Shown here one piece after another: positions 1-64,000 of a stretch of 64,000 nucleotides of DNA. The notes under the pieces are model-generated. The model saw nothing but the letters and a program-made list of their open reading frames with translations, was not told where the DNA came from and did no database searches. The stretch's first letter is position 1. Each line of letters begins with the position of its first letter. The stretch lies in contig CALUPO010000001.1 of NCBI GenBank assembly GCA_944322675.1, positions 1-64,000 of the forward strand. Reading direction: 5' to 3'. The stretch is from Candidatus Gastranaerophilales bacterium. GTDB lineage: Bacteria > Cyanobacteriota > Vampirovibrionia > Gastranaerophilales > Gastranaerophilaceae. Position numbers and translations under genes: made by a program.

Positions 1-50
1 AGAAATGTTAAGAATATCTTTAGACTTGTTCTTTCACAAAGACCTGATCC

Positions 51-1040
51 TCAACGCAATGAAAAGTTAACAATCTCAAAAAATTTAATATCGCGTGGTC
101 TATGTAAGCCATATGGAGCATTAGATGATGTTATAAATTCCTGAAAATTATCTAAATGCCTTTTTAAATTACAATACTCTGGGTTTTTGCATATTTCATT
201 TTTTATATTTTTATCCGAATATATTAAATTTTTTAAATTTTTATTATTAATATAATATTTTTTGAAAATATTAGAATCAGCATATTTTTTTATACAAACT
301 TTTTCTTTATTTGATAAATGTAAATTCTCAATTTCATTGTCAGACAAGACAAAAACACCTTGTCCAACCAAAATATCATTCCTTAAAGTCATATTTTTTT
401 GTTTTTTACTAATTTTATCAATCGATTCTACAACTCCTTGAGAAACTTCGTACAAAGTGCCTAACGATTGTGCGTTAGGGTATTCTTTTTGAGATTCAAG
501 ACTCAATATAATTTCGGAATTTTGAGAATATATGTTATTATTATTTAAAATAATAGTTGTTTTGTTTACATTATCATCTTCTGCATTAATATATTTGACG
601 TTATTTTCAAGCTTATGATATGTAAAAGTACTAATATCTTTTGTTTTGCAATAAGTTGCTGTCATATGATAACCTGCTACATCAGCAAAAACTTTCAATT
701 TGCCAATATCAACCAAATCTACAAAAGATAAATTTTCTTTAATTCTCAATATTAGTTTTCTCGCTCCTGCACTATTTAGCCAATATCGCGGAGTTATAAA
801 TGTGATAATACTTCTTATTGAAATAATATCAATGGCTTTATGTAAGAAATAATACCAAAAATCCATTTTCCCTTGATGATACTTTTGACCAAATACAGAG
901 TTATTTACAGGTTCAAATTCTTTTTGATGGTCCCTTTCTTTTAAATATGGGGGATTTGCAATAACAATATCAAATCCACCTTTTTCAAAGGCATCTGCAA
1001 AAAATAGTTTCCAAGGGAAGAAGTTTCTCTTCTCTGTATT
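51..1040 (-). pseudogene. C-terminal fragment of Eco57I-like N6-adenine DNA methylase/restriction enzyme
   Basis: This frame holds the NPPY catalytic motif (motif IV of N6-adenine methylases) at about 945-960, preceded by the stretch FADAFEKGGFDIVIA and followed by a TaqI/Eco57I-like specificity region. It is in the same frame as the middle fragment and is separated from it only by a TAG codon at 1041-1043. An ATG at 866 lies inside the conserved region and is unlikely to be a real start. The frame ends with TGA at 51-53, but the same frame stays open to the window edge, so the parent gene probably extended further left. Fragment and parent family are clear; whether any product is made is not. 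Confidence 0.75.
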
Positions 1041-1490
1041 CTAAGCAAAGTTTCTTATTTTGCTTTCGTAAAAGTTTTTATCTTTTCCTTCGAATTCAGC
1101 TTTTTCCTCGAATTTAGTTTTTACAAGTTTAAAAATCAAGTCTTCAATTTCTTTTTTTATTTCCGCTTTTCTTGTAGCATAAGGTGTTTTTAAGAACTCT
1201 TGTTGCTTGTTAGAAATTTTGTTTGTTATTTTTTCGCTTTCTGAGGCAAACAAACCTAATTGTTTTGATTCAGGTTGATTGTCTACAATTTCATCAAAAT
1301 CTATGCCTTCATAGCTCGTAATTAAAGAATTACCCTGCATAATTTTATAATCCAAGTTAGGCAACGGTTTAATGTTTTTAATATCCTCTTCATCAACAAC
1401 CAAAGAGAGCCAAAATCTTAGTTTTGCAATTTCTACCGCACCACCGTCTATATCAACACCATAGATAGAATTTTCAATAGCATTTCTTTT
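1041..1490 (-). pseudogene. Middle fragment of the same methylase gene
   Basis: The frame reads RNAIENSIYGVDIDGGAVEI and then LRFWLSLVVDEED, the usual region after motif I in Eco57I/PglX-type methylases where the acidic residue binding the SAM ribose sits. It joins the upstream fragment only if a one-base shift is made at a run of six T on the plus strand (1487-1492; A on the coding strand). It ends in TAG at 1041-1043, after which the next residues (NTEKRNFFPWKLFFADAF) continue the family sequence in frame. The stop therefore looks like a CAG-to-TAG change rather than a true gene end. Confidence 0.7.
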
Positions 1491-1548
1491 TTAACTCATA
1501 TATTGACCTATCCGGCTGTCCTATATGCACACTTAAAGCGGCTCTCGC

Positions 1549-3153
1549 TCACACAATTTCGTTCATCATCCCAACAGGAAATGCTCCGGAACCGATTGCA
1601 GGGTCGCATACTTTGATATCAGAAAGAGCATTGTCTAAAGCTTTTACGTGTTCAACAACCTTATTGGGCATTTTTTCCTTAACTTTTCTATTTGAATAGT
1701 TTGAACCACCTTTTTTAATTAGATGTTCAATATCTTCTTTTGAAATAATTTCGTCAACAATTTCTTGGGTAAGTTTCAGTTGTGCTATTTTCTTTTTCTT
1801 AAATAAAGATTGTTGTTCGGCTTTTTCTTCCAGTGAAAGTTCGACTTCTTTAATATTTAATTTGTTATAAAGATAGTTAATTAAACTTTCTTGGCACATA
1901 TAATGTACGATTTCACGAGGAGTATAAAAAGCTCCATTACCTTTTCTAATGTTTTCGGGGAGCAAGTTTTCAAAAACTTTTCCCAACATTTCGGGATCAA
2001 TTGCAACCTCTTTTTCTAAAGGTTCATCTTCTTTCACTATGAAGTTATACAAATCAAAAGTATCAAATATTTCTTTAAACAAATTGTTATCAATGGTTAA
2101 GTCTGTTTTTTGATACTCATAACCATTAACAGGCTCAAACAAGCCCCCATTTAAGAATGGGATTCTGCAATTTAGTTTATCGAACCAAGCTCCTTGGCCC
2201 CTATCTGATGCGAGTGCTTCATAGAAAAGATGTTCAAGAATATCATTAAAGAAGTTTTTATAAGTCCCATATTTCCCCTCAAATAAATTTCTTAAAAACT
2301 TCTTATCACCACACCCCCAGTCTTTATCTCTCTCGACACCAAGCCACCCTTTTTTTTGAATAAAGTACAAAAATACAAGCTGTCCGAGTGTTTTCTTCGC
2401 AAAGTCATCAATGTTGACATTATGATTTTCAAAGTCTTTTTGCACAAACTTATCGACATTACAAAGTCTTTGCAGTTCATCTCTCATTTTAGAGTATAGG
2501 TTCTTATATTTTTCAAAGAATTCTTTCGATACTTTTTCTACATCAAAAGCTGCAATTAAATCTTCAAAGGTTATTTTTTCTTTATTGGAAGCCTTATCAA
2601 GACAGTCTTTGAACTGAGCTTGTGCGGTGTGAGTATCTTCATTTGCACCAACTAGGAAAGAAAATCTCTTCGCAGGAGTAAGTTCGACCTCTGTTTTTAG
2701 TTTCTTTTTGCCACTTGTAGTTTCTACAAATTTTGTAACATAGTTCATTTGAACGAGTGAAAAACGCCAATCGGGGGAAATATTACCATCCTCATCCTCA
2801 GAATAAAAAGCAACTAATGCAGCATCGGTTAAATAACCTCGGCTGCCGTTAAGGTAGCGTGCAACGAAGTTTCTTTGTGCCGTTCGAGCTCTATCAATAG
2901 AAGTTGTTCTTTTTAACTTTACAGCTAATACCGTTAATATATTTTCATCAAATTCTGATGTTGAATATTTATATTTACAAATACGTTTTGCACTTTTTAT
3001 AAATTCTCGGTATTCTGCAGGTAATTGTATTGGGCCTTCTTTACTAAAATCTGCATCTGCCAATAAATCGTTAATGAACAGTTTAAACTGTGCTTCGTTA
3101 TATTCCTTATTAAAAGTATCATTAACTATTTTAGTATTTAACGTAGTAGCCAT
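1549..3153 (-). pseudogene. N-terminal part of Eco57I-like (type IIG/PglX-like) DNA methylase
   Basis: This 534-residue frame is the N-terminal half of an Eco57I-class N6-adenine methylase. Near its C-terminus is motif I (DPAIGSGAFPVGMM), and before it the family marker GAFYTPREIVHYMC. A protein of about 1,000 residues would result if this fragment were joined to the two downstream ones. TGA at 1549-1551 follows MMNEIV; the same frame continues ARAALSVHIGQPDRSIYELK, so the stop replaces a residue that is usually basic. The gene is last in the minus-strand operon with the helicase, PIN-GNAT and ASCH genes and starts 14 bp after the ASCH stop, so it probably supplied host-protective methylation. 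I see no clear PD-(D/E)xK nuclease in the first 250 residues. The methylase family is a confident call; loss of function is likely but not proven. Confidence 0.85.
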
Positions 3154-3166
3154 TATTCACCTCTTG

Positions 3167-3574
3167 TTATGCAAGTTTCAATTGTTCATTCATATCCTTA
3201 ATGTTGTCTAAATATACAAATGATTGAGGAGGAACAAAATCTTTTTTAATTTCATAAGGGTTTATAGGAGACTCTAATTCATAGAAATCCTTTATTTCAA
3301 TCGCATATCCTTCTTCTTTTCCCTCAAAATATTTAAAGAACTCCTTTTTGTTAATACCTGCAACTTGTTTAGTGTGCTTCCATAAATTTTCAGGAGAATC
3401 TTTTATAATATCAGAAACAATAATTTTACCTACAATCCTTTTTGTTGGAGCAGATTCATATACCCATATTTCATCTGTAAATTGTTTGAATATTTGTTTT
3501 CTAAATTCAAATAACTTACTTCTTTTCCGTATCTCTTCCACATATTTTGGCTTAATGGACAGTAAAACGCTCAT
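3167..3574 (-). CDS. Small ASCH/PUA-like domain protein
   Basis: The 135-residue protein is a single ASCH-type domain: the N-terminal SIKPKYVEEIRKRSKLFEFRK fits the ligand-binding loop of the fold, and IWVYESAPTKRIVGKIIVSD fits the central strands. ASCH and related PUA/EVE domains bind RNA or modified nucleotides. It starts inside the last 23 bases of the PIN-GNAT gene with a GAGGAAATATAG ribosome site, which indicates translational coupling, and it precedes the methylase. By context it may act as a base-modification sensor or accessory subunit of the operon; that role is inferred. Such proteins are also annotated as stand-alone predicted transcriptional regulators. Confidence 0.75.
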   Translation of the reverse strand: MSVLLSIKPKYVEEIRKRSKLFEFRKQIFKQFTDEIWVYESAPTKRIVGKIIVSDIIKDSPENLWKHTKQVAGINKKEFFKYFEGKEEGYAIEIKDFYELESPINPYEIKKDFVPPQSFVYLDNIKDMNEQLKLA

Positions 3575-5081
3575 CTATATTTCCTCTTATAATTTTTCTA
3601 TAATTCTCATCAGACAGAGTTTGTACTCTTTGAATTTGTCCTGTAATAATTCCTTCTCTTAATAAATCTGTATATGTAAACTCTTTATTCAAATGAGTAC
3701 ACCACCTGAATAAAATTACATGTGTATCTTGTTTGCATAAAGCCTCTATATCCTGTTCTGAATATACAGTTCTTTTTGCTGTTAAATTCTTTATTAACTC
3801 CGAATCAGTTATTTTAGTGTAAACTTGTTCTAGAACTCCGACAGAGGTAATAGCCATATAATCTTCTGAACGATAAAATAAAACTAAATCTCCCAATTTC
3901 ATTGAACTTACAAATGAATGTGATAAATAAGCTTTCTTTATTCCATAACCATGACTTTTGATTTTATCACTTAATGTAAACAGTTCCATTTGTGTTCCAT
4001 AAGTTTCTTCTTCGTGCTTATAATTTGGGAACAACATTTCGTGATATACGGGCCTGATAGGGACAATGAACTTGTTGATTCCTTCTCCATCACAGAAACT
4101 TGGATAGTATTTTGTATTTATCTCAATTGGATTGTCCGATATTTCAATGATATTTGAAGGTACAACAATTTCTTTTGTGTAGATTTCTTCACCTCTTGAA
4201 TTTACACCATTTAAAATAAAACCATAACTTTCAATCAGGTATAACAAATAATCATTTTCTTCCTTAAAATGCGTTAAATACAACTTATCAATATTATTTC
4301 GTTTGGCATATTCAATTGCCAAAGTAAGAAGATGCTCTCCAAGTTTAAGTCCTCTTGCTTGTTCAAAGACTTTAAACAGGCATATTTTGACAAATTTGTC
4401 TCGTGGAATTTGAGGGGTACAGTCAATAATTTCATCTTCTATTTTAGGAATTAAAATAGCATTAATTCTTGAATTATATGTATCATTAAATAAATAAACT
4501 GTTCTATCTTCTTCTAACACTTTTTTCCACCAAGAGGTTTCAAATTCGTGATAACTTTCCTTGAGTGTATCAAATATGTGATCATTTATGTTGACATTAT
4601 AAGGATGTTCTATTTTAAAAGTAGAAGCTAAGTTAATATCAGATTTGGGCAAATAAGAGCTAAATATTTCCAATGCTTCATTAACACTATATACTGTATC
4701 TATCCCAAGCGTTTCAGCTTTATGTATAAGAGCTTGGTCTTCAGTTATTAGATGAGAGACTAGGCCTTGATAAACACAATATAATAGTTGATTATCAATA
4801 ATATCATTAGAAGATGTTGGCACTGGTAATAAACTAACAAATTCCGAACTTTCGTTATAATTTGGATAGCCTTCAAGTACCGGATAAGAAGATAGTTTTG
4901 ATAAATTTATTTCTCTACGAGAAATGTTTCCATCTTTCTTTATCTCAGACAAGGATAACGGATGAATACAAGTTTTGTAATTAAGCTCTCCTATTATCTT
5001 TATTAATTTAGCAATATTATTAGGAACAACATTATTGTTCTCTCTTTGAATTAAAATGTTTGTATCCAATAATATCTTCAT
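3552..5081 (-). CDS. PIN nuclease - GNAT acetyltransferase - PUA/EVE-like fusion protein
   Basis: Three domains are visible. Residues 1-150 look like a PIN ribonuclease: LLDTNIL supplies the first aspartate, LSLSEIKKD the glutamate, and NDIIDNQLL and LITEDQALI the later acids. Residues about 170-310 look like a GNAT acetyltransferase, with the acetyl-CoA loop as EQARGLKLGEHLLTLAIEYA and the terminal ESYGFI. Residues about 330-500 contain SSMKLGDLVLFYRSEDYMAI and GVLEQVY, typical of ASCH/EVE/PUA-like folds. I take ATG at 5081, because AAGGAG lies just before it and it begins 2 bp after the helicase stop; an in-frame start 24 bp upstream is less likely. PIN and GNAT are both toxin-type effector families acting on RNA or aminoacyl-tRNA. 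Their fusion to a nucleotide-reader domain in a helicase/methylase operon suggests a defence effector. Domain calls are by eye; substrate is unknown. Confidence 0.75.
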   Translation of the reverse strand: MKILLDTNILIQRENNNVVPNNIAKLIKIIGELNYKTCIHPLSLSEIKKDGNISRREINLSKLSSYPVLEGYPNYNESSEFVSLLPVPTSSNDIIDNQLLYCVYQGLVSHLITEDQALIHKAETLGIDTVYSVNEALEIFSSYLPKSDINLASTFKIEHPYNVNINDHIFDTLKESYHEFETSWWKKVLEEDRTVYLFNDTYNSRINAILIPKIEDEIIDCTPQIPRDKFVKICLFKVFEQARGLKLGEHLLTLAIEYAKRNNIDKLYLTHFKEENDYLLYLIESYGFILNGVNSRGEEIYTKEIVVPSNIIEISDNPIEINTKYYPSFCDGEGINKFIVPIRPVYHEMLFPNYKHEEETYGTQMELFTLSDKIKSHGYGIKKAYLSHSFVSSMKLGDLVLFYRSEDYMAITSVGVLEQVYTKITDSELIKNLTAKRTVYSEQDIEALCKQDTHVILFRWCTHLNKEFTYTDLLREGIITGQIQRVQTLSDENYRKIIRGNIDERFTVH

Positions 5082-5082
5082 C

Positions 5083-8000
5083 TTACTCCTTATTCGCGTA
5101 TACAAGTTCAGATAATATAATCTCTCTTTTGCTTGAGTCTCTTAATTTTTTATTTTGCATATCTTGATTCAAATATGATTCTGGAACGATATTTTTAATC
5201 CCTACTAATATCTTTATAAAATCACCATCTGTAGAATTCCAAAAATCTGATAATTTCTTTGCGATAGCTTCTGGAATTAGTCTTGTTCCAAAAGCATTAA
5301 TAAGCGATTGAATAAAGGCTTTTTCTTCAGATGTATATTTAGGATAGTTCAATAAACCTTTCAAATTTCTTACGATTACATCCATTTTGGATCGACCTTT
5401 ACGAGTCATTAAAGGCTCTGTTTCAATAGGTTTACCGAAAATAGCCTTATTTTTAGTTATATAGTCAAAATAAACATTTGATAATCTTTTCTTAGGTTCA
5501 TTTTCTTCGCATTCAAAATACTGTATTGCTTCATCAAACGGAATTTCTTTAGATCCAATACCGTCTGTAATGCAAAATTTTCTTAACTTTCCTTTCCTAA
5601 AGAATGTTACCAATGAATCTGTGGAAATTCTTTCATGTTCACGAGCAACTCTTATTTTCTTAGGAAGTTCAACTATTTTTACATACAAATCTGTTTTATT
5701 ATCTCGTATTTCGCGAATAAGTTTTAAATACTTCAATTCTAGACTTTCTTCCTTATCTTCGAAAGCATCTGTGGAATTAATTGTATTGTAGTATTTTTCT
5801 CCACGAAGATTGAAGGATTCAACCTCTTCCACTTCGCTTAAATATTTTGCATCTTCACCTAATGCATTATGAAAAGCTTGTATTTTTGAAATAATATTTG
5901 CTTTAAGTCCTAGTTCTTTATCGGTTTCTGATGTCGGAAAGAAGTTAAATATGTAAATTTTATTATGCTTTGTTCCAACACGATTAACACGACCGACCCT
6001 CTGCAAAACTCTTGTAGGATTCCAAGGTAAGTCATAATTAATTATAATGTTTGATCTATGCAAATTAATCCCCTCAGACAAAACATCCGTAGTAATTAAA
6101 TATCTTAAATCATCAAGTTGGTAAGCCTCTTTTTGGTTTGGATCATAGTTATATTTAATAACATCTTTTAAATCATCACTTTTTGCTGATGAGTAAAAAA
6201 GAACTTTATCACCATAAACTTTTCTCAGTACTTCTGATAGATTTTCTCCTGTTTCTGATGATTCTGTAAATATAACAATTTTCTTGTCTTTTAATAGTAT
6301 ATTATTATTTAATTCAGACAAGAATTTTTCTTGTTTGTAATCATGTTGAATTGCTTGCCAGTCTTGCAATAATTCTTTCAAGAGATCTAAGTCTCGGGTT
6401 AAATCTAGTACGAAATCACTACTAAATTCAGATATAGGGAATTCCTCTAGGTCTTTACCTTTTCCTTTTTCAAGCAAATCGTCAATTGATTTTACATCAT
6501 CATCAATATAGTCCAAAACATTAATATATTTACTTATATATACCATTCCATTATTTATCATCGAAAGCATTTTTTCATGAGATTTAATTGAACGTTCTAA
6601 TGTTTTCTGAAAGGCATATTTTGAACTTTCAAGTCTTTTTACCAATCTGCTTTTCATAAAGCCGACATTATTTATCTGTTGTTGATTTTCAAATGCTGAT
6701 AAATGCTTATTTTTCAAATATGTTTTGGGAGCATATCTTGCATAGGATAAACGTTTTTCTTTAGGAGTGCCTTTTGTTCCAATAATTCTTATTGTCTTTT
6801 CAAAAATATCATTTGTATGTTTATCAAACTCATAGATAATTTCTTGTGGGGCTTGAACATCCGGAAAAAACAGTCCTTGTTTTTTCATATCTGATTCAAA
6901 ATATTTTTTAATATCAGTTCTAGTTCTTCTAATCATAAGATAGGCAAGAATTTTATCCCTTACTTCTTTTGATACTCTTTTTACAGCATTTATATACTTA
7001 GGATCATCTTTTGTTCCACATTCTTTTTCTACTTGTTTAATTTTACCCCTTCTGTTGGCAAAAAAGGCTTCTAAGTTGGGTAAACCAGGAATATCACTAT
7101 CTACTGGATTTTGGAATAGTGAAATTAAATAATAGAAATCAAAAAATGTGTTGTTAAGAGGAGTCGCACTAATAAGTATAATCTTCTTATTTCTGCAAAT
7201 CCTTTTGAGAAGTTCATATTGTGCGTTGTTACCATTTCTAAATCTATGAGCTTCGTCTACAAATACATAATCATATGACCTCTCGCCAAGTTTTTCACTT
7301 CTTTCAACTTTTTGTTCAATTTTAGGCAACAAACCGATTGATTCAATATCATAATTTTTGCTTTTTATATTGAAATCTTTAAATGCACCCTGCCAATTTG
7401 TTATAACTGGAGGCGGAGCAATAACAAGAATCTTTTTACTTTCAAGAGTTTTGGCAAACATTGCCGCAATATATGTTTTTCCTAGTCCAACAACATCTGA
7501 AATAAATGCACCACCATACTCATTAACTATTTTATTAATCTTAGCAATTGCACTGATTTGGTAATCCAGTTTCATGTAATTTTCTGGCAAGTCTTCAACG
7601 TCAAAAACCTGTTCCATATTTATCTCATCATAGAAATATTCATACAGAAATTTTAAATATATTTCATACGGAGTTATACTCTCATTCAACCACGTTTTTG
7701 TTTCAATGGCATTTATGTATTCTTCGCTAATAGGAACAGCCGTTTCCCATAATTCTTCAAACTTTTCTAGGGCATATTCCACATCGTCATCATCTCTCAA
7801 TTCAACATTAAATTCATATTGCGTATTCAATCCATTTTCGGTGAAATTACTTGAACCAGTGACTACTGAACCTAATATTGGAATCTCATCTTGATTGTAT
7901 CTTGTAATATACACCTTTGCATGTATGTTTTGATCTCTGCAAGCTTTCATTTCAATTTTTCCGTTGGCTAACATTTCTCTAAATTTACTTACACCAATGG

Positions 8001-8337
8001 TAACATCTTCAGTATCATCTGAATTTTCAAATTCAGATTTAACTTCTTGTACAAAGTGCTTTTTAATACTTGCTTGACTTTCAAAATCTAACTTTTGCTG
8101 TCCAATATCATGTAAAATATCAAAAGTTTGCCTATCAACATTCAACCCAACCAAAATTCGGATTTTTTCAACATTTTCAAGAGATTTGTACAAACGATAA
8201 AAGCCGCTTGTTCTAAAGTAACCGACCAAAGAATCGAAATACTGAGCATGTTTTAAAGTTTGATTAAACCTTTCATAAAGCCCCACACCATCCTTGTTTG
8301 TATAAAACTTAGTATTTCGTCTTCTAGCTTCTGCCAT
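5083..8337 (-). CDS. PLD-like nuclease domain plus SNF2-family helicase
   Basis: The 1,084-residue protein has an N-terminal phospholipase-D-like domain (about 20-215) with a single HKD-type motif, IHAKVYI followed by GSSNFTENG. An SF2/SNF2 ATPase follows: motif I DVVGLGKT, motif II VDEAH, motif III ISATPLNN, then the C-terminal lobe with VIFTESSETGENLSEVL, TTDVLSEGINLH and LQRVGRVNRVG (motifs V and VI). About 250 more C-terminal residues are of unknown type. PLD-helicase fusions of this kind are common beside DNA methylases in defence loci such as DISARM-like systems, where they are thought to translocate on and cleave foreign DNA. This is the first gene of the minus-strand operon, and the ATG is in a divergent 117-bp spacer shared with the DinD-like gene. 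The domain assignment is confident; the system type is not settled. Confidence 0.9.
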   Translation of the reverse strand: MAEARRRNTKFYTNKDGVGLYERFNQTLKHAQYFDSLVGYFRTSGFYRLYKSLENVEKIRILVGLNVDRQTFDILHDIGQQKLDFESQASIKKHFVQEVKSEFENSDDTEDVTIGVSKFREMLANGKIEMKACRDQNIHAKVYITRYNQDEIPILGSVVTGSSNFTENGLNTQYEFNVELRDDDDVEYALEKFEELWETAVPISEEYINAIETKTWLNESITPYEIYLKFLYEYFYDEINMEQVFDVEDLPENYMKLDYQISAIAKINKIVNEYGGAFISDVVGLGKTYIAAMFAKTLESKKILVIAPPPVITNWQGAFKDFNIKSKNYDIESIGLLPKIEQKVERSEKLGERSYDYVFVDEAHRFRNGNNAQYELLKRICRNKKIILISATPLNNTFFDFYYLISLFQNPVDSDIPGLPNLEAFFANRRGKIKQVEKECGTKDDPKYINAVKRVSKEVRDKILAYLMIRRTRTDIKKYFESDMKKQGLFFPDVQAPQEIIYEFDKHTNDIFEKTIRIIGTKGTPKEKRLSYARYAPKTYLKNKHLSAFENQQQINNVGFMKSRLVKRLESSKYAFQKTLERSIKSHEKMLSMINNGMVYISKYINVLDYIDDDVKSIDDLLEKGKGKDLEEFPISEFSSDFVLDLTRDLDLLKELLQDWQAIQHDYKQEKFLSELNNNILLKDKKIVIFTESSETGENLSEVLRKVYGDKVLFYSSAKSDDLKDVIKYNYDPNQKEAYQLDDLRYLITTDVLSEGINLHRSNIIINYDLPWNPTRVLQRVGRVNRVGTKHNKIYIFNFFPTSETDKELGLKANIISKIQAFHNALGEDAKYLSEVEEVESFNLRGEKYYNTINSTDAFEDKEESLELKYLKLIREIRDNKTDLYVKIVELPKKIRVAREHERISTDSLVTFFRKGKLRKFCITDGIGSKEIPFDEAIQYFECEENEPKKRLSNVYFDYITKNKAIFGKPIETEPLMTRKGRSKMDVIVRNLKGLLNYPKYTSEEKAFIQSLINAFGTRLIPEAIAKKLSDFWNSTDGDFIKILVGIKNIVPESYLNQDMQNKKLRDSSKREIILSELVYANKE

Positions 8338-8454
8338 CCTTGCCCCACTTTATTTTTTACATCTTATCATAAAAATGATGAAAATTCTTTTATGTAAAGA
8401 ATTTGTAGGTAATTTTTATGGTAAAATAAATCAAGGAGTTATAATAAAATAACA

Positions 8455-9306
8455 ATGAAAAATGAAATAAAGATTTTTGAACAAAATAATATTCGTTCAG
8501 TTTATGATGAACAACAAGAAAAGTGGTATTTTTCTGTAGTTGATTTGATAGCAATTTTAACTGAAAGTGAAAATTCAAGAAAATACTGGAGTGTTCTTAA
8601 AACTCGTTTAAAGAAAGAAGGTAGTGAGTTGGCTACAAATTGTAGTCAACTGAAAATGAAAGCTGCGGATGGCAAGTTTTATAAGACCGATGCACTTGAT
8701 GTTGAAGGTTGTTTGAGGCTTGTTCAATCCGTACCAAGTCCAAAAGCTGAGCCTGTCAAGTTATGGCTTGCACGTGTAGGCTATGAAAGAATGAAAGAAA
8801 TGTCCGATCCTTCGACTGCAATTGATAGAGCAAGAGAAACTTACCAAAAACTTGGTCGTTCCGAGAAATGGATTCAACAACGGATGATGGGACAGGAAAC
8901 CCGAAACAAATTGACTGATTATTGGAAAGACCACGAAATAACTGAAAGTGAAGAATTTGCAATTCTTACAAATATAATTCATCAAGAATGGAGTGGATTA
9001 AGTGTAAAAGAGCACAAGAATCTGAAGGGTTTGAAATCTCAAAATTTGCGAGATCACATGTCTGAAGCAGAATTGATTTTTACAGCCTTAGCGGAACTTT
9101 CAACCCGACAAGCCGCGGAAAGTACACAGGCAACAGGATTAGAAGAAAATAAAAACGCTGCACAAATTGGTGGAAACATTGCTAAACATGCAAGAGAAGA
9201 ATACGAAGAACGGACTGGTGGCAAAGTTGTAAACGATAGCAACTTCTTGCCTAAAAAATCTAAAACACAACAGATTAAAAATAAGAATATAAAGGATTCA
9301 AAATGA
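8455..9306 (+). CDS. DinD/BRO-N-like DNA-damage-inducible family protein
   Basis: Residues 10-120 fit a BRO-N domain of the DinD type: VYDEQQEKWYFSVVDLIAIL at the start, ENSRKYWSVLKTRLKKEGSE, then VQSVPSPKAEPVKLWLARVG. The C-terminal part (about 125-270) with RETYQKLGRSEKWIQQRMMG and EWSGLSVKEHKNLKGL is characteristic of the DinD family, which is SOS-regulated in Escherichia coli and reported to modulate RecA. No convincing LexA box is visible in the 117-bp upstream spacer. A weak AAGGAG lies unusually far (about 17 bases) from the ATG, so the start is less sure than the gene. The last codons overlap the next ORF, suggesting one transcript with the small genes that follow. Confidence 0.85.
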   Translation: MKNEIKIFEQNNIRSVYDEQQEKWYFSVVDLIAILTESENSRKYWSVLKTRLKKEGSELATNCSQLKMKAADGKFYKTDALDVEGCLRLVQSVPSPKAEPVKLWLARVGYERMKEMSDPSTAIDRARETYQKLGRSEKWIQQRMMGQETRNKLTDYWKDHEITESEEFAILTNIIHQEWSGLSVKEHKNLKGLKSQNLRDHMSEAELIFTALAELSTRQAAESTQATGLEENKNAAQIGGNIAKHAREEYEERTGGKVVNDSNFLPKKSKTQQIKNKNIKDSK

Positions 9307-9740
9307 AATTGTTTATTGTAACCAATATTATTTCTTTAGTTGCTGGTTTTGTTTTATGTTGTTTAGTATTGAAACTAACGGAATTTCCTAAATTTATTAA
9401 AGATATATGGGCAAAAATTTGGTATATTGCTTCTAATTTTATATTATTTTTAATTTATGCGATTTTATATTATCTTCTTTTGATTTGGTTTATTGCAATA
9501 TTTATCTTAACATGTTCGTATTGTAAAAATAATTGGATGGAAATTATTTTACTGGATAAAATTAATGCGAATGCAATAATTTTTCTTCTTTTTATATTTC
9601 TTCTAATATATCCATTGATATCAAATTTTAAAATAGGAGATATAAGTGGTAACTGCTATGATATTTTTGAATTCGATAAAGCTAAAAAAAATGGATACAG
9701 CAATAGGAAAACTTGCATCAAAAGATATTCTCCAAAGTAA
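9303..9740 (+). CDS. Small hydrophobic membrane protein, unknown function
   Basis: I do not recognise this 145-residue protein. It has an N-terminal membrane segment (about 4-27, IVTNIISLVAGFVLCCLVL), a long hydrophobic stretch at about 45-75 that could form one or two helices, and another at about 90-108 (IIFLLFIFLLIYPLI). The tail is short and basic (KRYSPK). Its ATG overlaps the stop of the DinD-like gene by four bases (ATGA type), a common sign of translational coupling. A membrane protein after a DNA-damage-type sensor gene in a defence island could be an effector, but that is inference from position only. Confidence 0.65.
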   Translation: MKLFIVTNIISLVAGFVLCCLVLKLTEFPKFIKDIWAKIWYIASNFILFLIYAILYYLLLIWFIAIFILTCSYCKNNWMEIILLDKINANAIIFLLFIFLLIYPLISNFKIGDISGNCYDIFEFDKAKKNGYSNRKTCIKRYSPK

Positions 9741-9813
9741 GAAAGATCAAGAAGAACTAAATAAAAAAATTAAAAATGTTGAAAATATTATAAAAGGAGA
9801 AAATAATGTTTAA
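9658..9813 (+). CDS. Possible 51-residue charged coiled-coil peptide
   Basis: This short frame overlaps the end of the membrane-protein gene by 83 bp and the start of the next gene by 8 bp. It encodes a lysine/glutamate-rich peptide whose second half (KKDQEELNKKIKNVENIIKG) has a coiled-coil-like pattern. No strong ribosome site precedes its ATG, and an alternative ATG lies 11 codons in. Overlap on both sides is compatible with a coupled operon, but a frame of this size could occur by chance in such AT-rich DNA. Confidence 0.35.
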   Translation: MIFLNSIKLKKMDTAIGKLASKDILQSKKDQEELNKKIKNVENIIKGENNV

Positions 9814-10114
9814 TTATTTCAATCCATATAATATGTATTATAACAATTTAAATAATAATAATAATAATAACAGTCAGTATATTCTTGAAGCTGCCAGAAA
9901 GGGAACTGAACTTTTAGGTAAAAACTTAGATTATGAAACTTTGACAATTTGGCAATGCTACGTCCAATCAATAATGAGTTTGATTTCCAAAACATCAAAT
10001 ACTAATTATTTAAATTTATACATGCAATTTAATATGTCCATTTTAATGTTTTCTCCATATGAACAAGTAAAAAGGACTGTCGAATTTTTGATAGATATAG
10101 CGAAATACATTTAA
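9806..10114 (+). CDS. Hypothetical protein with Asn-rich N-terminus
   Basis: The start is well supported by AAAGGAGA five bases before the ATG. The 102-residue product opens with an Asn/Tyr-rich stretch (NNLNNNNNNNSQYI) and continues as predicted amphipathic helices (ILEAARKGTELLGKNLDYET and LFSPYEQVKRTVEFL-like segments). The helical pattern is faintly phasin-like, but I cannot assign a family. It is the last gene of the set starting with the DinD-like gene; beyond it lies the integrase remnant on the other strand. Confidence 0.6.
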   Translation: MFNYFNPYNMYYNNLNNNNNNNSQYILEAARKGTELLGKNLDYETLTIWQCYVQSIMSLISKTSNTNYLNLYMQFNMSILMFSPYEQVKRTVEFLIDIAKYI

Positions 10115-10179
10115 ATTATGAATTCCAAATACTCATTTTCTCTGTTACAAATAATCATCTAAGGTGTTTCTTTACAATC

Positions 10180-10339
10180 TTAATTATATGAATTAAGTTT
10201 ACTAAGTGCATCTAATTTTGCTCCTTGTGTGCAATGCACATATCGCATTGTAGTCTTTATATCTGAATGTGCTAAAATTTCTTTTATAACATTTACTGGT
10301 ACGTTCTCTTTGGCTAATCTTGTACCTACTGTAGTTTTT
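10180..10339 (-). pseudogene. 3' remnant of a tyrosine recombinase (phage/ICE-type integrase)
   Basis: Reading the minus strand gives TVGTRLAKENVPVNVIKEIL followed by AHSDIKTTMRYVH and a short tail ending in TAA at 10180-10182. This is the C-terminal end of an integrase with the late catalytic histidine (AHSD) and the tyrosine (RYVH) preserved. Recognisable sequence stops at about 10,336, just where the candidate left end of the transposon begins. The rest of the integrase is not found on the other side of the transposon. It is too short and too truncated to work, and probably marks an older integrative element in this island. Confidence 0.75.
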
Positions 10340-10353
10340 TGTCCAGGTTGATT
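10340..10353 (+). repeat. Candidate left terminal inverted repeat of the transposon
   Basis: TGTCCAGGTTGATT pairs with the inverted right end at 16344-16360. It starts with the TG dinucleotide expected of Mu/Tn7-family ends and lies directly at the point where the integrase reading frame loses homology. Two related sequences with TGTAC and AGATAGATT follow at 10354-10371 and 10466-10479 and could be inner transposase sites. Confidence 0.45.
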
Positions 10354-10732
10354 TGTACGGCTAGATAGATTATTTTGGTAAAGTTGGCTTTGTGTGGGCG
10401 TTTTCGGGTCGGAAAAATTAAGTGTTCCAAAAAAATCAAACTGGGAAACTGGACTTTTTCTGGACTGTACAGATAGATTGAAATTTGTATATTATCAGTG
10501 AGATACGTGTAAAGAAACAGGACAATACAGAAAAAGGGAACTTGCCTCAAAGCCCCTCTGTGTAAAGGGATTTTAGAATTATTTAGGGTTACAGAAAAGT
10601 CCGGTATGTCCGATTTGTGGGACTACTATACTCACAAAAATATAAAAAGTGGAAGATAATATGCCAATAGCCTTATTTCTGTAAGGTAATACCCGATAAC
10701 AAACATAGGACTTTTGCCGTCAAAAAGTAACA

Positions 10733-10807
10733 CGAGTTCCGTAAAAAATATTTTTCTGCCACTAAACGGAACCTTAACGGAACTTTTTTAAGGAACCAAA
10801 CGGAACC
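10733..10807. repeat. AACGGAACC iteron cluster downstream of the Mor-like gene
   Basis: AAACGGAACC occurs at 10764-10773 and 10798-10807, with a variant AACGGAAC at 10776-10783, a half-site GGAACC at 10792-10797 and an inverted GTTCCG just before 10741. Together with the matching cluster at 11148-11183 these flank the Mor-like gene. They are likely protein-binding sites, either for the Mor-like regulator or for the transposase at the left end. Confidence 0.6.
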
Positions 10808-10809
10808 TG

Positions 10810-11121
10810 TTATTTAGACTTTTTCTTCCCCTCAACATGCTCTTTAATAACTTTATAAACATACCTAGTAGTTGTCTCACATGCCAAGGCTAATCTATTT
10901 ACACTCGTTGCATCAAGGTAATTGTCAATAATATACTGCTTTTTATATTGTTGATTACAGTGAGCATGGATTGAAAACTTTTCTCCTGCCGCATTGAACA
11001 TTAATTTTTTAGTCGCCTCTAAGCCAATAATAGAGCAGAGATATTTTAAATCTTCTGTCGGCAAATTATCTTCAGTTATGTATTTTGACCATACAGGTTC
11101 TGTTTCGGAATTTCTAACCAT
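10810..11121 (-). CDS. Mor-like transcriptional regulator of the Mu-type element
   Basis: The 103-residue protein fits the Mor/C family of Mu middle/late-gene activators: NLPTEDLKYLCSIIGLEATK corresponds to the dimerisation region, and NRLALACETTTRYVYKVIKE is the C-terminal helix-turn-helix. It is divergent from the transposase and flanked on both sides by AACGGAACC repeats that are good candidate operators. In Mu, Mor activates transcription; here it may control the transposition operon or its own gene. The family call rests on motif shape and context. Confidence 0.65.
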   Translation of the reverse strand: MVRNSETEPVWSKYITEDNLPTEDLKYLCSIIGLEATKKLMFNAAGEKFSIHAHCNQQYKKQYIIDNYLDATSVNRLALACETTTRYVYKVIKEHVEGKKKSK

Positions 11122-11147
11122 ATCACACCTTTTCTTAATTATAGTAC

Positions 11148-11183
11148 AAACGGAACCTTTAAAGGTTCCGCTTAGTTCCGTTT
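11148..11183. promoter_or_regulatory. AACGGAACC palindromic operator cluster upstream of the Mor-like gene
   Basis: A direct AAACGGAACC at 11148-11157 is followed by GGTTCCG and AGTTCCGTTT in inverted orientation. AACGGAACC TTTAAAGGTTCCG forms a near-perfect inverted repeat centred on TTTAAA. It lies 27 bp upstream of the Mor-like start codon, where an autoregulatory operator would be expected. Confidence 0.55.
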
Positions 11184-11284
11184 GAAAATTTTTCTTAATA
11201 CATCAAATATTTTGTTTTTTCAATATCACTTAAACAGTGATTTTTGAATATTGAAAAGAGCAAAAAGGATATGTTTCGATAGGA

Positions 11285-11439
11285 GCATACAGAAGAATCC
11301 AAAAATTGACAAATTTTTGAGGTTTTTCTGTATGCGACCTAAGGTGTGTGAACCTCAGGTCGTGTGCGGGATAGCACACAACCTGAGGTGAAACCGTTCC
11401 AGGGTGTTTGCGAGAAAAATTCTAATTTTTCCGCAAACA
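11285..11439 (+). promoter_or_regulatory. Structured leader with alternative hairpins before the transposase gene
   Basis: Several strong inverted repeats lie in series. GCATACAGAA (11285-11294) pairs with TTCTGTATGC (11326-11335), enclosing a second stem CAAAAATT/AATTTTTG. ACCTNAGGT occurs three times (11337-11345, 11352-11360, 11381-11389). The first and second copies can form one stem (CGACCTAAGGT with ACCTCAGGTCG). The second and third form a longer 16-bp stem (11352-11367 with 11374-11389, one mismatch). The two stems exclude each other. A fourth stem, GTGTTTGCG to CGCAAACAC, lies at 11403-11439. This resembles an attenuator or an array of protein sites. It ends 62 bp before the transposase ATG. 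Confidence 0.55.
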
Positions 11440-11501
11440 CATAAAGATACATTGACTACACTTTTGAGGAAAGCAGAGTTAATGTGTGAGAGGAGATAAT
11501 C

Positions 11502-13442
11502 ATGCAAAACTCAAATATAGACTGGATTACGACAAAAGAACTTGCAAAAATAAAAGGTATATCGGAAAGAGCTGTTCGTAAAGCCATCAGTAAAAACAAA
11601 TACGTAATCAGAAAATGCTCAAAATCTTACGAAATTTTAGTAACATCTTTAGAAGAAAATGTTAGAGAAAAAGTAACAACCGTCAAAGAAAAATCTGCTT
11701 TAACAGTCCCGATATCGTATGTTGTTCCTGAAACACAAAAGAAATTGGCTCTTGCAAAATACGATTTAATCAAAAAATGGGATGAATTTAGAACCGGTAA
11801 GAAAAATAAAACAATTGCCGGAAAAGATTTCCTTGAAGCATATAATCATAATTGTATTTGCGAAGAGTTATTCAATGTCGTAGATAAAGTTGCTATAGGA
11901 ACAATTTATGAATGGCACAAAAAACTCCGTACCTACAACGATGATTGGCATTGTTTGATTAACAATTATACCTTTGGCGAAAAAACTAAAAAATCCGCAA
12001 TGTCGGCGGAAGAAGAAGCTGAATTACTTAAAAATTTATTACATCCTAATCAATTAAATATCGGCAAAGCAATTAAATTAACCAAACTTGCATTAAAAGA
12101 GCGTGGATTTGAAAATTTATGCTGTGATTTAACATACAGGAGATTTGCAAATAATTACAAAAATGAGCATTATAACACCTGGATAGAGGCAAGGGAAGGA
12201 AATAAAGCTCTGCATGACAAGGTTTTACCATATATAACAAGAGATGTTTCCAAACTTGAAGTAGGGGATGTTATTGTCGGTGACGGACACAGATTATCAT
12301 TTTTCATTAAACATCCTTATACCGGAAAACCTGTCAGACCAATGATGGTTGCTTATCAGGATTGGAAATCCGGCGGATTTGTCGGATTTGAAATAATGCT
12401 GGAAGAAAACACTCAGTGTATTGCAAGTGCATTAAGAAATTCAATAATAAATTTAGGCAAAGTACCGAAGTTTGTTTATCAGGATAACGGCAAAGCATTT
12501 AAAGCAAAATATTTTATTGAAAACGGATTAAGCGGTTTATTTACGAATCTCTGGATTCAGCCTGTATATGCAAAGCCGTATAATGCAAAGGCTAAACCTA
12601 TTGAAAAGTTATTTAGAGAATTACAGGACAGCTGTGAAGTATTGCTTCCTTCATATTCAGGAACGAGTATTATCAAAAAGCCGGCAAAGCTAAAACGAAA
12701 CGAGAAATTGCATAAAGCACTTTATAAGGTCAATGTCCCGTCTCTTGAACAGGTGACAAATTTTATTAAAAATTGGCTCATAAAATATCATTACGAGCAG
12801 CCCTGCCCGCACATAAAAGGAAAAACAATAGGCGAAATCCTTGAAAGCGGTAAAGGTGAAGGTGTTAATTTGGAAACATTAGATGACCTAATGATGGCTC
12901 GTGAGATAAAGAAAATTTATAGAAACGGTATTTTATTCTTAAAAAGCAATTATTATGATGAAGCCTTATTCGGATACAAAAAAGAAGTCATTATCAAATA
13001 TAGCCTGTTCAACTTAAGTTCAATCAAGGTTTATAAATTGAACGGAGAGTTTTTGTGTGAAGCAAAAAGAGTTGAGTCCATTCATCCTCTGGCAAATTAT
13101 CTGGGTGAAGCCAAGGACATTGAAGATCTTAAGCAAAGAACAAAAATTAAAAAGCAATTAGAAAAAAGAACCGAACAGGAATATATAAATCAAATAAAAC
13201 GAAATCAAGTTCATACACCTTTATTAACAATGGATTTGATTGAAAAGCAAAATGATGATGAATTAAATCAATTCAGGCTTGAAATAAAACAAGAGAAGAA
13301 TAACGAAAATTTTAGCGGTTGTTTTCAAACAAGGTTTGAAAAGTATGAATATCTTCTAAATAAAGAAACTCTCTCTAAAAAAGAACAGGATTGGATTTCA
13401 GAATATAAACTAACCGATGAATATGAACAAATATATGGCTGA
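11502..13442 (+). CDS. MuA/TnsB-type DDE transposase
   Basis: The 646-residue protein begins with a MerR/Mu-type winged helix (WITTKELAKIKGISERAVRK, residues 8-27). The central RNase-H-fold integrase core shows the DDE triad: aspartate in VIVGDGHRLSF, aspartate in FVYQDNGKAF and glutamate in AKAKPIEKLFRELQD. The following beta-barrel region (about 460-530) and the charged C-terminal tail match Mu-transposase C domains; in Mu that tail contacts MuB. AGAGGAGATAATC precedes the ATG. It is the first gene of the transposition operon, and its end overlaps upstream in-frame starts of the ATPase gene. The catalytic residues look intact, so the enzyme may be active. Confidence 0.92.
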   Translation: MQNSNIDWITTKELAKIKGISERAVRKAISKNKYVIRKCSKSYEILVTSLEENVREKVTTVKEKSALTVPISYVVPETQKKLALAKYDLIKKWDEFRTGKKNKTIAGKDFLEAYNHNCICEELFNVVDKVAIGTIYEWHKKLRTYNDDWHCLINNYTFGEKTKKSAMSAEEEAELLKNLLHPNQLNIGKAIKLTKLALKERGFENLCCDLTYRRFANNYKNEHYNTWIEAREGNKALHDKVLPYITRDVSKLEVGDVIVGDGHRLSFFIKHPYTGKPVRPMMVAYQDWKSGGFVGFEIMLEENTQCIASALRNSIINLGKVPKFVYQDNGKAFKAKYFIENGLSGLFTNLWIQPVYAKPYNAKAKPIEKLFRELQDSCEVLLPSYSGTSIIKKPAKLKRNEKLHKALYKVNVPSLEQVTNFIKNWLIKYHYEQPCPHIKGKTIGEILESGKGEGVNLETLDDLMMAREIKKIYRNGILFLKSNYYDEALFGYKKEVIIKYSLFNLSSIKVYKLNGEFLCEAKRVESIHPLANYLGEAKDIEDLKQRTKIKKQLEKRTEQEYINQIKRNQVHTPLLTMDLIEKQNDDELNQFRLEIKQEKNNENFSGCFQTRFEKYEYLLNKETLSKKEQDWISEYKLTDEYEQIYG

Positions 13443-13455
13443 TAAGGAGGTTTTG

Positions 13456-14145
13456 ATGCACAAATTATTTGTAAAAACTCGTAATGTCAAAAACTTCATA
13501 GGATTAATGAATAACTTAATAGATAAATCCAATGAAGTGCCTAAGATGGGATTAATTTACGGAGACCCGGGATTAGGTAAAACTCAAACCGCAGTATGGT
13601 GGGCGACAAACAATGATGCAGTCTATGTAAGAGCTCAAAATAAAATGACTTGCAGATGGTTATTAGAAAAAATCGTTTATGAATTAGGCGAATCACCCTC
13701 AAGAAAAATGGCGGATCTTGTAGAACAATGTATCACTCATTTAAGATTAAAACCGCAAATCATAATCATTGATGAAGTGGATTATCTTATTAACCGTCAC
13801 AGAATTGTTGAAACCTTAAGAGATTTACACGACTTAACAGGAGTTCCGATAGTATTAATCGGAATGCAGGAAGCAAAAACAAAACTCGGTAAATATAGAC
13901 ATCTATATGATAGAATTTCCGAGATTATCGAATTTAAACCTTTTTCTAAAGACGACCTGGACGTTATTGTTGAAGAATTATCCGAAATTAAAATAACCGA
14001 TGAAGGCAAAGAAATATTTTTTGAAAAAACAAATCGTTTTAGACAGGTAATTAAAGGGATTTCTCTGTTGGAGAATTTAGCCCAAACAAACGGATTAAAC
14101 AAAATAGATGTAAAACAGGTGAAAGGACTAACAATTGAAAAATAA
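13456..14145 (+). CDS. MuB/TnsC-type AAA+ transposition ATPase
   Basis: Walker A GDPGLGKTQTAVWWA (about residues 36-50) and Walker B IIIIDEVDYL identify an AAA+ ATPase of the MuB/TnsC group, which forms filaments on DNA, chooses the target and stimulates the transposase. I choose the ATG at 13456 because AAGGAGG lies just before it. An in-frame ATG at 13417 would overlap the transposase gene and lacks such a site. At 229 residues it is short compared with Tn7 TnsC and nearer MuB. Its stop overlaps the TTG start of the next gene. Confidence 0.88.
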   Translation: MHKLFVKTRNVKNFIGLMNNLIDKSNEVPKMGLIYGDPGLGKTQTAVWWATNNDAVYVRAQNKMTCRWLLEKIVYELGESPSRKMADLVEQCITHLRLKPQIIIIDEVDYLINRHRIVETLRDLHDLTGVPIVLIGMQEAKTKLGKYRHLYDRISEIIEFKPFSKDDLDVIVEELSEIKITDEGKEIFFEKTNRFRQVIKGISLLENLAQTNGLNKIDVKQVKGLTIEK

Positions 14146-14977
14146 GGATTTAATAATAAAACTAGCAAGAAGATTAGACAAATTCAGCCTTGATGAAATC
14201 ATTACGCTATCAGAGCTTCAAGAACAGGAAGTGAAAGATATATTATCTGATTTATTAAAAACTCAGGTAATTATAAAAAACAATGATACATATTTTTTTA
14301 ATCCCAAAAAGATTTCCAAAACAAATAATTATACTCCCCCTGTCATTAGTAGTTTTAAACCAATCATTATTGAAGAAGAAGATGGATATGAAGAACTTCT
14401 AAAATTTGGTGAAGAAACCCAAAACAAAGTAAAAAGATATGCAGAATTATTGAATTTTGTTCATCAAGCAGGAACGAAAAACTTAAGACAGGTTGTTGAC
14501 TTATTTAACGAAACCTCTGGCTATAAAAAGATTCCATATCCTACATTTACTAGAATTCTCAGTAATTATAACAAATACGGCTTCAGAGGAATATTACCAA
14601 ATTATCATAATTGTTCAGAAAACTCTATACCTGATGAAATATATACTTGTTTCAAAAAATATTACCTGACAAAAGAAAAATTATCCGCATCAGAAGCCTT
14701 ATACAGAACTCAAAAGCAACTGCAATCCGAACAAAAAATAGAGCAACCTTATGCCTATAATGCTAATGCATTTTTAAGAAAGATAAAAACTGAATTTACC
14801 AAAGAACAGATTAAATATTTTAGAAATAATATAACCCCGCCAAAGGTCAAAATATACTCGACGAAAGCTGATGAACCTCTTAATATGGAGTTTAAAAAGG
14901 CGGCAAATATTTATTTAACCCGTCTGCGTCTGGAAAACAAACTGGAAAGGTTTATGCATGAAAAAAACAGATTATAA
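14135..14977 (+). CDS. Winged-helix/Mu-type DNA-binding protein, first half of a possible frameshift fusion
   Basis: Residues 1-55 (SLDEIITLSELQEQEVKDIL) look like a winged helix. Residues about 105-225 (PYPTFTRILSNYNKYGFRGI and following) have the layout of the Mu-transposase end-binding region. The last 30 residues (FKKAANIYLTRLRLENKLER) look like the start of an integrase core-binding domain, whose remainder is at the start of the next ORF. TTG at 14135 is the likely start, with AAAGGA seven bases before it. The gene overlaps the following ORF by 20 bp at an A7 run. Either this is a separate protein coupled to the next, or the two are one polypeptide of about 555 residues made by slippage. 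Its job is probably DNA recognition. Confidence 0.65.
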   Translation: MKNKDLIIKLARRLDKFSLDEIITLSELQEQEVKDILSDLLKTQVIIKNNDTYFFNPKKISKTNNYTPPVISSFKPIIIEEEDGYEELLKFGEETQNKVKRYAELLNFVHQAGTKNLRQVVDLFNETSGYKKIPYPTFTRILSNYNKYGFRGILPNYHNCSENSIPDEIYTCFKKYYLTKEKLSASEALYRTQKQLQSEQKIEQPYAYNANAFLRKIKTEFTKEQIKYFRNNITPPKVKIYSTKADEPLNMEFKKAANIYLTRLRLENKLERFMHEKNRL

Positions 14978-15803
14978 AAATCATTTACAAGCACATTTTG
15001 ACAATTTAACCATAAGAGAAATAACAACCCGGACAGTTTCAAAATACAAACAATATATGTTTGACAACGGATTTCAGCTGGCATCTGTCAATATGTATAT
15101 TGCATTACTAAAAAGAATCATAAGAGCAGTCTGCCCTAAAACAAATAGCCTTGTTACAAGAGGCGATAAAATTATTCAAAATGCCTATGCCCTTGATATG
15201 AATATTTTATCAGAAGATGAAATAGCCTACTTATTGCAGATTTGTCAATTAAAATACCCTGCTGCATACCCTGTTTTATATCTTTCACTATCAACAGGTG
15301 CAAGTGTGCCGGAGTTATTAGGATTAACCTGGGATAGGATAAATTTTGAGGATAACACAATATTTTTGAAATATTTTCTTTATGAACGACGCCTTGTTGT
15401 AAACAAAGGTGGAACTGCCGCAAGAACACTTAAGATTGATAATAAAATATCAGACATTTTGCAAAAGAAATTAAAAAAGACAAACCCTACACCCGGCGAT
15501 TTTGTTTTTAAATTCAATTCTCCAAAATCTTCTCAGCAGTATTTTGAAAGAGTTGTTTTAAGAGGTTTATCCATACAACTTGGAATTCAAAGACTATTCC
15601 CGAGTGACTTGCAGCATAATTTTGCCAATTTATGTCTGAAACAAAATATTCCTGTTACATTTATCCAAAAATCATTAGGTTATTACAGTTTAGCCAATTT
15701 CGTTAAAATATACAAAAATCTAATAGAAAATCAGGAAAAAGAATATTATAACCCGCTTTATGAAATTTATAATAAAACAGGACTTGAAAATGCTGAAAAA
15801 TGA
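14958..15803 (+). CDS. Catalytically degenerate tyrosine-recombinase-fold protein
   Basis: The fold is recognisable: a helical core-binding segment (IREITTRTVSKYKQYMFDNG), then a catalytic-domain-like region. The signature residues are changed. The arginine box reads STGASVPELLGLTW instead of TGxRxxE. The HxxR box reads PSDLQHNF, so histidine and arginine are both missing. The late histidine is LGYYSL instead of LGHxS. Only the tyrosine (KIYKNL) remains. The protein should therefore bind DNA without cutting it. This matches the reported TnsF target selectors of Tn6022-like transposons, which carry an inactivated tyrosine-recombinase domain and sit with tnsB and tnsC. The ATG at 14958 lies within the A-rich overlap with the preceding ORF. 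The fold call is confident; the targeting role is inferred. Confidence 0.8.
   Translation: MKKTDYKNHLQAHFDNLTIREITTRTVSKYKQYMFDNGFQLASVNMYIALLKRIIRAVCPKTNSLVTRGDKIIQNAYALDMNILSEDEIAYLLQICQLKYPAAYPVLYLSLSTGASVPELLGLTWDRINFEDNTIFLKYFLYERRLVVNKGGTAARTLKIDNKISDILQKKLKKTNPTPGDFVFKFNSPKSSQQYFERVVLRGLSIQLGIQRLFPSDLQHNFANLCLKQNIPVTFIQKSLGYYSLANFVKIYKNLIENQEKEYYNPLYEIYNKTGLENAEK
14961..14967 (+). other. A7 slippage run joining the two overlapping transposon ORFs
   Basis: A run of seven A lies in the 20-bp overlap. Loss of a single A (or a +1 shift) converts the frame ...FMHEK into TDYKNHLQAHF without a gap, restoring a complete core-binding domain. Transcriptional slippage on A runs of this kind is known from bacterial IS elements. 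A fixed one-base mutation or a sequencing error would look the same. Confidence 0.45.
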
Positions 15804-15835
15804 GTTATCTTGTGTATGCCGGAGGTACTCAGAAT

Positions 15836-16264
15836 ATGAAAAAACACGTTTTAGCAGAAACTGCCGCAAAACTTTATACTGAAAAATTTATGACATTAGA
15901 AAGTATAGCAAAACAATTAAATGTGAATGAAAGAACTCTTCGCCGTTGGAAATCTGTCGATAATTGGGAAAATAAACGGCTTGAATACATAAAATCAAAA
16001 ACAACTTTCCATGAAGATTTATATAATTTTGGCAGAACCCTCTTAGAAGCAATCAGAGCAGATATATCAAACGGGAAAAGGGTTGAATCATCAAAGTTGC
16101 ATACAGTAACTAAAATTATGACGTTGCTTAAAAACGTAAAAACATATGAGGATAAAGTTTTAAACGATAAACACATCCCGAAAAAAGCAAACCATCGAGA
16201 AATATCTCCTGAAACCATCAGAGAAATTGAAGAAAAGATTTTGGGTATAACTTACGAAGAATAA
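15836..16264 (+). CDS. Small HTH protein, terminase-small-subunit/DUF1804-like
   Basis: Residues 10-45 (FMTLESIAKQLNVNERTLRR followed by WKSVDNWENKR) form a helix-turn-helix of the kind found in phage terminase small subunits and DUF1804 proteins. The remaining 95 residues are helical and charged, without a known motif. I choose the ATG at 15836 because GGAGG lies 10 bases upstream; the in-frame ATG at 15800 overlaps the previous gene. As the last gene before the right end it is probably an accessory DNA-binding protein of the transposon rather than a packaging protein, since no phage structural genes are present. Confidence 0.65.
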   Translation: MKKHVLAETAAKLYTEKFMTLESIAKQLNVNERTLRRWKSVDNWENKRLEYIKSKTTFHEDLYNFGRTLLEAIRADISNGKRVESSKLHTVTKIMTLLKNVKTYEDKVLNDKHIPKKANHREISPETIREIEEKILGITYEE

Positions 16265-16343
16265 CTTTCCGGAATTGCCGTTTTAAAGCCTTAAATACTT
16301 TTGATGAGAATTTTTATTATATGAGTCATACATAACCCGCCTT

Positions 16344-16360
16344 AATCAACCGGTTGAACA
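16344..16360 (-). repeat. Candidate right terminal inverted repeat of the transposon
   Basis: On the minus strand this reads TGTTCAACCGGTTGATT, matching the left end with one substitution and a three-base insertion. Its core CAACCGGTTG is itself a perfect palindrome, so part of the match could be coincidental. It sits 20 bp from the stop of the DUF1016 gene and is followed by a T run like that at the left end. Confidence 0.4.
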
Positions 16361-16379
16361 CTTTTTGAACGGGGTTTGT

Positions 16380-17387
16380 TTAGTCTTGTTTAGTCAATAA
16401 TTTTATATTTTCCTTAGCAATCATATCCGCAAGTTCTTCTTCAGTAGGGAGGACTGTTTTATACTTGCTTGCAAAAATCTGCTGACTTTCCTGCAACACA
16501 GAATATTTGACCATAGTTTCGGACTTATCTGTGCACAAAATTATACCGATTGTTGGATTGTCGTCCGCACCACGCTTTAGTTCATCAAACATGCGGACAT
16601 ACATATCCATTTGCCCAATATCTGCGTGGGATAATTTTGTTGTCTTTAAATCTATCACAACAAAGCATTTGATCAGGTAATTATAAAACACCAAATCAGC
16701 ATAAAAATGATCGGTTTCGGTGCTAATTCTGAATTGGCGGGCAACAAAAGAAAATCCTTTGCCTAATTCTAACAAAAATTTCTGTAAATTAGTGATTAAA
16801 GCCGATTCTAATGTACTTTCTTTGCCTTCAATGTTTTCAGGCAAATCCAAAAATTCCAAAACATACGGATCTTTAATGAATGCTTTAGTGTTAATTACAG
16901 CCGGCAGACATTTTTCTGTGTTACTTCCCCCTTCTTGAGTTGATAAAAGTCTATGATAATAACCGCTTTTGATATTGCGTTCAAGTTGGCGCGATGTCCA
17001 ATTCTGCTCCGCGGCCTCTTTTAAATAATAATCTCTTTCCTGCTTGTTATCTATTCTGATAATTGTTCTAATATTTGTCCATGATAAATTTGCTACGCAC
17101 TGCGTGTCGAATTCGGGATATGTAAGATAGAACTGACGCATGTTCTTTAAATTTGCTTCCGAAAAACCTTTACCGAAAGTATCCGTCAGGTATCTTGATA
17201 AATTTTCAATAAGCTTAGTTCCATATTCTGCACGGGAAGCACCACCCTGCTCTTCTTCTACAATACGCTGTCCGATTTTCCAGTATGTTTCAACCATAAT
17301 GGAATTTACTGTATGATACGCTTTCGCCCGTGCAATATTAAGTAACTCCGCTATATCACTATATATTTTAGAAACTTCGTTTGACAT
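16380..17387 (-). CDS. DUF1016 (YhcG-type) PD-(D/E)xK nuclease-domain protein
   Basis: The N-terminal half (VNSIMVETYWKIGQRIVEEE and SEANLKNMRQFYLTYPEF) matches the DUF1016 N-terminal domain. The C-terminal half contains the nuclease core, with HFYADLVFYN providing the first aspartate and CFVVIDLKTTKL the D-x-K pair. At 335 residues it is of normal family length and appears intact. These proteins are frequent in restriction-modification and mobile-element islands; their exact role is unsettled. It follows the reverse transcriptase by 41 bp on the same strand with GAGG before its ATG, so the two may share a transcript. Its stop lies 20 bp from the transposon right end. Confidence 0.9.
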   Translation of the reverse strand: MSNEVSKIYSDIAELLNIARAKAYHTVNSIMVETYWKIGQRIVEEEQGGASRAEYGTKLIENLSRYLTDTFGKGFSEANLKNMRQFYLTYPEFDTQCVANLSWTNIRTIIRIDNKQERDYYLKEAAEQNWTSRQLERNIKSGYYHRLLSTQEGGSNTEKCLPAVINTKAFIKDPYVLEFLDLPENIEGKESTLESALITNLQKFLLELGKGFSFVARQFRISTETDHFYADLVFYNYLIKCFVVIDLKTTKLSHADIGQMDMYVRMFDELKRGADDNPTIGIILCTDKSETMVKYSVLQESQQIFASKYKTVLPTEEELADMIAKENIKLLTKQD

Positions 17388-17428
17388 AATAACCTCTGAA
17401 CACCTTTATTTTAGCACAAATATTTTTA

Positions 17429-18718
17429 TTACATAAAACTTTTATATGTGTTCAAGATTTCTTTATCAGCTTGCTCTATAAGTTTGTTTAATCTTTTTTG
17501 ATGATTATTTATTTGTTGTTTTATTACAGATGTATTAAATACAGTATCAAAAGTTCTATAAGCATATGATATAAAATTACGTTTTCCAAGATGGGTATAT
17601 TGTTCATATAAATGGTGACGATATAATTTTTTCTGCTTATTTTGTATTGGTATTTTTTGTTTATGCATATTGGTAAGTTTCTTTATTGCATTGAATTTCA
17701 TAGCAATAACCGCTCGTTTTGACTTCCGTAAATATCGAGCTAAACTACCTTCTCTAATCCTTACTTTTTCTCCATCGAAATAAAACCCTAAATACTGAAG
17801 AGGATGTTGCTTAATTTGGATAGCATTTGTAAAATCATAGCATTGACTTTTTGAATAATTATCCCATTCTTCAATAGGATGAATTTCTAGATTTTCACCT
17901 CGTTCGTTAATATATTCTTTAATTTTAGCAATAATTTGTCCTTTTATTTTTTTATCAGGTGGACAAATAAACATTATGTCATCACAATAGCGTCTATACA
18001 TACCACCAACATTATCTGCAAGATTTTTCATGGCAAAATCGAAAGGTATCATGTAAATATTAGATAGAAGTGCAGACATTGCTGAACCTTGAGGTATACC
18101 ATGTGGTTTAGTAGCATAAAAGCCTTCGTTTTTATGAAATTTTTTATGTTCGGTATCCTTGTAAAAGTCTTTGTACCAATCCTTAAATCTTCTGAAATTT
18201 TCTGCGTTTTTGAATAAAATTTTAGGAATTTTATTATATATTTTTTTGTTACATCTTGCACAATCAGATGGTGTACAAGGTTTCTTTTTATCTTTATTTA
18301 CATAGTAACAAACTTCCTTTAAATCTATATAACAGTACTTTGTTAACGACCTAAATATATTTAAATGATCACTTGGTAATTTATCAACGTCAAGCACCTT
18401 TGCCCATTCCTTATAAAGATTTTGGTGATCTATATAATCATAAAAACTATGAATATCAAAAGCTAAGGCATAACAGTTATTTTCACGTTTCTTTATTTCT
18501 TCAAAAACTTCTCTTGCCATAGTACAATTATTGGGACTAATCTCAGTGTTGTTAATTATTACAGGCGGAAGCTTTCTATAAGCCAAAACGACATTACTTA
18601 AGCCTAGCTCTTGAATTCTTTTTTCATACTTTTCATTTAGTAAACTAGCATAATGTGTGTAAATATATCCATCAATATGTGCTGCATATCTAATCGGACG
18701 TTTTTTTATAATGCCTTT
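17429..18718 (-). pseudogene. DRT/UG-like antiphage reverse transcriptase, main part downstream of an amber codon
   Basis: Reverse-transcriptase motifs are clear: motif A FDIHSFYDYID, motif B HGIPQGSAMSALLSNIY and motif C YRRYCDDIMFI with the catalytic YCDD. Conserved RT sequence (KKRPIRYAAHIDGYIYTHYA) lies upstream of the first usual start codon (TTG at 18586) and directly after a TAG at 18719-18721. The real protein therefore includes the preceding fragment, about 565 residues in all. The IPQGSAxSALLSN form and the long N-terminal part resemble the abortive-infection/UG (defence-associated RT) group rather than retrons, group II introns or DGRs. I cannot name the DRT type. With the amber codon read as stop, motif-bearing sequence could still be translated only from an internal start. 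Confidence 0.8.
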
Positions 18719-19117
18719 CTATTTTAAGCTCTCTAACGTGTTGAGACACTTGTTTTTCTCTTCTCCTGATAATTCAAATAGTTTCTTTTCATAGTATTTA
18801 ATCTTATTTATTGTATTTGAACGCCTTTCTTCTATATCAAATGCTATGAAAGGGTAAAATGCGTGTTTTGCAATTTCTTCAGGCGAATTTAAAAATAAGT
18901 GTAATGAATCTATTTGTTGTTTAATTTTCTTTTGAGAGGCAGGTGTTATTAAAAATTTAGTTTTAGCGGATGATTTATCCTTAGTTATGAATCTACTGAA
19001 AGAAAAAGGTCTATCAAAGTGAGCAAAACTTTTCAGATTAAATGTTGGGATTTCTTTCTGAACTTGTTGGATTATTTTTATTTTTTCTTGCTTATAATTA
19101 TTTTGTTTTTTAGACAT
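18719..19117 (-). pseudogene. N-terminal part of the same reverse transcriptase, ending in TAG
   Basis: This 132-residue frame is in the same phase as the RT body. Its C-terminal part (SPEEIAKHAFYPFIAFDIEE) is the segment usually found before the RT domain in Abi/UG-type enzymes. I take the ATG at 19117, with AAAGGAA five bases upstream, rather than an in-frame start 93 bp upstream that would cover the hairpin. The single TAG after LESLK is the only break. CAG to TAG would explain it; amber readthrough is an alternative. There is no frameshift, so decay, if any, is recent. Confidence 0.75.
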
Positions 19118-19134
19118 ATAGTTCCTTTTAGCAC

Positions 19135-19174
19135 GGAAGACACTCGGATTCGTTCGTCCATAAGAGTGTCTTCC
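19135..19174 (-). ncRNA. Strong hairpin upstream of the RT gene, candidate RT-associated RNA
   Basis: An 11-bp perfect stem (GGAAGACACTC at 19135-19145 with GAGTGTCTTCC at 19164-19174) encloses an 18-base loop and ends 18 bp before the RT start. A smaller GTCC-GTAA-GGAC hairpin follows at about 19184-19195. Several DRT systems use a structured RNA encoded next to the RT as template, often upstream. Here there is only structure and position to go on; a transcriptional or translational control role is equally possible. Confidence 0.4.
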
Positions 19175-19319
19175 CAAACTTAAGTCCGTAAGGACAATTT
19201 CTTTGACCATTCAGATTGGTTTTAACCTTCTTGTAGTTTTTAAAACCTCAAATCCCTGTCAGCAACGAGTTTATACTCTATGTTATAATGATAAATATAA
19301 CCTTAGGAGGAATATTCTT

Positions 19320-19472
19320 ATGATGTTAATGCAAACTCTAATTCAGAACCTGCTGGTATATCACCATTCAATCCCTAACCTTCTTGTAAAGATAATGCCT
19401 TACATTATACTTTACATAGTTTATTTATTCCCCACCTGTCTAATCAGTAATACTAACCAACAAATGGCATGA
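19320..19472 (+). CDS. Possible 50-residue hydrophobic peptide
   Basis: AGGAGG lies nine bases before tandem ATG codons at 19320, a better ribosome site than most genes here, and TATAAT occurs at 19284-19289 with no clear -35. The peptide is hydrophobic, with a likely membrane helix in its middle (KIMPYIILYIVYLFPTCLIS). It is divergent from the reverse transcriptase. It could be a small toxin-like membrane peptide or a degraded gene: a neighbouring frame reads NANSNSEPAGISPFNP before a stop. I cannot assign a function. Confidence 0.35.
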   Translation: MMLMQTLIQNLLVYHHSIPNLLVKIMPYIILYIVYLFPTCLISNTNQQMA

Positions 19473-19512
19473 TAATAATACTGCAAACTTAGTGAATTTA
19501 TAAAGAATTTAA

Positions 19513-21495
19513 TTATTTTTTAATATTTGAATCTGGAGTTAAACCTTTTCTTCTCATAAAGAGTATTCTATCCAACAAATCACTATCGTAAAATCGTTCT
19601 TTGTTTTTACTCCAATTTTTAAAATTTGATATAAGTTCTGTATCTGTACAACTTAAATTATTGTTTAAACGATTTTTCCAAACGGCATAAAGCGTTGCTA
19701 TAGCTTCACAGAAATCTGAATTCTTACCTCTAAATAATTCCAATAAATTATTTATTTCTACTGCTTCCGCGCTGAAGACCTTGCTAAATATATCAGTAAT
19801 TTCATTATTTTTTTCAAGTGGAGTATATTTTGTAACTTCAATATTACCTTTTTGTTCTTTATTAACATCAAACCATTTTTTATTCTTTAGTATACCCTCA
19901 ATTTCATATCGTGACTGTGCATCATATGGTCCGGCTGCTTCTTTTTTATACTTGCCATCTAGAGTAACACCAAGATGGGTTTCACAAAGATATAGAATTT
20001 TTTCTAATTTTACAGCCCCAAAATACTTTTCTTCATACAGTTCATTAATAATTTTGGCACTCAAGATAGCTCTTTTTAGCTTTAAATCAATAATTTTATT
20101 TGAACTTGCTTTTGGGGCAAAACATTTTTGTATTACTGATTGAAATAATTCAGAAGATAATTTCTGTACAATATTGTTTTCTTTTTCTAATTCCTCGCAT
20201 ATTTTCATTAGTTCATCGACTTTGGCGACAATTCGTTTTTGTTCTGCTAGTGGTGGAATGGGTACATAAATCTCTCTAATTGTATCCATGGACAAACTTG
20301 GTTGTGCCGTCGCTTTTAAAAATTTAAAAATTTCCTTTTTACCTGTTTTTGACAATAAATAATACATTATGTATTTATTATCAATATTTTCATATTTATT
20401 ATATATTTCTATTTTTGCAACATTTGGTGCTAAGTGAAATCTTTTATTCATATTAAATATTGCAATATCTCCAATACCTGCTCCAATAAAGGTCATTAAT
20501 AAACATTCCTTATTTAAGGAACTTCTTTCAAGGAGAGTAGATGTATCTGAATTAATATATTTTAAATTTGTTAAATCTAATTTTGCAGATTTAACATTTT
20601 GAGCTCGAATAACTGGAACATCACCTTTGTCTGTAAGTCTCATATATTTTGTGTATTCAAAGCCAGCTAATTTCGTTACAAAAGATATATTTCTTATTTT
20701 TACCCATTGCCAATTATATGGAATTGAATATGGGATTTGTTCCGTAATATTTTTTAATACGTTTCCTATTTTTTCATAATACTTTCCGTTGTCATGTTTT
20801 AAAATTTGATAATCTTTTTTATCTCTTTTTAATTTTTTATCTTTTATTAAATCTTCTTTTTCAGCTTTAATACGTTTTAAAAGTTCTGAAGCCGGTTCAT
20901 CATTTGGATTTTGTGAAACTAATTTACCCTGAATAGCGTCTTGCAATATTGCTTGACGAAGTTTTGAAATGTATTTAGCCTGATTTTTTATCTCTTGTTT
21001 TAAATCGTTTTGTATTTTTATAAATTTATTTATATCTTTTAAGGCTTCTTCTTGTTGTTGATATGATAAATCAGGAAAATCTATTTTTTCTAAATCATTA
21101 AAACGTAGTGCTGAACGGACACCACCTCTATTCCCATACCATTTTATTAGATTAATACCCAAGGAGCTTTTTAAATAAAGTAACAAAAATTCAGGATGTA
21201 TGTCATTCTTTACTTTAAAAACAATATAAGCAGGACTAACGATTCCTTTAAAACTATCATCAGCTAATCCTATTGAGCCGACATTTATTCTATATGGGTT
21301 ATAAACAAAAGTTTTACCAGATACAACAGTATAATTTGAAGTATCATCACTAATGTCTTTACCTGTTATTACTATTCCATTTTTATTTGTAACACCATAT
21401 ACCTGAAGATTTTCATCTTCAAAGTTTTTATATTTATAAGTAACTTTTATTAAAGAATTTTTTAATTTTCGAGTAGGAAATGATAATTTTAGCAT
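19513..21495 (-). CDS. hsdS: Type I restriction enzyme specificity subunit with extra C-terminal domain
   Basis: Two target-recognition domains are visible (about 1-150 and 245-420). Each is followed by a helical spacer; the first contains KLRQAILQDAIQGKLV and the second PIPPLAEQKRIVAKVDELM, both standard HsdS signatures. Residues about 470-660 form an additional domain (KRAILSAKIINELYEEKYFG, later ETHLGVTLDGKYKKEAAGPY) seen in a subset of longer HsdS proteins. The first domain starts abruptly, as is usual. HsdS chooses the DNA sequence for the HsdM/HsdR complex. It overlaps the hsdM stop by one base. Without full hsdM and with no hsdR in the window, it cannot form a complete system from this locus alone. 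Confidence 0.92.
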   Translation of the reverse strand: MLKLSFPTRKLKNSLIKVTYKYKNFEDENLQVYGVTNKNGIVITGKDISDDTSNYTVVSGKTFVYNPYRINVGSIGLADDSFKGIVSPAYIVFKVKNDIHPEFLLLYLKSSLGINLIKWYGNRGGVRSALRFNDLEKIDFPDLSYQQQEEALKDINKFIKIQNDLKQEIKNQAKYISKLRQAILQDAIQGKLVSQNPNDEPASELLKRIKAEKEDLIKDKKLKRDKKDYQILKHDNGKYYEKIGNVLKNITEQIPYSIPYNWQWVKIRNISFVTKLAGFEYTKYMRLTDKGDVPVIRAQNVKSAKLDLTNLKYINSDTSTLLERSSLNKECLLMTFIGAGIGDIAIFNMNKRFHLAPNVAKIEIYNKYENIDNKYIMYYLLSKTGKKEIFKFLKATAQPSLSMDTIREIYVPIPPLAEQKRIVAKVDELMKICEELEKENNIVQKLSSELFQSVIQKCFAPKASSNKIIDLKLKRAILSAKIINELYEEKYFGAVKLEKILYLCETHLGVTLDGKYKKEAAGPYDAQSRYEIEGILKNKKWFDVNKEQKGNIEVTKYTPLEKNNEITDIFSKVFSAEAVEINNLLELFRGKNSDFCEAIATLYAVWKNRLNNNLSCTDTELISNFKNWSKNKERFYDSDLLDRILFMRRKGLTPDSNIKK

Positions 21496-22127
21496 TATAT
21501 TAGTTTCCTCATTTTTTCAAAAAGTTCTTGAGTTTTATTTAGGCTTGCTGATAATTTTTCTAAAATTATTTCAGGAGCAAAAATGTCATCCTCTATAGAA
21601 ATATTTGGATTTTTTATATCTAAATTGTAGTTTGCATTTTTTATATCATCAACGCATACGTTCCAAGCATATTCATTTTCTACTCTATTATTCCACCATT
21701 TCTTTTCTGGTAAAAATTCTTCTATTGTTATTGGGTTTGAACGAGAATAATTTTTTATACCATCTGGTAATGGGTGTTCATAGTACCAAATTTCTCTAGT
21801 AGGCTCACCTTTTTTAAAGAATAGAAGGTTTGTTTTTATGCCGGTATATGGATTAAATACTCCATTTGGTAAACGAATTATTGTATGCAAATTGCATTCT
21901 TGTAGTAACTCTTCTTTAATTCTTGTTTTTACACCTTCACCAAATAGTGAGCCATCCGGTAATACAACACCTGCACGTCCTTGTGGTTTTAACATTTTCA
22001 TTATGTAAACTAAAAATAAGTCAGCTGTTTCACGAGTTCTATAAGTTGCCGGAAAATTATTTTCAATCCCATCTTCTTCAATCCCCTCAAGGGAGAGGGG
22101 GTATGAGATTTTAAAAAAAATAAACAA
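21495..22127 (-). pseudogene. hsdM: C-terminal fragment of type I restriction methylase HsdM
   Basis: The fragment starts at the end of the family region that normally reads NPPFGGxEEDGIENNFP; here only GIEEDGIENNF remains. Typical HsdM sequence then continues, with RTRETADLFLVYIMKMLKPQ, GRAGVVLPDGSLFGEG and a helical C-terminus. The SAM-binding motif and the NPPF catalytic motif, together with about 250-300 N-terminal residues, are missing. Homology ends at about 22,085, inside a G/C-rich palindrome (22083-22101), which marks the break. The nominal TTG start at 22127 is probably not used. The gene has been cut by recombination or by an assembly join. Confidence 0.85.
22083..22101. repeat. 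G/C-rich palindrome at the island boundary
   Basis: CCCCTCAAGGGAGAGGGGG is a compact inverted repeat of a composition unlike its surroundings and similar to REP-like intergenic palindromes. It coincides with the truncation point of hsdM and with the change from island genes to conserved single-copy genes. A role as a recombination or insertion scar is inferred. Confidence 0.45.
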
Positions 22128-22297
22128 AATAACCCCGTCTGGAAGACATTAAAATATTTTTAAGTAATTTTTTGAGAAAAATTGTATATAAGCCTATTAT
22201 ATTATATTAATTTTTACACTTTATAAACAAATAGTCAAAATTCATAAAATATGTTAATATAAGTTTGATAGAAATTATATAATGAGGAATAGAAAAA

Positions 22298-22480
22298 ATG
22301 GCAAGAGTAATTCGTCCTACATATGCAATACGTTGTGTAAATTCAAGCTGTCGTGAATTATTTGAAGTTGTGAAACTTGAACCCGGACAACAACAAGAAG
22401 TCGTGTGCCCCAAATGTGGAGAACATTATATTTATCCTCCTATTGAAATTGATGATGATAATAATAACAATGAAAATTAA
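22298..22480 (+). CDS. Small zinc-ribbon protein
   Basis: The 60-residue protein has two cysteine pairs: CVNSSC near residue 14 and CPKCGEHY near residue 38. The tail is acidic and Asn-rich (EIDDDNNNNEN). A single structural zinc is expected. GAGGAATAG precedes the ATG. Its stop TAA shares one base with the ATG of the radical SAM gene, so the two are translated together. The function is unknown. Confidence 0.75.
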   Translation: MARVIRPTYAIRCVNSSCRELFEVVKLEPGQQQEVVCPKCGEHYIYPPIEIDDDNNNNEN

Positions 22481-23406
22481 TGTTTTTTGATGAAAATAAT
22501 AAACGATATAATCTTTTTAGTGTGTATTTAAAAAAAAAGTATAACACAAAAGTATACAAAGTTACACTTGATGCTGGATTCAGCTGTCCAAATAGAGACG
22601 GTACGTTATCATCTAAAGGTTGTATATTTTGTGATGAATCCGGAAGTTTTTCGCAAGCACACTCCAATTTGCTTGACATTGAAACTCAACTTGAAGTTGG
22701 TATTGATACTTTAAAGAAAAGATTTAAAGCTTGCAAATTTTTAAGTTATTTTCAAGCTTATTCAAATACATATAAACCCTATAATGAATTAAAATTGTTA
22801 TATGATAAAGCATTAAAACCGGAGGATGTAATAGGTTTATCAATAGGAACAAGACCTGATTGTGTTGATGATAATAAACTTGATTTAATAGCATCATATA
22901 GTGAAAATAAAGAAGTCTGGCTTGAGTTTGGTCTTCAAAGTATTCATGATAAGACTTTAAAACTTATAAATCGCGGACATAACTATGATTGTTTTTTAAA
23001 ATCATATTCAAAAGCCAAAGAACGTAATATAAATGTTTGTGTTCATATTATTCTTGGACTTATGAATGAAACTTATGATGATATGATATTAACAGCAAAA
23101 ACTCTTTCAGATTTAAGTATAGATGGCATTAAGATTCATATGCTTTGTATTTTAAAAGATTCACCTCTTGAGAAAATATATAAACAAAACAAATTTAAAC
23201 TTTTAAGTGATGATGAATATGCAAGCTTAGTCTGTGATATTTTAGAAATTTTACCTTCACACACAACTATTCATAGAATGGCAGGTAATGGTCTAAATAA
23301 GTTGCTCATTGAACCAAAATGGATACAAAAAAAATTTGAAACATTAAATAAAATTGATAGAATTTTAAAAGAAAGAAATACTTATCAAGGATTTTATTTT
23401 AGATGA
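22480..23406 (+). CDS. TIGR01212-family radical SAM protein (YhcC-like)
   Basis: Radical SAM cysteines lie in CPNRDGTLSSKGCIFCDESG (about residues 30-50), the spaced pattern typical of the TIGR01212/YhcC family. The family-specific GLSIGTRPDCVDD and LEFGLQSIHDKTLKLINRGH follow, with HIILGLMNETYDDM later. Length (308 residues) is normal. The enzyme would reductively cleave S-adenosylmethionine; the YhcC substrate is not established. It overlaps the zinc-ribbon gene by one base. Confidence 0.9.
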   Translation: MFFDENNKRYNLFSVYLKKKYNTKVYKVTLDAGFSCPNRDGTLSSKGCIFCDESGSFSQAHSNLLDIETQLEVGIDTLKKRFKACKFLSYFQAYSNTYKPYNELKLLYDKALKPEDVIGLSIGTRPDCVDDNKLDLIASYSENKEVWLEFGLQSIHDKTLKLINRGHNYDCFLKSYSKAKERNINVCVHIILGLMNETYDDMILTAKTLSDLSIDGIKIHMLCILKDSPLEKIYKQNKFKLLSDDEYASLVCDILEILPSHTTIHRMAGNGLNKLLIEPKWIQKKFETLNKIDRILKERNTYQGFYFR

Positions 23407-23467
23407 AACATTTAAGTATTATAAAGAAAAAAATATAGAAAATTAAAATAAGTAATATTATTCTTAG

Positions 23468-24253
23468 CTAATTTGATGTTAACAACTTAGCTTTTTGCCA
23501 TAAAGATTCATATTCCATAAAACTTAAAGTTTCAAGAGGTTTTTGAGTTAATTCCTCCATCTTTTTAAATCTTTTTACAAATTTTTTATTTGCCCTTAAT
23601 AAAGCAAGCTCCGGATTTATTTTGTTATAACGTGCAAGATTAACAATGGCAAACAAAATATCACCGAGTTCATCTTCTTTTTCATCAAAAGTTTTAGCTT
23701 TTTTAAATTCGTTAAGTTCACTATCTATACAATCATATATACCTTTTTCATTTTGCCATTCAAACCCTGTTGAAACAGCTTTTTTGCTTATTTTTAAAGC
23801 GGAAAGTAAAGCACTTTGAGATTTTGATATACCATCCATTATAGATTTACGTTCGTTTTTCTTTTCTTCTTTTTTTATCTTTTCCCAATTTTTAATTATT
23901 TCATCTGAATTTTTAACCTCAACATTGCCAAAGACGTGCGGATGGCGTCTTATTAATTTTTCATTTAACATTTTTGCAACATCTTCAATACAAAATTCAT
24001 TTTCATCTTTAGCAATTTGCGAATGAAGAAGAACTTGCAATAAAACATCACCTAATTCTTCTTTTAAATTGAGAGTATTATTGCTGTCAATAGCATCAAC
24101 CGTTTCATAAGCTTCTTCTAAAATATTTGTTCTTAAACTTTTATGGGTTTGTTCTTTATCCCATTTGCAACCGTTTTGACCTCTTAAAGTTTCAACTATT
24201 TTGATACTTTCAATTAAATTATTATATATTTCGTTATTTTTTAATTGATTCAT
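23468..24253 (-). CDS. mazG: MazG-type nucleoside triphosphate pyrophosphohydrolase
   Basis: The protein hydrolyses (d)NTPs to NMP and pyrophosphate, a nucleotide-pool housekeeping and stress-control role. Two MazG repeats are visible: EEAYETVDAID with KEELGDVLLQVLLHS in the first, and DSELNEF with EDELGDILFAIVNLAR in the second, both carrying the metal-binding acidic residues. RGQNGCKWDKEQTHKSLR is the usual family opening. I prefer the ATG at 24253; the frame can be extended to a TTG at 24268 that overlaps the hisG stop. It directly follows hisG on the same strand. Full family length. Confidence 0.93.
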   Translation of the reverse strand: MNQLKNNEIYNNLIESIKIVETLRGQNGCKWDKEQTHKSLRTNILEEAYETVDAIDSNNTLNLKEELGDVLLQVLLHSQIAKDENEFCIEDVAKMLNEKLIRRHPHVFGNVEVKNSDEIIKNWEKIKKEEKKNERKSIMDGISKSQSALLSALKISKKAVSTGFEWQNEKGIYDCIDSELNEFKKAKTFDEKEDELGDILFAIVNLARYNKINPELALLRANKKFVKRFKKMEELTQKPLETLSFMEYESLWQKAKLLTSN

Positions 24254-24264
24254 AATTATTTCTC

Positions 24265-25131
24265 TCAAGCTACCATTTGTTCAACTGTCATAATCAAAAT
24301 GCCTCGACCTCCTACATTTTTTAATTTTTCAATACTTTCATAAACTTCATCTTCATTAACCACAACATGTATTACAACATTTTTTTCATCATCAAGTAAT
24401 GTTGTAACCGTAGGAGATGAAAGACCCGGCAAAAAAGCCTTTATTTTGCATAATGAATCTTTTGGAACATGTGCCATTAAATATTTTTTACCTTTTGAAT
24501 CAATAACACTATTTAAAGCACGTATAAGTGAAGATAGTTTTTGTTGTTTTTCTTCATTTAAATCTTTTGATGCAATAATTATGGCACTTGACGACATTAT
24601 AGTGTCAATAATTCTTAATTTATTAGATTTTAAGGTTGCTCCTGAAGATGTAATATCAACAACAACATCAGATAATCCCAGCCTTGGTGTTATTTCAGTG
24701 GCACCGGATACTTCAATAATTTTTGCATTTTTATTCAATTTTTCAAAATAATCTTTTGCAATATTTGGAAAAGAAGTGGCAACTTTTATATTTTGAGGAA
24801 GATCTTTTGAGTTCAAATAGGCATCTTCCTCTTTAACAGCAACAACCATATTGCATTTGCCAAAATCTAAATCCATTATTTTTTCTACATCACTTTTTAA
24901 TTCCTCAACAATATCAAGCCCTGTAAAGCCGACATCTGCAACTTTCATTTCGACAAACCTTGGAATATCCTGTGTTCTTACAAAAATTATTGAATATTTA
25001 CCATCTTTTGTGGAACAAGTCAAACTTCTTTCATCTTTTGATGGAAATTTTAAGCCCGAACGATTTAATAAATCATATATTTTATCAAACATTCTTCCCT
25101 TATTTGGTATAGCTATTTTTAATGCTGTCAT
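24265..25131 (-). CDS. hisG: ATP phosphoribosyltransferase, long form
   Basis: HisG catalyses the first step of histidine synthesis, joining ATP and PRPP. The start KIAIPNKGRMFDKIYDLLNR and the PRPP-binding region VVVDITSSGATLKSNKL are diagnostic. The 288-residue length, with a C-terminal domain (residues about 210-288) of the HisG_C type, indicates the long, histidine-feedback-regulated form that does not need HisZ. No other his gene lies in the window. It sits between a nitroreductase (30 bp upstream) and mazG on the same strand, so a small operon is likely. Confidence 0.95.
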   Translation of the reverse strand: MTALKIAIPNKGRMFDKIYDLLNRSGLKFPSKDERSLTCSTKDGKYSIIFVRTQDIPRFVEMKVADVGFTGLDIVEELKSDVEKIMDLDFGKCNMVVAVKEEDAYLNSKDLPQNIKVATSFPNIAKDYFEKLNKNAKIIEVSGATEITPRLGLSDVVVDITSSGATLKSNKLRIIDTIMSSSAIIIASKDLNEEKQQKLSSLIRALNSVIDSKGKKYLMAHVPKDSLCKIKAFLPGLSSPTVTTLLDDEKNVVIHVVVNEDEVYESIEKLKNVGGRGILIMTVEQMVA

Positions 25132-25161
25132 ATCTATTTATTTTTCCTTTTTTATTTATAA

Positions 25162-25827
25162 CTAATTATTAAATTTTTCACCAAAATTATTTAATGAAAC
25201 AACCTCATCAAAACTTTTTCTAATTTTTACTTTTGGTTCATTCATAACATTATCATTTTTATATCCGACTGTTAAAATAGCAGTAATAAAATATTGAGGA
25301 GGCAAATTTAATTCTTCTTTAATTTTTTGTATATATTGAGGTTCACCACCTGTCAATTCATTTGACATAGCCCCAACAACGCAACAACCGAGACCTTGAT
25401 TTTGAGCCTCAATTGTCATATAAGATAAAGCATAAGTTGTCTGTTCCATAAGACGAATAAGAATAGTATTATCTCCAAGCAATCCTGGATTCAATATTTG
25501 ATTTTCAAAAATCATATCAATTTCACTTTGAGATTTTCCTCTTTCTTTTAATATTTTTCCAAAATGTAAGCGACTAAATCCGGAAGTATTTGCAAGCATT
25601 AATATAAGATGACTTGCTTCAGATACATGCTTTTGTCCCATGCACATTTTTGAAAGCATTTCTTTTTTTTCTTTTTTATCCACCACAATAAAATGCCATG
25701 GCTGGGAATTCATCCAGGATGGAGCAAGCCTGCCCGCTTCTAAAATACTTTTTATTTTTTCATCTTCAACTTTTTTGTCTTTATAATTCCTAACACTAAA
25801 ACGCTTTTCAATTAAATCTAAAACCAT
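25162..25827 (-). CDS. Nitroreductase-family flavoprotein
   Basis: The N-terminus FSVRNYKDKKV and the stretch LAPSWMNSQPWHFIVVDKKE are the FMN-binding signature of NAD(P)H-dependent nitroreductases; NQGLGCCVVGAM provides the later conserved part. Length of 221 residues is normal. The natural substrate of such enzymes is rarely predictable; quinone, nitro-compound or flavin reduction are all possible. It lies 30 bp upstream of hisG on the same strand. Confidence 0.9.
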   Translation of the reverse strand: MVLDLIEKRFSVRNYKDKKVEDEKIKSILEAGRLAPSWMNSQPWHFIVVDKKEKKEMLSKMCMGQKHVSEASHLILMLANTSGFSRLHFGKILKERGKSQSEIDMIFENQILNPGLLGDNTILIRLMEQTTYALSYMTIEAQNQGLGCCVVGAMSNELTGGEPQYIQKIKEELNLPPQYFITAILTVGYKNDNVMNEPKVKIRKSFDEVVSLNNFGEKFNN

Positions 25828-25867
25828 AAAAAGATGTCTCCTTTTTTATTTTTTTGCTTAAATAATA

Positions 25868-27208
25868 TTATGTTTCTGAAACTATTAAGGTAAAATCACT
25901 ATTTACACAATATATTCTTGAAGGGTCAAAAACAAACTGATAATCTTTAATTTCGGGTATTTCTTCTTTTAATTGATTAACAAGATCACTTGTAACAAAG
26001 TCAACATGTGAAATAAATTGAGCATGCGGCAACTGTCTTAATCTCATCATATTAACGTTATAGCCTTTGTTTTCAAGCAGTGATCTTATTTGCTCGGCTT
26101 TACCGGCATTCAATGAAGAATATATAATACCGGCTGTTAATTGATGATTTATACTGCTAATGTTATTGTTACTTTCACTTAGTCTATTTTTCTTACGGTA
26201 AATAAGTCTATCAACTGTTTCCTGTGTTTGCTCGGGATCAAGTATCCAATAAGATATGACACCTTTTTTGGAAGGAGCACCTGGCAAGGTTGCAACTTCA
26301 ATATTATCAAGACTAAAATCTTTTGCCATAGCAGCAAAATTTGATATTTCGTACATACTCATATCAGTTTTTACATTTTCACTAATTAAATTTAATATTT
26401 CCGGAATTTTTGTAATAGCTTGCGGAGTTTGAAGTTTAGTAAGCAAATTTCTTAAGAACCACTGTTGTCGTGAAGTTCTTCCAATATCTCCCAAACCATC
26501 CTTACGAAATCTTAAATATCCCTCAGTTTGTTTTCCGTTTAATACATGATGACCTTTTGAAAGTCCCACATTTAATTTACCGGAATAATCATTATAATAC
26601 ATATCTTTTTCAACATAAACAGGTATGCCGCCTAAAATATCAACAAGTTTAACAATAGCTTCAATATTAACGGCTATATATCTATCCACTTTTACACCAA
26701 GTGTATTTTCAACAGTTTTTTTTGCAAGCTCAACACCTCCATAAGCATGTGCTGAGTTTATTTTCTGTATACCATATCCATCTGCAATATAAACTTTACT
26801 ATCCCGTGGAATTGAAATTGCATTTATAGACTTAAGCTTAGGGTCAATATTGACAAGAATCATAGTGTCAGAACGTGTATTTTGAAAAGGATCATCGCCA
26901 TCAGGGTTTTTATCAACACCAAGTATTAAAATATTTTGACGTTTCTTTAGTAAAGGAAGGTTAAAACTTTGTTTTTCAGGTTTGTTTAACTTTAAAAAAG
27001 GTAATTTGTTAAAAATAACACCGGCTTCAGGGACTGCAAATACTACACCCAAAGTACATACAAGTACACAAAAAAACGTTAATAAAAAAAGAGCATTTGA
27101 AAACTTTTTCTTTGGCTTTTGTAACTGGGGTTTATTGCTTCCCCTATAGTCGTTAAACATATTATATCTATCGTAATTATTTATATTTTTATTTTTAAGT
27201 TCTTTCAT
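25868..27208 (-). CDS. LytR-CpsA-Psr family protein with LytR C-terminal domain
   Basis: A short cytoplasmic segment is followed by one membrane helix (about 40-60, ALFLLTFFCVLVCTLGVVFA). The LCP catalytic domain then shows RSDTMILVNIDPKLKSINAI, SIPRDSKVYI, HAYGGVELAKKTVENTLG and RFRKDGLGDIGRTSRQQ, including the arginines and aspartates that bind the polyprenyl pyrophosphate. The last 90 residues (IYSSLNAGKAEQIRSLLENK) are a LytR_C domain. LCP enzymes attach glycopolymers to the cell wall. I choose ATG at 27208, which has AAAGGA before it; the frame extends further upstream without support. It diverges from dxr. Confidence 0.92.
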   Translation of the reverse strand: MKELKNKNINNYDRYNMFNDYRGSNKPQLQKPKKKFSNALFLLTFFCVLVCTLGVVFAVPEAGVIFNKLPFLKLNKPEKQSFNLPLLKKRQNILILGVDKNPDGDDPFQNTRSDTMILVNIDPKLKSINAISIPRDSKVYIADGYGIQKINSAHAYGGVELAKKTVENTLGVKVDRYIAVNIEAIVKLVDILGGIPVYVEKDMYYNDYSGKLNVGLSKGHHVLNGKQTEGYLRFRKDGLGDIGRTSRQQWFLRNLLTKLQTPQAITKIPEILNLISENVKTDMSMYEISNFAAMAKDFSLDNIEVATLPGAPSKKGVISYWILDPEQTQETVDRLIYRKKNRLSESNNNISSINHQLTAGIIYSSLNAGKAEQIRSLLENKGYNVNMMRLRQLPHAQFISHVDFVTSDLVNQLKEEIPEIKDYQFVFDPSRIYCVNSDFTLIVSET

Positions 27209-27296
27209 AACAAATCCTTTTGTCCTTAATATATATTTTACTTCAAAAAAAAATTTTGAGTATTTTTTTCTTCTTAATGTTATACTAATAATTACT

Positions 27297-28448
27297 ATGA
27301 AAAAAGTCACAATTTTAGGTTCAACAGGTTCAATAGGCAGGCAAACTTTAGAAGTTATTGAAAAACTTGAAGAAGATTATATTATAGAAGGACTTTCCTG
27401 TGGTCAAAATATTGAACTTTTAAAGTTACAAATAGAAAAGTTTCATCCTTCATTTGTTTGTGTGGAAAATAAAGAGGATGCTTTAAAATTAAGAGAAATA
27501 TTTAAAAATATAAAATTTCTATATGGTGAAGAAGGTTTGCTTGAACTTGCTTCAAATAATGATAATAATGTTTTAGTTGTTGCTCTTTCAGGCAGAGCAG
27601 GTTTAAAACCTACAATTGCGGCTATAAAAAACGGTATAAATGTTGCACTTGCGAATAAAGAAACTCTTGTTACTGCAGGAGAAATTGTTATGCAGCTGGC
27701 AAGACAAAATAAAATAGAACTTTTGCCGGTTGATTCTGAACATAGTGCAATTTTTCAATGTTTAAAAGGTAATAATCGAAGTTCAATAAATAAACTTTTA
27801 ATAACCGCATCAGGTGGTCCTTTTTTGAATAAAACAGAAGAAGACATGCGACATGCCAAATTGAATGAAGTACTTTCGCATCCAAAGTGGAATATGGGGA
27901 AAAAAATAACCGTTGATTCTGCCACACTTATGAATAAAGGACTTGAAGTTATTGAAGCACACCATTTGTTTGATATTGATTATGATAAAATTAATGTAGT
28001 CATCCATCCTCAAAGTATAATTCATAGTGCCGTTGAATATTGTGATGGAAGTGTGATAGCCCAAATGGGGCTTCCAAGCATGCATATACCTATACAGTAT
28101 GCTCTTACCTATCCTGAAAGAGTTCAAGGTATAAAAACTAATTCTTTTAATTTACAAAAATGTGTTAATCTATCTTTTTACGAACCCGATTATATAAAAT
28201 TTCCATTGTTAAAACTTGCATATAATTTAGGGAAAGAAGGCGGAACTATGCCTCTTTGTATGAATGCAGCAAATGAAGAAGCTGTGCTTGCTTTTTTGAA
28301 GGGTAAAATAAAATTCTTTGATATAAATAATATTGTGCTAAAAATGGTAGAAAATTATAATAATATTAAAAACCCCTCAATTGATGATATATTTGAAGAA
28401 GATAAAAAAGTTAGAATGAAAACACTTGATTTATTAAAAAGCTTTTAA
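27297..28448 (+). CDS. dxr: 1-deoxy-D-xylulose 5-phosphate reductoisomerase
   Basis: Dxr performs the second step of the MEP isoprenoid pathway. The NADPH-binding start ILGSTGSIGRQTLEVIE, the metal/substrate site VDSEHSAIFQC, ITASGGPF, and the NMGKKITVDSATLMNKGLEV helix region are all present. Length of 383 residues is normal. It supplies precursors for undecaprenyl phosphate, the lipid used by the LCP protein next door. The start ATG is 88 bp from the LCP start on the other strand. Confidence 0.97.
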   Translation: MKKVTILGSTGSIGRQTLEVIEKLEEDYIIEGLSCGQNIELLKLQIEKFHPSFVCVENKEDALKLREIFKNIKFLYGEEGLLELASNNDNNVLVVALSGRAGLKPTIAAIKNGINVALANKETLVTAGEIVMQLARQNKIELLPVDSEHSAIFQCLKGNNRSSINKLLITASGGPFLNKTEEDMRHAKLNEVLSHPKWNMGKKITVDSATLMNKGLEVIEAHHLFDIDYDKINVVIHPQSIIHSAVEYCDGSVIAQMGLPSMHIPIQYALTYPERVQGIKTNSFNLQKCVNLSFYEPDYIKFPLLKLAYNLGKEGGTMPLCMNAANEEAVLAFLKGKIKFFDINNIVLKMVENYNNIKNPSIDDIFEEDKKVRMKTLDLLKSF

Positions 28449-28717
28449 TATTTTATTTTTTATAAAACTATAAAATAATTATAAAGTGCTAATTTTAGCT
28501 ATTTGTAGTGTAAAGTGCCATATAAAAAAGTATTGATTTTTTTTTAAATAGATAAGATAATTTAAGTAGCATAATTTTGGATTATGAATAAAATTTATAA
28601 AAGTTAATAAAAATTATTAGTTAAATTGTTTCTTAAATGGAAAAAATAAATTTGATAATAAGAAGTGTTGAATATTATTAAAAGGTAGAAAGTATAAGCC
28701 AAATTGGGAATATTTGT
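28449..28717 (+). promoter_or_regulatory. Intergenic region with a possible sigma-70 promoter for the TPR gene
   Basis: TTGATT at 28533-28538 and GATAAT at 28556-28561 are separated by 17 bp and would start a transcript about 150 bp before the TPR gene. I see no strong terminator hairpin for dxr and no other structure. In DNA this AT-rich such matches are weak evidence. Confidence 0.3.
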
Positions 28718-30736
28718 ATGGTTAAATTTAAAAAAACAATCGCTGCGGTATTTACATTATTTGCATTTTCGATGAATGTAAACAATATTATAGAAGCTAA
28801 AATGTCAGATGAAGCTTTAAAGTACTTTCAAAGTGCACAAAATAATGAAAGTGAAAAAAAATATATAGATGCTATTAATGATTTAAATAAGGCTATTGAA
28901 CTTGATTCAAAAGAAGCTATTTTATATACAAAACAAGGTGGTCTTTTTGTTGAAATTGGTGATTGGCAAAATGCACTTGATGCTTATAAAAAAGCATTAA
29001 AAATACAACCAAATGATGCCTTTTTATATATTTCAGTTGGAAACGTTTATGAACTTAAACATGACTATGCAAATGCTTATAGTGCATATCTTGAAGCTTT
29101 ACGTATATTTCCTGATTATACCTACAATTATGTAAATGTTGCAAATACTGCGTATTTTCTTGAAAATTATGATGAGGCAATAGACTATTATAAAAAATTC
29201 TTGAGTAATTATCCTGATAATATAGAGGCATCTGAAAATCTTGCTTCATGCTATATGAAAATTAATGATTTACAAAATGCACTTGCGGTCTATGGAAAAA
29301 TGTATACTGATAATCCTTCAAGTTTTAAAGATTTTTCAAATTACGGTCTTGCTTTATTAAAAACAAATGAGCTTGAGATGGCTTGTGAATTTTTAAAAAA
29401 AGCTGTTGAAAAAAATCCAAATGATTGGGTTTCGTATGGTAACCTTGCACTTGTTAACATGAAGCAAAATAATTATGATGAAGCTTTGATAAATTTTGAA
29501 AATGCTTTCAAAATAAACCCGAATGCACTTGAGTTAAGTCTTGATTATGCTAATTTACTTGCATTTAAGGGTAATAATGAAAAAGCTGTGCAAAAGTATA
29601 ATGATTATATTGCTTTAAATCCTCAAAATTCCGTTGCTTACTATAATTTAGGTATTATTTATCAAAAAAACAGTCAATATGAAGAAGCTATTAGTTATTT
29701 TGAAAAAGCATTAAGTTTGGACACTACTAACTTTGATTATACATATGAACTTGCGAAAAGTTATCATCTCAATTCAAATTATGAAGAAGCTATTATTGCA
29801 TATGATAAAGCTATTGCAATTGATGCTTATAATCCAGCGGTTTATATTGATAAGGCCAATGCTTTGTGCTCTTTAAAAAAGTATGATGACGCTGTTTTAA
29901 TATTTGAAAAATTATTGAAAAAAGATGCAAATGATGAAAAACTTATAAAAGGTATTGTTAATGCATACACAAGCAAAGCAAATGATATATCGAAAAATGG
30001 AGACATAAAACAAGCTATTGAACTTTATGAAAAAGCAATATCTTATGATAGCAAGAATTATGGTTTGTATATAACTTTGTCAAAATTATATGAAAAAGTT
30101 GGAAATAAAAATAAATCGGTTAATATTTTAAAAATTGCAAATGAAATGAATCCTCAAGATAAAAGGATAATACATACACTTGCAAACGTGCAAAAAAATA
30201 ATAATATGCTTGAGGAATCCAAAAAAAATTATGAAAAACTTATACAACTTGATGAAAATGATGAACAAAGTTATGTTGACTTAGCCGATGTTTATGTCAA
30301 AGAAAAAAATTATGAAGAAGCTATATTAAATTATAAAAAAGCATTATCAATAAATCCAAATTATGAAAATGCACAATTGAGGCTTGGCAATGTCTACAAA
30401 TTTCAAGACAAGTTGGAAGAGGCTATTAAGGAATATACAAATATTCTAAGTTATAATCCGGATAGTGAAGATGCATATTATAATATAGGTTTGTGCTTAT
30501 TAAATGAGAAAAAATATGATGAAGCTATTCAAAAATTTAATAAAGTTATTTTGCTAAATGAAAATTATTCACTTGGTTACTATTGTTTAGGTTTATGTTA
30601 TGAAAAATTAAATGACAATAATCAAGCTTTAGTAAACTATCAAAAGTTTATTTCTTTAACTGATGATAGTGGATTAAAGAAGATAGTAAATGATAAGATA
30701 AAAATATTAAATAATAATAGTAATCAATCATTATGA
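28718..30736 (+). CDS. Secreted/periplasmic TPR-repeat protein
   Basis: After a signal-peptide-like N-terminus (KKTIAAVFTLFAFSMNVNNI), the 672-residue protein is built almost entirely of about 17-18 tetratricopeptide repeats with the W-x-x-LG-x-Y/A-x-A-x-x-x-Y/F pattern, for example YYNLGIIYQKNSQYEEAISY and YYNIGLCLLNEKKYDEAIQK. Such solenoids bind other proteins. No catalytic domain is seen. Its stop overlaps the start of a small lipoprotein gene by four bases, which suggests the two proteins act together at the envelope. Confidence 0.85.
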   Translation: MVKFKKTIAAVFTLFAFSMNVNNIIEAKMSDEALKYFQSAQNNESEKKYIDAINDLNKAIELDSKEAILYTKQGGLFVEIGDWQNALDAYKKALKIQPNDAFLYISVGNVYELKHDYANAYSAYLEALRIFPDYTYNYVNVANTAYFLENYDEAIDYYKKFLSNYPDNIEASENLASCYMKINDLQNALAVYGKMYTDNPSSFKDFSNYGLALLKTNELEMACEFLKKAVEKNPNDWVSYGNLALVNMKQNNYDEALINFENAFKINPNALELSLDYANLLAFKGNNEKAVQKYNDYIALNPQNSVAYYNLGIIYQKNSQYEEAISYFEKALSLDTTNFDYTYELAKSYHLNSNYEEAIIAYDKAIAIDAYNPAVYIDKANALCSLKKYDDAVLIFEKLLKKDANDEKLIKGIVNAYTSKANDISKNGDIKQAIELYEKAISYDSKNYGLYITLSKLYEKVGNKNKSVNILKIANEMNPQDKRIIHTLANVQKNNNMLEESKKNYEKLIQLDENDEQSYVDLADVYVKEKNYEEAILNYKKALSINPNYENAQLRLGNVYKFQDKLEEAIKEYTNILSYNPDSEDAYYNIGLCLLNEKKYDEAIQKFNKVILLNENYSLGYYCLGLCYEKLNDNNQALVNYQKFISLTDDSGLKKIVNDKIKILNNNSNQSL

Positions 30737-31143
30737 TAAATAGATTAAAAAAAATATGTTTTTTTATTTTTTTAAGTCTTATTTTAAGCGGGTGTTCTTT
30801 TGACAAGGATTATATTCTTTTATTCAACACTCAACCTATAACTCAGGATAATTATAAGATAGATTATATAAGATTTGAAGAAAATAAACCTATATATTAT
30901 GGTATTTTTGCTACAAAATATTTTAAATTCGATTTGATTCGTGTTCAAGTTATAAAGACATCTGATAAAACAAATATTTTAGGTTATACAGTTGCATACA
31001 CAAAGGATCATTTAATTAATAGAAATAAACAATATTTTACAGATTATATAATTTTAAGAAGTAAAGGGCATTATATTATGCAGATATTTTATCATACAAA
31101 TATAAATGCCCCTATAATTATGCGTGATTTTTGGGTTGAATGA
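30733..31143 (+). CDS. Small predicted lipoprotein
   Basis: The N-terminus has a basic start, a hydrophobic stretch and a lipobox (LILSGC, cysteine at residue 21), so the mature protein should be lipid-anchored. The remaining 115 residues form a predicted beta-rich domain with many aromatic residues and no recognised motif. It overlaps the upstream TPR gene by four bases and is convergent with the next gene, which ends 9 bp away. The function is unknown; association with the TPR protein is inferred from coupling. Confidence 0.75.
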   Translation: MINRLKKICFFIFLSLILSGCSFDKDYILLFNTQPITQDNYKIDYIRFEENKPIYYGIFATKYFKFDLIRVQVIKTSDKTNILGYTVAYTKDHLINRNKQYFTDYIILRSKGHYIMQIFYHTNINAPIIMRDFWVE

Positions 31144-31151
31144 AGAATAAA

Positions 31152-33584
31152 TTAATCATCCTTATCAACGATTAAAGAACCGTTATTCAAACAAACATCA
31201 ACTGTATTTTTTGTACTTAAGTTCTTAACCTTGTCAATTGCCATAAATCTACCTTTAATATCATATTTTTGTTCAATTTGTTCTTTAAGTTGAGGAGTTG
31301 AAGCAATAAGCCCTGTTTTAAAGTTTACACATTTTAATGCATTGCTGCGTTCCAAATCACTAAGTTTAAATTCACCGCTTGCAATTTTCATTGAAACATC
31401 ATACATATTATCAAATTGACCTGCATCAATCCAGGGTTCATCTGATTTAACAGCAACTATTTTTTTGCCGTTTAATGCTTTTTTAGCTTCAAGTAAGGTA
31501 TTATCGTCAATATCCTCGATTATATTAATTGCATCTTTTGATCCCATTTGACCTGTAAGTTCAAGAAAATGTGTTTTCATTTCAGCCGGAGTTTCATATT
31601 GTGAAACAGCCATTAATGCAGGTAAAAGTTGTTTAGACCAGTCACGTGACTCTTTTTCATCCTGCTTTGTTTTAAAGTGAGGTTCTAAAATATTTATAGC
31701 TTTTAAGGCATCTTTATGAACCATAAACTGAAATGTGTTTGTATAACAATTTTCTTTTTTATCAATAAATCCATCAATTCTATTTTTGGGTTTTTCTGCA
31801 AATTGTTTTATTTCATTATTTTCACCTGTTAATTTCATAATACCAAAATTACCACGAGCTTTCTTCCATGGTACCTGACTTGCAATCATAACAATAGCAG
31901 CATTACCTTCATTCATAATTTTTGCAGCATCTTTTGTTGCTTTTGTCATTCTTGATACGGAATCATTTGGCATGACAAAAATAGAATCAACATTATCTTG
32001 CTTCATTTTTTCATACATTTTTAATGTAAATCCACCATTACCTTTATTAACTTTAGAGTCATTTTTGTAAAATTTAAGATTTTTTCCAATACCAAATACG
32101 CCTTTTGAACAATCTATAATCCCGGCTTCATGAAGAGTGATAAGATTGGTTTCAATAGGTGTTAAGCCTGTTATCATTCTATAAGAACCTTTTGTGATAT
32201 CAGTGTCATTAGGTTTTTTATCATGATGATAAATACCATTTGAAGCTGCATTTGTATATTCAGCACGAGAACCAAAACCTCCTGATAGAATTTCTATTTG
32301 CATATTTTCTACACCTTTGGCAGCAACAAATTGTGGCAGCACTAATTCTTCATTGTTAATTAAACTTTCAAAATGTTGAAGACTGTCAATTATGGACTCA
32401 CAAAAACGACCATCCTGAAGGCCAATAACAACTTGACCTCCAACACCAATTGACGGCATCGGGTTTGGTTTAACATATTCTTGATGCTCAAGCGGCTTCA
32501 CATCAGGAGTTGCGTAAATTCCGGGAGTATGTACTTTCATTTCAAAATTTGTATTTTTTTGTTTAATTTCTCCTTGATTGCCTATAATAACCGAATTCTT
32601 ATCCTCTAAAACAGCCATAAGCTTATTTTTTGTTTCCATAACGCCAACATCATTGTTCCATGCATTTTTAAATTCAATATTCTGAAGTTCTTCCTCCTTG
32701 CGGCCTATATTGAATCCACCTATTTTGTTTTGCCTTTCACTTTTTATAAGTGACATACTTGTATATGTATTTTCATTATCCCTACTTGCTTCTATTTTAA
32801 TGGATTTTTTCTCTTTTGGATCAAGTATATGATTCAAACTTACAATATCACCATCTTGTTCTATATATTTATGAGATGCAAATAAAAATTCTTTTAAATC
32901 AAATTTTTGACCAACTTTTTCTGTTTTACATGTTACCATATCCGCAACAAAATTTTGATATTTTAGGTATTTATTTTTACTTACAATTGTTTTTGGTAGA
33001 TTTGAAACTAAATTAACTAAATTTTCATGATTTTTTTGTGTTTTACTTTCAATATTTTTGATACTATTGGATACGTCTTTTATATCATTTTTTGATAAAG
33101 CATTTAAATTTACGGTGTTATTAATAGGCTGTAATATTTCGTTACCTTTATTGACAACTTCTTTAGCTGCTTGGGATACTTTTTCTTCATTCTTAACTGC
33201 ACTTTTTTCTTTTCCTTTTAGCTTGCTTAATCCTTCATTAATAGAATCACCAAGTTTACACATACCTTTTTTTAAACCATTAATTTTTGAATCCTTAATA
33301 TCAACATCTTTCCATTTATTTTTTCTCAATAGAGCAGATGCGACAGGAACGGATATAGCAGCAATTCCAACGCTTGTTCCTATAGCAATTGCAGCTATTG
33401 CTCCTTTACTTAAAGTCTTTTTGTCCTCCTGTTTTTTTTCATTAAGTTCAAAAGTGTCAGTTTTAGCTTCAGGTAAGTTTAAATTAGAATCCGCAGCTTT
33501 AAAACTAATTTTTTGTTTGTTAGTTTTACCAACAGCTAAATCTCTCTTTGAAACCACGTTTGTTGTCAATTGATGCATTTTCAT
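31152..33584 (-). CDS. Sugar-nucleotidyltransferase-like protein with N-terminal membrane segment
   Basis: Three parts are visible. Residues 1-60 are polar and include KISFKAADS. Residues about 62-88 form a hydrophobic small-residue segment (GAIAAIAIGTSVGIAAISVP). A charged linker follows to about 420. The C-terminal half has a nucleotidyltransferase-type glycine loop (EILSGGFGSRAEYTNAASN) and later FVMPNDSVS, NFGIMKLTGENNEIKQFAEK and NCYTNTFQFMVHKDALKAIN, the order seen in ADP-glucose and UDP-sugar pyrophosphorylases. At 810 residues it is twice the usual length. The usual lysine after the first arginine is not obvious, so activity is uncertain. A good ribosome site (AGGAGAAGG) precedes the ATG. 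Confidence 0.6.
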   Translation of the reverse strand: MKMHQLTTNVVSKRDLAVGKTNKQKISFKAADSNLNLPEAKTDTFELNEKKQEDKKTLSKGAIAAIAIGTSVGIAAISVPVASALLRKNKWKDVDIKDSKINGLKKGMCKLGDSINEGLSKLKGKEKSAVKNEEKVSQAAKEVVNKGNEILQPINNTVNLNALSKNDIKDVSNSIKNIESKTQKNHENLVNLVSNLPKTIVSKNKYLKYQNFVADMVTCKTEKVGQKFDLKEFLFASHKYIEQDGDIVSLNHILDPKEKKSIKIEASRDNENTYTSMSLIKSERQNKIGGFNIGRKEEELQNIEFKNAWNNDVGVMETKNKLMAVLEDKNSVIIGNQGEIKQKNTNFEMKVHTPGIYATPDVKPLEHQEYVKPNPMPSIGVGGQVVIGLQDGRFCESIIDSLQHFESLINNEELVLPQFVAAKGVENMQIEILSGGFGSRAEYTNAASNGIYHHDKKPNDTDITKGSYRMITGLTPIETNLITLHEAGIIDCSKGVFGIGKNLKFYKNDSKVNKGNGGFTLKMYEKMKQDNVDSIFVMPNDSVSRMTKATKDAAKIMNEGNAAIVMIASQVPWKKARGNFGIMKLTGENNEIKQFAEKPKNRIDGFIDKKENCYTNTFQFMVHKDALKAINILEPHFKTKQDEKESRDWSKQLLPALMAVSQYETPAEMKTHFLELTGQMGSKDAINIIEDIDDNTLLEAKKALNGKKIVAVKSDEPWIDAGQFDNMYDVSMKIASGEFKLSDLERSNALKCVNFKTGLIASTPQLKEQIEQKYDIKGRFMAIDKVKNLSTKNTVDVCLNNGSLIVDKDD

Positions 33585-33774
33585 GATGCCCTTCTCCTAC
33601 TAAAATATATAACCATTAAAAAAACAAATACAGATTAATTCTTATTAGTATTAACACACATAAAAAAAAAATTTGCTAGTTTTTAACCAAAATTTCGTAA
33701 AATTGTTACATTTCTTAACAATTAAGGCTGAAAATCAAGTATATTCAGCCTCAATAAAATATATGAAATTTATA

Positions 33775-34497
33775 TTATAAATTTTCAGGATCTTCAAAGC
33801 CTGGTGAACGACTATTTAAGTTGCTATATCCCGGATTTGAATATACACTTTTACGAATATATTTATCGGTATAATTCCCTTTTTGAAGAAGCATTTTTAG
33901 TGTATTTTCGCGGTTTACAAGCGGGTGCATTTTATTTGCGTCGTCAGGAAACTTTTGTGAAAGATTATGCCATACAACAGCTTCCATTGTCCAAGCATAG
34001 GTTTCTTCATTTAATGAATTAAATTCATCCTGATGAATTGCTTCATGTGCAAGCAAAGCTGCAAGTGCACTTGGAGGAGCATCTTCATGTTTTTGATTTA
34101 TGTATATATATAATTTATCTTTGCGTTTATAGCCTAAAGCATCAAATGAAGCGTGTTTTTCTGACATTTCGCCTAAATTTCTAAATTCTATTTTTATGGG
34201 TTTTTCTGTTAAGTTTTTACCTAAAATGGCGTTACGGGAAAATTCTCCGGGTGTTGACAATAAAAGCTCACAGGCATATATTATTTTTTCATTATCAGTT
34301 ACTTTTTTATACATTTTTTTTAGATTGTTAAATTGTTCTTCATTTAAATTTTGAAAATATACACTTTGATTTTTTTCACAATTAGTCTTAACATTTTTAC
34401 CCGGGTTACTAATTGGTTCACTATATGCTATATTGCATAAAAATAAAGCACATAGGGCAATATTGATAATTTTTATTCTAGTTTTTACCATAAACAC
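33775..34497 (-). CDS. Exported protein with HExxH zinc-protease-like motif
   Basis: The N-terminus is a signal peptide (IINIALCALFLCNIAYS). Near residue 150 the sequence AALLAHEAIHQDEFNSLNEE contains an HExxH motif followed 13-15 residues later by glutamates that could complete a zinc site. No other family signature is clear, and the protein is only 240 residues long. A metallopeptidase role is plausible but not certain. It may start at the second ATG two codons in. Confidence 0.55.
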   Translation of the reverse strand: MFMVKTRIKIINIALCALFLCNIAYSEPISNPGKNVKTNCEKNQSVYFQNLNEEQFNNLKKMYKKVTDNEKIIYACELLLSTPGEFSRNAILGKNLTEKPIKIEFRNLGEMSEKHASFDALGYKRKDKLYIYINQKHEDAPPSALAALLAHEAIHQDEFNSLNEETYAWTMEAVVWHNLSQKFPDDANKMHPLVNRENTLKMLLQKGNYTDKYIRKSVYSNPGYSNLNSRSPGFEDPENL

Positions 34498-34694
34498 ATT
34501 TCCTAACTCTAACTAAATACATTATGACACCGGTATAATTTTGAGGCAAATTTTTATATTCTTAAAATTTGTCCAATTGGTTATTAAATCAATTTATAAA
34601 AAAATATATAACATTTTTAGAGGATATGAATTAAAGAAAATATAAATTATACTTTTAAGAAAAATAAACTTAAGTGCGAAAAAAGGAGATTATA

Positions 34695-35096
34695 ATGAAC
34701 AAAAACTACAAAGTCGTTAAAGATTGTATTGAAGATGTTCCTGCATTTGTTTACCAATCTGATACAATTCGTGAGACTTTTGAAAAGATAAAAAAATATA
34801 AACTTACAAATTTAATTATTGTTGATAAAAATAAAAAAATACAAGGTAATATTTCACGCACTGAATTAAAGAAAAATGTTAAATTTATGGGTGAAAGTCC
34901 TATTTCATCTATATTAAGTGAACGTAATTTCAAAAAAATAACAACGTTTCCTACATCATTTCTAAGTGATGCTTTGCATGTTATGAAATTATTCGGAATT
35001 AATTTTTTACCTGTCTGTAATGATCATCTTGAACAACAATTTATAGGCATTGTTAAATTTAGAGATTGTGAAAATCTGCATCCCGGTATTGTTTAA
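34695..35096 (+). CDS. Two-CBS-domain protein
   Basis: The 133-residue protein is a single CBS pair: the first repeat around DTIRETFEKIKKYKLTNLII, the second around FPTSFLSDALHVMKLFGINF with the typical FIGIVKFRD end. CBS pairs bind adenine nucleotides and sense energy state. The start at 34695 is supported by AAGGAGATTATA; an upstream GTG at 34674 is not. It stands alone between unrelated genes, with no catalytic partner domain. Confidence 0.82.
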   Translation: MNKNYKVVKDCIEDVPAFVYQSDTIRETFEKIKKYKLTNLIIVDKNKKIQGNISRTELKKNVKFMGESPISSILSERNFKKITTFPTSFLSDALHVMKLFGINFLPVCNDHLEQQFIGIVKFRDCENLHPGIV

Positions 35097-35305
35097 AATT
35101 TATAAAGATAAAAATATTTATTTTACACTTTTAATCTTTTATTTAAAACTTTTTATTATTTTTATTAATCAAAATGGTCTTTTAATTATTATTTCCTTTA
35201 TATAAAAAGAAGTTGCAAAAATTTGACTTTTAATGATAAAATGAAATTAAAATTATAATTACTTTTAGTAAAGTAAGAAAAAAGAGTTTTTGCAAATTTT
35301 TATAA

Positions 35306-37810
35306 ATGTTAAATAAACTATTAAAAAAGGTAAATAAACCCTATCAGTATATAGGAAATGAATTAAATACATGTAAAAAGGACTTTTTAAAAGCAACAGT
35401 TAAAGCTGTTCTTGTCTTTCCGGATGTGTATGAAATTGGTGCAAGTAATTTTGGTTTAAAGCTTTTATATGAAATTTTTAATCGAGAAAAAGACATATTT
35501 TGTGATAGAGCTTATGCACCAAATGTTGATTTCATTGAGGAATTGAATAAGAATAATATGTTGTTGTATGCTCTTGAAAGTAAAGAGCCTTTAAAAAATT
35601 TTGATTTTGTAGGCTTTTCACTTCAATATGAACTTTTTTATCCAACTATTTTAAAAATTATGGAGCTTGGCGGTATTGAAATATTTAATGATAATCGTCA
35701 AAATAATTCTCCTATTATAATAGCCGGTGGACCTTGTGCATATAATCCAAAGCCTTTGGCTAAATTTATTGATTTGTTTACAATAGGTGATGGAGAAGAT
35801 GTTAATATAGAACTATTTAACAGGTATATTGTTTTGAAAGAAAAAAATCTTTCAAGAGATAAAATAATTGAAGAACTTAGTCATATTGAGGGAGTTTATT
35901 CTCCAAAATATCATGATAAAACAAAGAAGGTCAACAAACGGGTATCACAACTTAAAAATGAAAATGCACCTAAAAAATTGATGGTACCTAATTCAAAAAG
36001 TGTTCATGATAGAGCAATAGTTGAACTAAGACGCGGATGCGGCAGAATGTGCCGATTTTGTCAAGCCGGACATACAAATTTGCCTATACGTGAAAGAGAA
36101 GTGAATGATGTTGTAAATCTGGTAAACGAATGTATAAAAAATACAGGTTATGATGAAGTTTCACTTTTATCTTTAAGTTCTAATGACTATCAAAATATTG
36201 AACCTTTACTTGAATATTTAAACGATGTTCTTGAAAATAAACGTGTTTCAATTTCACTTCCCTCACAACGTATTGATAAATTTTCAGTAAATATTGCGAA
36301 AAATATAAATAAAATAAGAAAAACTACAATAACACTTGCTCCTGAAGCAGGAAGTGAAAGACTAAGAAAGGTAATAAATAAAAATCTAACAAAGGAACAA
36401 ATAGTTGAAACTTGTCTAAGGTGTTATAAAGAAAATTTCGACACTTTTAAATTTTATTTTATGATAGGTTTACCAACTGAAACTTTTCAAGATCTAGATG
36501 AACTTGCTTATTTATTACAATTTATAGTTGATGAGTCAAAAAAAATTAGAAACGAATTTAATATAAAAAATCCTTTAAAGATAACTATTTCTTTATCAAT
36601 ATTCGTACCAAAACCTTTTACTCCATTTCAGTATGCTCCTCAGGATGATTTTGAAACAATAGATAAAAAAATTACTTATTTAAAAAGCCTTGTTTCAAGA
36701 ATTAAAGGTGTAAAACTTAATTATCATAATAAGAAGGTGTCACAACTTGAAGCATCTTTTGCTCGCGGGGATGAAAATTTATGTAATCTCGTTTATGAAA
36801 TGTATAAAAATAACCAGTACTTAATATCATGGGAAGAAAATATTAATTTTGAACTTATTAATGAATTATCAGGATTTAAACTTGAAGAATATGCAACAAG
36901 AAAGTTTGATATAAATGAAAAATTACCCTGGGATGTTATTAGTTGCGGAATTGATGATACTTGGTTTAAAGAACAATATAAACTTGCCATTCAAAATGAA
37001 GAGAATATTAAACCTTGTGAGTCAATGTGTATTAATTGTGGTGTGTGTTCAAATTTAAAGGTAAAAAAGCATCTTGCTAAAAAATTTGAGTATAAAAAAG
37101 TTACTAATAATATAAATGAGAATATAAATAAAAAATCAAAAGTTGTGAGGGTTAAATATAAAAAAACTAACGATTTAAAGTATTTATCCCATCTTGATAT
37201 GCAAAATATAATTATAAAAATGCTAAATAGAAGCGGTTTAGATATTGAATATACAAATGGATTTAATCCAACACCAAAGATTTCTTTTTCCTGTGCTTTA
37301 GGGTTATTTATTGAAAGTGATTGTGAATTTTTCAATTTTTGTATTTTTGACAAATTAAGTGAATTTGAGGTAAAAAATATTCTTTTAGAAAATTCAAATT
37401 CCGGCTTAATTATTGACGGTGTTAAAATATATAATGAAAAACCATTATCACTTGATAAAACTATTGAGTGGGCAAAATATGAAATTGATGTTTTGGAATA
37501 TGAAAATAAAGAAAATAAGAATGATATTTTAAAAACTTTAATGGAACGTATTTGCAAGGATGATTTTGAAATAAGAAAAGAAAATAAGAAAAAAAAGACA
37601 ATACAAAGTATAAAAGTTGCTCAATCGTTAAAAGATATTAAAATTGTTAATGACAAGTTATATATCACTTTAAAAACAGGGATAAACAATGTTAATTTGC
37701 CAAATATTAGATGTGATGTTCTTATAAATCAAGCAAATTATGAAAATTATGATTTAAATATAAAGCGAGTTGAATTTTTTGACAAAAATATGAATAAAAT
37801 AATAATATAA
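35306..37810 (+). CDS. Radical SAM protein (TIGR03960) fused to DUF2344 domain (TIGR03936)
   Basis: Residues 1-600 are a B12-binding-like and radical SAM region with the cluster motif RRGCGRMCRFCQAG (around residue 245) and TFKFYFMIGLPTETFQD. Residues about 620-834 form the DUF2344 domain, beginning VRVKYKKTNDLKYLSHLDMQ. Some lineages have the two parts as separate genes; the fused form occurs in Cyanobacteria among others. The reaction is unknown. It ends 23 bp before the RNase E/G gene, an arrangement known for this family, so a link to RNA metabolism is inferred. Confidence 0.92.
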   Translation: MLNKLLKKVNKPYQYIGNELNTCKKDFLKATVKAVLVFPDVYEIGASNFGLKLLYEIFNREKDIFCDRAYAPNVDFIEELNKNNMLLYALESKEPLKNFDFVGFSLQYELFYPTILKIMELGGIEIFNDNRQNNSPIIIAGGPCAYNPKPLAKFIDLFTIGDGEDVNIELFNRYIVLKEKNLSRDKIIEELSHIEGVYSPKYHDKTKKVNKRVSQLKNENAPKKLMVPNSKSVHDRAIVELRRGCGRMCRFCQAGHTNLPIREREVNDVVNLVNECIKNTGYDEVSLLSLSSNDYQNIEPLLEYLNDVLENKRVSISLPSQRIDKFSVNIAKNINKIRKTTITLAPEAGSERLRKVINKNLTKEQIVETCLRCYKENFDTFKFYFMIGLPTETFQDLDELAYLLQFIVDESKKIRNEFNIKNPLKITISLSIFVPKPFTPFQYAPQDDFETIDKKITYLKSLVSRIKGVKLNYHNKKVSQLEASFARGDENLCNLVYEMYKNNQYLISWEENINFELINELSGFKLEEYATRKFDINEKLPWDVISCGIDDTWFKEQYKLAIQNEENIKPCESMCINCGVCSNLKVKKHLAKKFEYKKVTNNINENINKKSKVVRVKYKKTNDLKYLSHLDMQNIIIKMLNRSGLDIEYTNGFNPTPKISFSCALGLFIESDCEFFNFCIFDKLSEFEVKNILLENSNSGLIIDGVKIYNEKPLSLDKTIEWAKYEIDVLEYENKENKNDILKTLMERICKDDFEIRKENKKKKTIQSIKVAQSLKDIKIVNDKLYITLKTGINNVNLPNIRCDVLINQANYENYDLNIKRVEFFDKNMNKIII

Positions 37811-37833
37811 GTTTAATAAAAGGAAATTAAGTT

Positions 37834-39624
37834 ATGGGAAAGACAATTATTATAGCTGAACGTGATAACATAGCATGTGTTATTGAAAATAATAAAGTAA
37901 GTGAGTTTTTTGTACATAAAGGTGATGTTTTGTTAAATGATGTATTTCTATCAAAAGTTGAGAATATACTCCCAAGCATTGATGCAGCTTTTGTGGATGT
38001 AGGTATTGGCAAAATGGGCTTTTTGCATGCTGATGATATAATAGGAAAGGGCACATTAAAAGAAAAAACATCGCCCGATGCAAAACTTATGGTTCAGGTT
38101 ACAAAAGAACCGACAGGTCACAAAGGACCAAGGGTCACAACATCAATAAGTTTGCCCGGAAGGTTTTTAGTTCTTATGCCATTTGAAACGGGTATTAACG
38201 TAAGCAAAAAAATTGAATCTTCAAAAGAACGTGCAAGATTAAAATCTATTGTAAGTCTTATGAAACCTGTTGGTGTCGGGGTGATTATAAGAACGGAGGC
38301 TCAAGATCAATCAGAAACTGATATACAGGATGATTTAAATATTCTTCTTGAAAAATGGAATGATATAATTGTTGCTGCTGAAAATAATGAAGCACCGTCT
38401 CTTTTGTATCGAGATCAAGATTTATTATATCGTGTTATTCGTGAAGTGTGCACTGAGGATGTTGATGAAATTATTGTAGACACTTCATTTGCACAAAATA
38501 GAGCAAATCAACTTCTTCAAACCTGGAATATGGATAAGAATATTAAAATTTCACAATATAAGGGCAATGAACCTTTACTTATAAATAAGGGAATTGATAA
38601 AGAAATAAAAGCTGCTTTACAAACTAAGGTTAATTTAAAATCAGGTGGTTATTTATTTATACAAACAACCGAGGCATTAACGGTAATTGATGTTAATAGT
38701 GGTAAGTTTACATCATCGGCCACTCAGGATGAAACTATTTTTAAAACTAATATTGAATCAGTTCATGAAATAGCACGTCAGTTAAAGCTACGAAATATTG
38801 GTGGAATTATTGTTATTGATTTTATTGATATGACAAATCGTTCTGATAAGGTGAAAATACTTGAAGAACTTGAGATGATCCTTCAAAATGATAAAGCAAA
38901 ACCTCAAGTTGGTCAGTTGTCTGATTTTGGTCTTGTTGAATTAACAAGACACAGACAGGGACAGTCTTTACTTGAAATGTTTACAAATAAATGTCCAAAT
39001 TGTGGCGGCTCAGGACATGTTTTGAAAGAAATTAAATTTGCGGATCCTTCTTCAAATAATATTGAAAATCCTTACCAATCAAAATTTTCAAGAGTAAAGT
39101 TTCCTAAAAATACACAAAATAAAAGTAAAATAAACAAACGTAATAAAGAAAATATCAATAAAGATGAGAATAACAAAATAGAATTATTAAATGAAAAAGT
39201 TAGTGAAGTTATTAAAGTTGAAGAACATAAAATAACTGAGCCGAAAAAAGAAAATGATATATCTTCCACAGCCGTTGCAGTTGAAGTTAATCCTATAAAT
39301 AATAATATAGAAAATTCTCAAGAAAATAAAACAACTCTTAAGAAAAAAAGACAAACAAAACGACGCAGCGGTTTAAATAAAAATACAAAAAGTGAAAATA
39401 TCAAACTGGATAATGAAAGTAAAACACCGGATGAACAAATTGTTAAAGAGGATAATAATATGGCTGTTTCACAAGCTCAAAATGAAAACGTTCAAACGGA
39501 AAATAATAATAACGATAATAATGAAACCACAAATGTCATTTTAAAAGTTAAAAAAACACGTAAACCGAGAAAAACAAAAAAAGAAAAATTACAATCACAA
39601 CTTATTGAGGAACAAATAGTATAA
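37834..39624 (+). CDS. rng: RNase E/G family endoribonuclease
   Basis: The S1 domain starts at about residue 38 (VENILPSIDAAFVDVGIGKM). The catalytic domain carries the magnesium aspartates in TVIDVNSGKFTS and GGIIVIDFIDM, and the zinc link is CPNCGGSG at about residue 390. A basic and Asn-rich tail of about 190 residues (KKKRQTKRRSGLNKN, VKKTRKPRKTKKEK) resembles the unstructured tails by which RNase E recruits partners or membranes. It has no N-terminal extension. It would cut 5'-monophosphorylated AU-rich RNA in rRNA maturation and mRNA decay. The last base overlaps the next start. Confidence 0.95.
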   Translation: MGKTIIIAERDNIACVIENNKVSEFFVHKGDVLLNDVFLSKVENILPSIDAAFVDVGIGKMGFLHADDIIGKGTLKEKTSPDAKLMVQVTKEPTGHKGPRVTTSISLPGRFLVLMPFETGINVSKKIESSKERARLKSIVSLMKPVGVGVIIRTEAQDQSETDIQDDLNILLEKWNDIIVAAENNEAPSLLYRDQDLLYRVIREVCTEDVDEIIVDTSFAQNRANQLLQTWNMDKNIKISQYKGNEPLLINKGIDKEIKAALQTKVNLKSGGYLFIQTTEALTVIDVNSGKFTSSATQDETIFKTNIESVHEIARQLKLRNIGGIIVIDFIDMTNRSDKVKILEELEMILQNDKAKPQVGQLSDFGLVELTRHRQGQSLLEMFTNKCPNCGGSGHVLKEIKFADPSSNNIENPYQSKFSRVKFPKNTQNKSKINKRNKENINKDENNKIELLNEKVSEVIKVEEHKITEPKKENDISSTAVAVEVNPINNNIENSQENKTTLKKKRQTKRRSGLNKNTKSENIKLDNESKTPDEQIVKEDNNMAVSQAQNENVQTENNNNDNNETTNVILKVKKTRKPRKTKKEKLQSQLIEEQIV

Positions 39625-39950
39625 TGAAAAAAAAGTTTATTTTTGTTTTATTTATAATTCTTTTAAGTTTTAATCAAATTTCATATGCAGAAGTTAAGGA
39701 TAATATAATTGTAAAAAAGCAAACAGAAACTAATTATATTTTTAAAAAATTTGCCAAAGCTATGGGTGGGGTTGTATTTTCAAGCATTGTTTTGTATTGT
39801 ATTTTAAAAATTATAAAAAATGTTAAAAGTTTAAAAGAGCCTTCAAATATTATTGAAAAAACAAAACAAAATGAAACTATGCTTTCAAAGGCAACCGGTA
39901 TGGATGAAGCTGTTAACAATTTTATAATAAGGACAAAGGATACTATCTGA
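39624..39950 (+). CDS. Small membrane protein downstream of RNase E/G
   Basis: A signal-peptide-like segment (KFIFVLFIILLSFNQISYA) is followed by a second hydrophobic stretch at about 47-65 (MGGVVFSSIVLYCILKIIK) and a polar tail. Its ATG overlaps the RNase stop, so it is co-translated with the nuclease gene. I do not recognise a family. A role as a membrane partner of the RNase tail is conceivable but has no direct support. Confidence 0.65.
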   Translation: MKKKFIFVLFIILLSFNQISYAEVKDNIIVKKQTETNYIFKKFAKAMGGVVFSSIVLYCILKIIKNVKSLKEPSNIIEKTKQNETMLSKATGMDEAVNNFIIRTKDTI

Positions 39951-40082
39951 TTGTGCAATTACGTATTTTTATTACCCTGTTATTATATAAAAGAAGATAA
40001 ATATGAATAAAATTATTTTGCTTAAAAATATATAAAATAAGCATTAATAAAAAAGTTTCCGTTATAAAAAGGAGAAATTATT

Positions 40083-40481
40083 ATGAAAAATATTTTAATT
40101 GTTTTAGCTATTATTATTTTACCTATGTTAGTGTATGGCGGTTTGAAACTTAATATTGATAAAAGTGTTGAAAATCAGGTAGTGGCTCAAACAAATCAAA
40201 ATATGGGAAAAGTTATTAAATTTTCATCAAAAATGTGTAAAGATTGTATAGAAATGGGAAAGTTATTTAACGAAATTATGCCTGATTATCAGGAATTTAT
40301 ACAATTTATAAATATTGATGCTCAAAATACGGATAAAGAAACTCAGAATTTAATACGTAAATATAAAGTTAACGTTGTTCCTACAATTGTTTATATAAAT
40401 AAAGAAGGAAAAGAGGTAAGAAAAACAGAGGGGCTTGTTCCTGAAAGTAATTTAAGGTTATATCTAAATGAAATTAAATAA
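40083..40481 (+). CDS. Membrane-anchored or exported thioredoxin-like protein
   Basis: A hydrophobic N-terminus (ILIVLAIIILPMLVYGG) leads to a thioredoxin fold with a CKDC redox site at about residue 52 (KFSSKMCKDCIEMG) and the cis-proline segment VNVVPTIVYINKEGKE. The protein should be on the outer face of the cytoplasmic membrane. It lies 39 bp before a CcdA-like gene on the same strand, so it probably receives electrons from that carrier. AAAAGGAGAAA precedes the ATG. Confidence 0.85.
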   Translation: MKNILIVLAIIILPMLVYGGLKLNIDKSVENQVVAQTNQNMGKVIKFSSKMCKDCIEMGKLFNEIMPDYQEFIQFINIDAQNTDKETQNLIRKYKVNVVPTIVYINKEGKEVRKTEGLVPESNLRLYLNEIK

Positions 40482-40520
40482 AATTATAAATTATAATTTA
40501 TTTTTTGGGAATAATAAACT

Positions 40521-41234
40521 ATGGAACAATTAGTTAATATATTTAATAATAGTTTAAACACTTCAAATTTTACAATAGTAGTCTATTTAATATCATTTTT
40601 AGGCGGTATTGTTGCTTCAATATCGCCATGTAGTCTTGGTATATTACCGCTTATAGTGGCTTATGTAACCGGTAATCAACATAGTAAAACAATTACACTT
40701 ATCCATATGCTGCTTTTTGTAGCCGGTTTATCTATAACATTGACGATAATTGGTATAATATGTGCACTAACCGGTCACATTTTTGCCTCCATAGCACCAA
40801 CTTATTTTGTGTTATTTTTAGCAGGCTTAATATTAATTTTTGGATTAAGTTTATCCGGTTTACTTAATATAAATTATCCGGTTTTCATAAAACAACTTCC
40901 TTCAAATTCAGGCAAATGGGGTTTATTATTTCCTCTTGTACTTGGTATGGTTTTTGCTCTTGCATCATCACCTTGTTCAACACCTATTTTAGCAGCAATA
41001 ATGGCAACGGCAAGTTTAAGTAAAAATATAATGGAAGCATCATTAATGCTTTTATTGTTTGCATTGGGGCAGGGGGTTATTGTTATACTTGCAGGTTTAT
41101 TTACTTCGTTCATTACAAATTTAAAAAAAAGTGCTGGATACTCAGAATTACTTGTTAAAATATCAGGATTTATCCTTATCTTCTTTTCATTATACTTATA
41201 CTATCGTTGTTTTGCCGGATTATTTACAACTTAA
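40521..41234 (+). CDS. ccdA: CcdA-like transmembrane thiol-disulfide carrier
   Basis: The 237-residue protein has six hydrophobic helices and the two conserved cysteine motifs of the DsbD/CcdA family: ASISPCSLGILPLIVAYVTG in helix 1 and ALASSPCSTPILAAIMATAS in helix 4, placed symmetrically. CcdA moves reducing equivalents from cytoplasmic thioredoxin across the membrane, for cytochrome c maturation or other exported thiol proteins. The preceding thioredoxin-like gene is its likely acceptor. No cytochrome c or other Ccs gene is nearby. Confidence 0.9.
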   Translation: MEQLVNIFNNSLNTSNFTIVVYLISFLGGIVASISPCSLGILPLIVAYVTGNQHSKTITLIHMLLFVAGLSITLTIIGIICALTGHIFASIAPTYFVLFLAGLILIFGLSLSGLLNINYPVFIKQLPSNSGKWGLLFPLVLGMVFALASSPCSTPILAAIMATASLSKNIMEASLMLLLFALGQGVIVILAGLFTSFITNLKKSAGYSELLVKISGFILIFFSLYLYYRCFAGLFTT

Positions 41235-41347
41235 TATTAGAATTAAAAAAATATTAACTTTTGTAATTTTTTTTTTAAATCTTGAAATTTTACTTTTAAA
41301 AAATCCTTTATTAATAATATAAGAGGTAAAGAGTAAAGGGTTTTATT

Positions 41348-41914
41348 ATGAACATAAATAATATTGCAAAAGGTTTAGTTGCCGGTCTTGGTTTTGTAGC
41401 AAGCGGTGGTATAATAGGTGTGGGTATAAAAGCCCTTACAGATAAAATATCTGAAAAATATGTAACACAAGATGAAGAAGCACAAGTTGATGGAAATGTG
41501 CAATTATCTTCCGAAGAATTTAATGAATTACAAAATGAACTTAAAAGTTTAAAAGCACAAGTTGAAGAATTACAAAATTTAAATGAGCAACCTCAAACTC
41601 AAGAATCAACATCAATAAATGGTGAAGATTCACAAGTTTCTACAACAACAAACGAAAATGAAGTTATAGATCAAGAAGAATCCGCAAATTCTCTAAATGA
41701 TACACAACAAACTCAATCGCAAACTCAAATTGAAAATAAAACAACCACACAAAATAGTGAGCTTAAGGAACTCGATTTAGCAACTTTAACTCAAAGCCAA
41801 GCTCATGATATATGGGTTAGCTATTTAAATGGTCAATGTGAATATGATTTAAATGATGACAATATTCATGAATTTTGTAAAAAATTTGGATTTGATACAA
41901 GCTATATAAAATAA
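41348..41914 (+). CDS. Hypothetical protein with glycine-rich hydrophobic N-terminus and coiled coil
   Basis: Residues 8-30 (GLVAGLGFVASGGIIGVGIK) are a glycine-zipper-like hydrophobic segment that may insert in a membrane. Residues 55-80 (LQNELKSLKAQVEELQNLNE) form a coiled coil. A Gln/Thr/Asn-rich linker follows, and the C-terminal 45 residues (LATLTQSQAHDIWVSYLNGQ) look folded. No family is recognised. It is convergent with the next TPR gene, whose stop is 8 bp away. Confidence 0.7.
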   Translation: MNINNIAKGLVAGLGFVASGGIIGVGIKALTDKISEKYVTQDEEAQVDGNVQLSSEEFNELQNELKSLKAQVEELQNLNEQPQTQESTSINGEDSQVSTTTNENEVIDQEESANSLNDTQQTQSQTQIENKTTTQNSELKELDLATLTQSQAHDIWVSYLNGQCEYDLNDDNIHEFCKKFGFDTSYIK

Positions 41915-41921
41915 TACTATC

Positions 41922-43397
41922 CTAAAGCTTGTTAATATTTGAATTTTCATTAAATGTATTTAAAAATTGTTTATAATCTTCATTGTCAGGTGCAATAAGT
42001 TTAACAGGATAGAGATATTTTTGTGCAAGTTCTGGAAGATTATTATCAAATTTTAACTTTGCAAGATTTAACCAACCTTTAACAAACATAGGATTTAAAG
42101 ATAGAGTTGTCTTTAAATATTGCTCTTCTCTATCTTTATCTATTTTAGAATAAATATAATTTACAATATAATGTTGACTTTTTATATTTGCTGCTTCCTG
42201 AATATAAACTGAGGCGTTTTCAATATCTTTATTTTCAAGTGCAATAACACTTAAACCCAAATAAGCCTGATAACTGTTTTTATCACGCTTTATTGCACTT
42301 TTATAGAAAATGGAAGCTTTTGAATAATCACGTATCATATAATAAACATGTCCTAAACCTACAAGAGTTGGTACATATTTTTTATTAATTAAGAAAGAGC
42401 GTTCCAAATTTTCCTTTGCTTTTTCAATATTTCCTGTTTTAAAATGTACTAAACCCATTAAGGTATAAGCTTGATAATATTTCTTCTTTTTTGAAACAAC
42501 ATAATTAAGTTCTCGAAGTGACTTTTGAGTATCATTTTTTAAGAAGTAATAATTTGCTGAATGGTACATTGAATTATATTTGTTACGAATTGATTTTGAA
42601 AGATTATACTCTTTAAGTTCATTTAATGAATCATTAAATTTTATTAAAACCAAATTCTTATCCAAAAGCTCATCAACAATTTTTAGACTCTCTTTATATT
42701 TTTTGTCATCAGATAAAATTTGTGCCTTAAATGCAAGATAATGTAAGTTGGAATTATCAAATCCTATAGCTTTGTTTATATATGTTAAAGCCTTTGAATA
42801 ATTATTGCTTTTGTAATATGCAAGTGCCATAATATAATTTGCATAATCAAGTTTTTTAAGTAATTTTGGATTTTTAGACAATTCATCCAATGACTCTTCA
42901 CAATAATTATTATAATTTATATCAGAATATAATTCCGCAAGATAAATTTCCTCATCAAGTGACATAGTTACGCAGGGGAAATAACAGTTTTTTAAATTTT
43001 CAATCTGTTTAACCCATATTTGTCTATCATCGATTTGGACTATACAATTTTGAGCAAGACTAAATAATCCCATACGGGCAAATTCGTAAGCAAGATTAAA
43101 ATATAAAAAATCATTATTATCATATGCATGAATAAGTTTATTAAACTCACGATAGGCTGTTTTTACATTAGACTGAGAAAATTTTTGAAGTGACGCTTTA
43201 AATTCGGAAAGTGTATCTTGATCTTTTGCATAATCATGTCCTTGCTCATCGGTATAATTTATAAATGACGATAATGTTATCAAGTCTACAAGCTTGCCTG
43301 TTTCAAAAACATCGGTAGATAAAGCATATACTTTAGCAATAGACAAATTCGCTATTATAGTTAAGGATATTAATATTTTATATAATTTATTTTTCAA
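41922..43397 (-). CDS. Exported TPR-repeat protein
   Basis: About ten tetratricopeptide repeats fill the protein (for example AYTLMGLVHFKTGNIEKAKE and PTLVGLGHVYYMIRDYSKAS), after a signal-peptide-like start (ILISLTIIANLSIAKVYA). No ATG is available near the signal peptide. I choose the TTG at 43397, because the preceding in-frame codons would add nine residues with no ribosome site. The repeats point to a protein-binding scaffold at the cell envelope. It diverges from the glycosyltransferase gene. Confidence 0.8.
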   Translation of the reverse strand: MKNKLYKILISLTIIANLSIAKVYALSTDVFETGKLVDLITLSSFINYTDEQGHDYAKDQDTLSEFKASLQKFSQSNVKTAYREFNKLIHAYDNNDFLYFNLAYEFARMGLFSLAQNCIVQIDDRQIWVKQIENLKNCYFPCVTMSLDEEIYLAELYSDINYNNYCEESLDELSKNPKLLKKLDYANYIMALAYYKSNNYSKALTYINKAIGFDNSNLHYLAFKAQILSDDKKYKESLKIVDELLDKNLVLIKFNDSLNELKEYNLSKSIRNKYNSMYHSANYYFLKNDTQKSLRELNYVVSKKKKYYQAYTLMGLVHFKTGNIEKAKENLERSFLINKKYVPTLVGLGHVYYMIRDYSKASIFYKSAIKRDKNSYQAYLGLSVIALENKDIENASVYIQEAANIKSQHYIVNYIYSKIDKDREEQYLKTTLSLNPMFVKGWLNLAKLKFDNNLPELAQKYLYPVKLIAPDNEDYKQFLNTFNENSNINKL

Positions 43398-43498
43398 ATT
43401 TACACCAAATAACACATACAATTACATTTATATTATACTATACTTTTATTATATAACAATATTAATTATAAAAATCCAAAAAACAAAAGGAAGTTAAA

Positions 43499-44191
43499 TT
43501 GAAAAAAGTAAGTATTATTATACCTGTATATAATGAAATAAATCATCTTGAAGAGTCTTTAAAAAGAATTGAAGAAATAGATTTTTGCGGACTTGAAAAA
43601 GAAATTATAATAGTCAATGATGCTTCAAATGATGGCACATTTGAACTTTTAAAAACTTTAAATAAAAATTATAAAATTTTTCATCATGAAGTTAACTTGG
43701 GAAAAGGTGCTGCTATTGTCACAGGATTGGAAAATGTTAGTGGTGATATAGTTGTAATCCAAGATGCCGACCTTGAGTATCATCCTAAGGATTATATTAA
43801 ACTTATTGAACTTATACTAAAAAATGAAGCAAGGGTTGTTTATGGATCAAGATTTATAAATATAAAAAACTCAAAAGGGTTTAGCTTGTCGCATAAATTA
43901 GGAAATATATTTTTAACATTTATTACAAATATTCTATTTAATACAAAATTAACTGACATGGAAACTTGTTATAAAGCTTTTGATTTTGAAGTTATAAAAG
44001 ATTTAAAGATAAAATCCAAACGATTTGAATTTGAACCTGAAATAACAGCAAAAATTTTAAAAAAAGGTATAACAATAAAAGAGCTTCCCATTTCTTATAC
44101 AGGACGTAAAGCCAAAGAAGGTAAAAAAATAACGTGGAAAGATGGCTTTCAAGCTATTTTTACACTTTTTAAATATAAATTTTGGGATTAA
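43499..44191 (+). CDS. Family 2 glycosyltransferase, dolichyl/polyprenyl-phosphate mannosyltransferase type
   Basis: The GT-A fold signature is complete: VSIIIPVYNEINHLEESLKR at the start, VNDASNDGT, GKGAAIVTGLENVSGDIVVI and the metal site QDADLEYHPKDY. The segment GSRFINIKNSKGFSLSHKLG and the EFEPEITAKIL region point to the DPM1-like/polyprenyl-phosphate sugar transferase group. The start is a TTG with AAAGGAAG upstream. It has no C-terminal membrane helices, so it would act at the inner membrane face on a lipid phosphate acceptor. The sugar is unknown. Confidence 0.9.
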   Translation: MKKVSIIIPVYNEINHLEESLKRIEEIDFCGLEKEIIIVNDASNDGTFELLKTLNKNYKIFHHEVNLGKGAAIVTGLENVSGDIVVIQDADLEYHPKDYIKLIELILKNEARVVYGSRFINIKNSKGFSLSHKLGNIFLTFITNILFNTKLTDMETCYKAFDFEVIKDLKIKSKRFEFEPEITAKILKKGITIKELPISYTGRKAKEGKKITWKDGFQAIFTLFKYKFWD

Positions 44192-44199
44192 TAATATTA

Positions 44200-44526
44200 T
44201 TAATCGAGGTGTTTTTTTATATTATTGGCTAAAGTATTTTTGGGCATTAATCCCACAAGACGTTCAATAGCTTTTCCATTTTTAAAAATAAGAATACTTG
44301 GAAGTCCTGATATTGAATATTCTTTAGCTGATTTTAAATTTTCATCGGTATTTATTTTACAAATATTAACACGTCCTTCAAATTCATTTGCAACTTCATC
44401 AATAACAGCACTCATTTTTCTGCAAGGCCCGCACCATGGAGCCCAGAAATCAACAACTGTTAAATCCGGGGAATTTATAACTTCATTATCAAAATTATTA
44501 TCGTTTATTTCACGCACATAACCCAT
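44200..44526 (-). CDS. trxA: Thioredoxin
   Basis: A 108-residue cytoplasmic thioredoxin with the classical WCGPC active site (VVDFWAPWCGPCRKM), the cis-proline segment SGLPSILIFKNGK and the C-terminal GLMPKNTL helix. It reduces protein disulfides and would be the electron donor for the CcdA-like carrier. It is convergent with the glycosyltransferase; a short AT-only palindrome (GATTAATAATATTATTAATC) lies across both stops. Confidence 0.96.
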   Translation of the reverse strand: MGYVREINDNNFDNEVINSPDLTVVDFWAPWCGPCRKMSAVIDEVANEFEGRVNICKINTDENLKSAKEYSISGLPSILIFKNGKAIERLVGLMPKNTLANNIKKHLD

Positions 44527-44653
44527 ATTTTATTTCCTTAAATTGTTGTTATACATAAGTATTATATTATAATCATTTAAAATGTAAAACTAATCTTTTG
44601 ACTATAATAATTTGGGTTTTTATATTTTTATTTAAATCAAATAAAATTTATAA

Positions 44654-45427
44654 ATGAGTTATAAAATTTGGAATACATTATTTTTTATATTTTTTGTTTT
44701 TTTAACGCAAATAAATTTGCCGCTATATTCATGTAATATTGAAAAATCCATTATAAATAATATACGAATAAATGAATATGATGGTAATAATTTAAGTGTT
44801 GAAGTTAATTCTTCAAATCAGGAACTTATAAAAAATTATGAAATTAAACAACAAAACGAAAAAACAATTATTATTCTTCCTCAAAGTGAGCCGGGTCAAA
44901 ATATTAAAATTGAACAATGTTCATGTAATAACCTTGTAAAAAGCTATGAAATTCAATATTTTCCCTATATAAATAAAAATACAAAAGAATTTGGATATAC
45001 AAAAATAAAACTTTACACAAATCCTCAAATTGAAGTTGAGGTAAAACTTATTGATAATACTATTACTTTAGCAAAAGAAGGGCAAATTACAAATTCAAAT
45101 GTTAAGAGTTTTGTAACAATTTCTAAAAAAATGCCAAAAAAATTCAAGTCTAAAAATATTATGCCGATAATAGAAAATATAGAAGATAAAAATCAAAGTT
45201 CGAAATTATTGTTTGAAGATAGGAGAAATACATATGACTTGAATGAAGAAGAAAGAAAATTAATCAGGTATAAAAATTCACCAATAAAGTTTCCTTTATA
45301 CAAAGAAATTAAATTTTTTATTTTTAAAAATATTTTTGTATTATTTATTGGCTTTATACTTTTATTATTAATTGTTGTTGTTTGTTATTTTAGGGGTAAA
45401 AAAAAAGACTGGAAGGTAAAAAAGTGA
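44654..45427 (+). CDS. Exported hypothetical protein with C-terminal membrane anchor
   Basis: A signal-peptide-like start (TLFFIFFVFLTQINLPLYS) precedes about 180 residues of predicted beta-strand sequence (NLSVEVNSSNQ, TIIILPQSEPGQNIKIEQ, FGYTKIKLYTNPQIEVEVKL), somewhat like AMIN-type envelope domains. A membrane helix near the C-terminus (FVLFIGFILLLLIVVVCYF) is followed by basic residues. This gives a periplasmic domain with a cytoplasmic tail. It overlaps the next gene by four bases. No family is assigned with confidence. Confidence 0.65.
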   Translation: MSYKIWNTLFFIFFVFLTQINLPLYSCNIEKSIINNIRINEYDGNNLSVEVNSSNQELIKNYEIKQQNEKTIIILPQSEPGQNIKIEQCSCNNLVKSYEIQYFPYINKNTKEFGYTKIKLYTNPQIEVEVKLIDNTITLAKEGQITNSNVKSFVTISKKMPKKFKSKNIMPIIENIEDKNQSSKLLFEDRRNTYDLNEEERKLIRYKNSPIKFPLYKEIKFFIFKNIFVLFIGFILLLLIVVVCYFRGKKKDWKVKK

Positions 45428-46191
45428 AAGTGGAATCAAATAAAATTAATAATTTAGAATTGGAAAACATTAACAAGGATAATTTTCTTGATTTATTTAA
45501 TGGTGTTAAGAATATTTTAACTTCTGATAATATAGACAATATATCACCTGTTGAAGATTCTGAAGTAAGTCTCAAGCAACAAGTTGAATTTGAAGATGAT
45601 ATTAAATTTAAGAAATTTTTAGTTGATAAGGTTACAAATGACATAACAAATGTAAATTTTAATAATCTTGATGTTGATTTTATTAAGGCATGTGAATTTG
45701 ATGATAAATTATTTAAGGATAACAATGATGATCTGTCTATTACTTTTCATCAATTTATTAGTGAAAATTTAACGCCAAAATTTGATATAAATTTTGATAT
45801 GGAGAATTTATACGATTTAAATAATAATAACCAGATTGAATATCTAAAAAAAAAGTCAATTTTTGATGTTCTAAATCAAAATAACCCTATTACTGAATCA
45901 AAAAGTATAAAATCTGAAATAACTAAAGATCCAAATTTGCTTTCAAGTATAAATTTGAATGCAGATGAAAGTTTGTTATTGATGAAAGATAATGATAAAT
46001 ATTCTCTTTTCTTTTCGTTAAATGGTGAGAAAAATATTTTAAAAACATATGACAAACTTCTTTCAAAAAATATGTCAATACGTATGAAAGAAGATATAAA
46101 TGGTGTAAAAACTTATGTTTTACGTGCTAATACACACAGATATATGGCAAAACTTGATGGCAGTAGTTTTGAAATATTTTATGAATTATAA
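45424..46191 (+). CDS. Hypothetical acidic protein coupled to the membrane protein
   Basis: The 255-residue protein starts with GTG, overlapping the previous stop. The first two thirds are acidic and Asn/Asp-rich with little order (DNNDDLSITFHQF). The last 80 residues (ADESLLLMKDNDKYSLFFSL to RYMAKLDGSSFEIFYEL) look like a compact beta-rich domain. No signal peptide or known motif is present. Coupling suggests that it works with the preceding membrane protein, perhaps on its cytoplasmic side. Confidence 0.65.
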   Translation: MKVESNKINNLELENINKDNFLDLFNGVKNILTSDNIDNISPVEDSEVSLKQQVEFEDDIKFKKFLVDKVTNDITNVNFNNLDVDFIKACEFDDKLFKDNNDDLSITFHQFISENLTPKFDINFDMENLYDLNNNNQIEYLKKKSIFDVLNQNNPITESKSIKSEITKDPNLLSSINLNADESLLLMKDNDKYSLFFSLNGEKNILKTYDKLLSKNMSIRMKEDINGVKTYVLRANTHRYMAKLDGSSFEIFYEL

Positions 46192-46292
46192 AGTTTTGTA
46201 ACAATTTCCTTAAAAATGCTGAAAATTATTAAAGTTTAATTAAAGAATAGTCGATAACATTAACAAGCAGATAAGGGAAATAGGGACCGAAA

Positions 46293-46637
46293 ATGAGAAT
46301 AGATTCAAATAATGTAAGCGGAAATTATAGCATTTACACCTCACGTGCCAACCAAACACAAAAACAAAATGAAAATCAAGAAGTTAAGACAAAACAAAAC
46401 AATGCAAATTTAAAACAAGCAAGTCCAGATGATGTTTTGAATGCACTTACAGCTTATGGTAATTATAATATGCAGGTGATAAATAGCAAAATAAATAGTT
46501 TTGCAAGTTCTCATCAAACATCAGTTGATAGAATTAGTAATAATACACAACTTATTGAAAGTTTATATGATGAACTTGCATCTATGGGGTTAAGTGATGG
46601 AGCAATTAATATAGTGTTTGATGCATACTTTGCATAA
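46293..46637 (+). CDS. Small hypothetical protein
   Basis: The first 50 residues are polar and disordered (ANQTQKQNENQEVKTKQNN). The second half forms predicted helices (SPDDVLNALTAYGNYNMQVI and TQLIESLYDELASMGLSDGA), ending in an acidic/hydrophobic FDAYFA. No family is recognised. It stands alone and is followed by a good terminator, which supports a separate transcript. Confidence 0.6.
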   Translation: MRIDSNNVSGNYSIYTSRANQTQKQNENQEVKTKQNNANLKQASPDDVLNALTAYGNYNMQVINSKINSFASSHQTSVDRISNNTQLIESLYDELASMGLSDGAINIVFDAYFA

Positions 46638-46674
46638 GAGGAGGCATAGTCTATATTTCTCTATGTAGAAAAAT

Positions 46675-46707
46675 AATGACTTGATAAATTTATCAAGTCA
46701 TTTTTTT
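46675..46707 (+). terminator. Rho-independent terminator
   Basis: AATGACTTGATA (46675-46686) pairs perfectly with TATCAAGTCATT (46691-46702) around an AATT loop, followed by a T run to 46707. It lies 38 bp after the small ORF and just before the GH3 gene. This is the clearest intrinsic terminator in the window. Confidence 0.85.
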
Positions 46708-46724
46708 GCGTTAAAATATTATAT

Positions 46725-47792
46725 ATGAAAAGGTTATTAATTTTTTTATTTTTACAAATTATATTTATTCAAGCTGCAAATAGTGCACCTTTAAGTGAAA
46801 TGATAGGACAAATGCTTATTGTCGGATTTGATGGTGATAATATTAATTCAGAAGGTTTTAAGTCAAGCTTGAATCAGATTAAAGATAATAAAATTTCAGG
46901 TGTTATCTTTTTTGAATATAATATTAAAGATAGAGAATCATTAAAAGCCATGACAGAGGCAATAAAGCAAACAAAATCCAAACATAAGCCTTTTGTTTCT
47001 ATTGATCAAGAAGGTGGATTTGTCCAACGTCTTAATAAAAGAAACGGGTTTAAAAATTATCCTTCATTTGAACAAGTGTCAAAAATGTCAAAAAATGATG
47101 CTTCTAAAATATATGATGAATTGTCTTCTGAACTTTATGATGCTGGTTTTAATTTAAATTTTACACCTTGTGTTGACCTTGCTTTAAACGAAAAATCAAT
47201 AATTTCAAAAAATGAAAGAAGTTTTTCAAATGATTATAAAAAAGTTATTGATTTTTCTAAAATAGTTATTAATGAACACAAAAAAAATAAAGTAATAACA
47301 GTATTAAAACATTTTCCAGGTCATGGCAGTGCAATTGGAGACACCCATTTAGGTTTTGTTGATGCAACTTCAAATTGGGATAAAAAGGAATTAAGACCAT
47401 ATATTGAACTTTTAAAATACTATCCTAATCAAATGGTTATGGTTGCTCATACTTATAATGGCAATTTTGATTTAAAATTTCCATCATCTTTGTCAAAAAG
47501 AACAATAGATTTCCATTTACGAGATAAAATTAAGTTTAAAGGTGTTGTTATTACAGATGATCTAAATATGCTTGCAATTAAAAATAATTATAAACTTGAT
47601 GAAACAGTAATAAATGCTATTAATGCAGGGGTTAACATTCTTCTTTTTTCAAATTTTAAAACCCCAAATTCAGATTTACCCGACCAGATTGAAAATATAA
47701 TTGTTAATGCGGTTAATGAAGGTAAAATAGATAAAAAAACTATTATTGAATCATATAATAAAATACTAAAATTAAAACGTAACATAAAATAG
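46725..47792 (+). CDS. Glycoside hydrolase family 3, NagZ-like beta-N-acetylhexosaminidase
   Basis: Family 3 motifs are complete: GQMLIVGFDGD, KPFVSIDQEGGFVQRLNKR, the KHFPGHGSAIGDTHLG loop with the general acid/base histidine, and GVVITDDLNMLAI with the nucleophile aspartate. Length fits the single-domain bacterial NagZ type. A signal peptide (LLIFLFLQIIFIQAANSA) places the enzyme outside the cytoplasm, unlike E. coli NagZ. It probably removes N-acetylglucosamine from peptidoglycan fragments or environmental glycans. A YhcH gene follows at 15 bp, in keeping with amino-sugar use. Confidence 0.92.
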   Translation: MKRLLIFLFLQIIFIQAANSAPLSEMIGQMLIVGFDGDNINSEGFKSSLNQIKDNKISGVIFFEYNIKDRESLKAMTEAIKQTKSKHKPFVSIDQEGGFVQRLNKRNGFKNYPSFEQVSKMSKNDASKIYDELSSELYDAGFNLNFTPCVDLALNEKSIISKNERSFSNDYKKVIDFSKIVINEHKKNKVITVLKHFPGHGSAIGDTHLGFVDATSNWDKKELRPYIELLKYYPNQMVMVAHTYNGNFDLKFPSSLSKRTIDFHLRDKIKFKGVVITDDLNMLAIKNNYKLDETVINAINAGVNILLFSNFKTPNSDLPDQIENIIVNAVNEGKIDKKTIIESYNKILKLKRNIK

Positions 47793-47807
47793 GATGGTTA
47801 ATGATTT

Positions 47808-48260
47808 ATGATTTTTGATAATATAATGAATGCTTCAAAATATTATAATATAGACGAAAAAATTAAAAGAGGGTTATTGTTTCTTACAAATACCGATTTA
47901 AAAAGTCTTAAAGAAGGTAAATATATAATAAATGATGATATATATGTAAATATTGAAAAATATAAACCTAAATCTATTGACAATTGTTTTTGTGAATCAC
48001 ATAAAAAATATATTGATATACAATTTATTATTGAAGGAGAAGAATTATTTGGATTTGCCAATTTAGATAATATAAATTTAAATCCTATAAGTGTATATGA
48101 TGAAAGTAAAGATATAATTTTTTATGATGGTGATTGTGATTATTTAAAATTAAAAGAAAATGATTTTATTATTCTAGATATTAATTTTGCTCACAAACCA
48201 CAAATTGCAACAAATAATTGTGATTATGTAAAAAAAGCTGTTGTTAAAATAAGAAAATAG
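47808..48260 (+). CDS. YhcH/YjgK/YiaL family protein
   Basis: The 150-residue cupin-like protein has the family pattern CESHKKYIDIQFIIEGEELF, VYDESKDIIFYDGDCDYLKL and DFIILDINFAHKPQIA ending in KKAVVKIRK. Members accompany sialic acid and sugar-acid pathways and may be anomerases or isomerases; the E. coli homologue EbgC belongs here. It follows the GH3 gene by 15 bp on the same strand and probably shares its transcript. It ends in TAG, so TAG is a normal stop codon in this genome. Confidence 0.9.
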   Translation: MIFDNIMNASKYYNIDEKIKRGLLFLTNTDLKSLKEGKYIINDDIYVNIEKYKPKSIDNCFCESHKKYIDIQFIIEGEELFGFANLDNINLNPISVYDESKDIIFYDGDCDYLKLKENDFIILDINFAHKPQIATNNCDYVKKAVVKIRK

Positions 48261-48276
48261 TTTAATAAAAAATATA

Positions 48277-48305
48277 TTGACATAAATCCTTGCTTTAGTT
48301 ATGAT
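48277..48305 (+). promoter_or_regulatory. Sigma-70 promoter of tRNA-Glu
   Basis: A perfect -35 TTGACA (48277-48282), a 17-bp spacer and a -10 TATGAT (48300-48305) lie 20 bp before the tRNA. This is the best promoter match in the window and gives a transcript start near 48312. Confidence 0.8.
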
Positions 48306-48324
48306 AAAAATATATTGAAATTAT

Positions 48325-48400
48325 GCCCCCATCGTCTAGAGGCCTAGGACAACACCCTTTCACGGTGTAGACAGGGATTCGAATTCCCTTGGGGGTACCA
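48325..48400 (+). tRNA. tRNA-Glu (anticodon TTC)
   Basis: The gene folds as a standard cloverleaf: acceptor GCCCCCA/TGGGGGT, anticodon loop with CTTTCAC (anticodon TTC) and T-arm AGGGATTCGAATTCCCT, with CCA encoded in the DNA. The sequence GCCCCCATCGTCTAGAGG is nearly the same as in cyanobacteria and plastids. The A53:U61 pair closing the T-loop is the type associated with recognition by glutamyl-tRNA reductase there. It decodes GAA and GAG. Confidence 0.97.
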
Positions 48401-48515
48401 TTTATTATTTTGATTTAGTTTAGCTAGTTTATAAGAAATTGGTTTTGGCTTTAAGATAAACTTTTAGCTTCTTTTTTTATTTTTGGTATGATAATATTTT
48501 GTTAAAAAGGACTTT

Positions 48516-49553
48516 TCAATATTTTTTAATGAAAATATCTGCAATGTTATTTAATTTTGTTTTTATTTCTTTAAAATCTTGATTTAAATCAACAAACTTT
48601 ACACCTATTTTATTTCCATGAATTATTCTTTCTGTTTCTTTTATAACCTCGTGCTTTGTTTTTGCATATAATAAAAGTCCTGAAACGTTTCCTGTTCTAT
48701 CTTTATCATAATTTTGGACATAGGTAAAAATTTGATTAAAATTGTTATTTTTATAACTTTCTTTGTCATAATATGTTTGTAATACATTATTATAAAATTT
48801 TGTGTCTATAATTAAAGTTTTATCTTGCCAAAATAACATAATGTCTGTTTTCATTTTAGGTAAAAAATCAAAACAATCAGTATCCCAATTAATTACTTTT
48901 GAAGCAGGATTAAGATTTGAATAGTGGGTTTTATAATATTCTAAAACAAACTTTTCAAATAATTTGTGCATTTTTTTATCATCTAGATATTTATTCAATT
49001 TGACATTTCCACAGGACTCTTTCATTAAAAGTCCCTCAATTATTAAATAACAAATGTTTAAAATTAGCTTATATGAAATATTATTTTTATGATATTGCAA
49101 CCCGTTCCATTTAACTCTTTTAACATCAATTCTCTTTACATCATAAAAATAAATTAATATTTTTTTTAAAAGTTTTCTATTTTCATCATTTATATCACTT
49201 CTTGTTAATAATAGTTCAACAGTGCTTTTTATTACCTTATTAAAATATGAATTTTTAGTAAATTCTTCATATTCGCAAACTAATTTTTTGTTGCATAAAG
49301 TATTTTGTTTAATTGACTCTGATATATTTATTTTTCCTTTTATACAGTTTAGAACTTCTGTTTGTTCTTCATATTCTTTATAAAGCCCTCTTTTTACTTG
49401 AATAGACAGCCCTTTATATAAAATCCTTGCTAATAAATCTTGAATATTGTCAAATTCTTCAACATCAACATTTTCATCAATCGTGCTTGAAAGATTTGAA
49501 TAAGCATAACATAACATATAATAAACATTTTTAATTAAAATATTCTTTGCCAT
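48516..49553 (-). CDS. mcrC: McrC-like subunit of a McrBC modification-dependent restriction system
   Basis: The 345-residue protein has the McrC layout: an N-terminal helical part (LIKNVYYMLCYAYSNL) and a C-terminal PD-(D/E)xK nuclease with PKMKTDIMLFWQDKTLIIDTKFY (catalytic D and DTK). In McrBC the McrC subunit cuts DNA when the McrB ring translocates after binding modified cytosine. Its start overlaps the McrB stop by one base. It ends 116 bp from tRNA-Glu on the opposite strand. Confidence 0.9.
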   Translation of the reverse strand: MAKNILIKNVYYMLCYAYSNLSSTIDENVDVEEFDNIQDLLARILYKGLSIQVKRGLYKEYEEQTEVLNCIKGKINISESIKQNTLCNKKLVCEYEEFTKNSYFNKVIKSTVELLLTRSDINDENRKLLKKILIYFYDVKRIDVKRVKWNGLQYHKNNISYKLILNICYLIIEGLLMKESCGNVKLNKYLDDKKMHKLFEKFVLEYYKTHYSNLNPASKVINWDTDCFDFLPKMKTDIMLFWQDKTLIIDTKFYNNVLQTYYDKESYKNNNFNQIFTYVQNYDKDRTGNVSGLLLYAKTKHEVIKETERIIHGNKIGVKFVDLNQDFKEIKTKLNNIADIFIKKY

Positions 49554-51943
49554 TATTTAATCGCTGTTCTTAGGATATGAGACCATTTTTCTATGTTTGC
49601 TGGCTCATCAAACCAATATTCCTTTAATAAAGGTAAGATTTCATATTCCACAACACAATTCAGCCATTCATCCGTAACCTTAAAATTTTTGTCGTTTTCA
49701 ACAAAATAACTATGTCCTATTTGAAAGCCACTTCCTAAACAATTATCATTGCTAATTACCGTATTTAATTCGATTATTTTGTCAATTAAATTATTAAATT
49801 TTTTATTATTTAGGTTGTTTTGATATTCTTTAAAACCGTTGCTTTCAAAAGCTGGCATAAAGTCATAAAAAGCAAAACGACGACGTAGTGCATAATCAAT
49901 CATTGCAATGCTTCTATCGGCTGTATTCATCATGCCGATAATATAAACATTTTTTGGAACAGAAAATGGTTTTGTTTCATATAAAAGTTCTATTTCATCA
50001 CCTCTTTTATCCGGCTCAATAAGCATTAATAGTTCGCCAAAAATTTTGCTTAGTTTTCCCCTATTTATTTCATCAATTATAAAGAAAAATTTTTCATTTT
50101 CCTGGTATTTTTCAGCCATTTTACAAAAGTTGTAAAATGGCCCGTATTTGAGTTCAAAACCATTTTCTATAGGACGATATCCCAAAATAAAATCTTCATA
50201 TCCATAACTTTGATGAAATTGAACTATTTTAACCCTTGAATTATCTTTACGCCCCAAGATGGAATAAGCAAGCCTTTTTGCCGTAAACGTTTTACCAACT
50301 CCAGGAGCTCCTTGCAAAATAATATTTTTTTTAATTTTTAATAAATTAATTAGTTGACTATATTCATTTTTATTTATAAACACTTCTTTTAGAAAATCTT
50401 CTTCTGTATATTGGTCAAAAGTTTCTGTTTGTTCTTCAATTTCAATATTAAAGAGATTTTCCAATTTTTCAACATATTCGGTATATTGAGTAATATCTGT
50501 TAATGTTTTAATTGCCCATTTTGTTTCAGACTCCCATTCCCCTGTATTCGACCATTCGACGGCCCTTGTATGTTTACATTTGCTTCTGGTATCATTATAA
50601 ATGTATTGAGATTTTACAATTCCTCTACCCAGTATTTGGGTTTGTTTACCTTTAATATAAACTATGTCACCTTCTTGCATTTCATTGGCGAACTGCCAGC
50701 AGCAAAGAGCGTTATTAACATTGGAAGATTTGGGATTTTGCTCTTTTAATTTGTCTCTTATCTCAAGCTTTGATTTATATTGAGTTAAATCACCTAAATT
50801 ATAGCTTGACCAGTCAATGGCAATAATAGAATTTTCTCTAAAATCATTCCACCAAAGAGCATTTTCACCTGCTGATAACATCCAGTAATGGACTGTTTCT
50901 CTTTTTTCCGCATATAATTCAGGATTGTTTAATTTTTCAATATATTCAGCAAGTTCAGACTCTATGTATTTGATACCAATTTCCGTTAAATACCATTTTG
51001 TATTTTCGTTTTTATCGAAAATAGCAGGCGGCGTTTTCTTTGTATAGTTGACAAATTTGGAGTCATTTCCTGTATGTATTTGGAGTTGTGCAGATATTGT
51101 TAAATATACATTTTGAGAGTCTTTTAATTTCGAATATCTGGTAATAATTGGTTGTTTTTCCAATTCTTTTACGTTGTACGACTTATTTTTTCCATTCAAA
51201 TACATGGATAAACCTATTGCCTGATACCAGTATAAGTCTTTGATTAGATTTTGAATGTTAAAAGTTTGGACATTGTTTTGTATATTATCAGTGCTTGTAA
51301 CATTTGGCTTGTTAGCCAAATAATATAAAATTTCTTTGGCTTTTTTTAAACTACGTTCATTTTTTATATATATTTCACCATCTAATGTCCATCTGTATGT
51401 TTCAGGAAGTTTTTTTACATCTTTTTTTAATTGTTCAGATAAATCATTATAATTTATTACCATTCTAAACTTAGCATTTTTTACATTATGAATTTCAGCG
51501 ATGTTCTTTGTAAGTTTTAAAGCAATATATTCTTTAGGATTATCATCAAGAGTTAACCCAAGCTCAAGAGCATAATCCAATAAAGCTTCTTTGTAACTTT
51601 GAGCTAATTTCTCTCCTTCGCTATTATATGGGGTTACAATTTTAAAGTTTGTTGGATTTGGAAACAGTTCCTTTAATACGCCAAAACTTACCTTAGTGTT
51701 TGGAGTAATTTCCTTTTTAGGTCCAAACTGAATTGGATTATTTTTTATAATATTATTTGCCACCTCAAAAGTATATTTAAGCGGATATTTATCATTATCA
51801 AATAAAACAAATGCTGTTTCTGCTTGTCTATTGTGAGGTAAGCCTTCAGTTTTTATATAGTTACAAGCTTGCACAATATCTTCTTCTTTTAAATTCTTTA
51901 CAATTTCAAATAATCGTTCTTTTTTAATATTACCAAAAGCCAT
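49553..51943 (-). CDS. mcrB: McrB-like AAA+ GTPase with DNA-reader domains
   Basis: The C-terminal 280 residues are an AAA+ motor of the McrB type: Walker A ILQGAPGVGKTFTAKRLAYS, the McrB signature FHQSYGYEDFILGYRPIENG, Walker B FFFIIDEINRG and MMNTADRSI. The middle (about 345-480) with YWMLSAGENALWWNDFRENS and MQEGDIVYIKGKQTQILGRG is an EVE/PUA-like domain, a fold known to recognise modified bases. The N-terminal 230 residues are of unknown type, helical, probably another recognition module. Together with McrC it should restrict modified foreign DNA. GAGG precedes the ATG. Confidence 0.92.
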   Translation of the reverse strand: MAFGNIKKERLFEIVKNLKEEDIVQACNYIKTEGLPHNRQAETAFVLFDNDKYPLKYTFEVANNIIKNNPIQFGPKKEITPNTKVSFGVLKELFPNPTNFKIVTPYNSEGEKLAQSYKEALLDYALELGLTLDDNPKEYIALKLTKNIAEIHNVKNAKFRMVINYNDLSEQLKKDVKKLPETYRWTLDGEIYIKNERSLKKAKEILYYLANKPNVTSTDNIQNNVQTFNIQNLIKDLYWYQAIGLSMYLNGKNKSYNVKELEKQPIITRYSKLKDSQNVYLTISAQLQIHTGNDSKFVNYTKKTPPAIFDKNENTKWYLTEIGIKYIESELAEYIEKLNNPELYAEKRETVHYWMLSAGENALWWNDFRENSIIAIDWSSYNLGDLTQYKSKLEIRDKLKEQNPKSSNVNNALCCWQFANEMQEGDIVYIKGKQTQILGRGIVKSQYIYNDTRSKCKHTRAVEWSNTGEWESETKWAIKTLTDITQYTEYVEKLENLFNIEIEEQTETFDQYTEEDFLKEVFINKNEYSQLINLLKIKKNIILQGAPGVGKTFTAKRLAYSILGRKDNSRVKIVQFHQSYGYEDFILGYRPIENGFELKYGPFYNFCKMAEKYQENEKFFFIIDEINRGKLSKIFGELLMLIEPDKRGDEIELLYETKPFSVPKNVYIIGMMNTADRSIAMIDYALRRRFAFYDFMPAFESNGFKEYQNNLNNKKFNNLIDKIIELNTVISNDNCLGSGFQIGHSYFVENDKNFKVTDEWLNCVVEYEILPLLKEYWFDEPANIEKWSHILRTAIK

Positions 51944-52073
51944 TTTATAACCTCAAACAAGTTTAATATATTATGTTAATTCTACTATAAAAATTGTTTA
52001 GATTATATTTATATTTAAATTATTAAAGAATGTTATTAAAAAATTGTTATAGTTTTCTTTAAAATATCTAATT

Positions 52074-53411
52074 TTAAGCCTTTAAAGCGAGTTTATTAAG
52101 TTGGTTTAAAGACTCGTTAAAATCTATTTTGTCATTTATACTTTGTGTCAAAAATGAATTAATTTCATTAATTAAAGCAATTGCTTTATCGACATTGCGG
52201 TCGGAACCTTTAACGTATGCTCCTATATTAATTAAATCTTCATTTTTACGGTATAAAGCAAGAAGTGTCCGGATTTTTGAAGCGGCAAGTTTATGATTTT
52301 TATCAACAACATCATTCATAACCCTTGATACACTTTGAAGTATATCAATTGCCGGGTAATGGTTTTTATGGGCTAAATCACGAGAGAGCATAATGTGTCC
52401 GTCTAAAATACTACGGACGGTATCCGATATAGGTTCGTTAAAGTCGTCCCCTTCGACTAAAACAGTATATAAACCGGTAATTGTTCCTTTGTCGTTGCTT
52501 CCTGCACGTTCAAGTAGTTTTGGCATTAATGCAAAAACAGATGGTGTATATCCTCGAGTTGCAGGCGGTTCCCCAACTGCCAGACCAACTTCACGTTGTG
52601 CCATTGCAATACGTGTCACAGAATCAAGCATAAAAAGGACATCATAACCTTCATCACGAAAATACTCTGCTATTGTTGTTGCCACAAATCCTGCTTTTAT
52701 TTTTACCAATGATGGTTGGTCGGATGTTGCTGCAACTATTATTGATCTTTTTAGTCCGTCTTCTCCAAGGGTTGATTCAACAAATTCACGAACTTCACGT
52801 CCACGTTCGCCAATTAATGCTATTACATTTATATCCGCTTGTGTATTTTTTGCCATCATTGCAAGTGTGGTACTTTTGCCAACGCCTGACCCTGCAAACA
52901 CACCCAAACGTTGTCCTTTACCCACTGTCATAAACATATCAATTGAGCGTATACCTAAACTTAAAGGTTCTCGAATAAGTTTCCTTTTTAGCGGATTTAT
53001 TATATTGGCAGAAGTTGAATATAATCGTCCTGTTATAATTTCACCAAGATTGTCAATAGGGTTGCCAAGTCCATCGAGCACTCTTCCTATTAATTCTTTA
53101 CCAACCTTTATTTTCATGGGCTCTTTTGTATTGGTTACAATATCTCCGGGTTTTAATCCATCCATTTGACCAAGAGGCATAAGAAGTATTTTATTATCCC
53201 TAAAACCAACAACTTCTGCCAAAACCACACCTTTTGATGTTTTTATATGACATAAATCTCCAATGCTTGCTTTGGGGCCATCTGATTCAATTATTAAACC
53301 TATAATTTCACAAACTTTTCCTATTTCACATAATACATCACTTGTTTTTATAATTTCTTTATACTTAGCAAATTTAAGACCCATAAATAATTTACCCGTT
53401 TTCAAAATCAT
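52074..53411 (-). CDS. fliI: Flagellar export ATPase FliI
   Basis: FliI powers protein export through the flagellar type III apparatus. Walker A is GVFAGSGVGKSTTLAMMA, the family stretch ALIGERGREVREFVES follows, then MLDSVTRIAMAQREVGLAVG and EPPATRGYTPSVF. Length of about 440 residues is normal. The start is either ATG at 53411, overlapping fliH by 20 bp, or ATG at 53384; neither has a strong ribosome site. No fliJ gene follows: the next gene downstream on this strand is mcrB. Confidence 0.95.
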   Translation of the reverse strand: MILKTGKLFMGLKFAKYKEIIKTSDVLCEIGKVCEIIGLIIESDGPKASIGDLCHIKTSKGVVLAEVVGFRDNKILLMPLGQMDGLKPGDIVTNTKEPMKIKVGKELIGRVLDGLGNPIDNLGEIITGRLYSTSANIINPLKRKLIREPLSLGIRSIDMFMTVGKGQRLGVFAGSGVGKSTTLAMMAKNTQADINVIALIGERGREVREFVESTLGEDGLKRSIIVAATSDQPSLVKIKAGFVATTIAEYFRDEGYDVLFMLDSVTRIAMAQREVGLAVGEPPATRGYTPSVFALMPKLLERAGSNDKGTITGLYTVLVEGDDFNEPISDTVRSILDGHIMLSRDLAHKNHYPAIDILQSVSRVMNDVVDKNHKLAASKIRTLLALYRKNEDLINIGAYVKGSDRNVDKAIALINEINSFLTQSINDKIDFNESLNQLNKLALKA

Positions 53412-54219
53412 TTATTATAGTTTCGTCAGGAGTATTTTTTAATTCGTTAAAAAGTTTTTCTTTAAGCTCATCAATACAAGAACTTAATGTTGCATCAATA
53501 CGACAAGATAATGATTCAACAATAACCCCATCACAGGAAACATTATTATCTTCAATTATACAAATATTATTCAATTTAGGTATTTCATCTTTTATACGGT
53601 TTGAAATCGAAATAAGTCTTTCATACATTTTTGGATTAGTTATAAGTTTTATTACTTCATTTTCAGAAGTTAATTTCAAACTTGCTTCTTTAATTAGGTT
53701 TAACAAAATATCATCGTTGTTTTTAAACATTTCTCCGGTTATCTTTTCACAAATTAAAACAACAAGTTCTAAAATATCAACATAAGAAGAACGGATTATT
53801 TTTTTCTTTATATCAAAAAGACTTTTTGTAAAATTATCAACATTTAAAATTTTATCTTCCAATTCTTTTGTAACATCATTATAAGCTTCAATTTTTCCTT
53901 CTTCATAACCTTTTTTTGAGCCTTCTTCAAATGCTTTTTTAATTATAAGTTGAGATTGTTCATTTGCATCATTTTTTGCTTTTTCGATTATTTTAGAAGC
54001 ATCATCATTTGTTTTGTTTAATATTTGTATTGCTTCATCTTTAATAGTATTTGCTTCAAGTTTAATGTTGTTAGCTTCGTCAATAATTTGTTTAGCCTTC
54101 ATCTGTGCTTTTTCGATAATAAGATTATATTTGCTGCAAGCTTCCTTCAAATTTTGTGAATTTGAATTAAGCACATAATTTTCACCTATAAGCACTTTAT
54201 CACTTTTAATTCTACTCAA
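53392..54219 (-). CDS. fliH: Flagellar assembly protein FliH
   Basis: FliH regulates the FliI ATPase and links it to the C-ring. The protein has a long helical N-terminal part rich in alanine/glutamate/lysine (KAQMKAKQIIDEANNIKLEA, IIKKAFEEGSKKGYEEGKIE) and a conserved C-terminal domain with DILELVVLICEKITGEMF and the acidic VSCDGVIVES. Its start overlaps the fliG stop by eight bases and its end overlaps fliI, so the cluster is tightly coupled. Sequence alone is weak for this family; position makes the call firm. Confidence 0.9.
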   Translation of the reverse strand: MSRIKSDKVLIGENYVLNSNSQNLKEACSKYNLIIEKAQMKAKQIIDEANNIKLEANTIKDEAIQILNKTNDDASKIIEKAKNDANEQSQLIIKKAFEEGSKKGYEEGKIEAYNDVTKELEDKILNVDNFTKSLFDIKKKIIRSSYVDILELVVLICEKITGEMFKNNDDILLNLIKEASLKLTSENEVIKLITNPKMYERLISISNRIKDEIPKLNNICIIEDNNVSCDGVIVESLSCRIDATLSSCIDELKEKLFNELKNTPDETIINDFENG

Positions 54220-55249
54220 TCATTTCATCCTCTAAAGATTCGCGAGCTATAACAATTTCGCCTTCAGCTTCAAGTGCACGAATTATAGCAACGATTTTTG
54301 TTTGTACTTCCTGCACTTCCTTAGCACGAACGGGGCCCATATATTCCATATCATCAAGCAGCATTTGACGGGCACGCTCTGACATATTGTTAAGTATTTT
54401 ATTTTTTACATCTTCACGTGCACCTTTTAGACTCATTGCAAGATCTTTTGTTTCTACCTGACGTAAAACTCTTTGAATAGCTCTATCTTCCAAATTTACA
54501 ATGTCTTCAAATACAAACATTAATTCTTTAACATTTTGTGCAAGGGCCGGATTTTTTAATTCAAGTAATTCCATAACATTTTTTTCAGTAGCCCTATCTG
54601 TTCTGTTTAAAATACTTGCAAGTGACTCAACTCCTCCTGCTTTTGAAAAATCCTGAACAACAATTGATGAAAATTTACTTTCAACTATTTTCTCTATTTC
54701 AGATAATATTTCAGGGTTTGTAGTTTTCATTTCTGCTATTTTTAAGCATACCTGTGTTTGAACATCAGGCGGCAGGTAATTTAGAACCTGAGCGGAATGT
54801 TCAGGCTTTAAATATGCAAGAATAAGTGCAATAAGTTGAGGATTTTCATTTTGAAATGATGTTGCAAGCTGGCTTGGATCTGCATCGTTAAAAAATTGAA
54901 ACGGATTTGTACTTATTAAAGTTACAAGACGAGATAATATTTTTTGAGCCTGCTCTGCACCGTATGCTTTTTCAAGTAAAGTTTGTGCATAGCTCATACC
55001 GCCTGATTGCACATAATCACTTGCTATAAATAAAGCATGAAATTCATCAAGTATTGCATTTAACATTTCAGTTGAAATTTTATGTAAACTGGCTATATCA
55101 AGTGTTATCTGTTCTAATAAATCATTATCTTTTATATTTTTTAATATTTCAGATGCTGTATTTGGCCCCATTGCTATTAAAAAAGCAGCAACCTTCTGGG
55201 TTGAAGTCATATATTCAAGTTTTATTCCGTTATCATTTTCGTCTGTCAT
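54212..55249 (-). CDS. fliG: Flagellar motor switch protein FliG
   Basis: FliG forms the rotor ring that meets the stator. The N-terminal domain (TSTQKVAAFLIAMGPNTASE), the middle domain with HSAQVLNYLPPDVQTQVCLK and the C-terminal torque helix region (LRQVETKDLAMSLKGAREDV, MSERARQMLLDDMEYMGPVR) are all recognisable. The conserved charged residues of the torque helix are present. Length of 345 residues is normal. Confidence 0.96.
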   Translation of the reverse strand: MTDENDNGIKLEYMTSTQKVAAFLIAMGPNTASEILKNIKDNDLLEQITLDIASLHKISTEMLNAILDEFHALFIASDYVQSGGMSYAQTLLEKAYGAEQAQKILSRLVTLISTNPFQFFNDADPSQLATSFQNENPQLIALILAYLKPEHSAQVLNYLPPDVQTQVCLKIAEMKTTNPEILSEIEKIVESKFSSIVVQDFSKAGGVESLASILNRTDRATEKNVMELLELKNPALAQNVKELMFVFEDIVNLEDRAIQRVLRQVETKDLAMSLKGAREDVKNKILNNMSERARQMLLDDMEYMGPVRAKEVQEVQTKIVAIIRALEAEGEIVIARESLEDEMIE

Positions 55250-55282
55250 TATTTTTGTTTATCCTGTATTTTTTATTTTGTA

Positions 55283-57025
55283 TTAATCTTTGATATATGA
55301 AATTAACAATCTTGTGGCTTCTTGAGGATCTGCCATAATTGTTTCTGTTAAATCTGATTTTTTCTTGTCTATTTCAGGATCAAGTTTTGCTTCAATTTGT
55401 GGTAATTCATCCATATCAAGCATATCATCTAAATTATCAGTCAATGAATGTTGATATTGATTGTCGTCATCATCAACCCAGCCTTCACTATTTTCAACAT
55501 TTTTATTTCCGGATATAATTTTAGAAAACATACTTTTAAATACAAATAAAGCTGTCAAACCAAGAACCATAATAATTAATAAAGGTGCTATTTTATTAAA
55601 TATAATATACAACATATTATCTCTTTTAATTTCTTTTTCAAGTGCTTCTTGTTGTTTAAGTTCTTCATCAAGCGACAAAAATTGCATACTGGTAACAGAA
55701 ATAACATCTCCACGTGCTTCATTTGCTCCTGCGGCTGTCATTATTAGATTTTTTAATTCATTTGTTTCTTCTTCTGTTAATATTTTATTAACAGCAACGG
55801 CTATTGTCATACGCTTTACTGTGCCGGGAGCATATACTACCTGTTTTATTTCTTTTGACACGCTATAATTTACCGATGTTCTGCTTTTTTGATAGTTTAA
55901 ATTACGTTCATTATTTATTTGTTCGTTTTGATTTTGTTGATTTAAACTTAAAGGCATTGTGCTATTTTGCTGTTGTTGCTGTTGTTGCTGTTGTTGTGGT
56001 GCAGTTTGATTTTGAACTTGATTTGTTTGTGTGTTATTATTCACTTCATTTTGATTATTTGTATTTTCATTTGGATTAATTATCGGGTCAAGTGGTTTTT
56101 CGTATATTTCAGCTTCTGTTTGTTGAGATGTCATTACTCCATTTTCGCTATTTTCAACAGGAATATAACTTTCTATTGTAGATTTTGCACTGTTAAAATC
56201 AATTTCAGCACTAACAGATATTGTGCTATTATTTCGACCTACGATTTTTTCTAAAACTTTTTCTATTTTTTTTGTTGTTTGTGTTTCAAAATTTGTTTTA
56301 AAGCTTTCAATATCGTTTGTATTTTTATTTACTTCATCTGTTAAGTTATTGCCATTTTGGTCCGTAATAAACACCATATCCGGCTTTAAACGTGGAATTG
56401 AATAAGCAACAAGATTTTTTATTGCCTTAATTTGATTACTTTTTAATTTGTATCCTCCATTGAGTATGAGCATAACGGAAGCTGACGGTATTTCATCATT
56501 ATCGGTAAAAATAGAACGTTCAGGCTGGGCAAGCTGCACACGTGCTTTTTTAATCCCTGCCATTTTCTCAATTGAGCGGGTTAATTCTCCTTGATAAATA
56601 CGTTGTTTTGTAAGTTCATTTTTAAAATCAGTTGAGCCAAGCTGCATTTCATCAAGTAGTTCAAAACCTGGTGTTGAATCCTGGATTAAATCATTTTCAG
56701 CAACATATACTCTTAAATTATCAACTTGATTTGAAGGAACAAGTATTGCCTTTTTATCTTTAGTTATTTTATAAGCATATCCGCCTTTTTTTAGACCTTC
56801 AATGACAGATATTGTATCAGGTTCTGATAAATCAGAATATAACACCTCCCAATTAGGCTCCGATAATTTAAACATAAAAAATGTAGCAGCCATTAAGGTT
56901 ATTGCAATTAACGTAACAAGTGCAAACTTTTGAGCTGTTTCAAGCCCGTTAAATACACGCTTTATATCATCAAGCATTAGTTTAAAATAATTATTTTTTG
57001 TTGAATCCTCACCCAAATCTGCCAC
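55283..57025 (-). CDS. fliF: Flagellar MS-ring protein FliF with long N/Q-rich insert
   Basis: FliF builds the membrane ring that starts flagellar assembly. It has two membrane helices (about 37-55, ALVTLIAITLMAATFFMF, and about 475-495, IAPLLIIMVLGLTALFVFKS), ring-building domains with the family stretch TPGFELLDEMQLGSTDF, and a C-terminal FliG-binding tail. An insert of about 90 residues (about 300-390) is rich in Asn and Gln and contains ten consecutive Gln. The start is GTG at 57025; an out-of-frame ATG overlaps it and a later ATG at 56977 is possible. First gene of the fliFGHI operon. Confidence 0.95.
   Translation of the reverse strand: MADLGEDSTKNNYFKLMLDDIKRVFNGLETAQKFALVTLIAITLMAATFFMFKLSEPNWEVLYSDLSEPDTISVIEGLKKGGYAYKITKDKKAILVPSNQVDNLRVYVAENDLIQDSTPGFELLDEMQLGSTDFKNELTKQRIYQGELTRSIEKMAGIKKARVQLAQPERSIFTDNDEIPSASVMLILNGGYKLKSNQIKAIKNLVAYSIPRLKPDMVFITDQNGNNLTDEVNKNTNDIESFKTNFETQTTKKIEKVLEKIVGRNNSTISVSAEIDFNSAKSTIESYIPVENSENGVMTSQQTEAEIYEKPLDPIINPNENTNNQNEVNNNTQTNQVQNQTAPQQQQQQQQQQNSTMPLSLNQQNQNEQINNERNLNYQKSRTSVNYSVSKEIKQVVYAPGTVKRMTIAVAVNKILTEEETNELKNLIMTAAGANEARGDVISVTSMQFLSLDEELKQQEALEKEIKRDNMLYIIFNKIAPLLIIMVLGLTALFVFKSMFSKIISGNKNVENSEGWVDDDDNQYQHSLTDNLDDMLDMDELPQIEAKLDPEIDKKKSDLTETIMADPQEATRLLISYIKD
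55967..55996 (-). repeat. Polyglutamine codon tract inside fliF
   Basis: Ten Gln codons, seven CAA and three CAG in a regular pattern, form a trinucleotide microsatellite in the periplasmic loop of FliF. Such tracts can change length by replication slippage without shifting the frame. Confidence 0.9.
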
Positions 57026-57415
57026 ATCCTATTAGAATATTTAATCACTTACATACAAATTTTAAGGTACTATTAAGTCCGCAATATATTTATATATTAT
57101 CGTGTATTTGTTTTTTTTTCAAATATGTAAAGTTCTTTTACGTAAATTATAATGATTGGATAGTAACTTCATTTTTTCTTTTCAAAATAATCCGATGTAT
57201 TAAATTTACTTCAAGTTTAAAGCAATTCGTCTATCGCCATTTTGGCAAGTCGGGTTACGATTTTGCCTTTTTCGTTATCCTAAAAAAACTTAAAATCAAG
57301 CCATAAAATGGCATAGATTTTGTTTTGTTCAGAATCTTACCAATTAAGAATGAAGACAAAAAAGGCAACCCATACGCAGACACAAACAATTATAACTTAC
57401 CTCAACCAAAAAGCC
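57026..57415. other. Intergenic region upstream of fliF with a possible gene remnant
   Basis: No intact gene is present. On the minus strand, about 57213-57300 reads AILWLDFKFF, a TAG, then DNEKGKIVTRLAKMAIDELL and a stop, which looks protein-like and may be the tail of a lost gene. Two small hairpins, GCCATTTTGGC and GCCATAAAATGGC, lie near 57236 and 57300. A promoter for fliF should be in this region, but none stands out. Confidence 0.3.
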
Positions 57416-58762
57416 TTATAAACTTAAGGCATAAGCAAATAATTCACCAACTTTATGGTTATAATATCGTCCGTCTTCTTTGGTAAAAAGGTTTTCAAAG
57501 TGGCTTTTTGGACTTCCATCAAGTGAATAAGAAGGATTTGACATCATCAAATGATGAGTATTTGTATCATATCTAAGCGGAAATAAATCCTCCATTTGCA
57601 TAAAGCTTGGAAGTTTGTCACTTGCATAGGTGAATCCAAACAACACAGAATGAATACGTTTTAATCTATCTTCATAACTTCTTCCGCCTTCGTCGTTATC
57701 ATTTGAAACTTCAACACCAGGAGCATAAATGCGAGAATATTTTAACATATCAGACCAGTATTTTACATTGTGAATGTCATCACTTTCAATAAATGCTGTC
57801 CCGCCATTTAGCCCCATATTTTGATATCGTTCAAAATCACTTGAACTTTTTTCACCAACAAAGCTTAAATGTGTTTTGCCGCTTCTTTTTCTTATTTCAT
57901 CCAATATATATTGCATTTGATGATAATATGGAAGTTTACCGACACCTGTATAATGTTGACAATCATACCCGCCTATATGTTTTGCCGAATCAATAAACAT
58001 TGCTTCAAAACCCAAGTCCATAAGTTTTACACATTCGTTTATAAATAATTGAACGTGTTCATCATTTTCCCAACGGAACCAGTGGTCATTTTCATATGGT
58101 TTTGATATTTTTATCTGGTCTTCTGATATCATAATTCTAAAACCTGTTTTTATACCTCGAAAATGAGCAAGATCATTGAACGCTTGCAATTGTTCTTCTT
58201 GTGAAATATATTGAATTTTTGAATAGTCTATTATATTTCCGCTATATCCGCAATTTAATTTTATTCCATACAAAGAATTCTCTTCCCAGGGTGGTTTATT
58301 GATTCCATCACCATATATGTTTGGAAATATTTGAGATAAAATAACACAATTTGCCCAGCTTCTTGCACTTGGTGGTATTGCACATAGTAATTTTATAGCT
58401 TCAATTATGCCGCAGCAGGTTTTCTCGTTATGCATTTGTGCAATTGCACGATTATTAATCTCGATATAATTTGCAATGCGTCCCCATAAATCTCCATAGT
58501 TTGGTGTTTCAATTTGTTGAGGGAATTGTCGGTAAAATTCATTTGACTCGCTTAAAGTCATTATAATATTTAATGCTTGTTTTATTGTTAAATTAAGAAC
58601 TTCAGATGGCAAAATATTAGCAAGCCATTTTTTTGATGAAGCTAAACCTATACCATGGTAAGCTTTATTTGCTGCTTCTTTATCGTAATGCAATGTTTCA
58701 TTTGCTCCATATGCATTTAAAAGTTTATTTATTGCTTCTGTCATATTATTTTTATAAACCAT
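57416..58762 (-). CDS. TIM-barrel protein resembling GH13 glycosidases, function unknown
   Basis: The 448-residue protein has no signal peptide. Its second half has the layout of an alpha-amylase-type barrel: LGFEAMFIDSAKHIGGYD matches the strand-4 nucleophile region (usual GFRxDxxKH), LSFVGEKSSSDFERY the strand-5 acid/base glutamate, and AFIESDDIHNVKYW the strand-7 aspartate region. The usual strand-3 DxxxNH motif is not clear. The N-terminal 130 residues are helical (LWGRIANYIEINNRAIAQMH). It may be a divergent glucan- or sucrose-type hydrolase or an inactive relative. It is on the same strand as, and upstream of, fliF, with a 390-bp gap. Confidence 0.45.
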   Translation of the reverse strand: MVYKNNMTEAINKLLNAYGANETLHYDKEAANKAYHGIGLASSKKWLANILPSEVLNLTIKQALNIIMTLSESNEFYRQFPQQIETPNYGDLWGRIANYIEINNRAIAQMHNEKTCCGIIEAIKLLCAIPPSARSWANCVILSQIFPNIYGDGINKPPWEENSLYGIKLNCGYSGNIIDYSKIQYISQEEQLQAFNDLAHFRGIKTGFRIMISEDQIKISKPYENDHWFRWENDEHVQLFINECVKLMDLGFEAMFIDSAKHIGGYDCQHYTGVGKLPYYHQMQYILDEIRKRSGKTHLSFVGEKSSSDFERYQNMGLNGGTAFIESDDIHNVKYWSDMLKYSRIYAPGVEVSNDNDEGGRSYEDRLKRIHSVLFGFTYASDKLPSFMQMEDLFPLRYDTNTHHLMMSNPSYSLDGSPKSHFENLFTKEDGRYYNHKVGELFAYALSL

Positions 58763-58912
58763 AATTTTTTTATTTTCATTCTCTAAAGGTTTAGTTTTTA
58801 TTATTAAATATGTAACATTTTGTAAATTATGAATTATTTTTTAGCAATTATTCTTAAATAATTTACTTAATATTATTAGATTAGTAGTAAAAAGTATCGG
58901 AGAAAATTTATT

Positions 58913-60661
58913 ATGTCTTTAAATAGAGCAGGATCTTTATCTTTAAATAGAACTAATAGTTTAAAAAGAAGATCATCAGGTCAAGCTCAAAATCTAACAA
59001 CACCTTTATTATCTACCAATACGTCTTTCTATAGACCTCTTAACACTTTACCAAGCAGTCAATTAGGACATTTGACTGCAGCTATAAATACTAAATACAG
59101 ATATTTGAATTCAGAAGTTGGTTTAATGGATTCAGACTCAGACACTATTCCAATGGATTTAAGTTCAGAAGTTGCTTCACAGGATTTAAATTCAGAAGTC
59201 ATTTCACAAGATTTAAGTTCAGAAGTCATTTCACAAGATTTAAGTTCAGAAGTCATTTCACAAGATTTAAGTTCAGAAGTCATTTCACAGGATTTAAGTT
59301 CAGAAGTCATTTCACAGGATTTAAGTTCAGAAGTCATTTCACAAGATTTAAGTTCAGAAACTATTGTAGAAAATTTGAATGAGCAAAAACAAGAAAAAGT
59401 ATTCGAAATAGATGAAAACGCAAAAGAAACTATTAAACAAATTTTGAATGCAGAATCTGATTTTGATATTGAAAAGTGTACTTTAGCTGTTGGAAAAGAA
59501 GTTGCTAAGAATGATAAATTCAAAAATTTATCAAAAGAAAATCAAAAACTTGTATTAATAGCGATATTAATGCGTGATATGACAAAAATAGAAACTAAAA
59601 GTAATACTCAATATCTAAAAGCAGAAGCTCAATTTACTTATAGTGTGCTAAAAGACGTATTAAATGAAAAAGGAAGAAAAACTGTTGCCAATTTAATTTT
59701 TAACTATAATAATTTTATAGAAACTTTAAATAGTGATTATCACTTTGTTTCTCAACTTTTTGGTTTTGAATGTATAGATGAAAATCCTCAATTTATAGAT
59801 ATGCTTCAAGTTTTAAGTGAAGTCAAGTTGCAGGATAGAAGAATAAATCAAAATATGATGCCTGAAAAAATGGCCCAAAACGTTGAAAATTTAAAAATAG
59901 AGGTTAGTATTATAGATAAGTCACTAAAAACGCTCAAAGAACACCTTGAACTTACTCCTTTTCCTCAAAAAATTATTGATAAAGTAAATGATGATATTAT
60001 GCAAGAATATAAAGATAAAGGAATTGTTGGTGAATTTAAATCACAAGATATTAAAATTCCAAAAATAGACCTTGCAAGATTAAAGGAGCTGCCTTCTCAA
60101 GAACAGAAAGAATTTTTACATTTGTTGGGATTTAATAATGGTGTTAAATATAATAATCTTGAGTTTTTAATCCATGCTATAGTTGGAGAAAATGATGTCG
60201 ACAATATTGCTTGTGCAACAGATCCAGATATTTTCAAGCCGGATTTTTTATTAAGTACTTCTATTATAACTATGGCAAATCCAACAACATTTGAGAATAG
60301 AAAATTTGGATTTATTATGGAACCTGATTCAACATCAATTTTATGTATGTCACCTTCTAATATAAATAGTGGAGCTAAAAAACTTCGTAAAGATAGTTGT
60401 CCATATATTGAGTATAAAAATACTTCTGTTTCAAATGATCCTTTTGCTAAATTTGATAATGATTATAGCTATATTACGAACTACATTGAAGCTTCAAGAG
60501 AAAAAAAACTTAATGGCAACTCAGAACTTATTACTGTTGATAATAAAGTATCTGCTATCTTTGTTAAAGCAGGGCATGAAAACGAGATGCCGGAACAACT
60601 TGTTAAATTCGCAAATGAACGTAAATTGCCGCTTATTATAATACCAGATGACCAAGGCTAA
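58913..60661 (+). CDS. Large unknown protein with tandem nine-residue repeats
   Basis: I do not recognise this 582-residue protein. It begins with Ser/Leu/Asn-Arg-rich sequence (LNRAGSLSLNRTNSLKRRSS), has no signal peptide, and contains eight tandem copies of a nine-residue unit (QDLSSEVIS) at about 81-153. The middle (about 165-250) is helical, and LVLIAILMRDMTKIE faintly recalls a degenerate HD-domain helix. The C-terminal 150 residues are mixed alpha/beta (FGFIMEPDSTSILCMSPSNI, NKVSAIFVKAGHENEMPEQL, ANERKLPLIIIPD). GGAGAAAATTT precedes the ATG. It stands alone between the glycosidase-like gene and small ORFs. Confidence 0.7.
   Translation: MSLNRAGSLSLNRTNSLKRRSSGQAQNLTTPLLSTNTSFYRPLNTLPSSQLGHLTAAINTKYRYLNSEVGLMDSDSDTIPMDLSSEVASQDLNSEVISQDLSSEVISQDLSSEVISQDLSSEVISQDLSSEVISQDLSSEVISQDLSSETIVENLNEQKQEKVFEIDENAKETIKQILNAESDFDIEKCTLAVGKEVAKNDKFKNLSKENQKLVLIAILMRDMTKIETKSNTQYLKAEAQFTYSVLKDVLNEKGRKTVANLIFNYNNFIETLNSDYHFVSQLFGFECIDENPQFIDMLQVLSEVKLQDRRINQNMMPEKMAQNVENLKIEVSIIDKSLKTLKEHLELTPFPQKIIDKVNDDIMQEYKDKGIVGEFKSQDIKIPKIDLARLKELPSQEQKEFLHLLGFNNGVKYNNLEFLIHAIVGENDVDNIACATDPDIFKPDFLLSTSIITMANPTTFENRKFGFIMEPDSTSILCMSPSNINSGAKKLRKDSCPYIEYKNTSVSNDPFAKFDNDYSYITNYIEASREKKLNGNSELITVDNKVSAIFVKAGHENEMPEQLVKFANERKLPLIIIPDDQG
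59156..59371 (+). repeat. Eight tandem 27-bp coding repeats
   Basis: The unit GATTTAAGTTCAGAAGTCAT plus TTCACAA/G is repeated eight times. Units 3 to 7 are identical except for one A/G wobble; units 1, 2 and 8 are diverged. A single degenerate copy (YLNSEVGLM) lies just upstream at about 59102. Near-identity at the DNA level indicates recent expansion by slippage or unequal recombination. Confidence 0.95.
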
Positions 60662-60776
60662 TAATTAATAAAGTATGTGAAGTTTTGTAACATTTTTTAT
60701 AAACTTTGAAATTTATAGTTAAATTTTTTGTTTATTAATATATAAAGAATAAATAAAAAATATGAAAGGCTAAAAG

Positions 60777-60992
60777 ATGTCAAACGGATTAAATCCATTT
60801 AGTTCTCAAGTTCAAGGCGGACAGGGTGTTTATCAGATAGATTTTGAAAAGTTAAAAAACATGCAAATGATAAGTTCTGATAAAACACAAACAATAGGCT
60901 TTTCAATGTCACAGGATGCTGAATCTAAAATGGAAACCTCTAATATAAATATAGATTTTGACATTAATAGTGAAATGCAAAAGTTTATGTAG
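60777..60992 (+). CDS. Small hypothetical protein
   Basis: The 71-residue product begins SNGLNPFSSQVQGGQGVYQI and ends with an acidic Met/Asn-rich tail. No family is recognised. The GLNPF segment recurs as MGLNPFNINVSSLNQ in the next protein, and both are Met/Gln/Asn-rich, so the two may be related or act together. The ribosome site (GAAAGGC) is moderate. Confidence 0.55.
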   Translation: MSNGLNPFSSQVQGGQGVYQIDFEKLKNMQMISSDKTQTIGFSMSQDAESKMETSNINIDFDINSEMQKFM

Positions 60993-61223
60993 GTTTAAGT
61001 TATTAATTTTCATAATTTCATAATTCTCTCTTTCATTACAAATACATATTAAGTAACATTAACATTACGAAAGTTTTTTAATTTTCGTAATTTTTTTTGT
61101 AAAATAATTTAAATATATTAAGTTTTTTAGAGTGAATTCTAGTATAATTTAAATTGTTGATATTATGAAGTATTTTATTAAAATATAAAAATAGAATATA
61201 AGAAGTATCAGGGGGTATAAAAA

Positions 61224-62237
61224 GTGAAAATAAAAGTATTATGTTTGTTAGTTGTTTATTTAATATGTTTTAATATGTCTTATGCTGCCACTACTACTAA
61301 TAATAATAATTCTCAAGGAAATGAAGGTGGAATTAATGAGAAACTTACGCCTGAATATATAGAGCAAAATATTTCAAGTCTTGATGTTATCAAATCAGGC
61401 AAAAAATCTTCATATACACCACAAATAAGACAGGCAATAAAATGTTATAAAGGTAAAAATTATACAACATGTTTGCAGCTTTTAAAAGAAGTTGAGGAAA
61501 AAGAACCATATAATTCTGTAGTTACTTATTATTTAGGTCTTACCAATTTAAAACTTGGTAAACAGGATGAAGCTTTAAATTATTTTAAATCGACATCCTT
61601 GCTTGACCCATCTTCTATTGTGGGTAAATATGCAACTAAAACAATGGAGGTTATAAATAACCCTGAAGTAGTTAATCAAATTGAGGAAAAAATTCAAGAA
61701 GATGAAATCGAAACTTTTCTTAAAAGTGGTAAACAAATTGCACCTGAAGTTTCAAATCAAATGTCAAAAACACGTTTAGACGTTCAAAAGGATGAAATTA
61801 ATCACAATATAAAAGAAGAAACCAAAGATTTAAAGCAACAAAAAATGCAAGAAAATATACAACGTCAAAAAATGCAAAATGAAGAAAATAAAGCCGCTTA
61901 TCCAACGAATGATGAAATTGCTCAAGCTGTTAAAACATTCCAGAAAATGGGATTAAATCCATTTAATATAAATGTTTCATCGTTAAACCAATTAAATTCC
62001 GAGCAGGCAAAACAAATGCAAAGCATAAATCAGGATATGATGCAGTTAAATATGATGCTTGGGCAAAATAATAATTCAAATAATAATAATATGATGAATA
62101 TGCTTCCATTTATGATGATGTCTAATAATAATCCAAATTCAAATTTTAAAATGACACCTGAGATGATACAAACTATGGTTATGTCACAGATGATGCCTAA
62201 TTTGGATTTCAATATGAGTAATAATAATAGAAATTAA
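61224..62237 (+). CDS. Exported protein with TPR-like domain and Met/Asn/Gln-rich tail
   Basis: A signal peptide (VLCLLVVYLICFNMSYA) precedes a short TPR domain (about 60-140; NSVVTYYLGLTNLKLGKQDE and AIKCYKGKNYTTCLQLLKEV), a charged helical linker (about 150-235), and a tail rich in Met, Asn and Gln (QMQSINQDMMQLNMMLGQNN). The tail could be disordered or metal-binding; no motif settles this. It lies 21 bp upstream of fliW on the same strand, so its product may be made together with flagellar regulators. Confidence 0.7.
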   Translation: MKIKVLCLLVVYLICFNMSYAATTTNNNNSQGNEGGINEKLTPEYIEQNISSLDVIKSGKKSSYTPQIRQAIKCYKGKNYTTCLQLLKEVEEKEPYNSVVTYYLGLTNLKLGKQDEALNYFKSTSLLDPSSIVGKYATKTMEVINNPEVVNQIEEKIQEDEIETFLKSGKQIAPEVSNQMSKTRLDVQKDEINHNIKEETKDLKQQKMQENIQRQKMQNEENKAAYPTNDEIAQAVKTFQKMGLNPFNINVSSLNQLNSEQAKQMQSINQDMMQLNMMLGQNNNSNNNNMMNMLPFMMMSNNNPNSNFKMTPEMIQTMVMSQMMPNLDFNMSNNNRN

Positions 62238-62258
62238 GAGAGGTTTTAGTTTTTTATT

Positions 62259-62687
62259 ATGAAAATATTAAGTGAAAAACTAGGAGAGATTGAAATTGAC
62301 GAAAATTCAATTATACATTTTGTTTCTCCAATTATAGGTTTTAATGATATAAATCAATATGTAATAGTTAAATTAAATCAAAATGATAAATTTAGTTGGC
62401 TTCAAGCATGCAATGATAAAAGTGTTACATTTCCAATAACCGTACCACAGGCTTTTGACATTGATTATACGTTTGAAATTGATGATAATAATCAAAAGCT
62501 TTTGAATTTAGAAGGATCTGATGATATTTTAACTTTTAATATAGTAAATATTCCACTAAATCGCCCTGAGGATGCCACTATAAATCTGCTTGCACCTGTT
62601 GTTATTAATATAAAACAAAATATAGGTGCACAATTGATACTTTCTGGTTCAAATCATTTACCAAATAAAAGACTTTTTGATTTGTAG
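62259..62687 (+). CDS. fliW: Flagellar assembly factor FliW
   Basis: FliW binds flagellin and CsrA; when flagellin is exported, FliW is freed and sequesters CsrA, which relieves repression of flagellin translation. The 142-residue length and conserved stretches ILSEKLGEIEIDENSIIHF, IIGFNDINQYVIVKL, FSWLQACNDKSVTFPIT and NLLAPVVINIKQNIGAQLIL match the family. It is followed at 25 bp by csrA, the usual pair. Confidence 0.95.
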   Translation: MKILSEKLGEIEIDENSIIHFVSPIIGFNDINQYVIVKLNQNDKFSWLQACNDKSVTFPITVPQAFDIDYTFEIDDNNQKLLNLEGSDDILTFNIVNIPLNRPEDATINLLAPVVINIKQNIGAQLILSGSNHLPNKRLFDL

Positions 62688-62712
62688 ATAAAAATAGAAA
62701 AGGATATATAAT

Positions 62713-62970
62713 TTGCTTGTATTATCACGTAAAAACGGACAAAAACTTATAATTGATGATAGAATAGAAATAGTTGTTATTGAAAGTTCATATAACTGTG
62801 TGAAGCTTGGTATTGTGGCTCCTAAAAATGTTTCCGTTTATCGGGAAGAAGTTTATATTGAAATAATTAAAAATAATAATAATGCCAATTTGACAAGCGT
62901 TCAATCTTTAGATGAAGTTAGCAGATTGTTTGAGAAAAAAAAGACTGTAAAAAATGAATTCAAAAACTAA
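62713..62970 (+). CDS. csrA: Carbon storage/translational regulator CsrA
   Basis: CsrA is a small RNA-binding dimer that blocks ribosome sites containing GGA. The core MLVLSRKNGQKLIIDDRIEI, GIVAPKNVSVYREEVYIEI is typical. The start is TTG, with AAAAGGATA upstream. The C-terminal 30 residues extend beyond the usual 60-residue core, as in other FliW-linked forms whose C-terminal extension takes part in the FliW interaction. It overlaps the next gene by 17 bp. Confidence 0.96.
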   Translation: MLVLSRKNGQKLIIDDRIEIVVIESSYNCVKLGIVAPKNVSVYREEVYIEIIKNNNNANLTSVQSLDEVSRLFEKKKTVKNEFKN

Positions 62971-63544
62971 AATTAATCTTATTCGTTCTTCAAATAGAAC
63001 ACAAAGTATTGATATTTTTAAAAAGAAAAATTATTTATATGAATTGGGTTTATGCTATTTACTTGAAGGAAATTTAAAAGAAACAAAAAAAATCTGGCTG
63101 AAACTTGACAAAAATAAAAATTCCATGATTTATTTTAGCCGCTCTATGCTTGGTTTTATTGAAAATAAAATTAAAGATTTACCTTCTTATCTTCAAATAA
63201 AATGTTATTTTGAAAGTTTTTTTGATATACTTTTAGAAAATAAACAAAATGAATTTTGTGATATGTTTTTAAAAAATATTAATGTTTTAGAAGATATAAA
63301 TTGTGAAGTTTATAAATATATAGGTCGTGCACTTTTAAATAATGATTATGATGAACTTGCTTATGATTATTTAAATTATGCTATTCAAATTTTGGATGAT
63401 GATATTGAAGCTTTTTATATGCTAGGAGAATATTATTTAAAATATAATAAAATCGATAAGGCATCTTCTTGTTTTGAAAAGATACTTAAGATAAATAATT
63501 TATATTATCCTGCAATTAAACAACTTAATTTACTTGTAAAATAA
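62954..63544 (+). CDS. TPR-like protein co-transcribed with csrA
   Basis: The 196-residue protein has tetratricopeptide-like helices (KKNYLYELGLCYLLEGNLKE, YIGRALLNNDYDELAYDYLN, AFYMLGEYYLKYNKIDKASS) and no signal peptide. Its ATG lies within the end of csrA, so it is translationally coupled to the regulator. A cytoplasmic protein-binding role linked to flagellar control is likely from position only. Confidence 0.75.
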   Translation: MNSKTKINLIRSSNRTQSIDIFKKKNYLYELGLCYLLEGNLKETKKIWLKLDKNKNSMIYFSRSMLGFIENKIKDLPSYLQIKCYFESFFDILLENKQNEFCDMFLKNINVLEDINCEVYKYIGRALLNNDYDELAYDYLNYAIQILDDDIEAFYMLGEYYLKYNKIDKASSCFEKILKINNLYYPAIKQLNLLVK

Positions 63545-63587
63545 AATATGTACTATTTAATAAAAAAAGAAGAAAGGATTTAAAATT

Positions 63588-64000
63588 ATGAAAGTTAAAT
63601 TTAAAAAATTAATATGTTATTCATTGCTGTCAGCTCTTGCATTTACATTATATCCAAGTTTATCATATTGTGAAGAGAATAATCAAAAAATACTAAATGT
63701 AATACAGCAAGAAGTAAAAGTTAATCAGGCTTATATAGAAAATATTGGGTATCGTTTGCTTAATGCCAATCGTATAGATAAACGAATGAATTTTGTTTTT
63801 AATGGTAAAAATATTATAAATGCTACATCAAGCGGTCTTACCCGCGAAATTACACTTTATAAAGGTATTGCAAATATCTTAAAAACAGATGATGAGTTTG
63901 CCGGTATTTTGGCACATGAAATTTCACATGCTGTTGATTCTTATAACTATAATATGATATCTTATTTTTTAACAACAAAAATGGCTCCTAGAAAATATGA
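63588..64000 (+). CDS. M48-type zinc metallopeptidase, cut by the window edge
   Basis: The frame is open to the right end of the window, so only the first 137 residues are seen. A signal peptide (LICYSLLSALAFTLYPSLSY) is followed by FVFNGKNIINATSSGLTREI and the zinc motif FAGILAHEISHAVDSY (HExxH), as in the periplasmic BepA/Oma1 branch of M48 peptidases. Such enzymes take part in outer-membrane protein quality control. AGAAAGGA precedes the ATG. Confidence 0.88.
   Translation, partial: MKVKFKKLICYSLLSALAFTLYPSLSYCEENNQKILNVIQQEVKVNQAYIENIGYRLLNANRIDKRMNFVFNGKNIINATSSGLTREITLYKGIANILKTDDEFAGILAHEISHAVDSYNYNMISYFLTTKMAPRKY

Follow-up and report, generated by a model that had tools for sequence, protein, structure and literature searches.

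TnsF is an inactivated tyrosine recombinase (YR) that serves as the target selector of Tn6022-like Tn7 transposons and aims them at comM (PMC10293859). It is 498 aa long, with N-terminal zinc fingers, two core-binding (CB) domains and a partial catalytic (CAT) domain without helix K, and it acts via TniQ together with TnsA, TnsB and TnsC (PMC10293859). Homing to tRNA genes has been described for other Tn7-like elements, where it depends on TnsD of the type I-B2 and I-D CAST or on the guide RNAs of the type V-K CAST (PMC11406308). The literature that we searched holds no description of the transposon and selector family reported below, nor of tRNA homing by MuA/MuB elements with an integrase-derived reader.

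An earlier sequence-only reading of the locus gave the TnsF precedent in agreement with its published account (PMC10293859) and assigned a TnsF-like role to a dead recombinase within a MuA/MuB-type transposon. Catalytic losses conserved among relatives and the linkage of their insertions to tRNA and tmRNA genes support such a role, which we infer from insertion-site statistics.

Organization of the transposon

The window, a 64,000-nt stretch of DNA from a Candidatus Gastranaerophilales bacterium, contains a MuA-type transposase and a MuB-type ATPase in tandem, as in a Mu-like transposon. The element and its transposition-related features are the following:

10508..22085 (+): Mu-type transposon with the right terminus lost; its left boundary is common to about 19 elements with different flanks, and on the right hsdM homology ends
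10508..10535 (+): left terminus TGTAAAGAAACAGGACAATACAGAAAAA, from comparison of copies with different flanks
10764..11173 (no strand): repeated AAACGGAACCT motifs flanking the Mor-like gene, 5 matches versus 0.7 expected
10810..11121 (-): Mor-like regulator, 103 aa (phrog_836, E 1.5e-5), present in most relatives
11502..13442 (+): MuA-type DDE transposase, 646 aa (Mu-transpos_C 6e-13, phrog_310 2.6e-91)
13417..14145 (+): MuB/TniB-type AAA+ target-capture ATPase, 242 aa (TniB 5e-11, phrog_296 5.3e-52)
15800..16264 (+): small HTH DNA-binding protein, 154 aa, terminase-small-subunit-like, missing in some relatives

The sharp left end TGTAAAGAAACAGGACA was defined by comparing copies with differing flanks, and the AAACGGAACCT repeats are possible transposase or regulator sites. 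A search of the window with the termini and a weight matrix found no right-end motif. Homology of the window hsdM to the complete element L005 ends at about 22085, and a dispersed host repeat follows (22084-22182 at the truncated right edge), which has several further sites in the same genome. In L002, a right end proposed early on turned out to fall within a coding gene and was discarded. Being truncated on the right, the window copy is probably immobile, and it looks dead because a frame-shifted selector gene and a split reverse transcriptase add to the truncation. A segment of about 160 bp with three strong hairpins (11285-11445) is missing at that place in all close relatives compared, which join position 11284 directly to 11446; it looks like a small inserted element.

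The sequence-only reading had described the partner proteins as a Mu-like set without TnsA or TniQ. The two phrog matches bear out the first part, and the Pfam-scanned genes of the window copy and two complete copies (L039 and L046) include neither TnsA nor TniQ; a whole-genome HMM search for TniQ and TnsA also gave no match, its positive controls being likewise silent. The annotated genes of the same three copies comprise transposition, defence or restriction genes and unknowns, with no head or tail (virion) genes among them.

The left flank of the element is itself composite:

10180..10329 (-): remnant of an ordinary tyrosine integrase gene, C-terminus ...VGTRLAKENVPVNVIKEILAHSDIKTTMRYVH..., from translation
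10330..10507 (+): left end (TGTAGTTTTTTGTCCAG...) of a second Mu-type element, a sibling that harbours the window element as an insertion

The sibling left end interrupts the integrase gene remnant. A 172-bp repeat of it is found at two other sites of the genome, in both cases close behind the 3' end of a tRNA-Met gene; one of these two repeats is followed by its own MuA/MuB. In L138 (oriented with MuB on the plus strand), a group C element (see below) lies at 6221 inside an integrase gene, just behind the HxxR motif and no more than a few codons from the point at which the integrase remnant of the window is broken by the sibling end (10329).

Downstream of the transposition genes, the window copy carries defence-related cargo:

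16380..17387 (-): DUF1016/YhcG PDDEXK nuclease (PDC-S02 candidate defence)
17429..19210 (-): DRT2-type defence reverse transcriptase in two ORFs (17429-18586 and 18719-19210)
19513..21495 (-): type I restriction specificity subunit HsdS
21495..22127 (-): truncated type I methyltransferase HsdM

The split reverse transcriptase is apparently a pseudogene. The cargo of complete copies consists mostly of restriction-modification and other defence genes. A variable cargo slot is also seen between the left end and the Mor-like gene in L003, L005, L039 and L046, holding a protein kinase in L039, a common segment of about 1.2 kb in L003 and L005, and GmrSD in L046. To the left of the window element, at 1549-8337, there is a second defence-like cluster with a type IIG-like methyltransferase, a PDC-M11A/B pair and a PLD/SNF2 helicase.

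The inactivated recombinase is half of a split gene

The third gene of the element, which follows MuA and MuB across all groups, is represented in the window by two overlapping ORFs:

14135..14977 (+): N-terminal half of the selector (280 aa), winged helix and Mu end-binding-like region, fused to the next ORF in relatives (phrog_310, E 5e-4)
14958..15803 (+): C-terminal half of the selector, YR core-binding and dead catalytic domains (Pfam, alignment, XerA/XerD models)

In relatives with 56-97% identity, both form a single frame of 547-556 aa, which rules out two separate genes; the break in the window falls at an A-run at about 14961-14967, whose length differs from that in relatives. The sequence-only reading was therefore right about the dead recombinase part of the selector, although the 281-aa ORF that it took for a complete protein, present in the ORF list at 14958-15803 (+), is half of a fusion of about 550 aa. 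The intact selector has a winged helix, a Mu end-binding-like region, a core-binding domain and a dead catalytic domain, in this order. HTH_Tnp_Mu_2 was found in 7 of the 32 sibling selectors, and Pfam scans of selectors revealed no zinc-finger families, giving winged helix and Mu Igamma-like matches instead.

The recombinase fold of the C-terminal half was confirmed by profile searches against integrase families. Pfam Phage_integrase (PF00589) matches the ORF with an E-value of 1.4e-12 over profile positions 3-168 of 172, nearly the full catalytic domain, XerA/XerD models match its CB and CAT domains at 1e-10 to 1e-15, and a profile of the window-family selectors matches PDB 3nkh at 1.3e-6. 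An AlphaFold model built from five sequences had a pLDDT of 39.5 and carries no weight in this reading.

Catalytic positions were assigned by alignment with YRs of this order whose catalytic residues are intact, and they proved to be unshifted. In the window ORF, TG-x-R is changed to TGAS, with the Arg I position occupied by Ser, HxLRH to SDLQH, with both His II and Arg II gone, and LGH to LGY, with His III replaced by Tyr. The nucleophilic Tyr is thus the sole catalytic residue left, exactly as had been read from the letters alone, and it is the sole one left in nearly all copies of the family too; an active recombinase would have the set R-(K)-HxxR-H/W-Y. Arg I is replaced by Ser or Asn in all window-family copies long enough to be read; HxxR is changed to SxxQ in nearly all readable copies, and LGH to LGY likewise in nearly all, with L042 (LGH kept) and L051 (LGI) as exceptions. 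Since the same replacements recur across the family, the inactivation is old and maintained, and no defect peculiar to the window copy. Among deeper siblings, L054 and L056 have Thr or Ser at Arg I and IxxR instead of HxxR and keep LGH, and other sibling families show catalytic losses at more positions and in other patterns.

Relatives, termini and distribution

The gene order in relatives is the Mor-like gene (in reverse orientation), MuA, MuB, the selector and, often, the 154-aa HTH gene. Five complete copies (L039, L042, L046, L050 and L005) are 14.2-16.6 kb long, have the termini TTTTTCTG..TTAATTAACA or close variants, and are flanked by exact 5-bp target duplications (TTGGA, CTTAT, GTGGG, AAGGA and CCACA).

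Of 383 genomes sampled from the order, 188 contain MuA/MuB elements of this kind, as many as eight in a single genome, and MuB matches at E <= 1e-45 are limited to this order within the sampled phylum. Collections of viral contigs, phages and plasmids contain no full-length selector match; phages and plasmids show integrase-level similarity to the C-terminal half of the selector only.

On a quick MuB tree, the window family and two further groups, B and C, each form one clade, and group C nests among siblings that bear a catalytic domain. The third protein of group B has 167-186 aa and consists of a winged helix and a YR core-binding domain (PF14659 up to 3e-11; CB domain of an integrase, PDB 2kkp, 2e-9), with no catalytic domain, whereas that of group C has 414 aa and no YR domain. 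Profile comparison finds the N-terminal winged helix common to the third proteins across groups; the selectors of the window family and group B align in this N-terminal region only, and the core-binding domain that they share rests on separate Pfam and PDB matches. Third proteins of just 248-255 aa, with a winged helix and a Mu-end-like region and no YR part, occur in L109, L139, L147 and L158, and in L139 this protein is followed by an additional 340-aa ORF.

Insertion sites

The mapping of related elements, which had been proposed as a check of the selector role, gave a non-random pattern 3' of tRNA and tmRNA genes. In the window family, 12 of the 19 mapped insertions lie no more than 400 bp 3' of a tRNA gene. 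Of these 12, eight are close to the tRNA (43, 53, 61, 61, 71, 91, 104 and 109 bp), behind genes for tRNA-Ser (three), tRNA-Met (two), tRNA-Ile, tRNA-Phe and tRNA-Gln, and face it with the left end in six cases and the right end in two. The other four are at 224-380 bp, with a sibling element end intervening in at least three. The remaining seven, the window copy included, have no tRNA on the visible side or sides; two of the complete copies, L042 and L046, have no tRNA with both flanks read.

For group B, 21 of the 24 left ends are located 3' of a tRNA (Ile, Leu, Asp, Lys, Gly, Ser or Arg) or tmRNA gene, mostly at 25-110 bp, a count that rests on left ends partly defined from tRNA-adjacent examples and leaves out L124 and three elements with an upstream tRNA and an uncertain left end (L115, L129 and L132). 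Five of these 24 (L150, L151, L155, L156 and L159) were fetched after the first pass and picked on the MuB match alone, and all five are tRNA-linked. Two group B insertions, both at 203 bp, are preceded at 16-22 bp by a duplicate of the RNA 3' end. In L126 and L111, the 3' ends of tRNA-Lys and tmRNA are duplicated as att-like repeats 16-22 bp ahead of the transposon end, which suggests that the RNA gene was subsequently used by an integrase element as well.

By comparison, 1 of 12 group C insertions is tRNA-linked. Judging by the window genome (37 tRNA genes over the cut-off plus one assumed tmRNA in 2.10 Mb), an insertion would fall no more than 400 bp 3' of a tRNA or tmRNA gene by chance in about 0.7% of cases, so that the enrichment is about 100-fold, with binomial p-values of about 1e-21 for the window family and 2e-42 for group B. 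The Fisher test yields 3e-5 for the window family and group B together versus group C, and 0.003 for the window family alone. The nested position of group C means that its loss of the YR domain coincides with the loss of tRNA linkage, but the lineages behind the correlation with the selector domain are few, because group C also differs from the other two in its MuA/MuB clade. Siblings that bear a catalytic domain are mixed: L067 and L068, both in the window genome, and L112 are behind tRNA-Met, and those of the L108 type have no tRNA nearby.

The selectors of L038 (behind tRNA-Phe) and of L039 and L040 (behind tRNA-Met) are 97-99% identical, which points to a targeting cue common to tRNA genes. 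The 154-aa HTH protein was ruled out as the target setter, since the tRNA-linked L038-L040 and L050 lack its gene. One family is inserted in the left end of a sibling family in L037, L040, L043, L047, L125 and the window (10330-10508); either tRNA sites are being reused, or sibling ends are attractive themselves.

Proposed mechanism and alternatives

The family is widespread in these gut-dwelling relatives of Cyanobacteria, and its dead integrase probably guides it to sites just behind tRNA genes. From the comparison of sequences, we consider it likely that this protein is a target selector that directs a MuA/MuB transposon to positions 3' of tRNA and tmRNA genes; the target evidence is comparative and comes from assemblies, largely metagenomic ones. 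Ordinary integrases have their natural attB region in the 3' part of tRNA and tmRNA genes. The core-binding domain of the selector, with the dead catalytic domain where present, would bind this part, with the T-arm and 3' end as the simplest candidate cue, while the N-terminal winged-helix and Mu-end-like region would touch the transposon end or MuB. The AAA+ protein MuB would then assemble on the downstream DNA, and MuA would insert the element, usually 25-110 bp past the RNA 3' end, with a 5-bp duplication. The order of recruitment, MuB and then MuA, is suggested by analogy with Tn7/TnsC and TnsF.

More tentatively, and with somewhat less than even confidence, a single integrase-derived protein may read a feature shared by tmRNA and every tRNA gene (the T-arm and 3' end, which integrases use as attB) and hand it to a Mu-type transpososome. 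The family would then be an erosion series that starts from a nearly complete integrase lacking only two catalytic positions, passes through a fully dead form and ends in a core-binding domain on its own.

The tRNA linkage could instead come from MuB and MuA, or from features of tRNA loci such as strong terminators, open chromatin or island hot spots, with the dead YR protein binding transposon ends, regulating, or serving target immunity. MuB is the target-capture protein in Mu, many of the insertions here are separated from the tRNA by terminator hairpins, an end-binding role would fit the likeness of the selector's N-terminal half to a Mu end-binding domain, and the window copy, L037, L040, L043 and L047 sit in ends of sibling elements. 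However, group C, with the same MuA/MuB superfamily in the same order, is hardly tRNA-linked, and terminators follow very many protein genes and hence would not single out those of tRNA and tmRNA. Insertions of phage Mu are reported to avoid mature tRNA sequences (PMC7350765), which also counts against a linkage driven by MuB and MuA. We regard this explanation as unlikely.

Far less probable is near-random insertion, with tRNA 3' flanks enriched by selective loss elsewhere or by older tRNA islands acting as safe havens. The 3' ends of tRNA genes are indeed island hot spots, L039 adjoins a serine recombinase gene, the RNA 3' ends next to L126 and L111 are duplicated, and there are several nested copies. 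The tight range of distances (mostly 25-110 bp) and the size of the enrichment nevertheless speak against this reading, as do the persistence of group C elements elsewhere in genomes of the same order and the case of L005, which went into the start of a gene just behind tRNA-Gln and not into an island. Finally, it is hardly credible that the ORF is an integrase relic unrelated to transposition and present by chance: it is dead and frame-shifted in the window, and a true integrase remnant lies nearby at 10180-10329, but about 20 relatives keep one long open frame with fixed catalytic losses and gene order.

If selection by the dead integrase is true, the principle would not be confined to one branch of Tn7: the MuA/MuB branch, a separate one, would use it without TniQ, and a small protein module would carry a broad rule for homing to tRNA genes. 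The erosion series, if true, would make the core-binding domain alone a sufficient and portable tRNA-gene reader that needs neither TniQ nor RNA guides, and the 184-aa reader of group B would be attractive as a module for targeted insertion tools. Delivery of defence cargo to a fixed kind of safe site would help to explain the build-up of defence islands behind tRNA genes.

Comparison with known systems

TnsF and the window-family selector are alike in being inactivated YRs with a multi-domain N-terminus in a DDE transposon with an AAA+ partner, and in both the YR core-binding domain is likely the DNA reader. The selector described here has a winged helix and a Mu-end-like region and a full-length dead CAT domain (or none), its partners are MuA and MuB, and its target is the 3' flank of tRNA and tmRNA genes; no TniQ or TnsA was found with it. 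The zinc fingers, the TniQ partner in a TnsABC operon and the comM insertion of TnsF were not found here, the mapped copies being inserted 3' of tRNA or tmRNA genes or in other places. The published description of TnsF (PMC10293859) thus sets it apart, and the present selector is not TnsF, though the principle is the same. The Tsy elements (PMC10293859) also have a YR-related target selector on a non-Tn7 element, but they are moved by active YRs and target comM, whereas the elements described here have a MuA-type transposase and 5-bp duplications.

With phage Mu and Mu-like transposons, the family shares the MuA-type transposase, the MuB-type ATPase, a Mor-like gene and the 5-bp duplication. 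Mu itself is not very specific in its targets and lacks a dedicated selector, whereas the present elements carry defence cargo and no virion genes among those annotated. The tRNA-targeting CASTs (PMC11406308) resemble the family in using tRNA genes as home and in inserting at a distance from the recognised sequence. These systems rely on TnsD/TniQ or a guide RNA, neither of which was found here, and the spacing in the present family, which varies (25-110 bp when direct), looks looser than the fixed spacing of Tn7. Unlike in the CASTs, the candidate reader is derived from an integrase and appears to accept many tRNAs as well as tmRNA.
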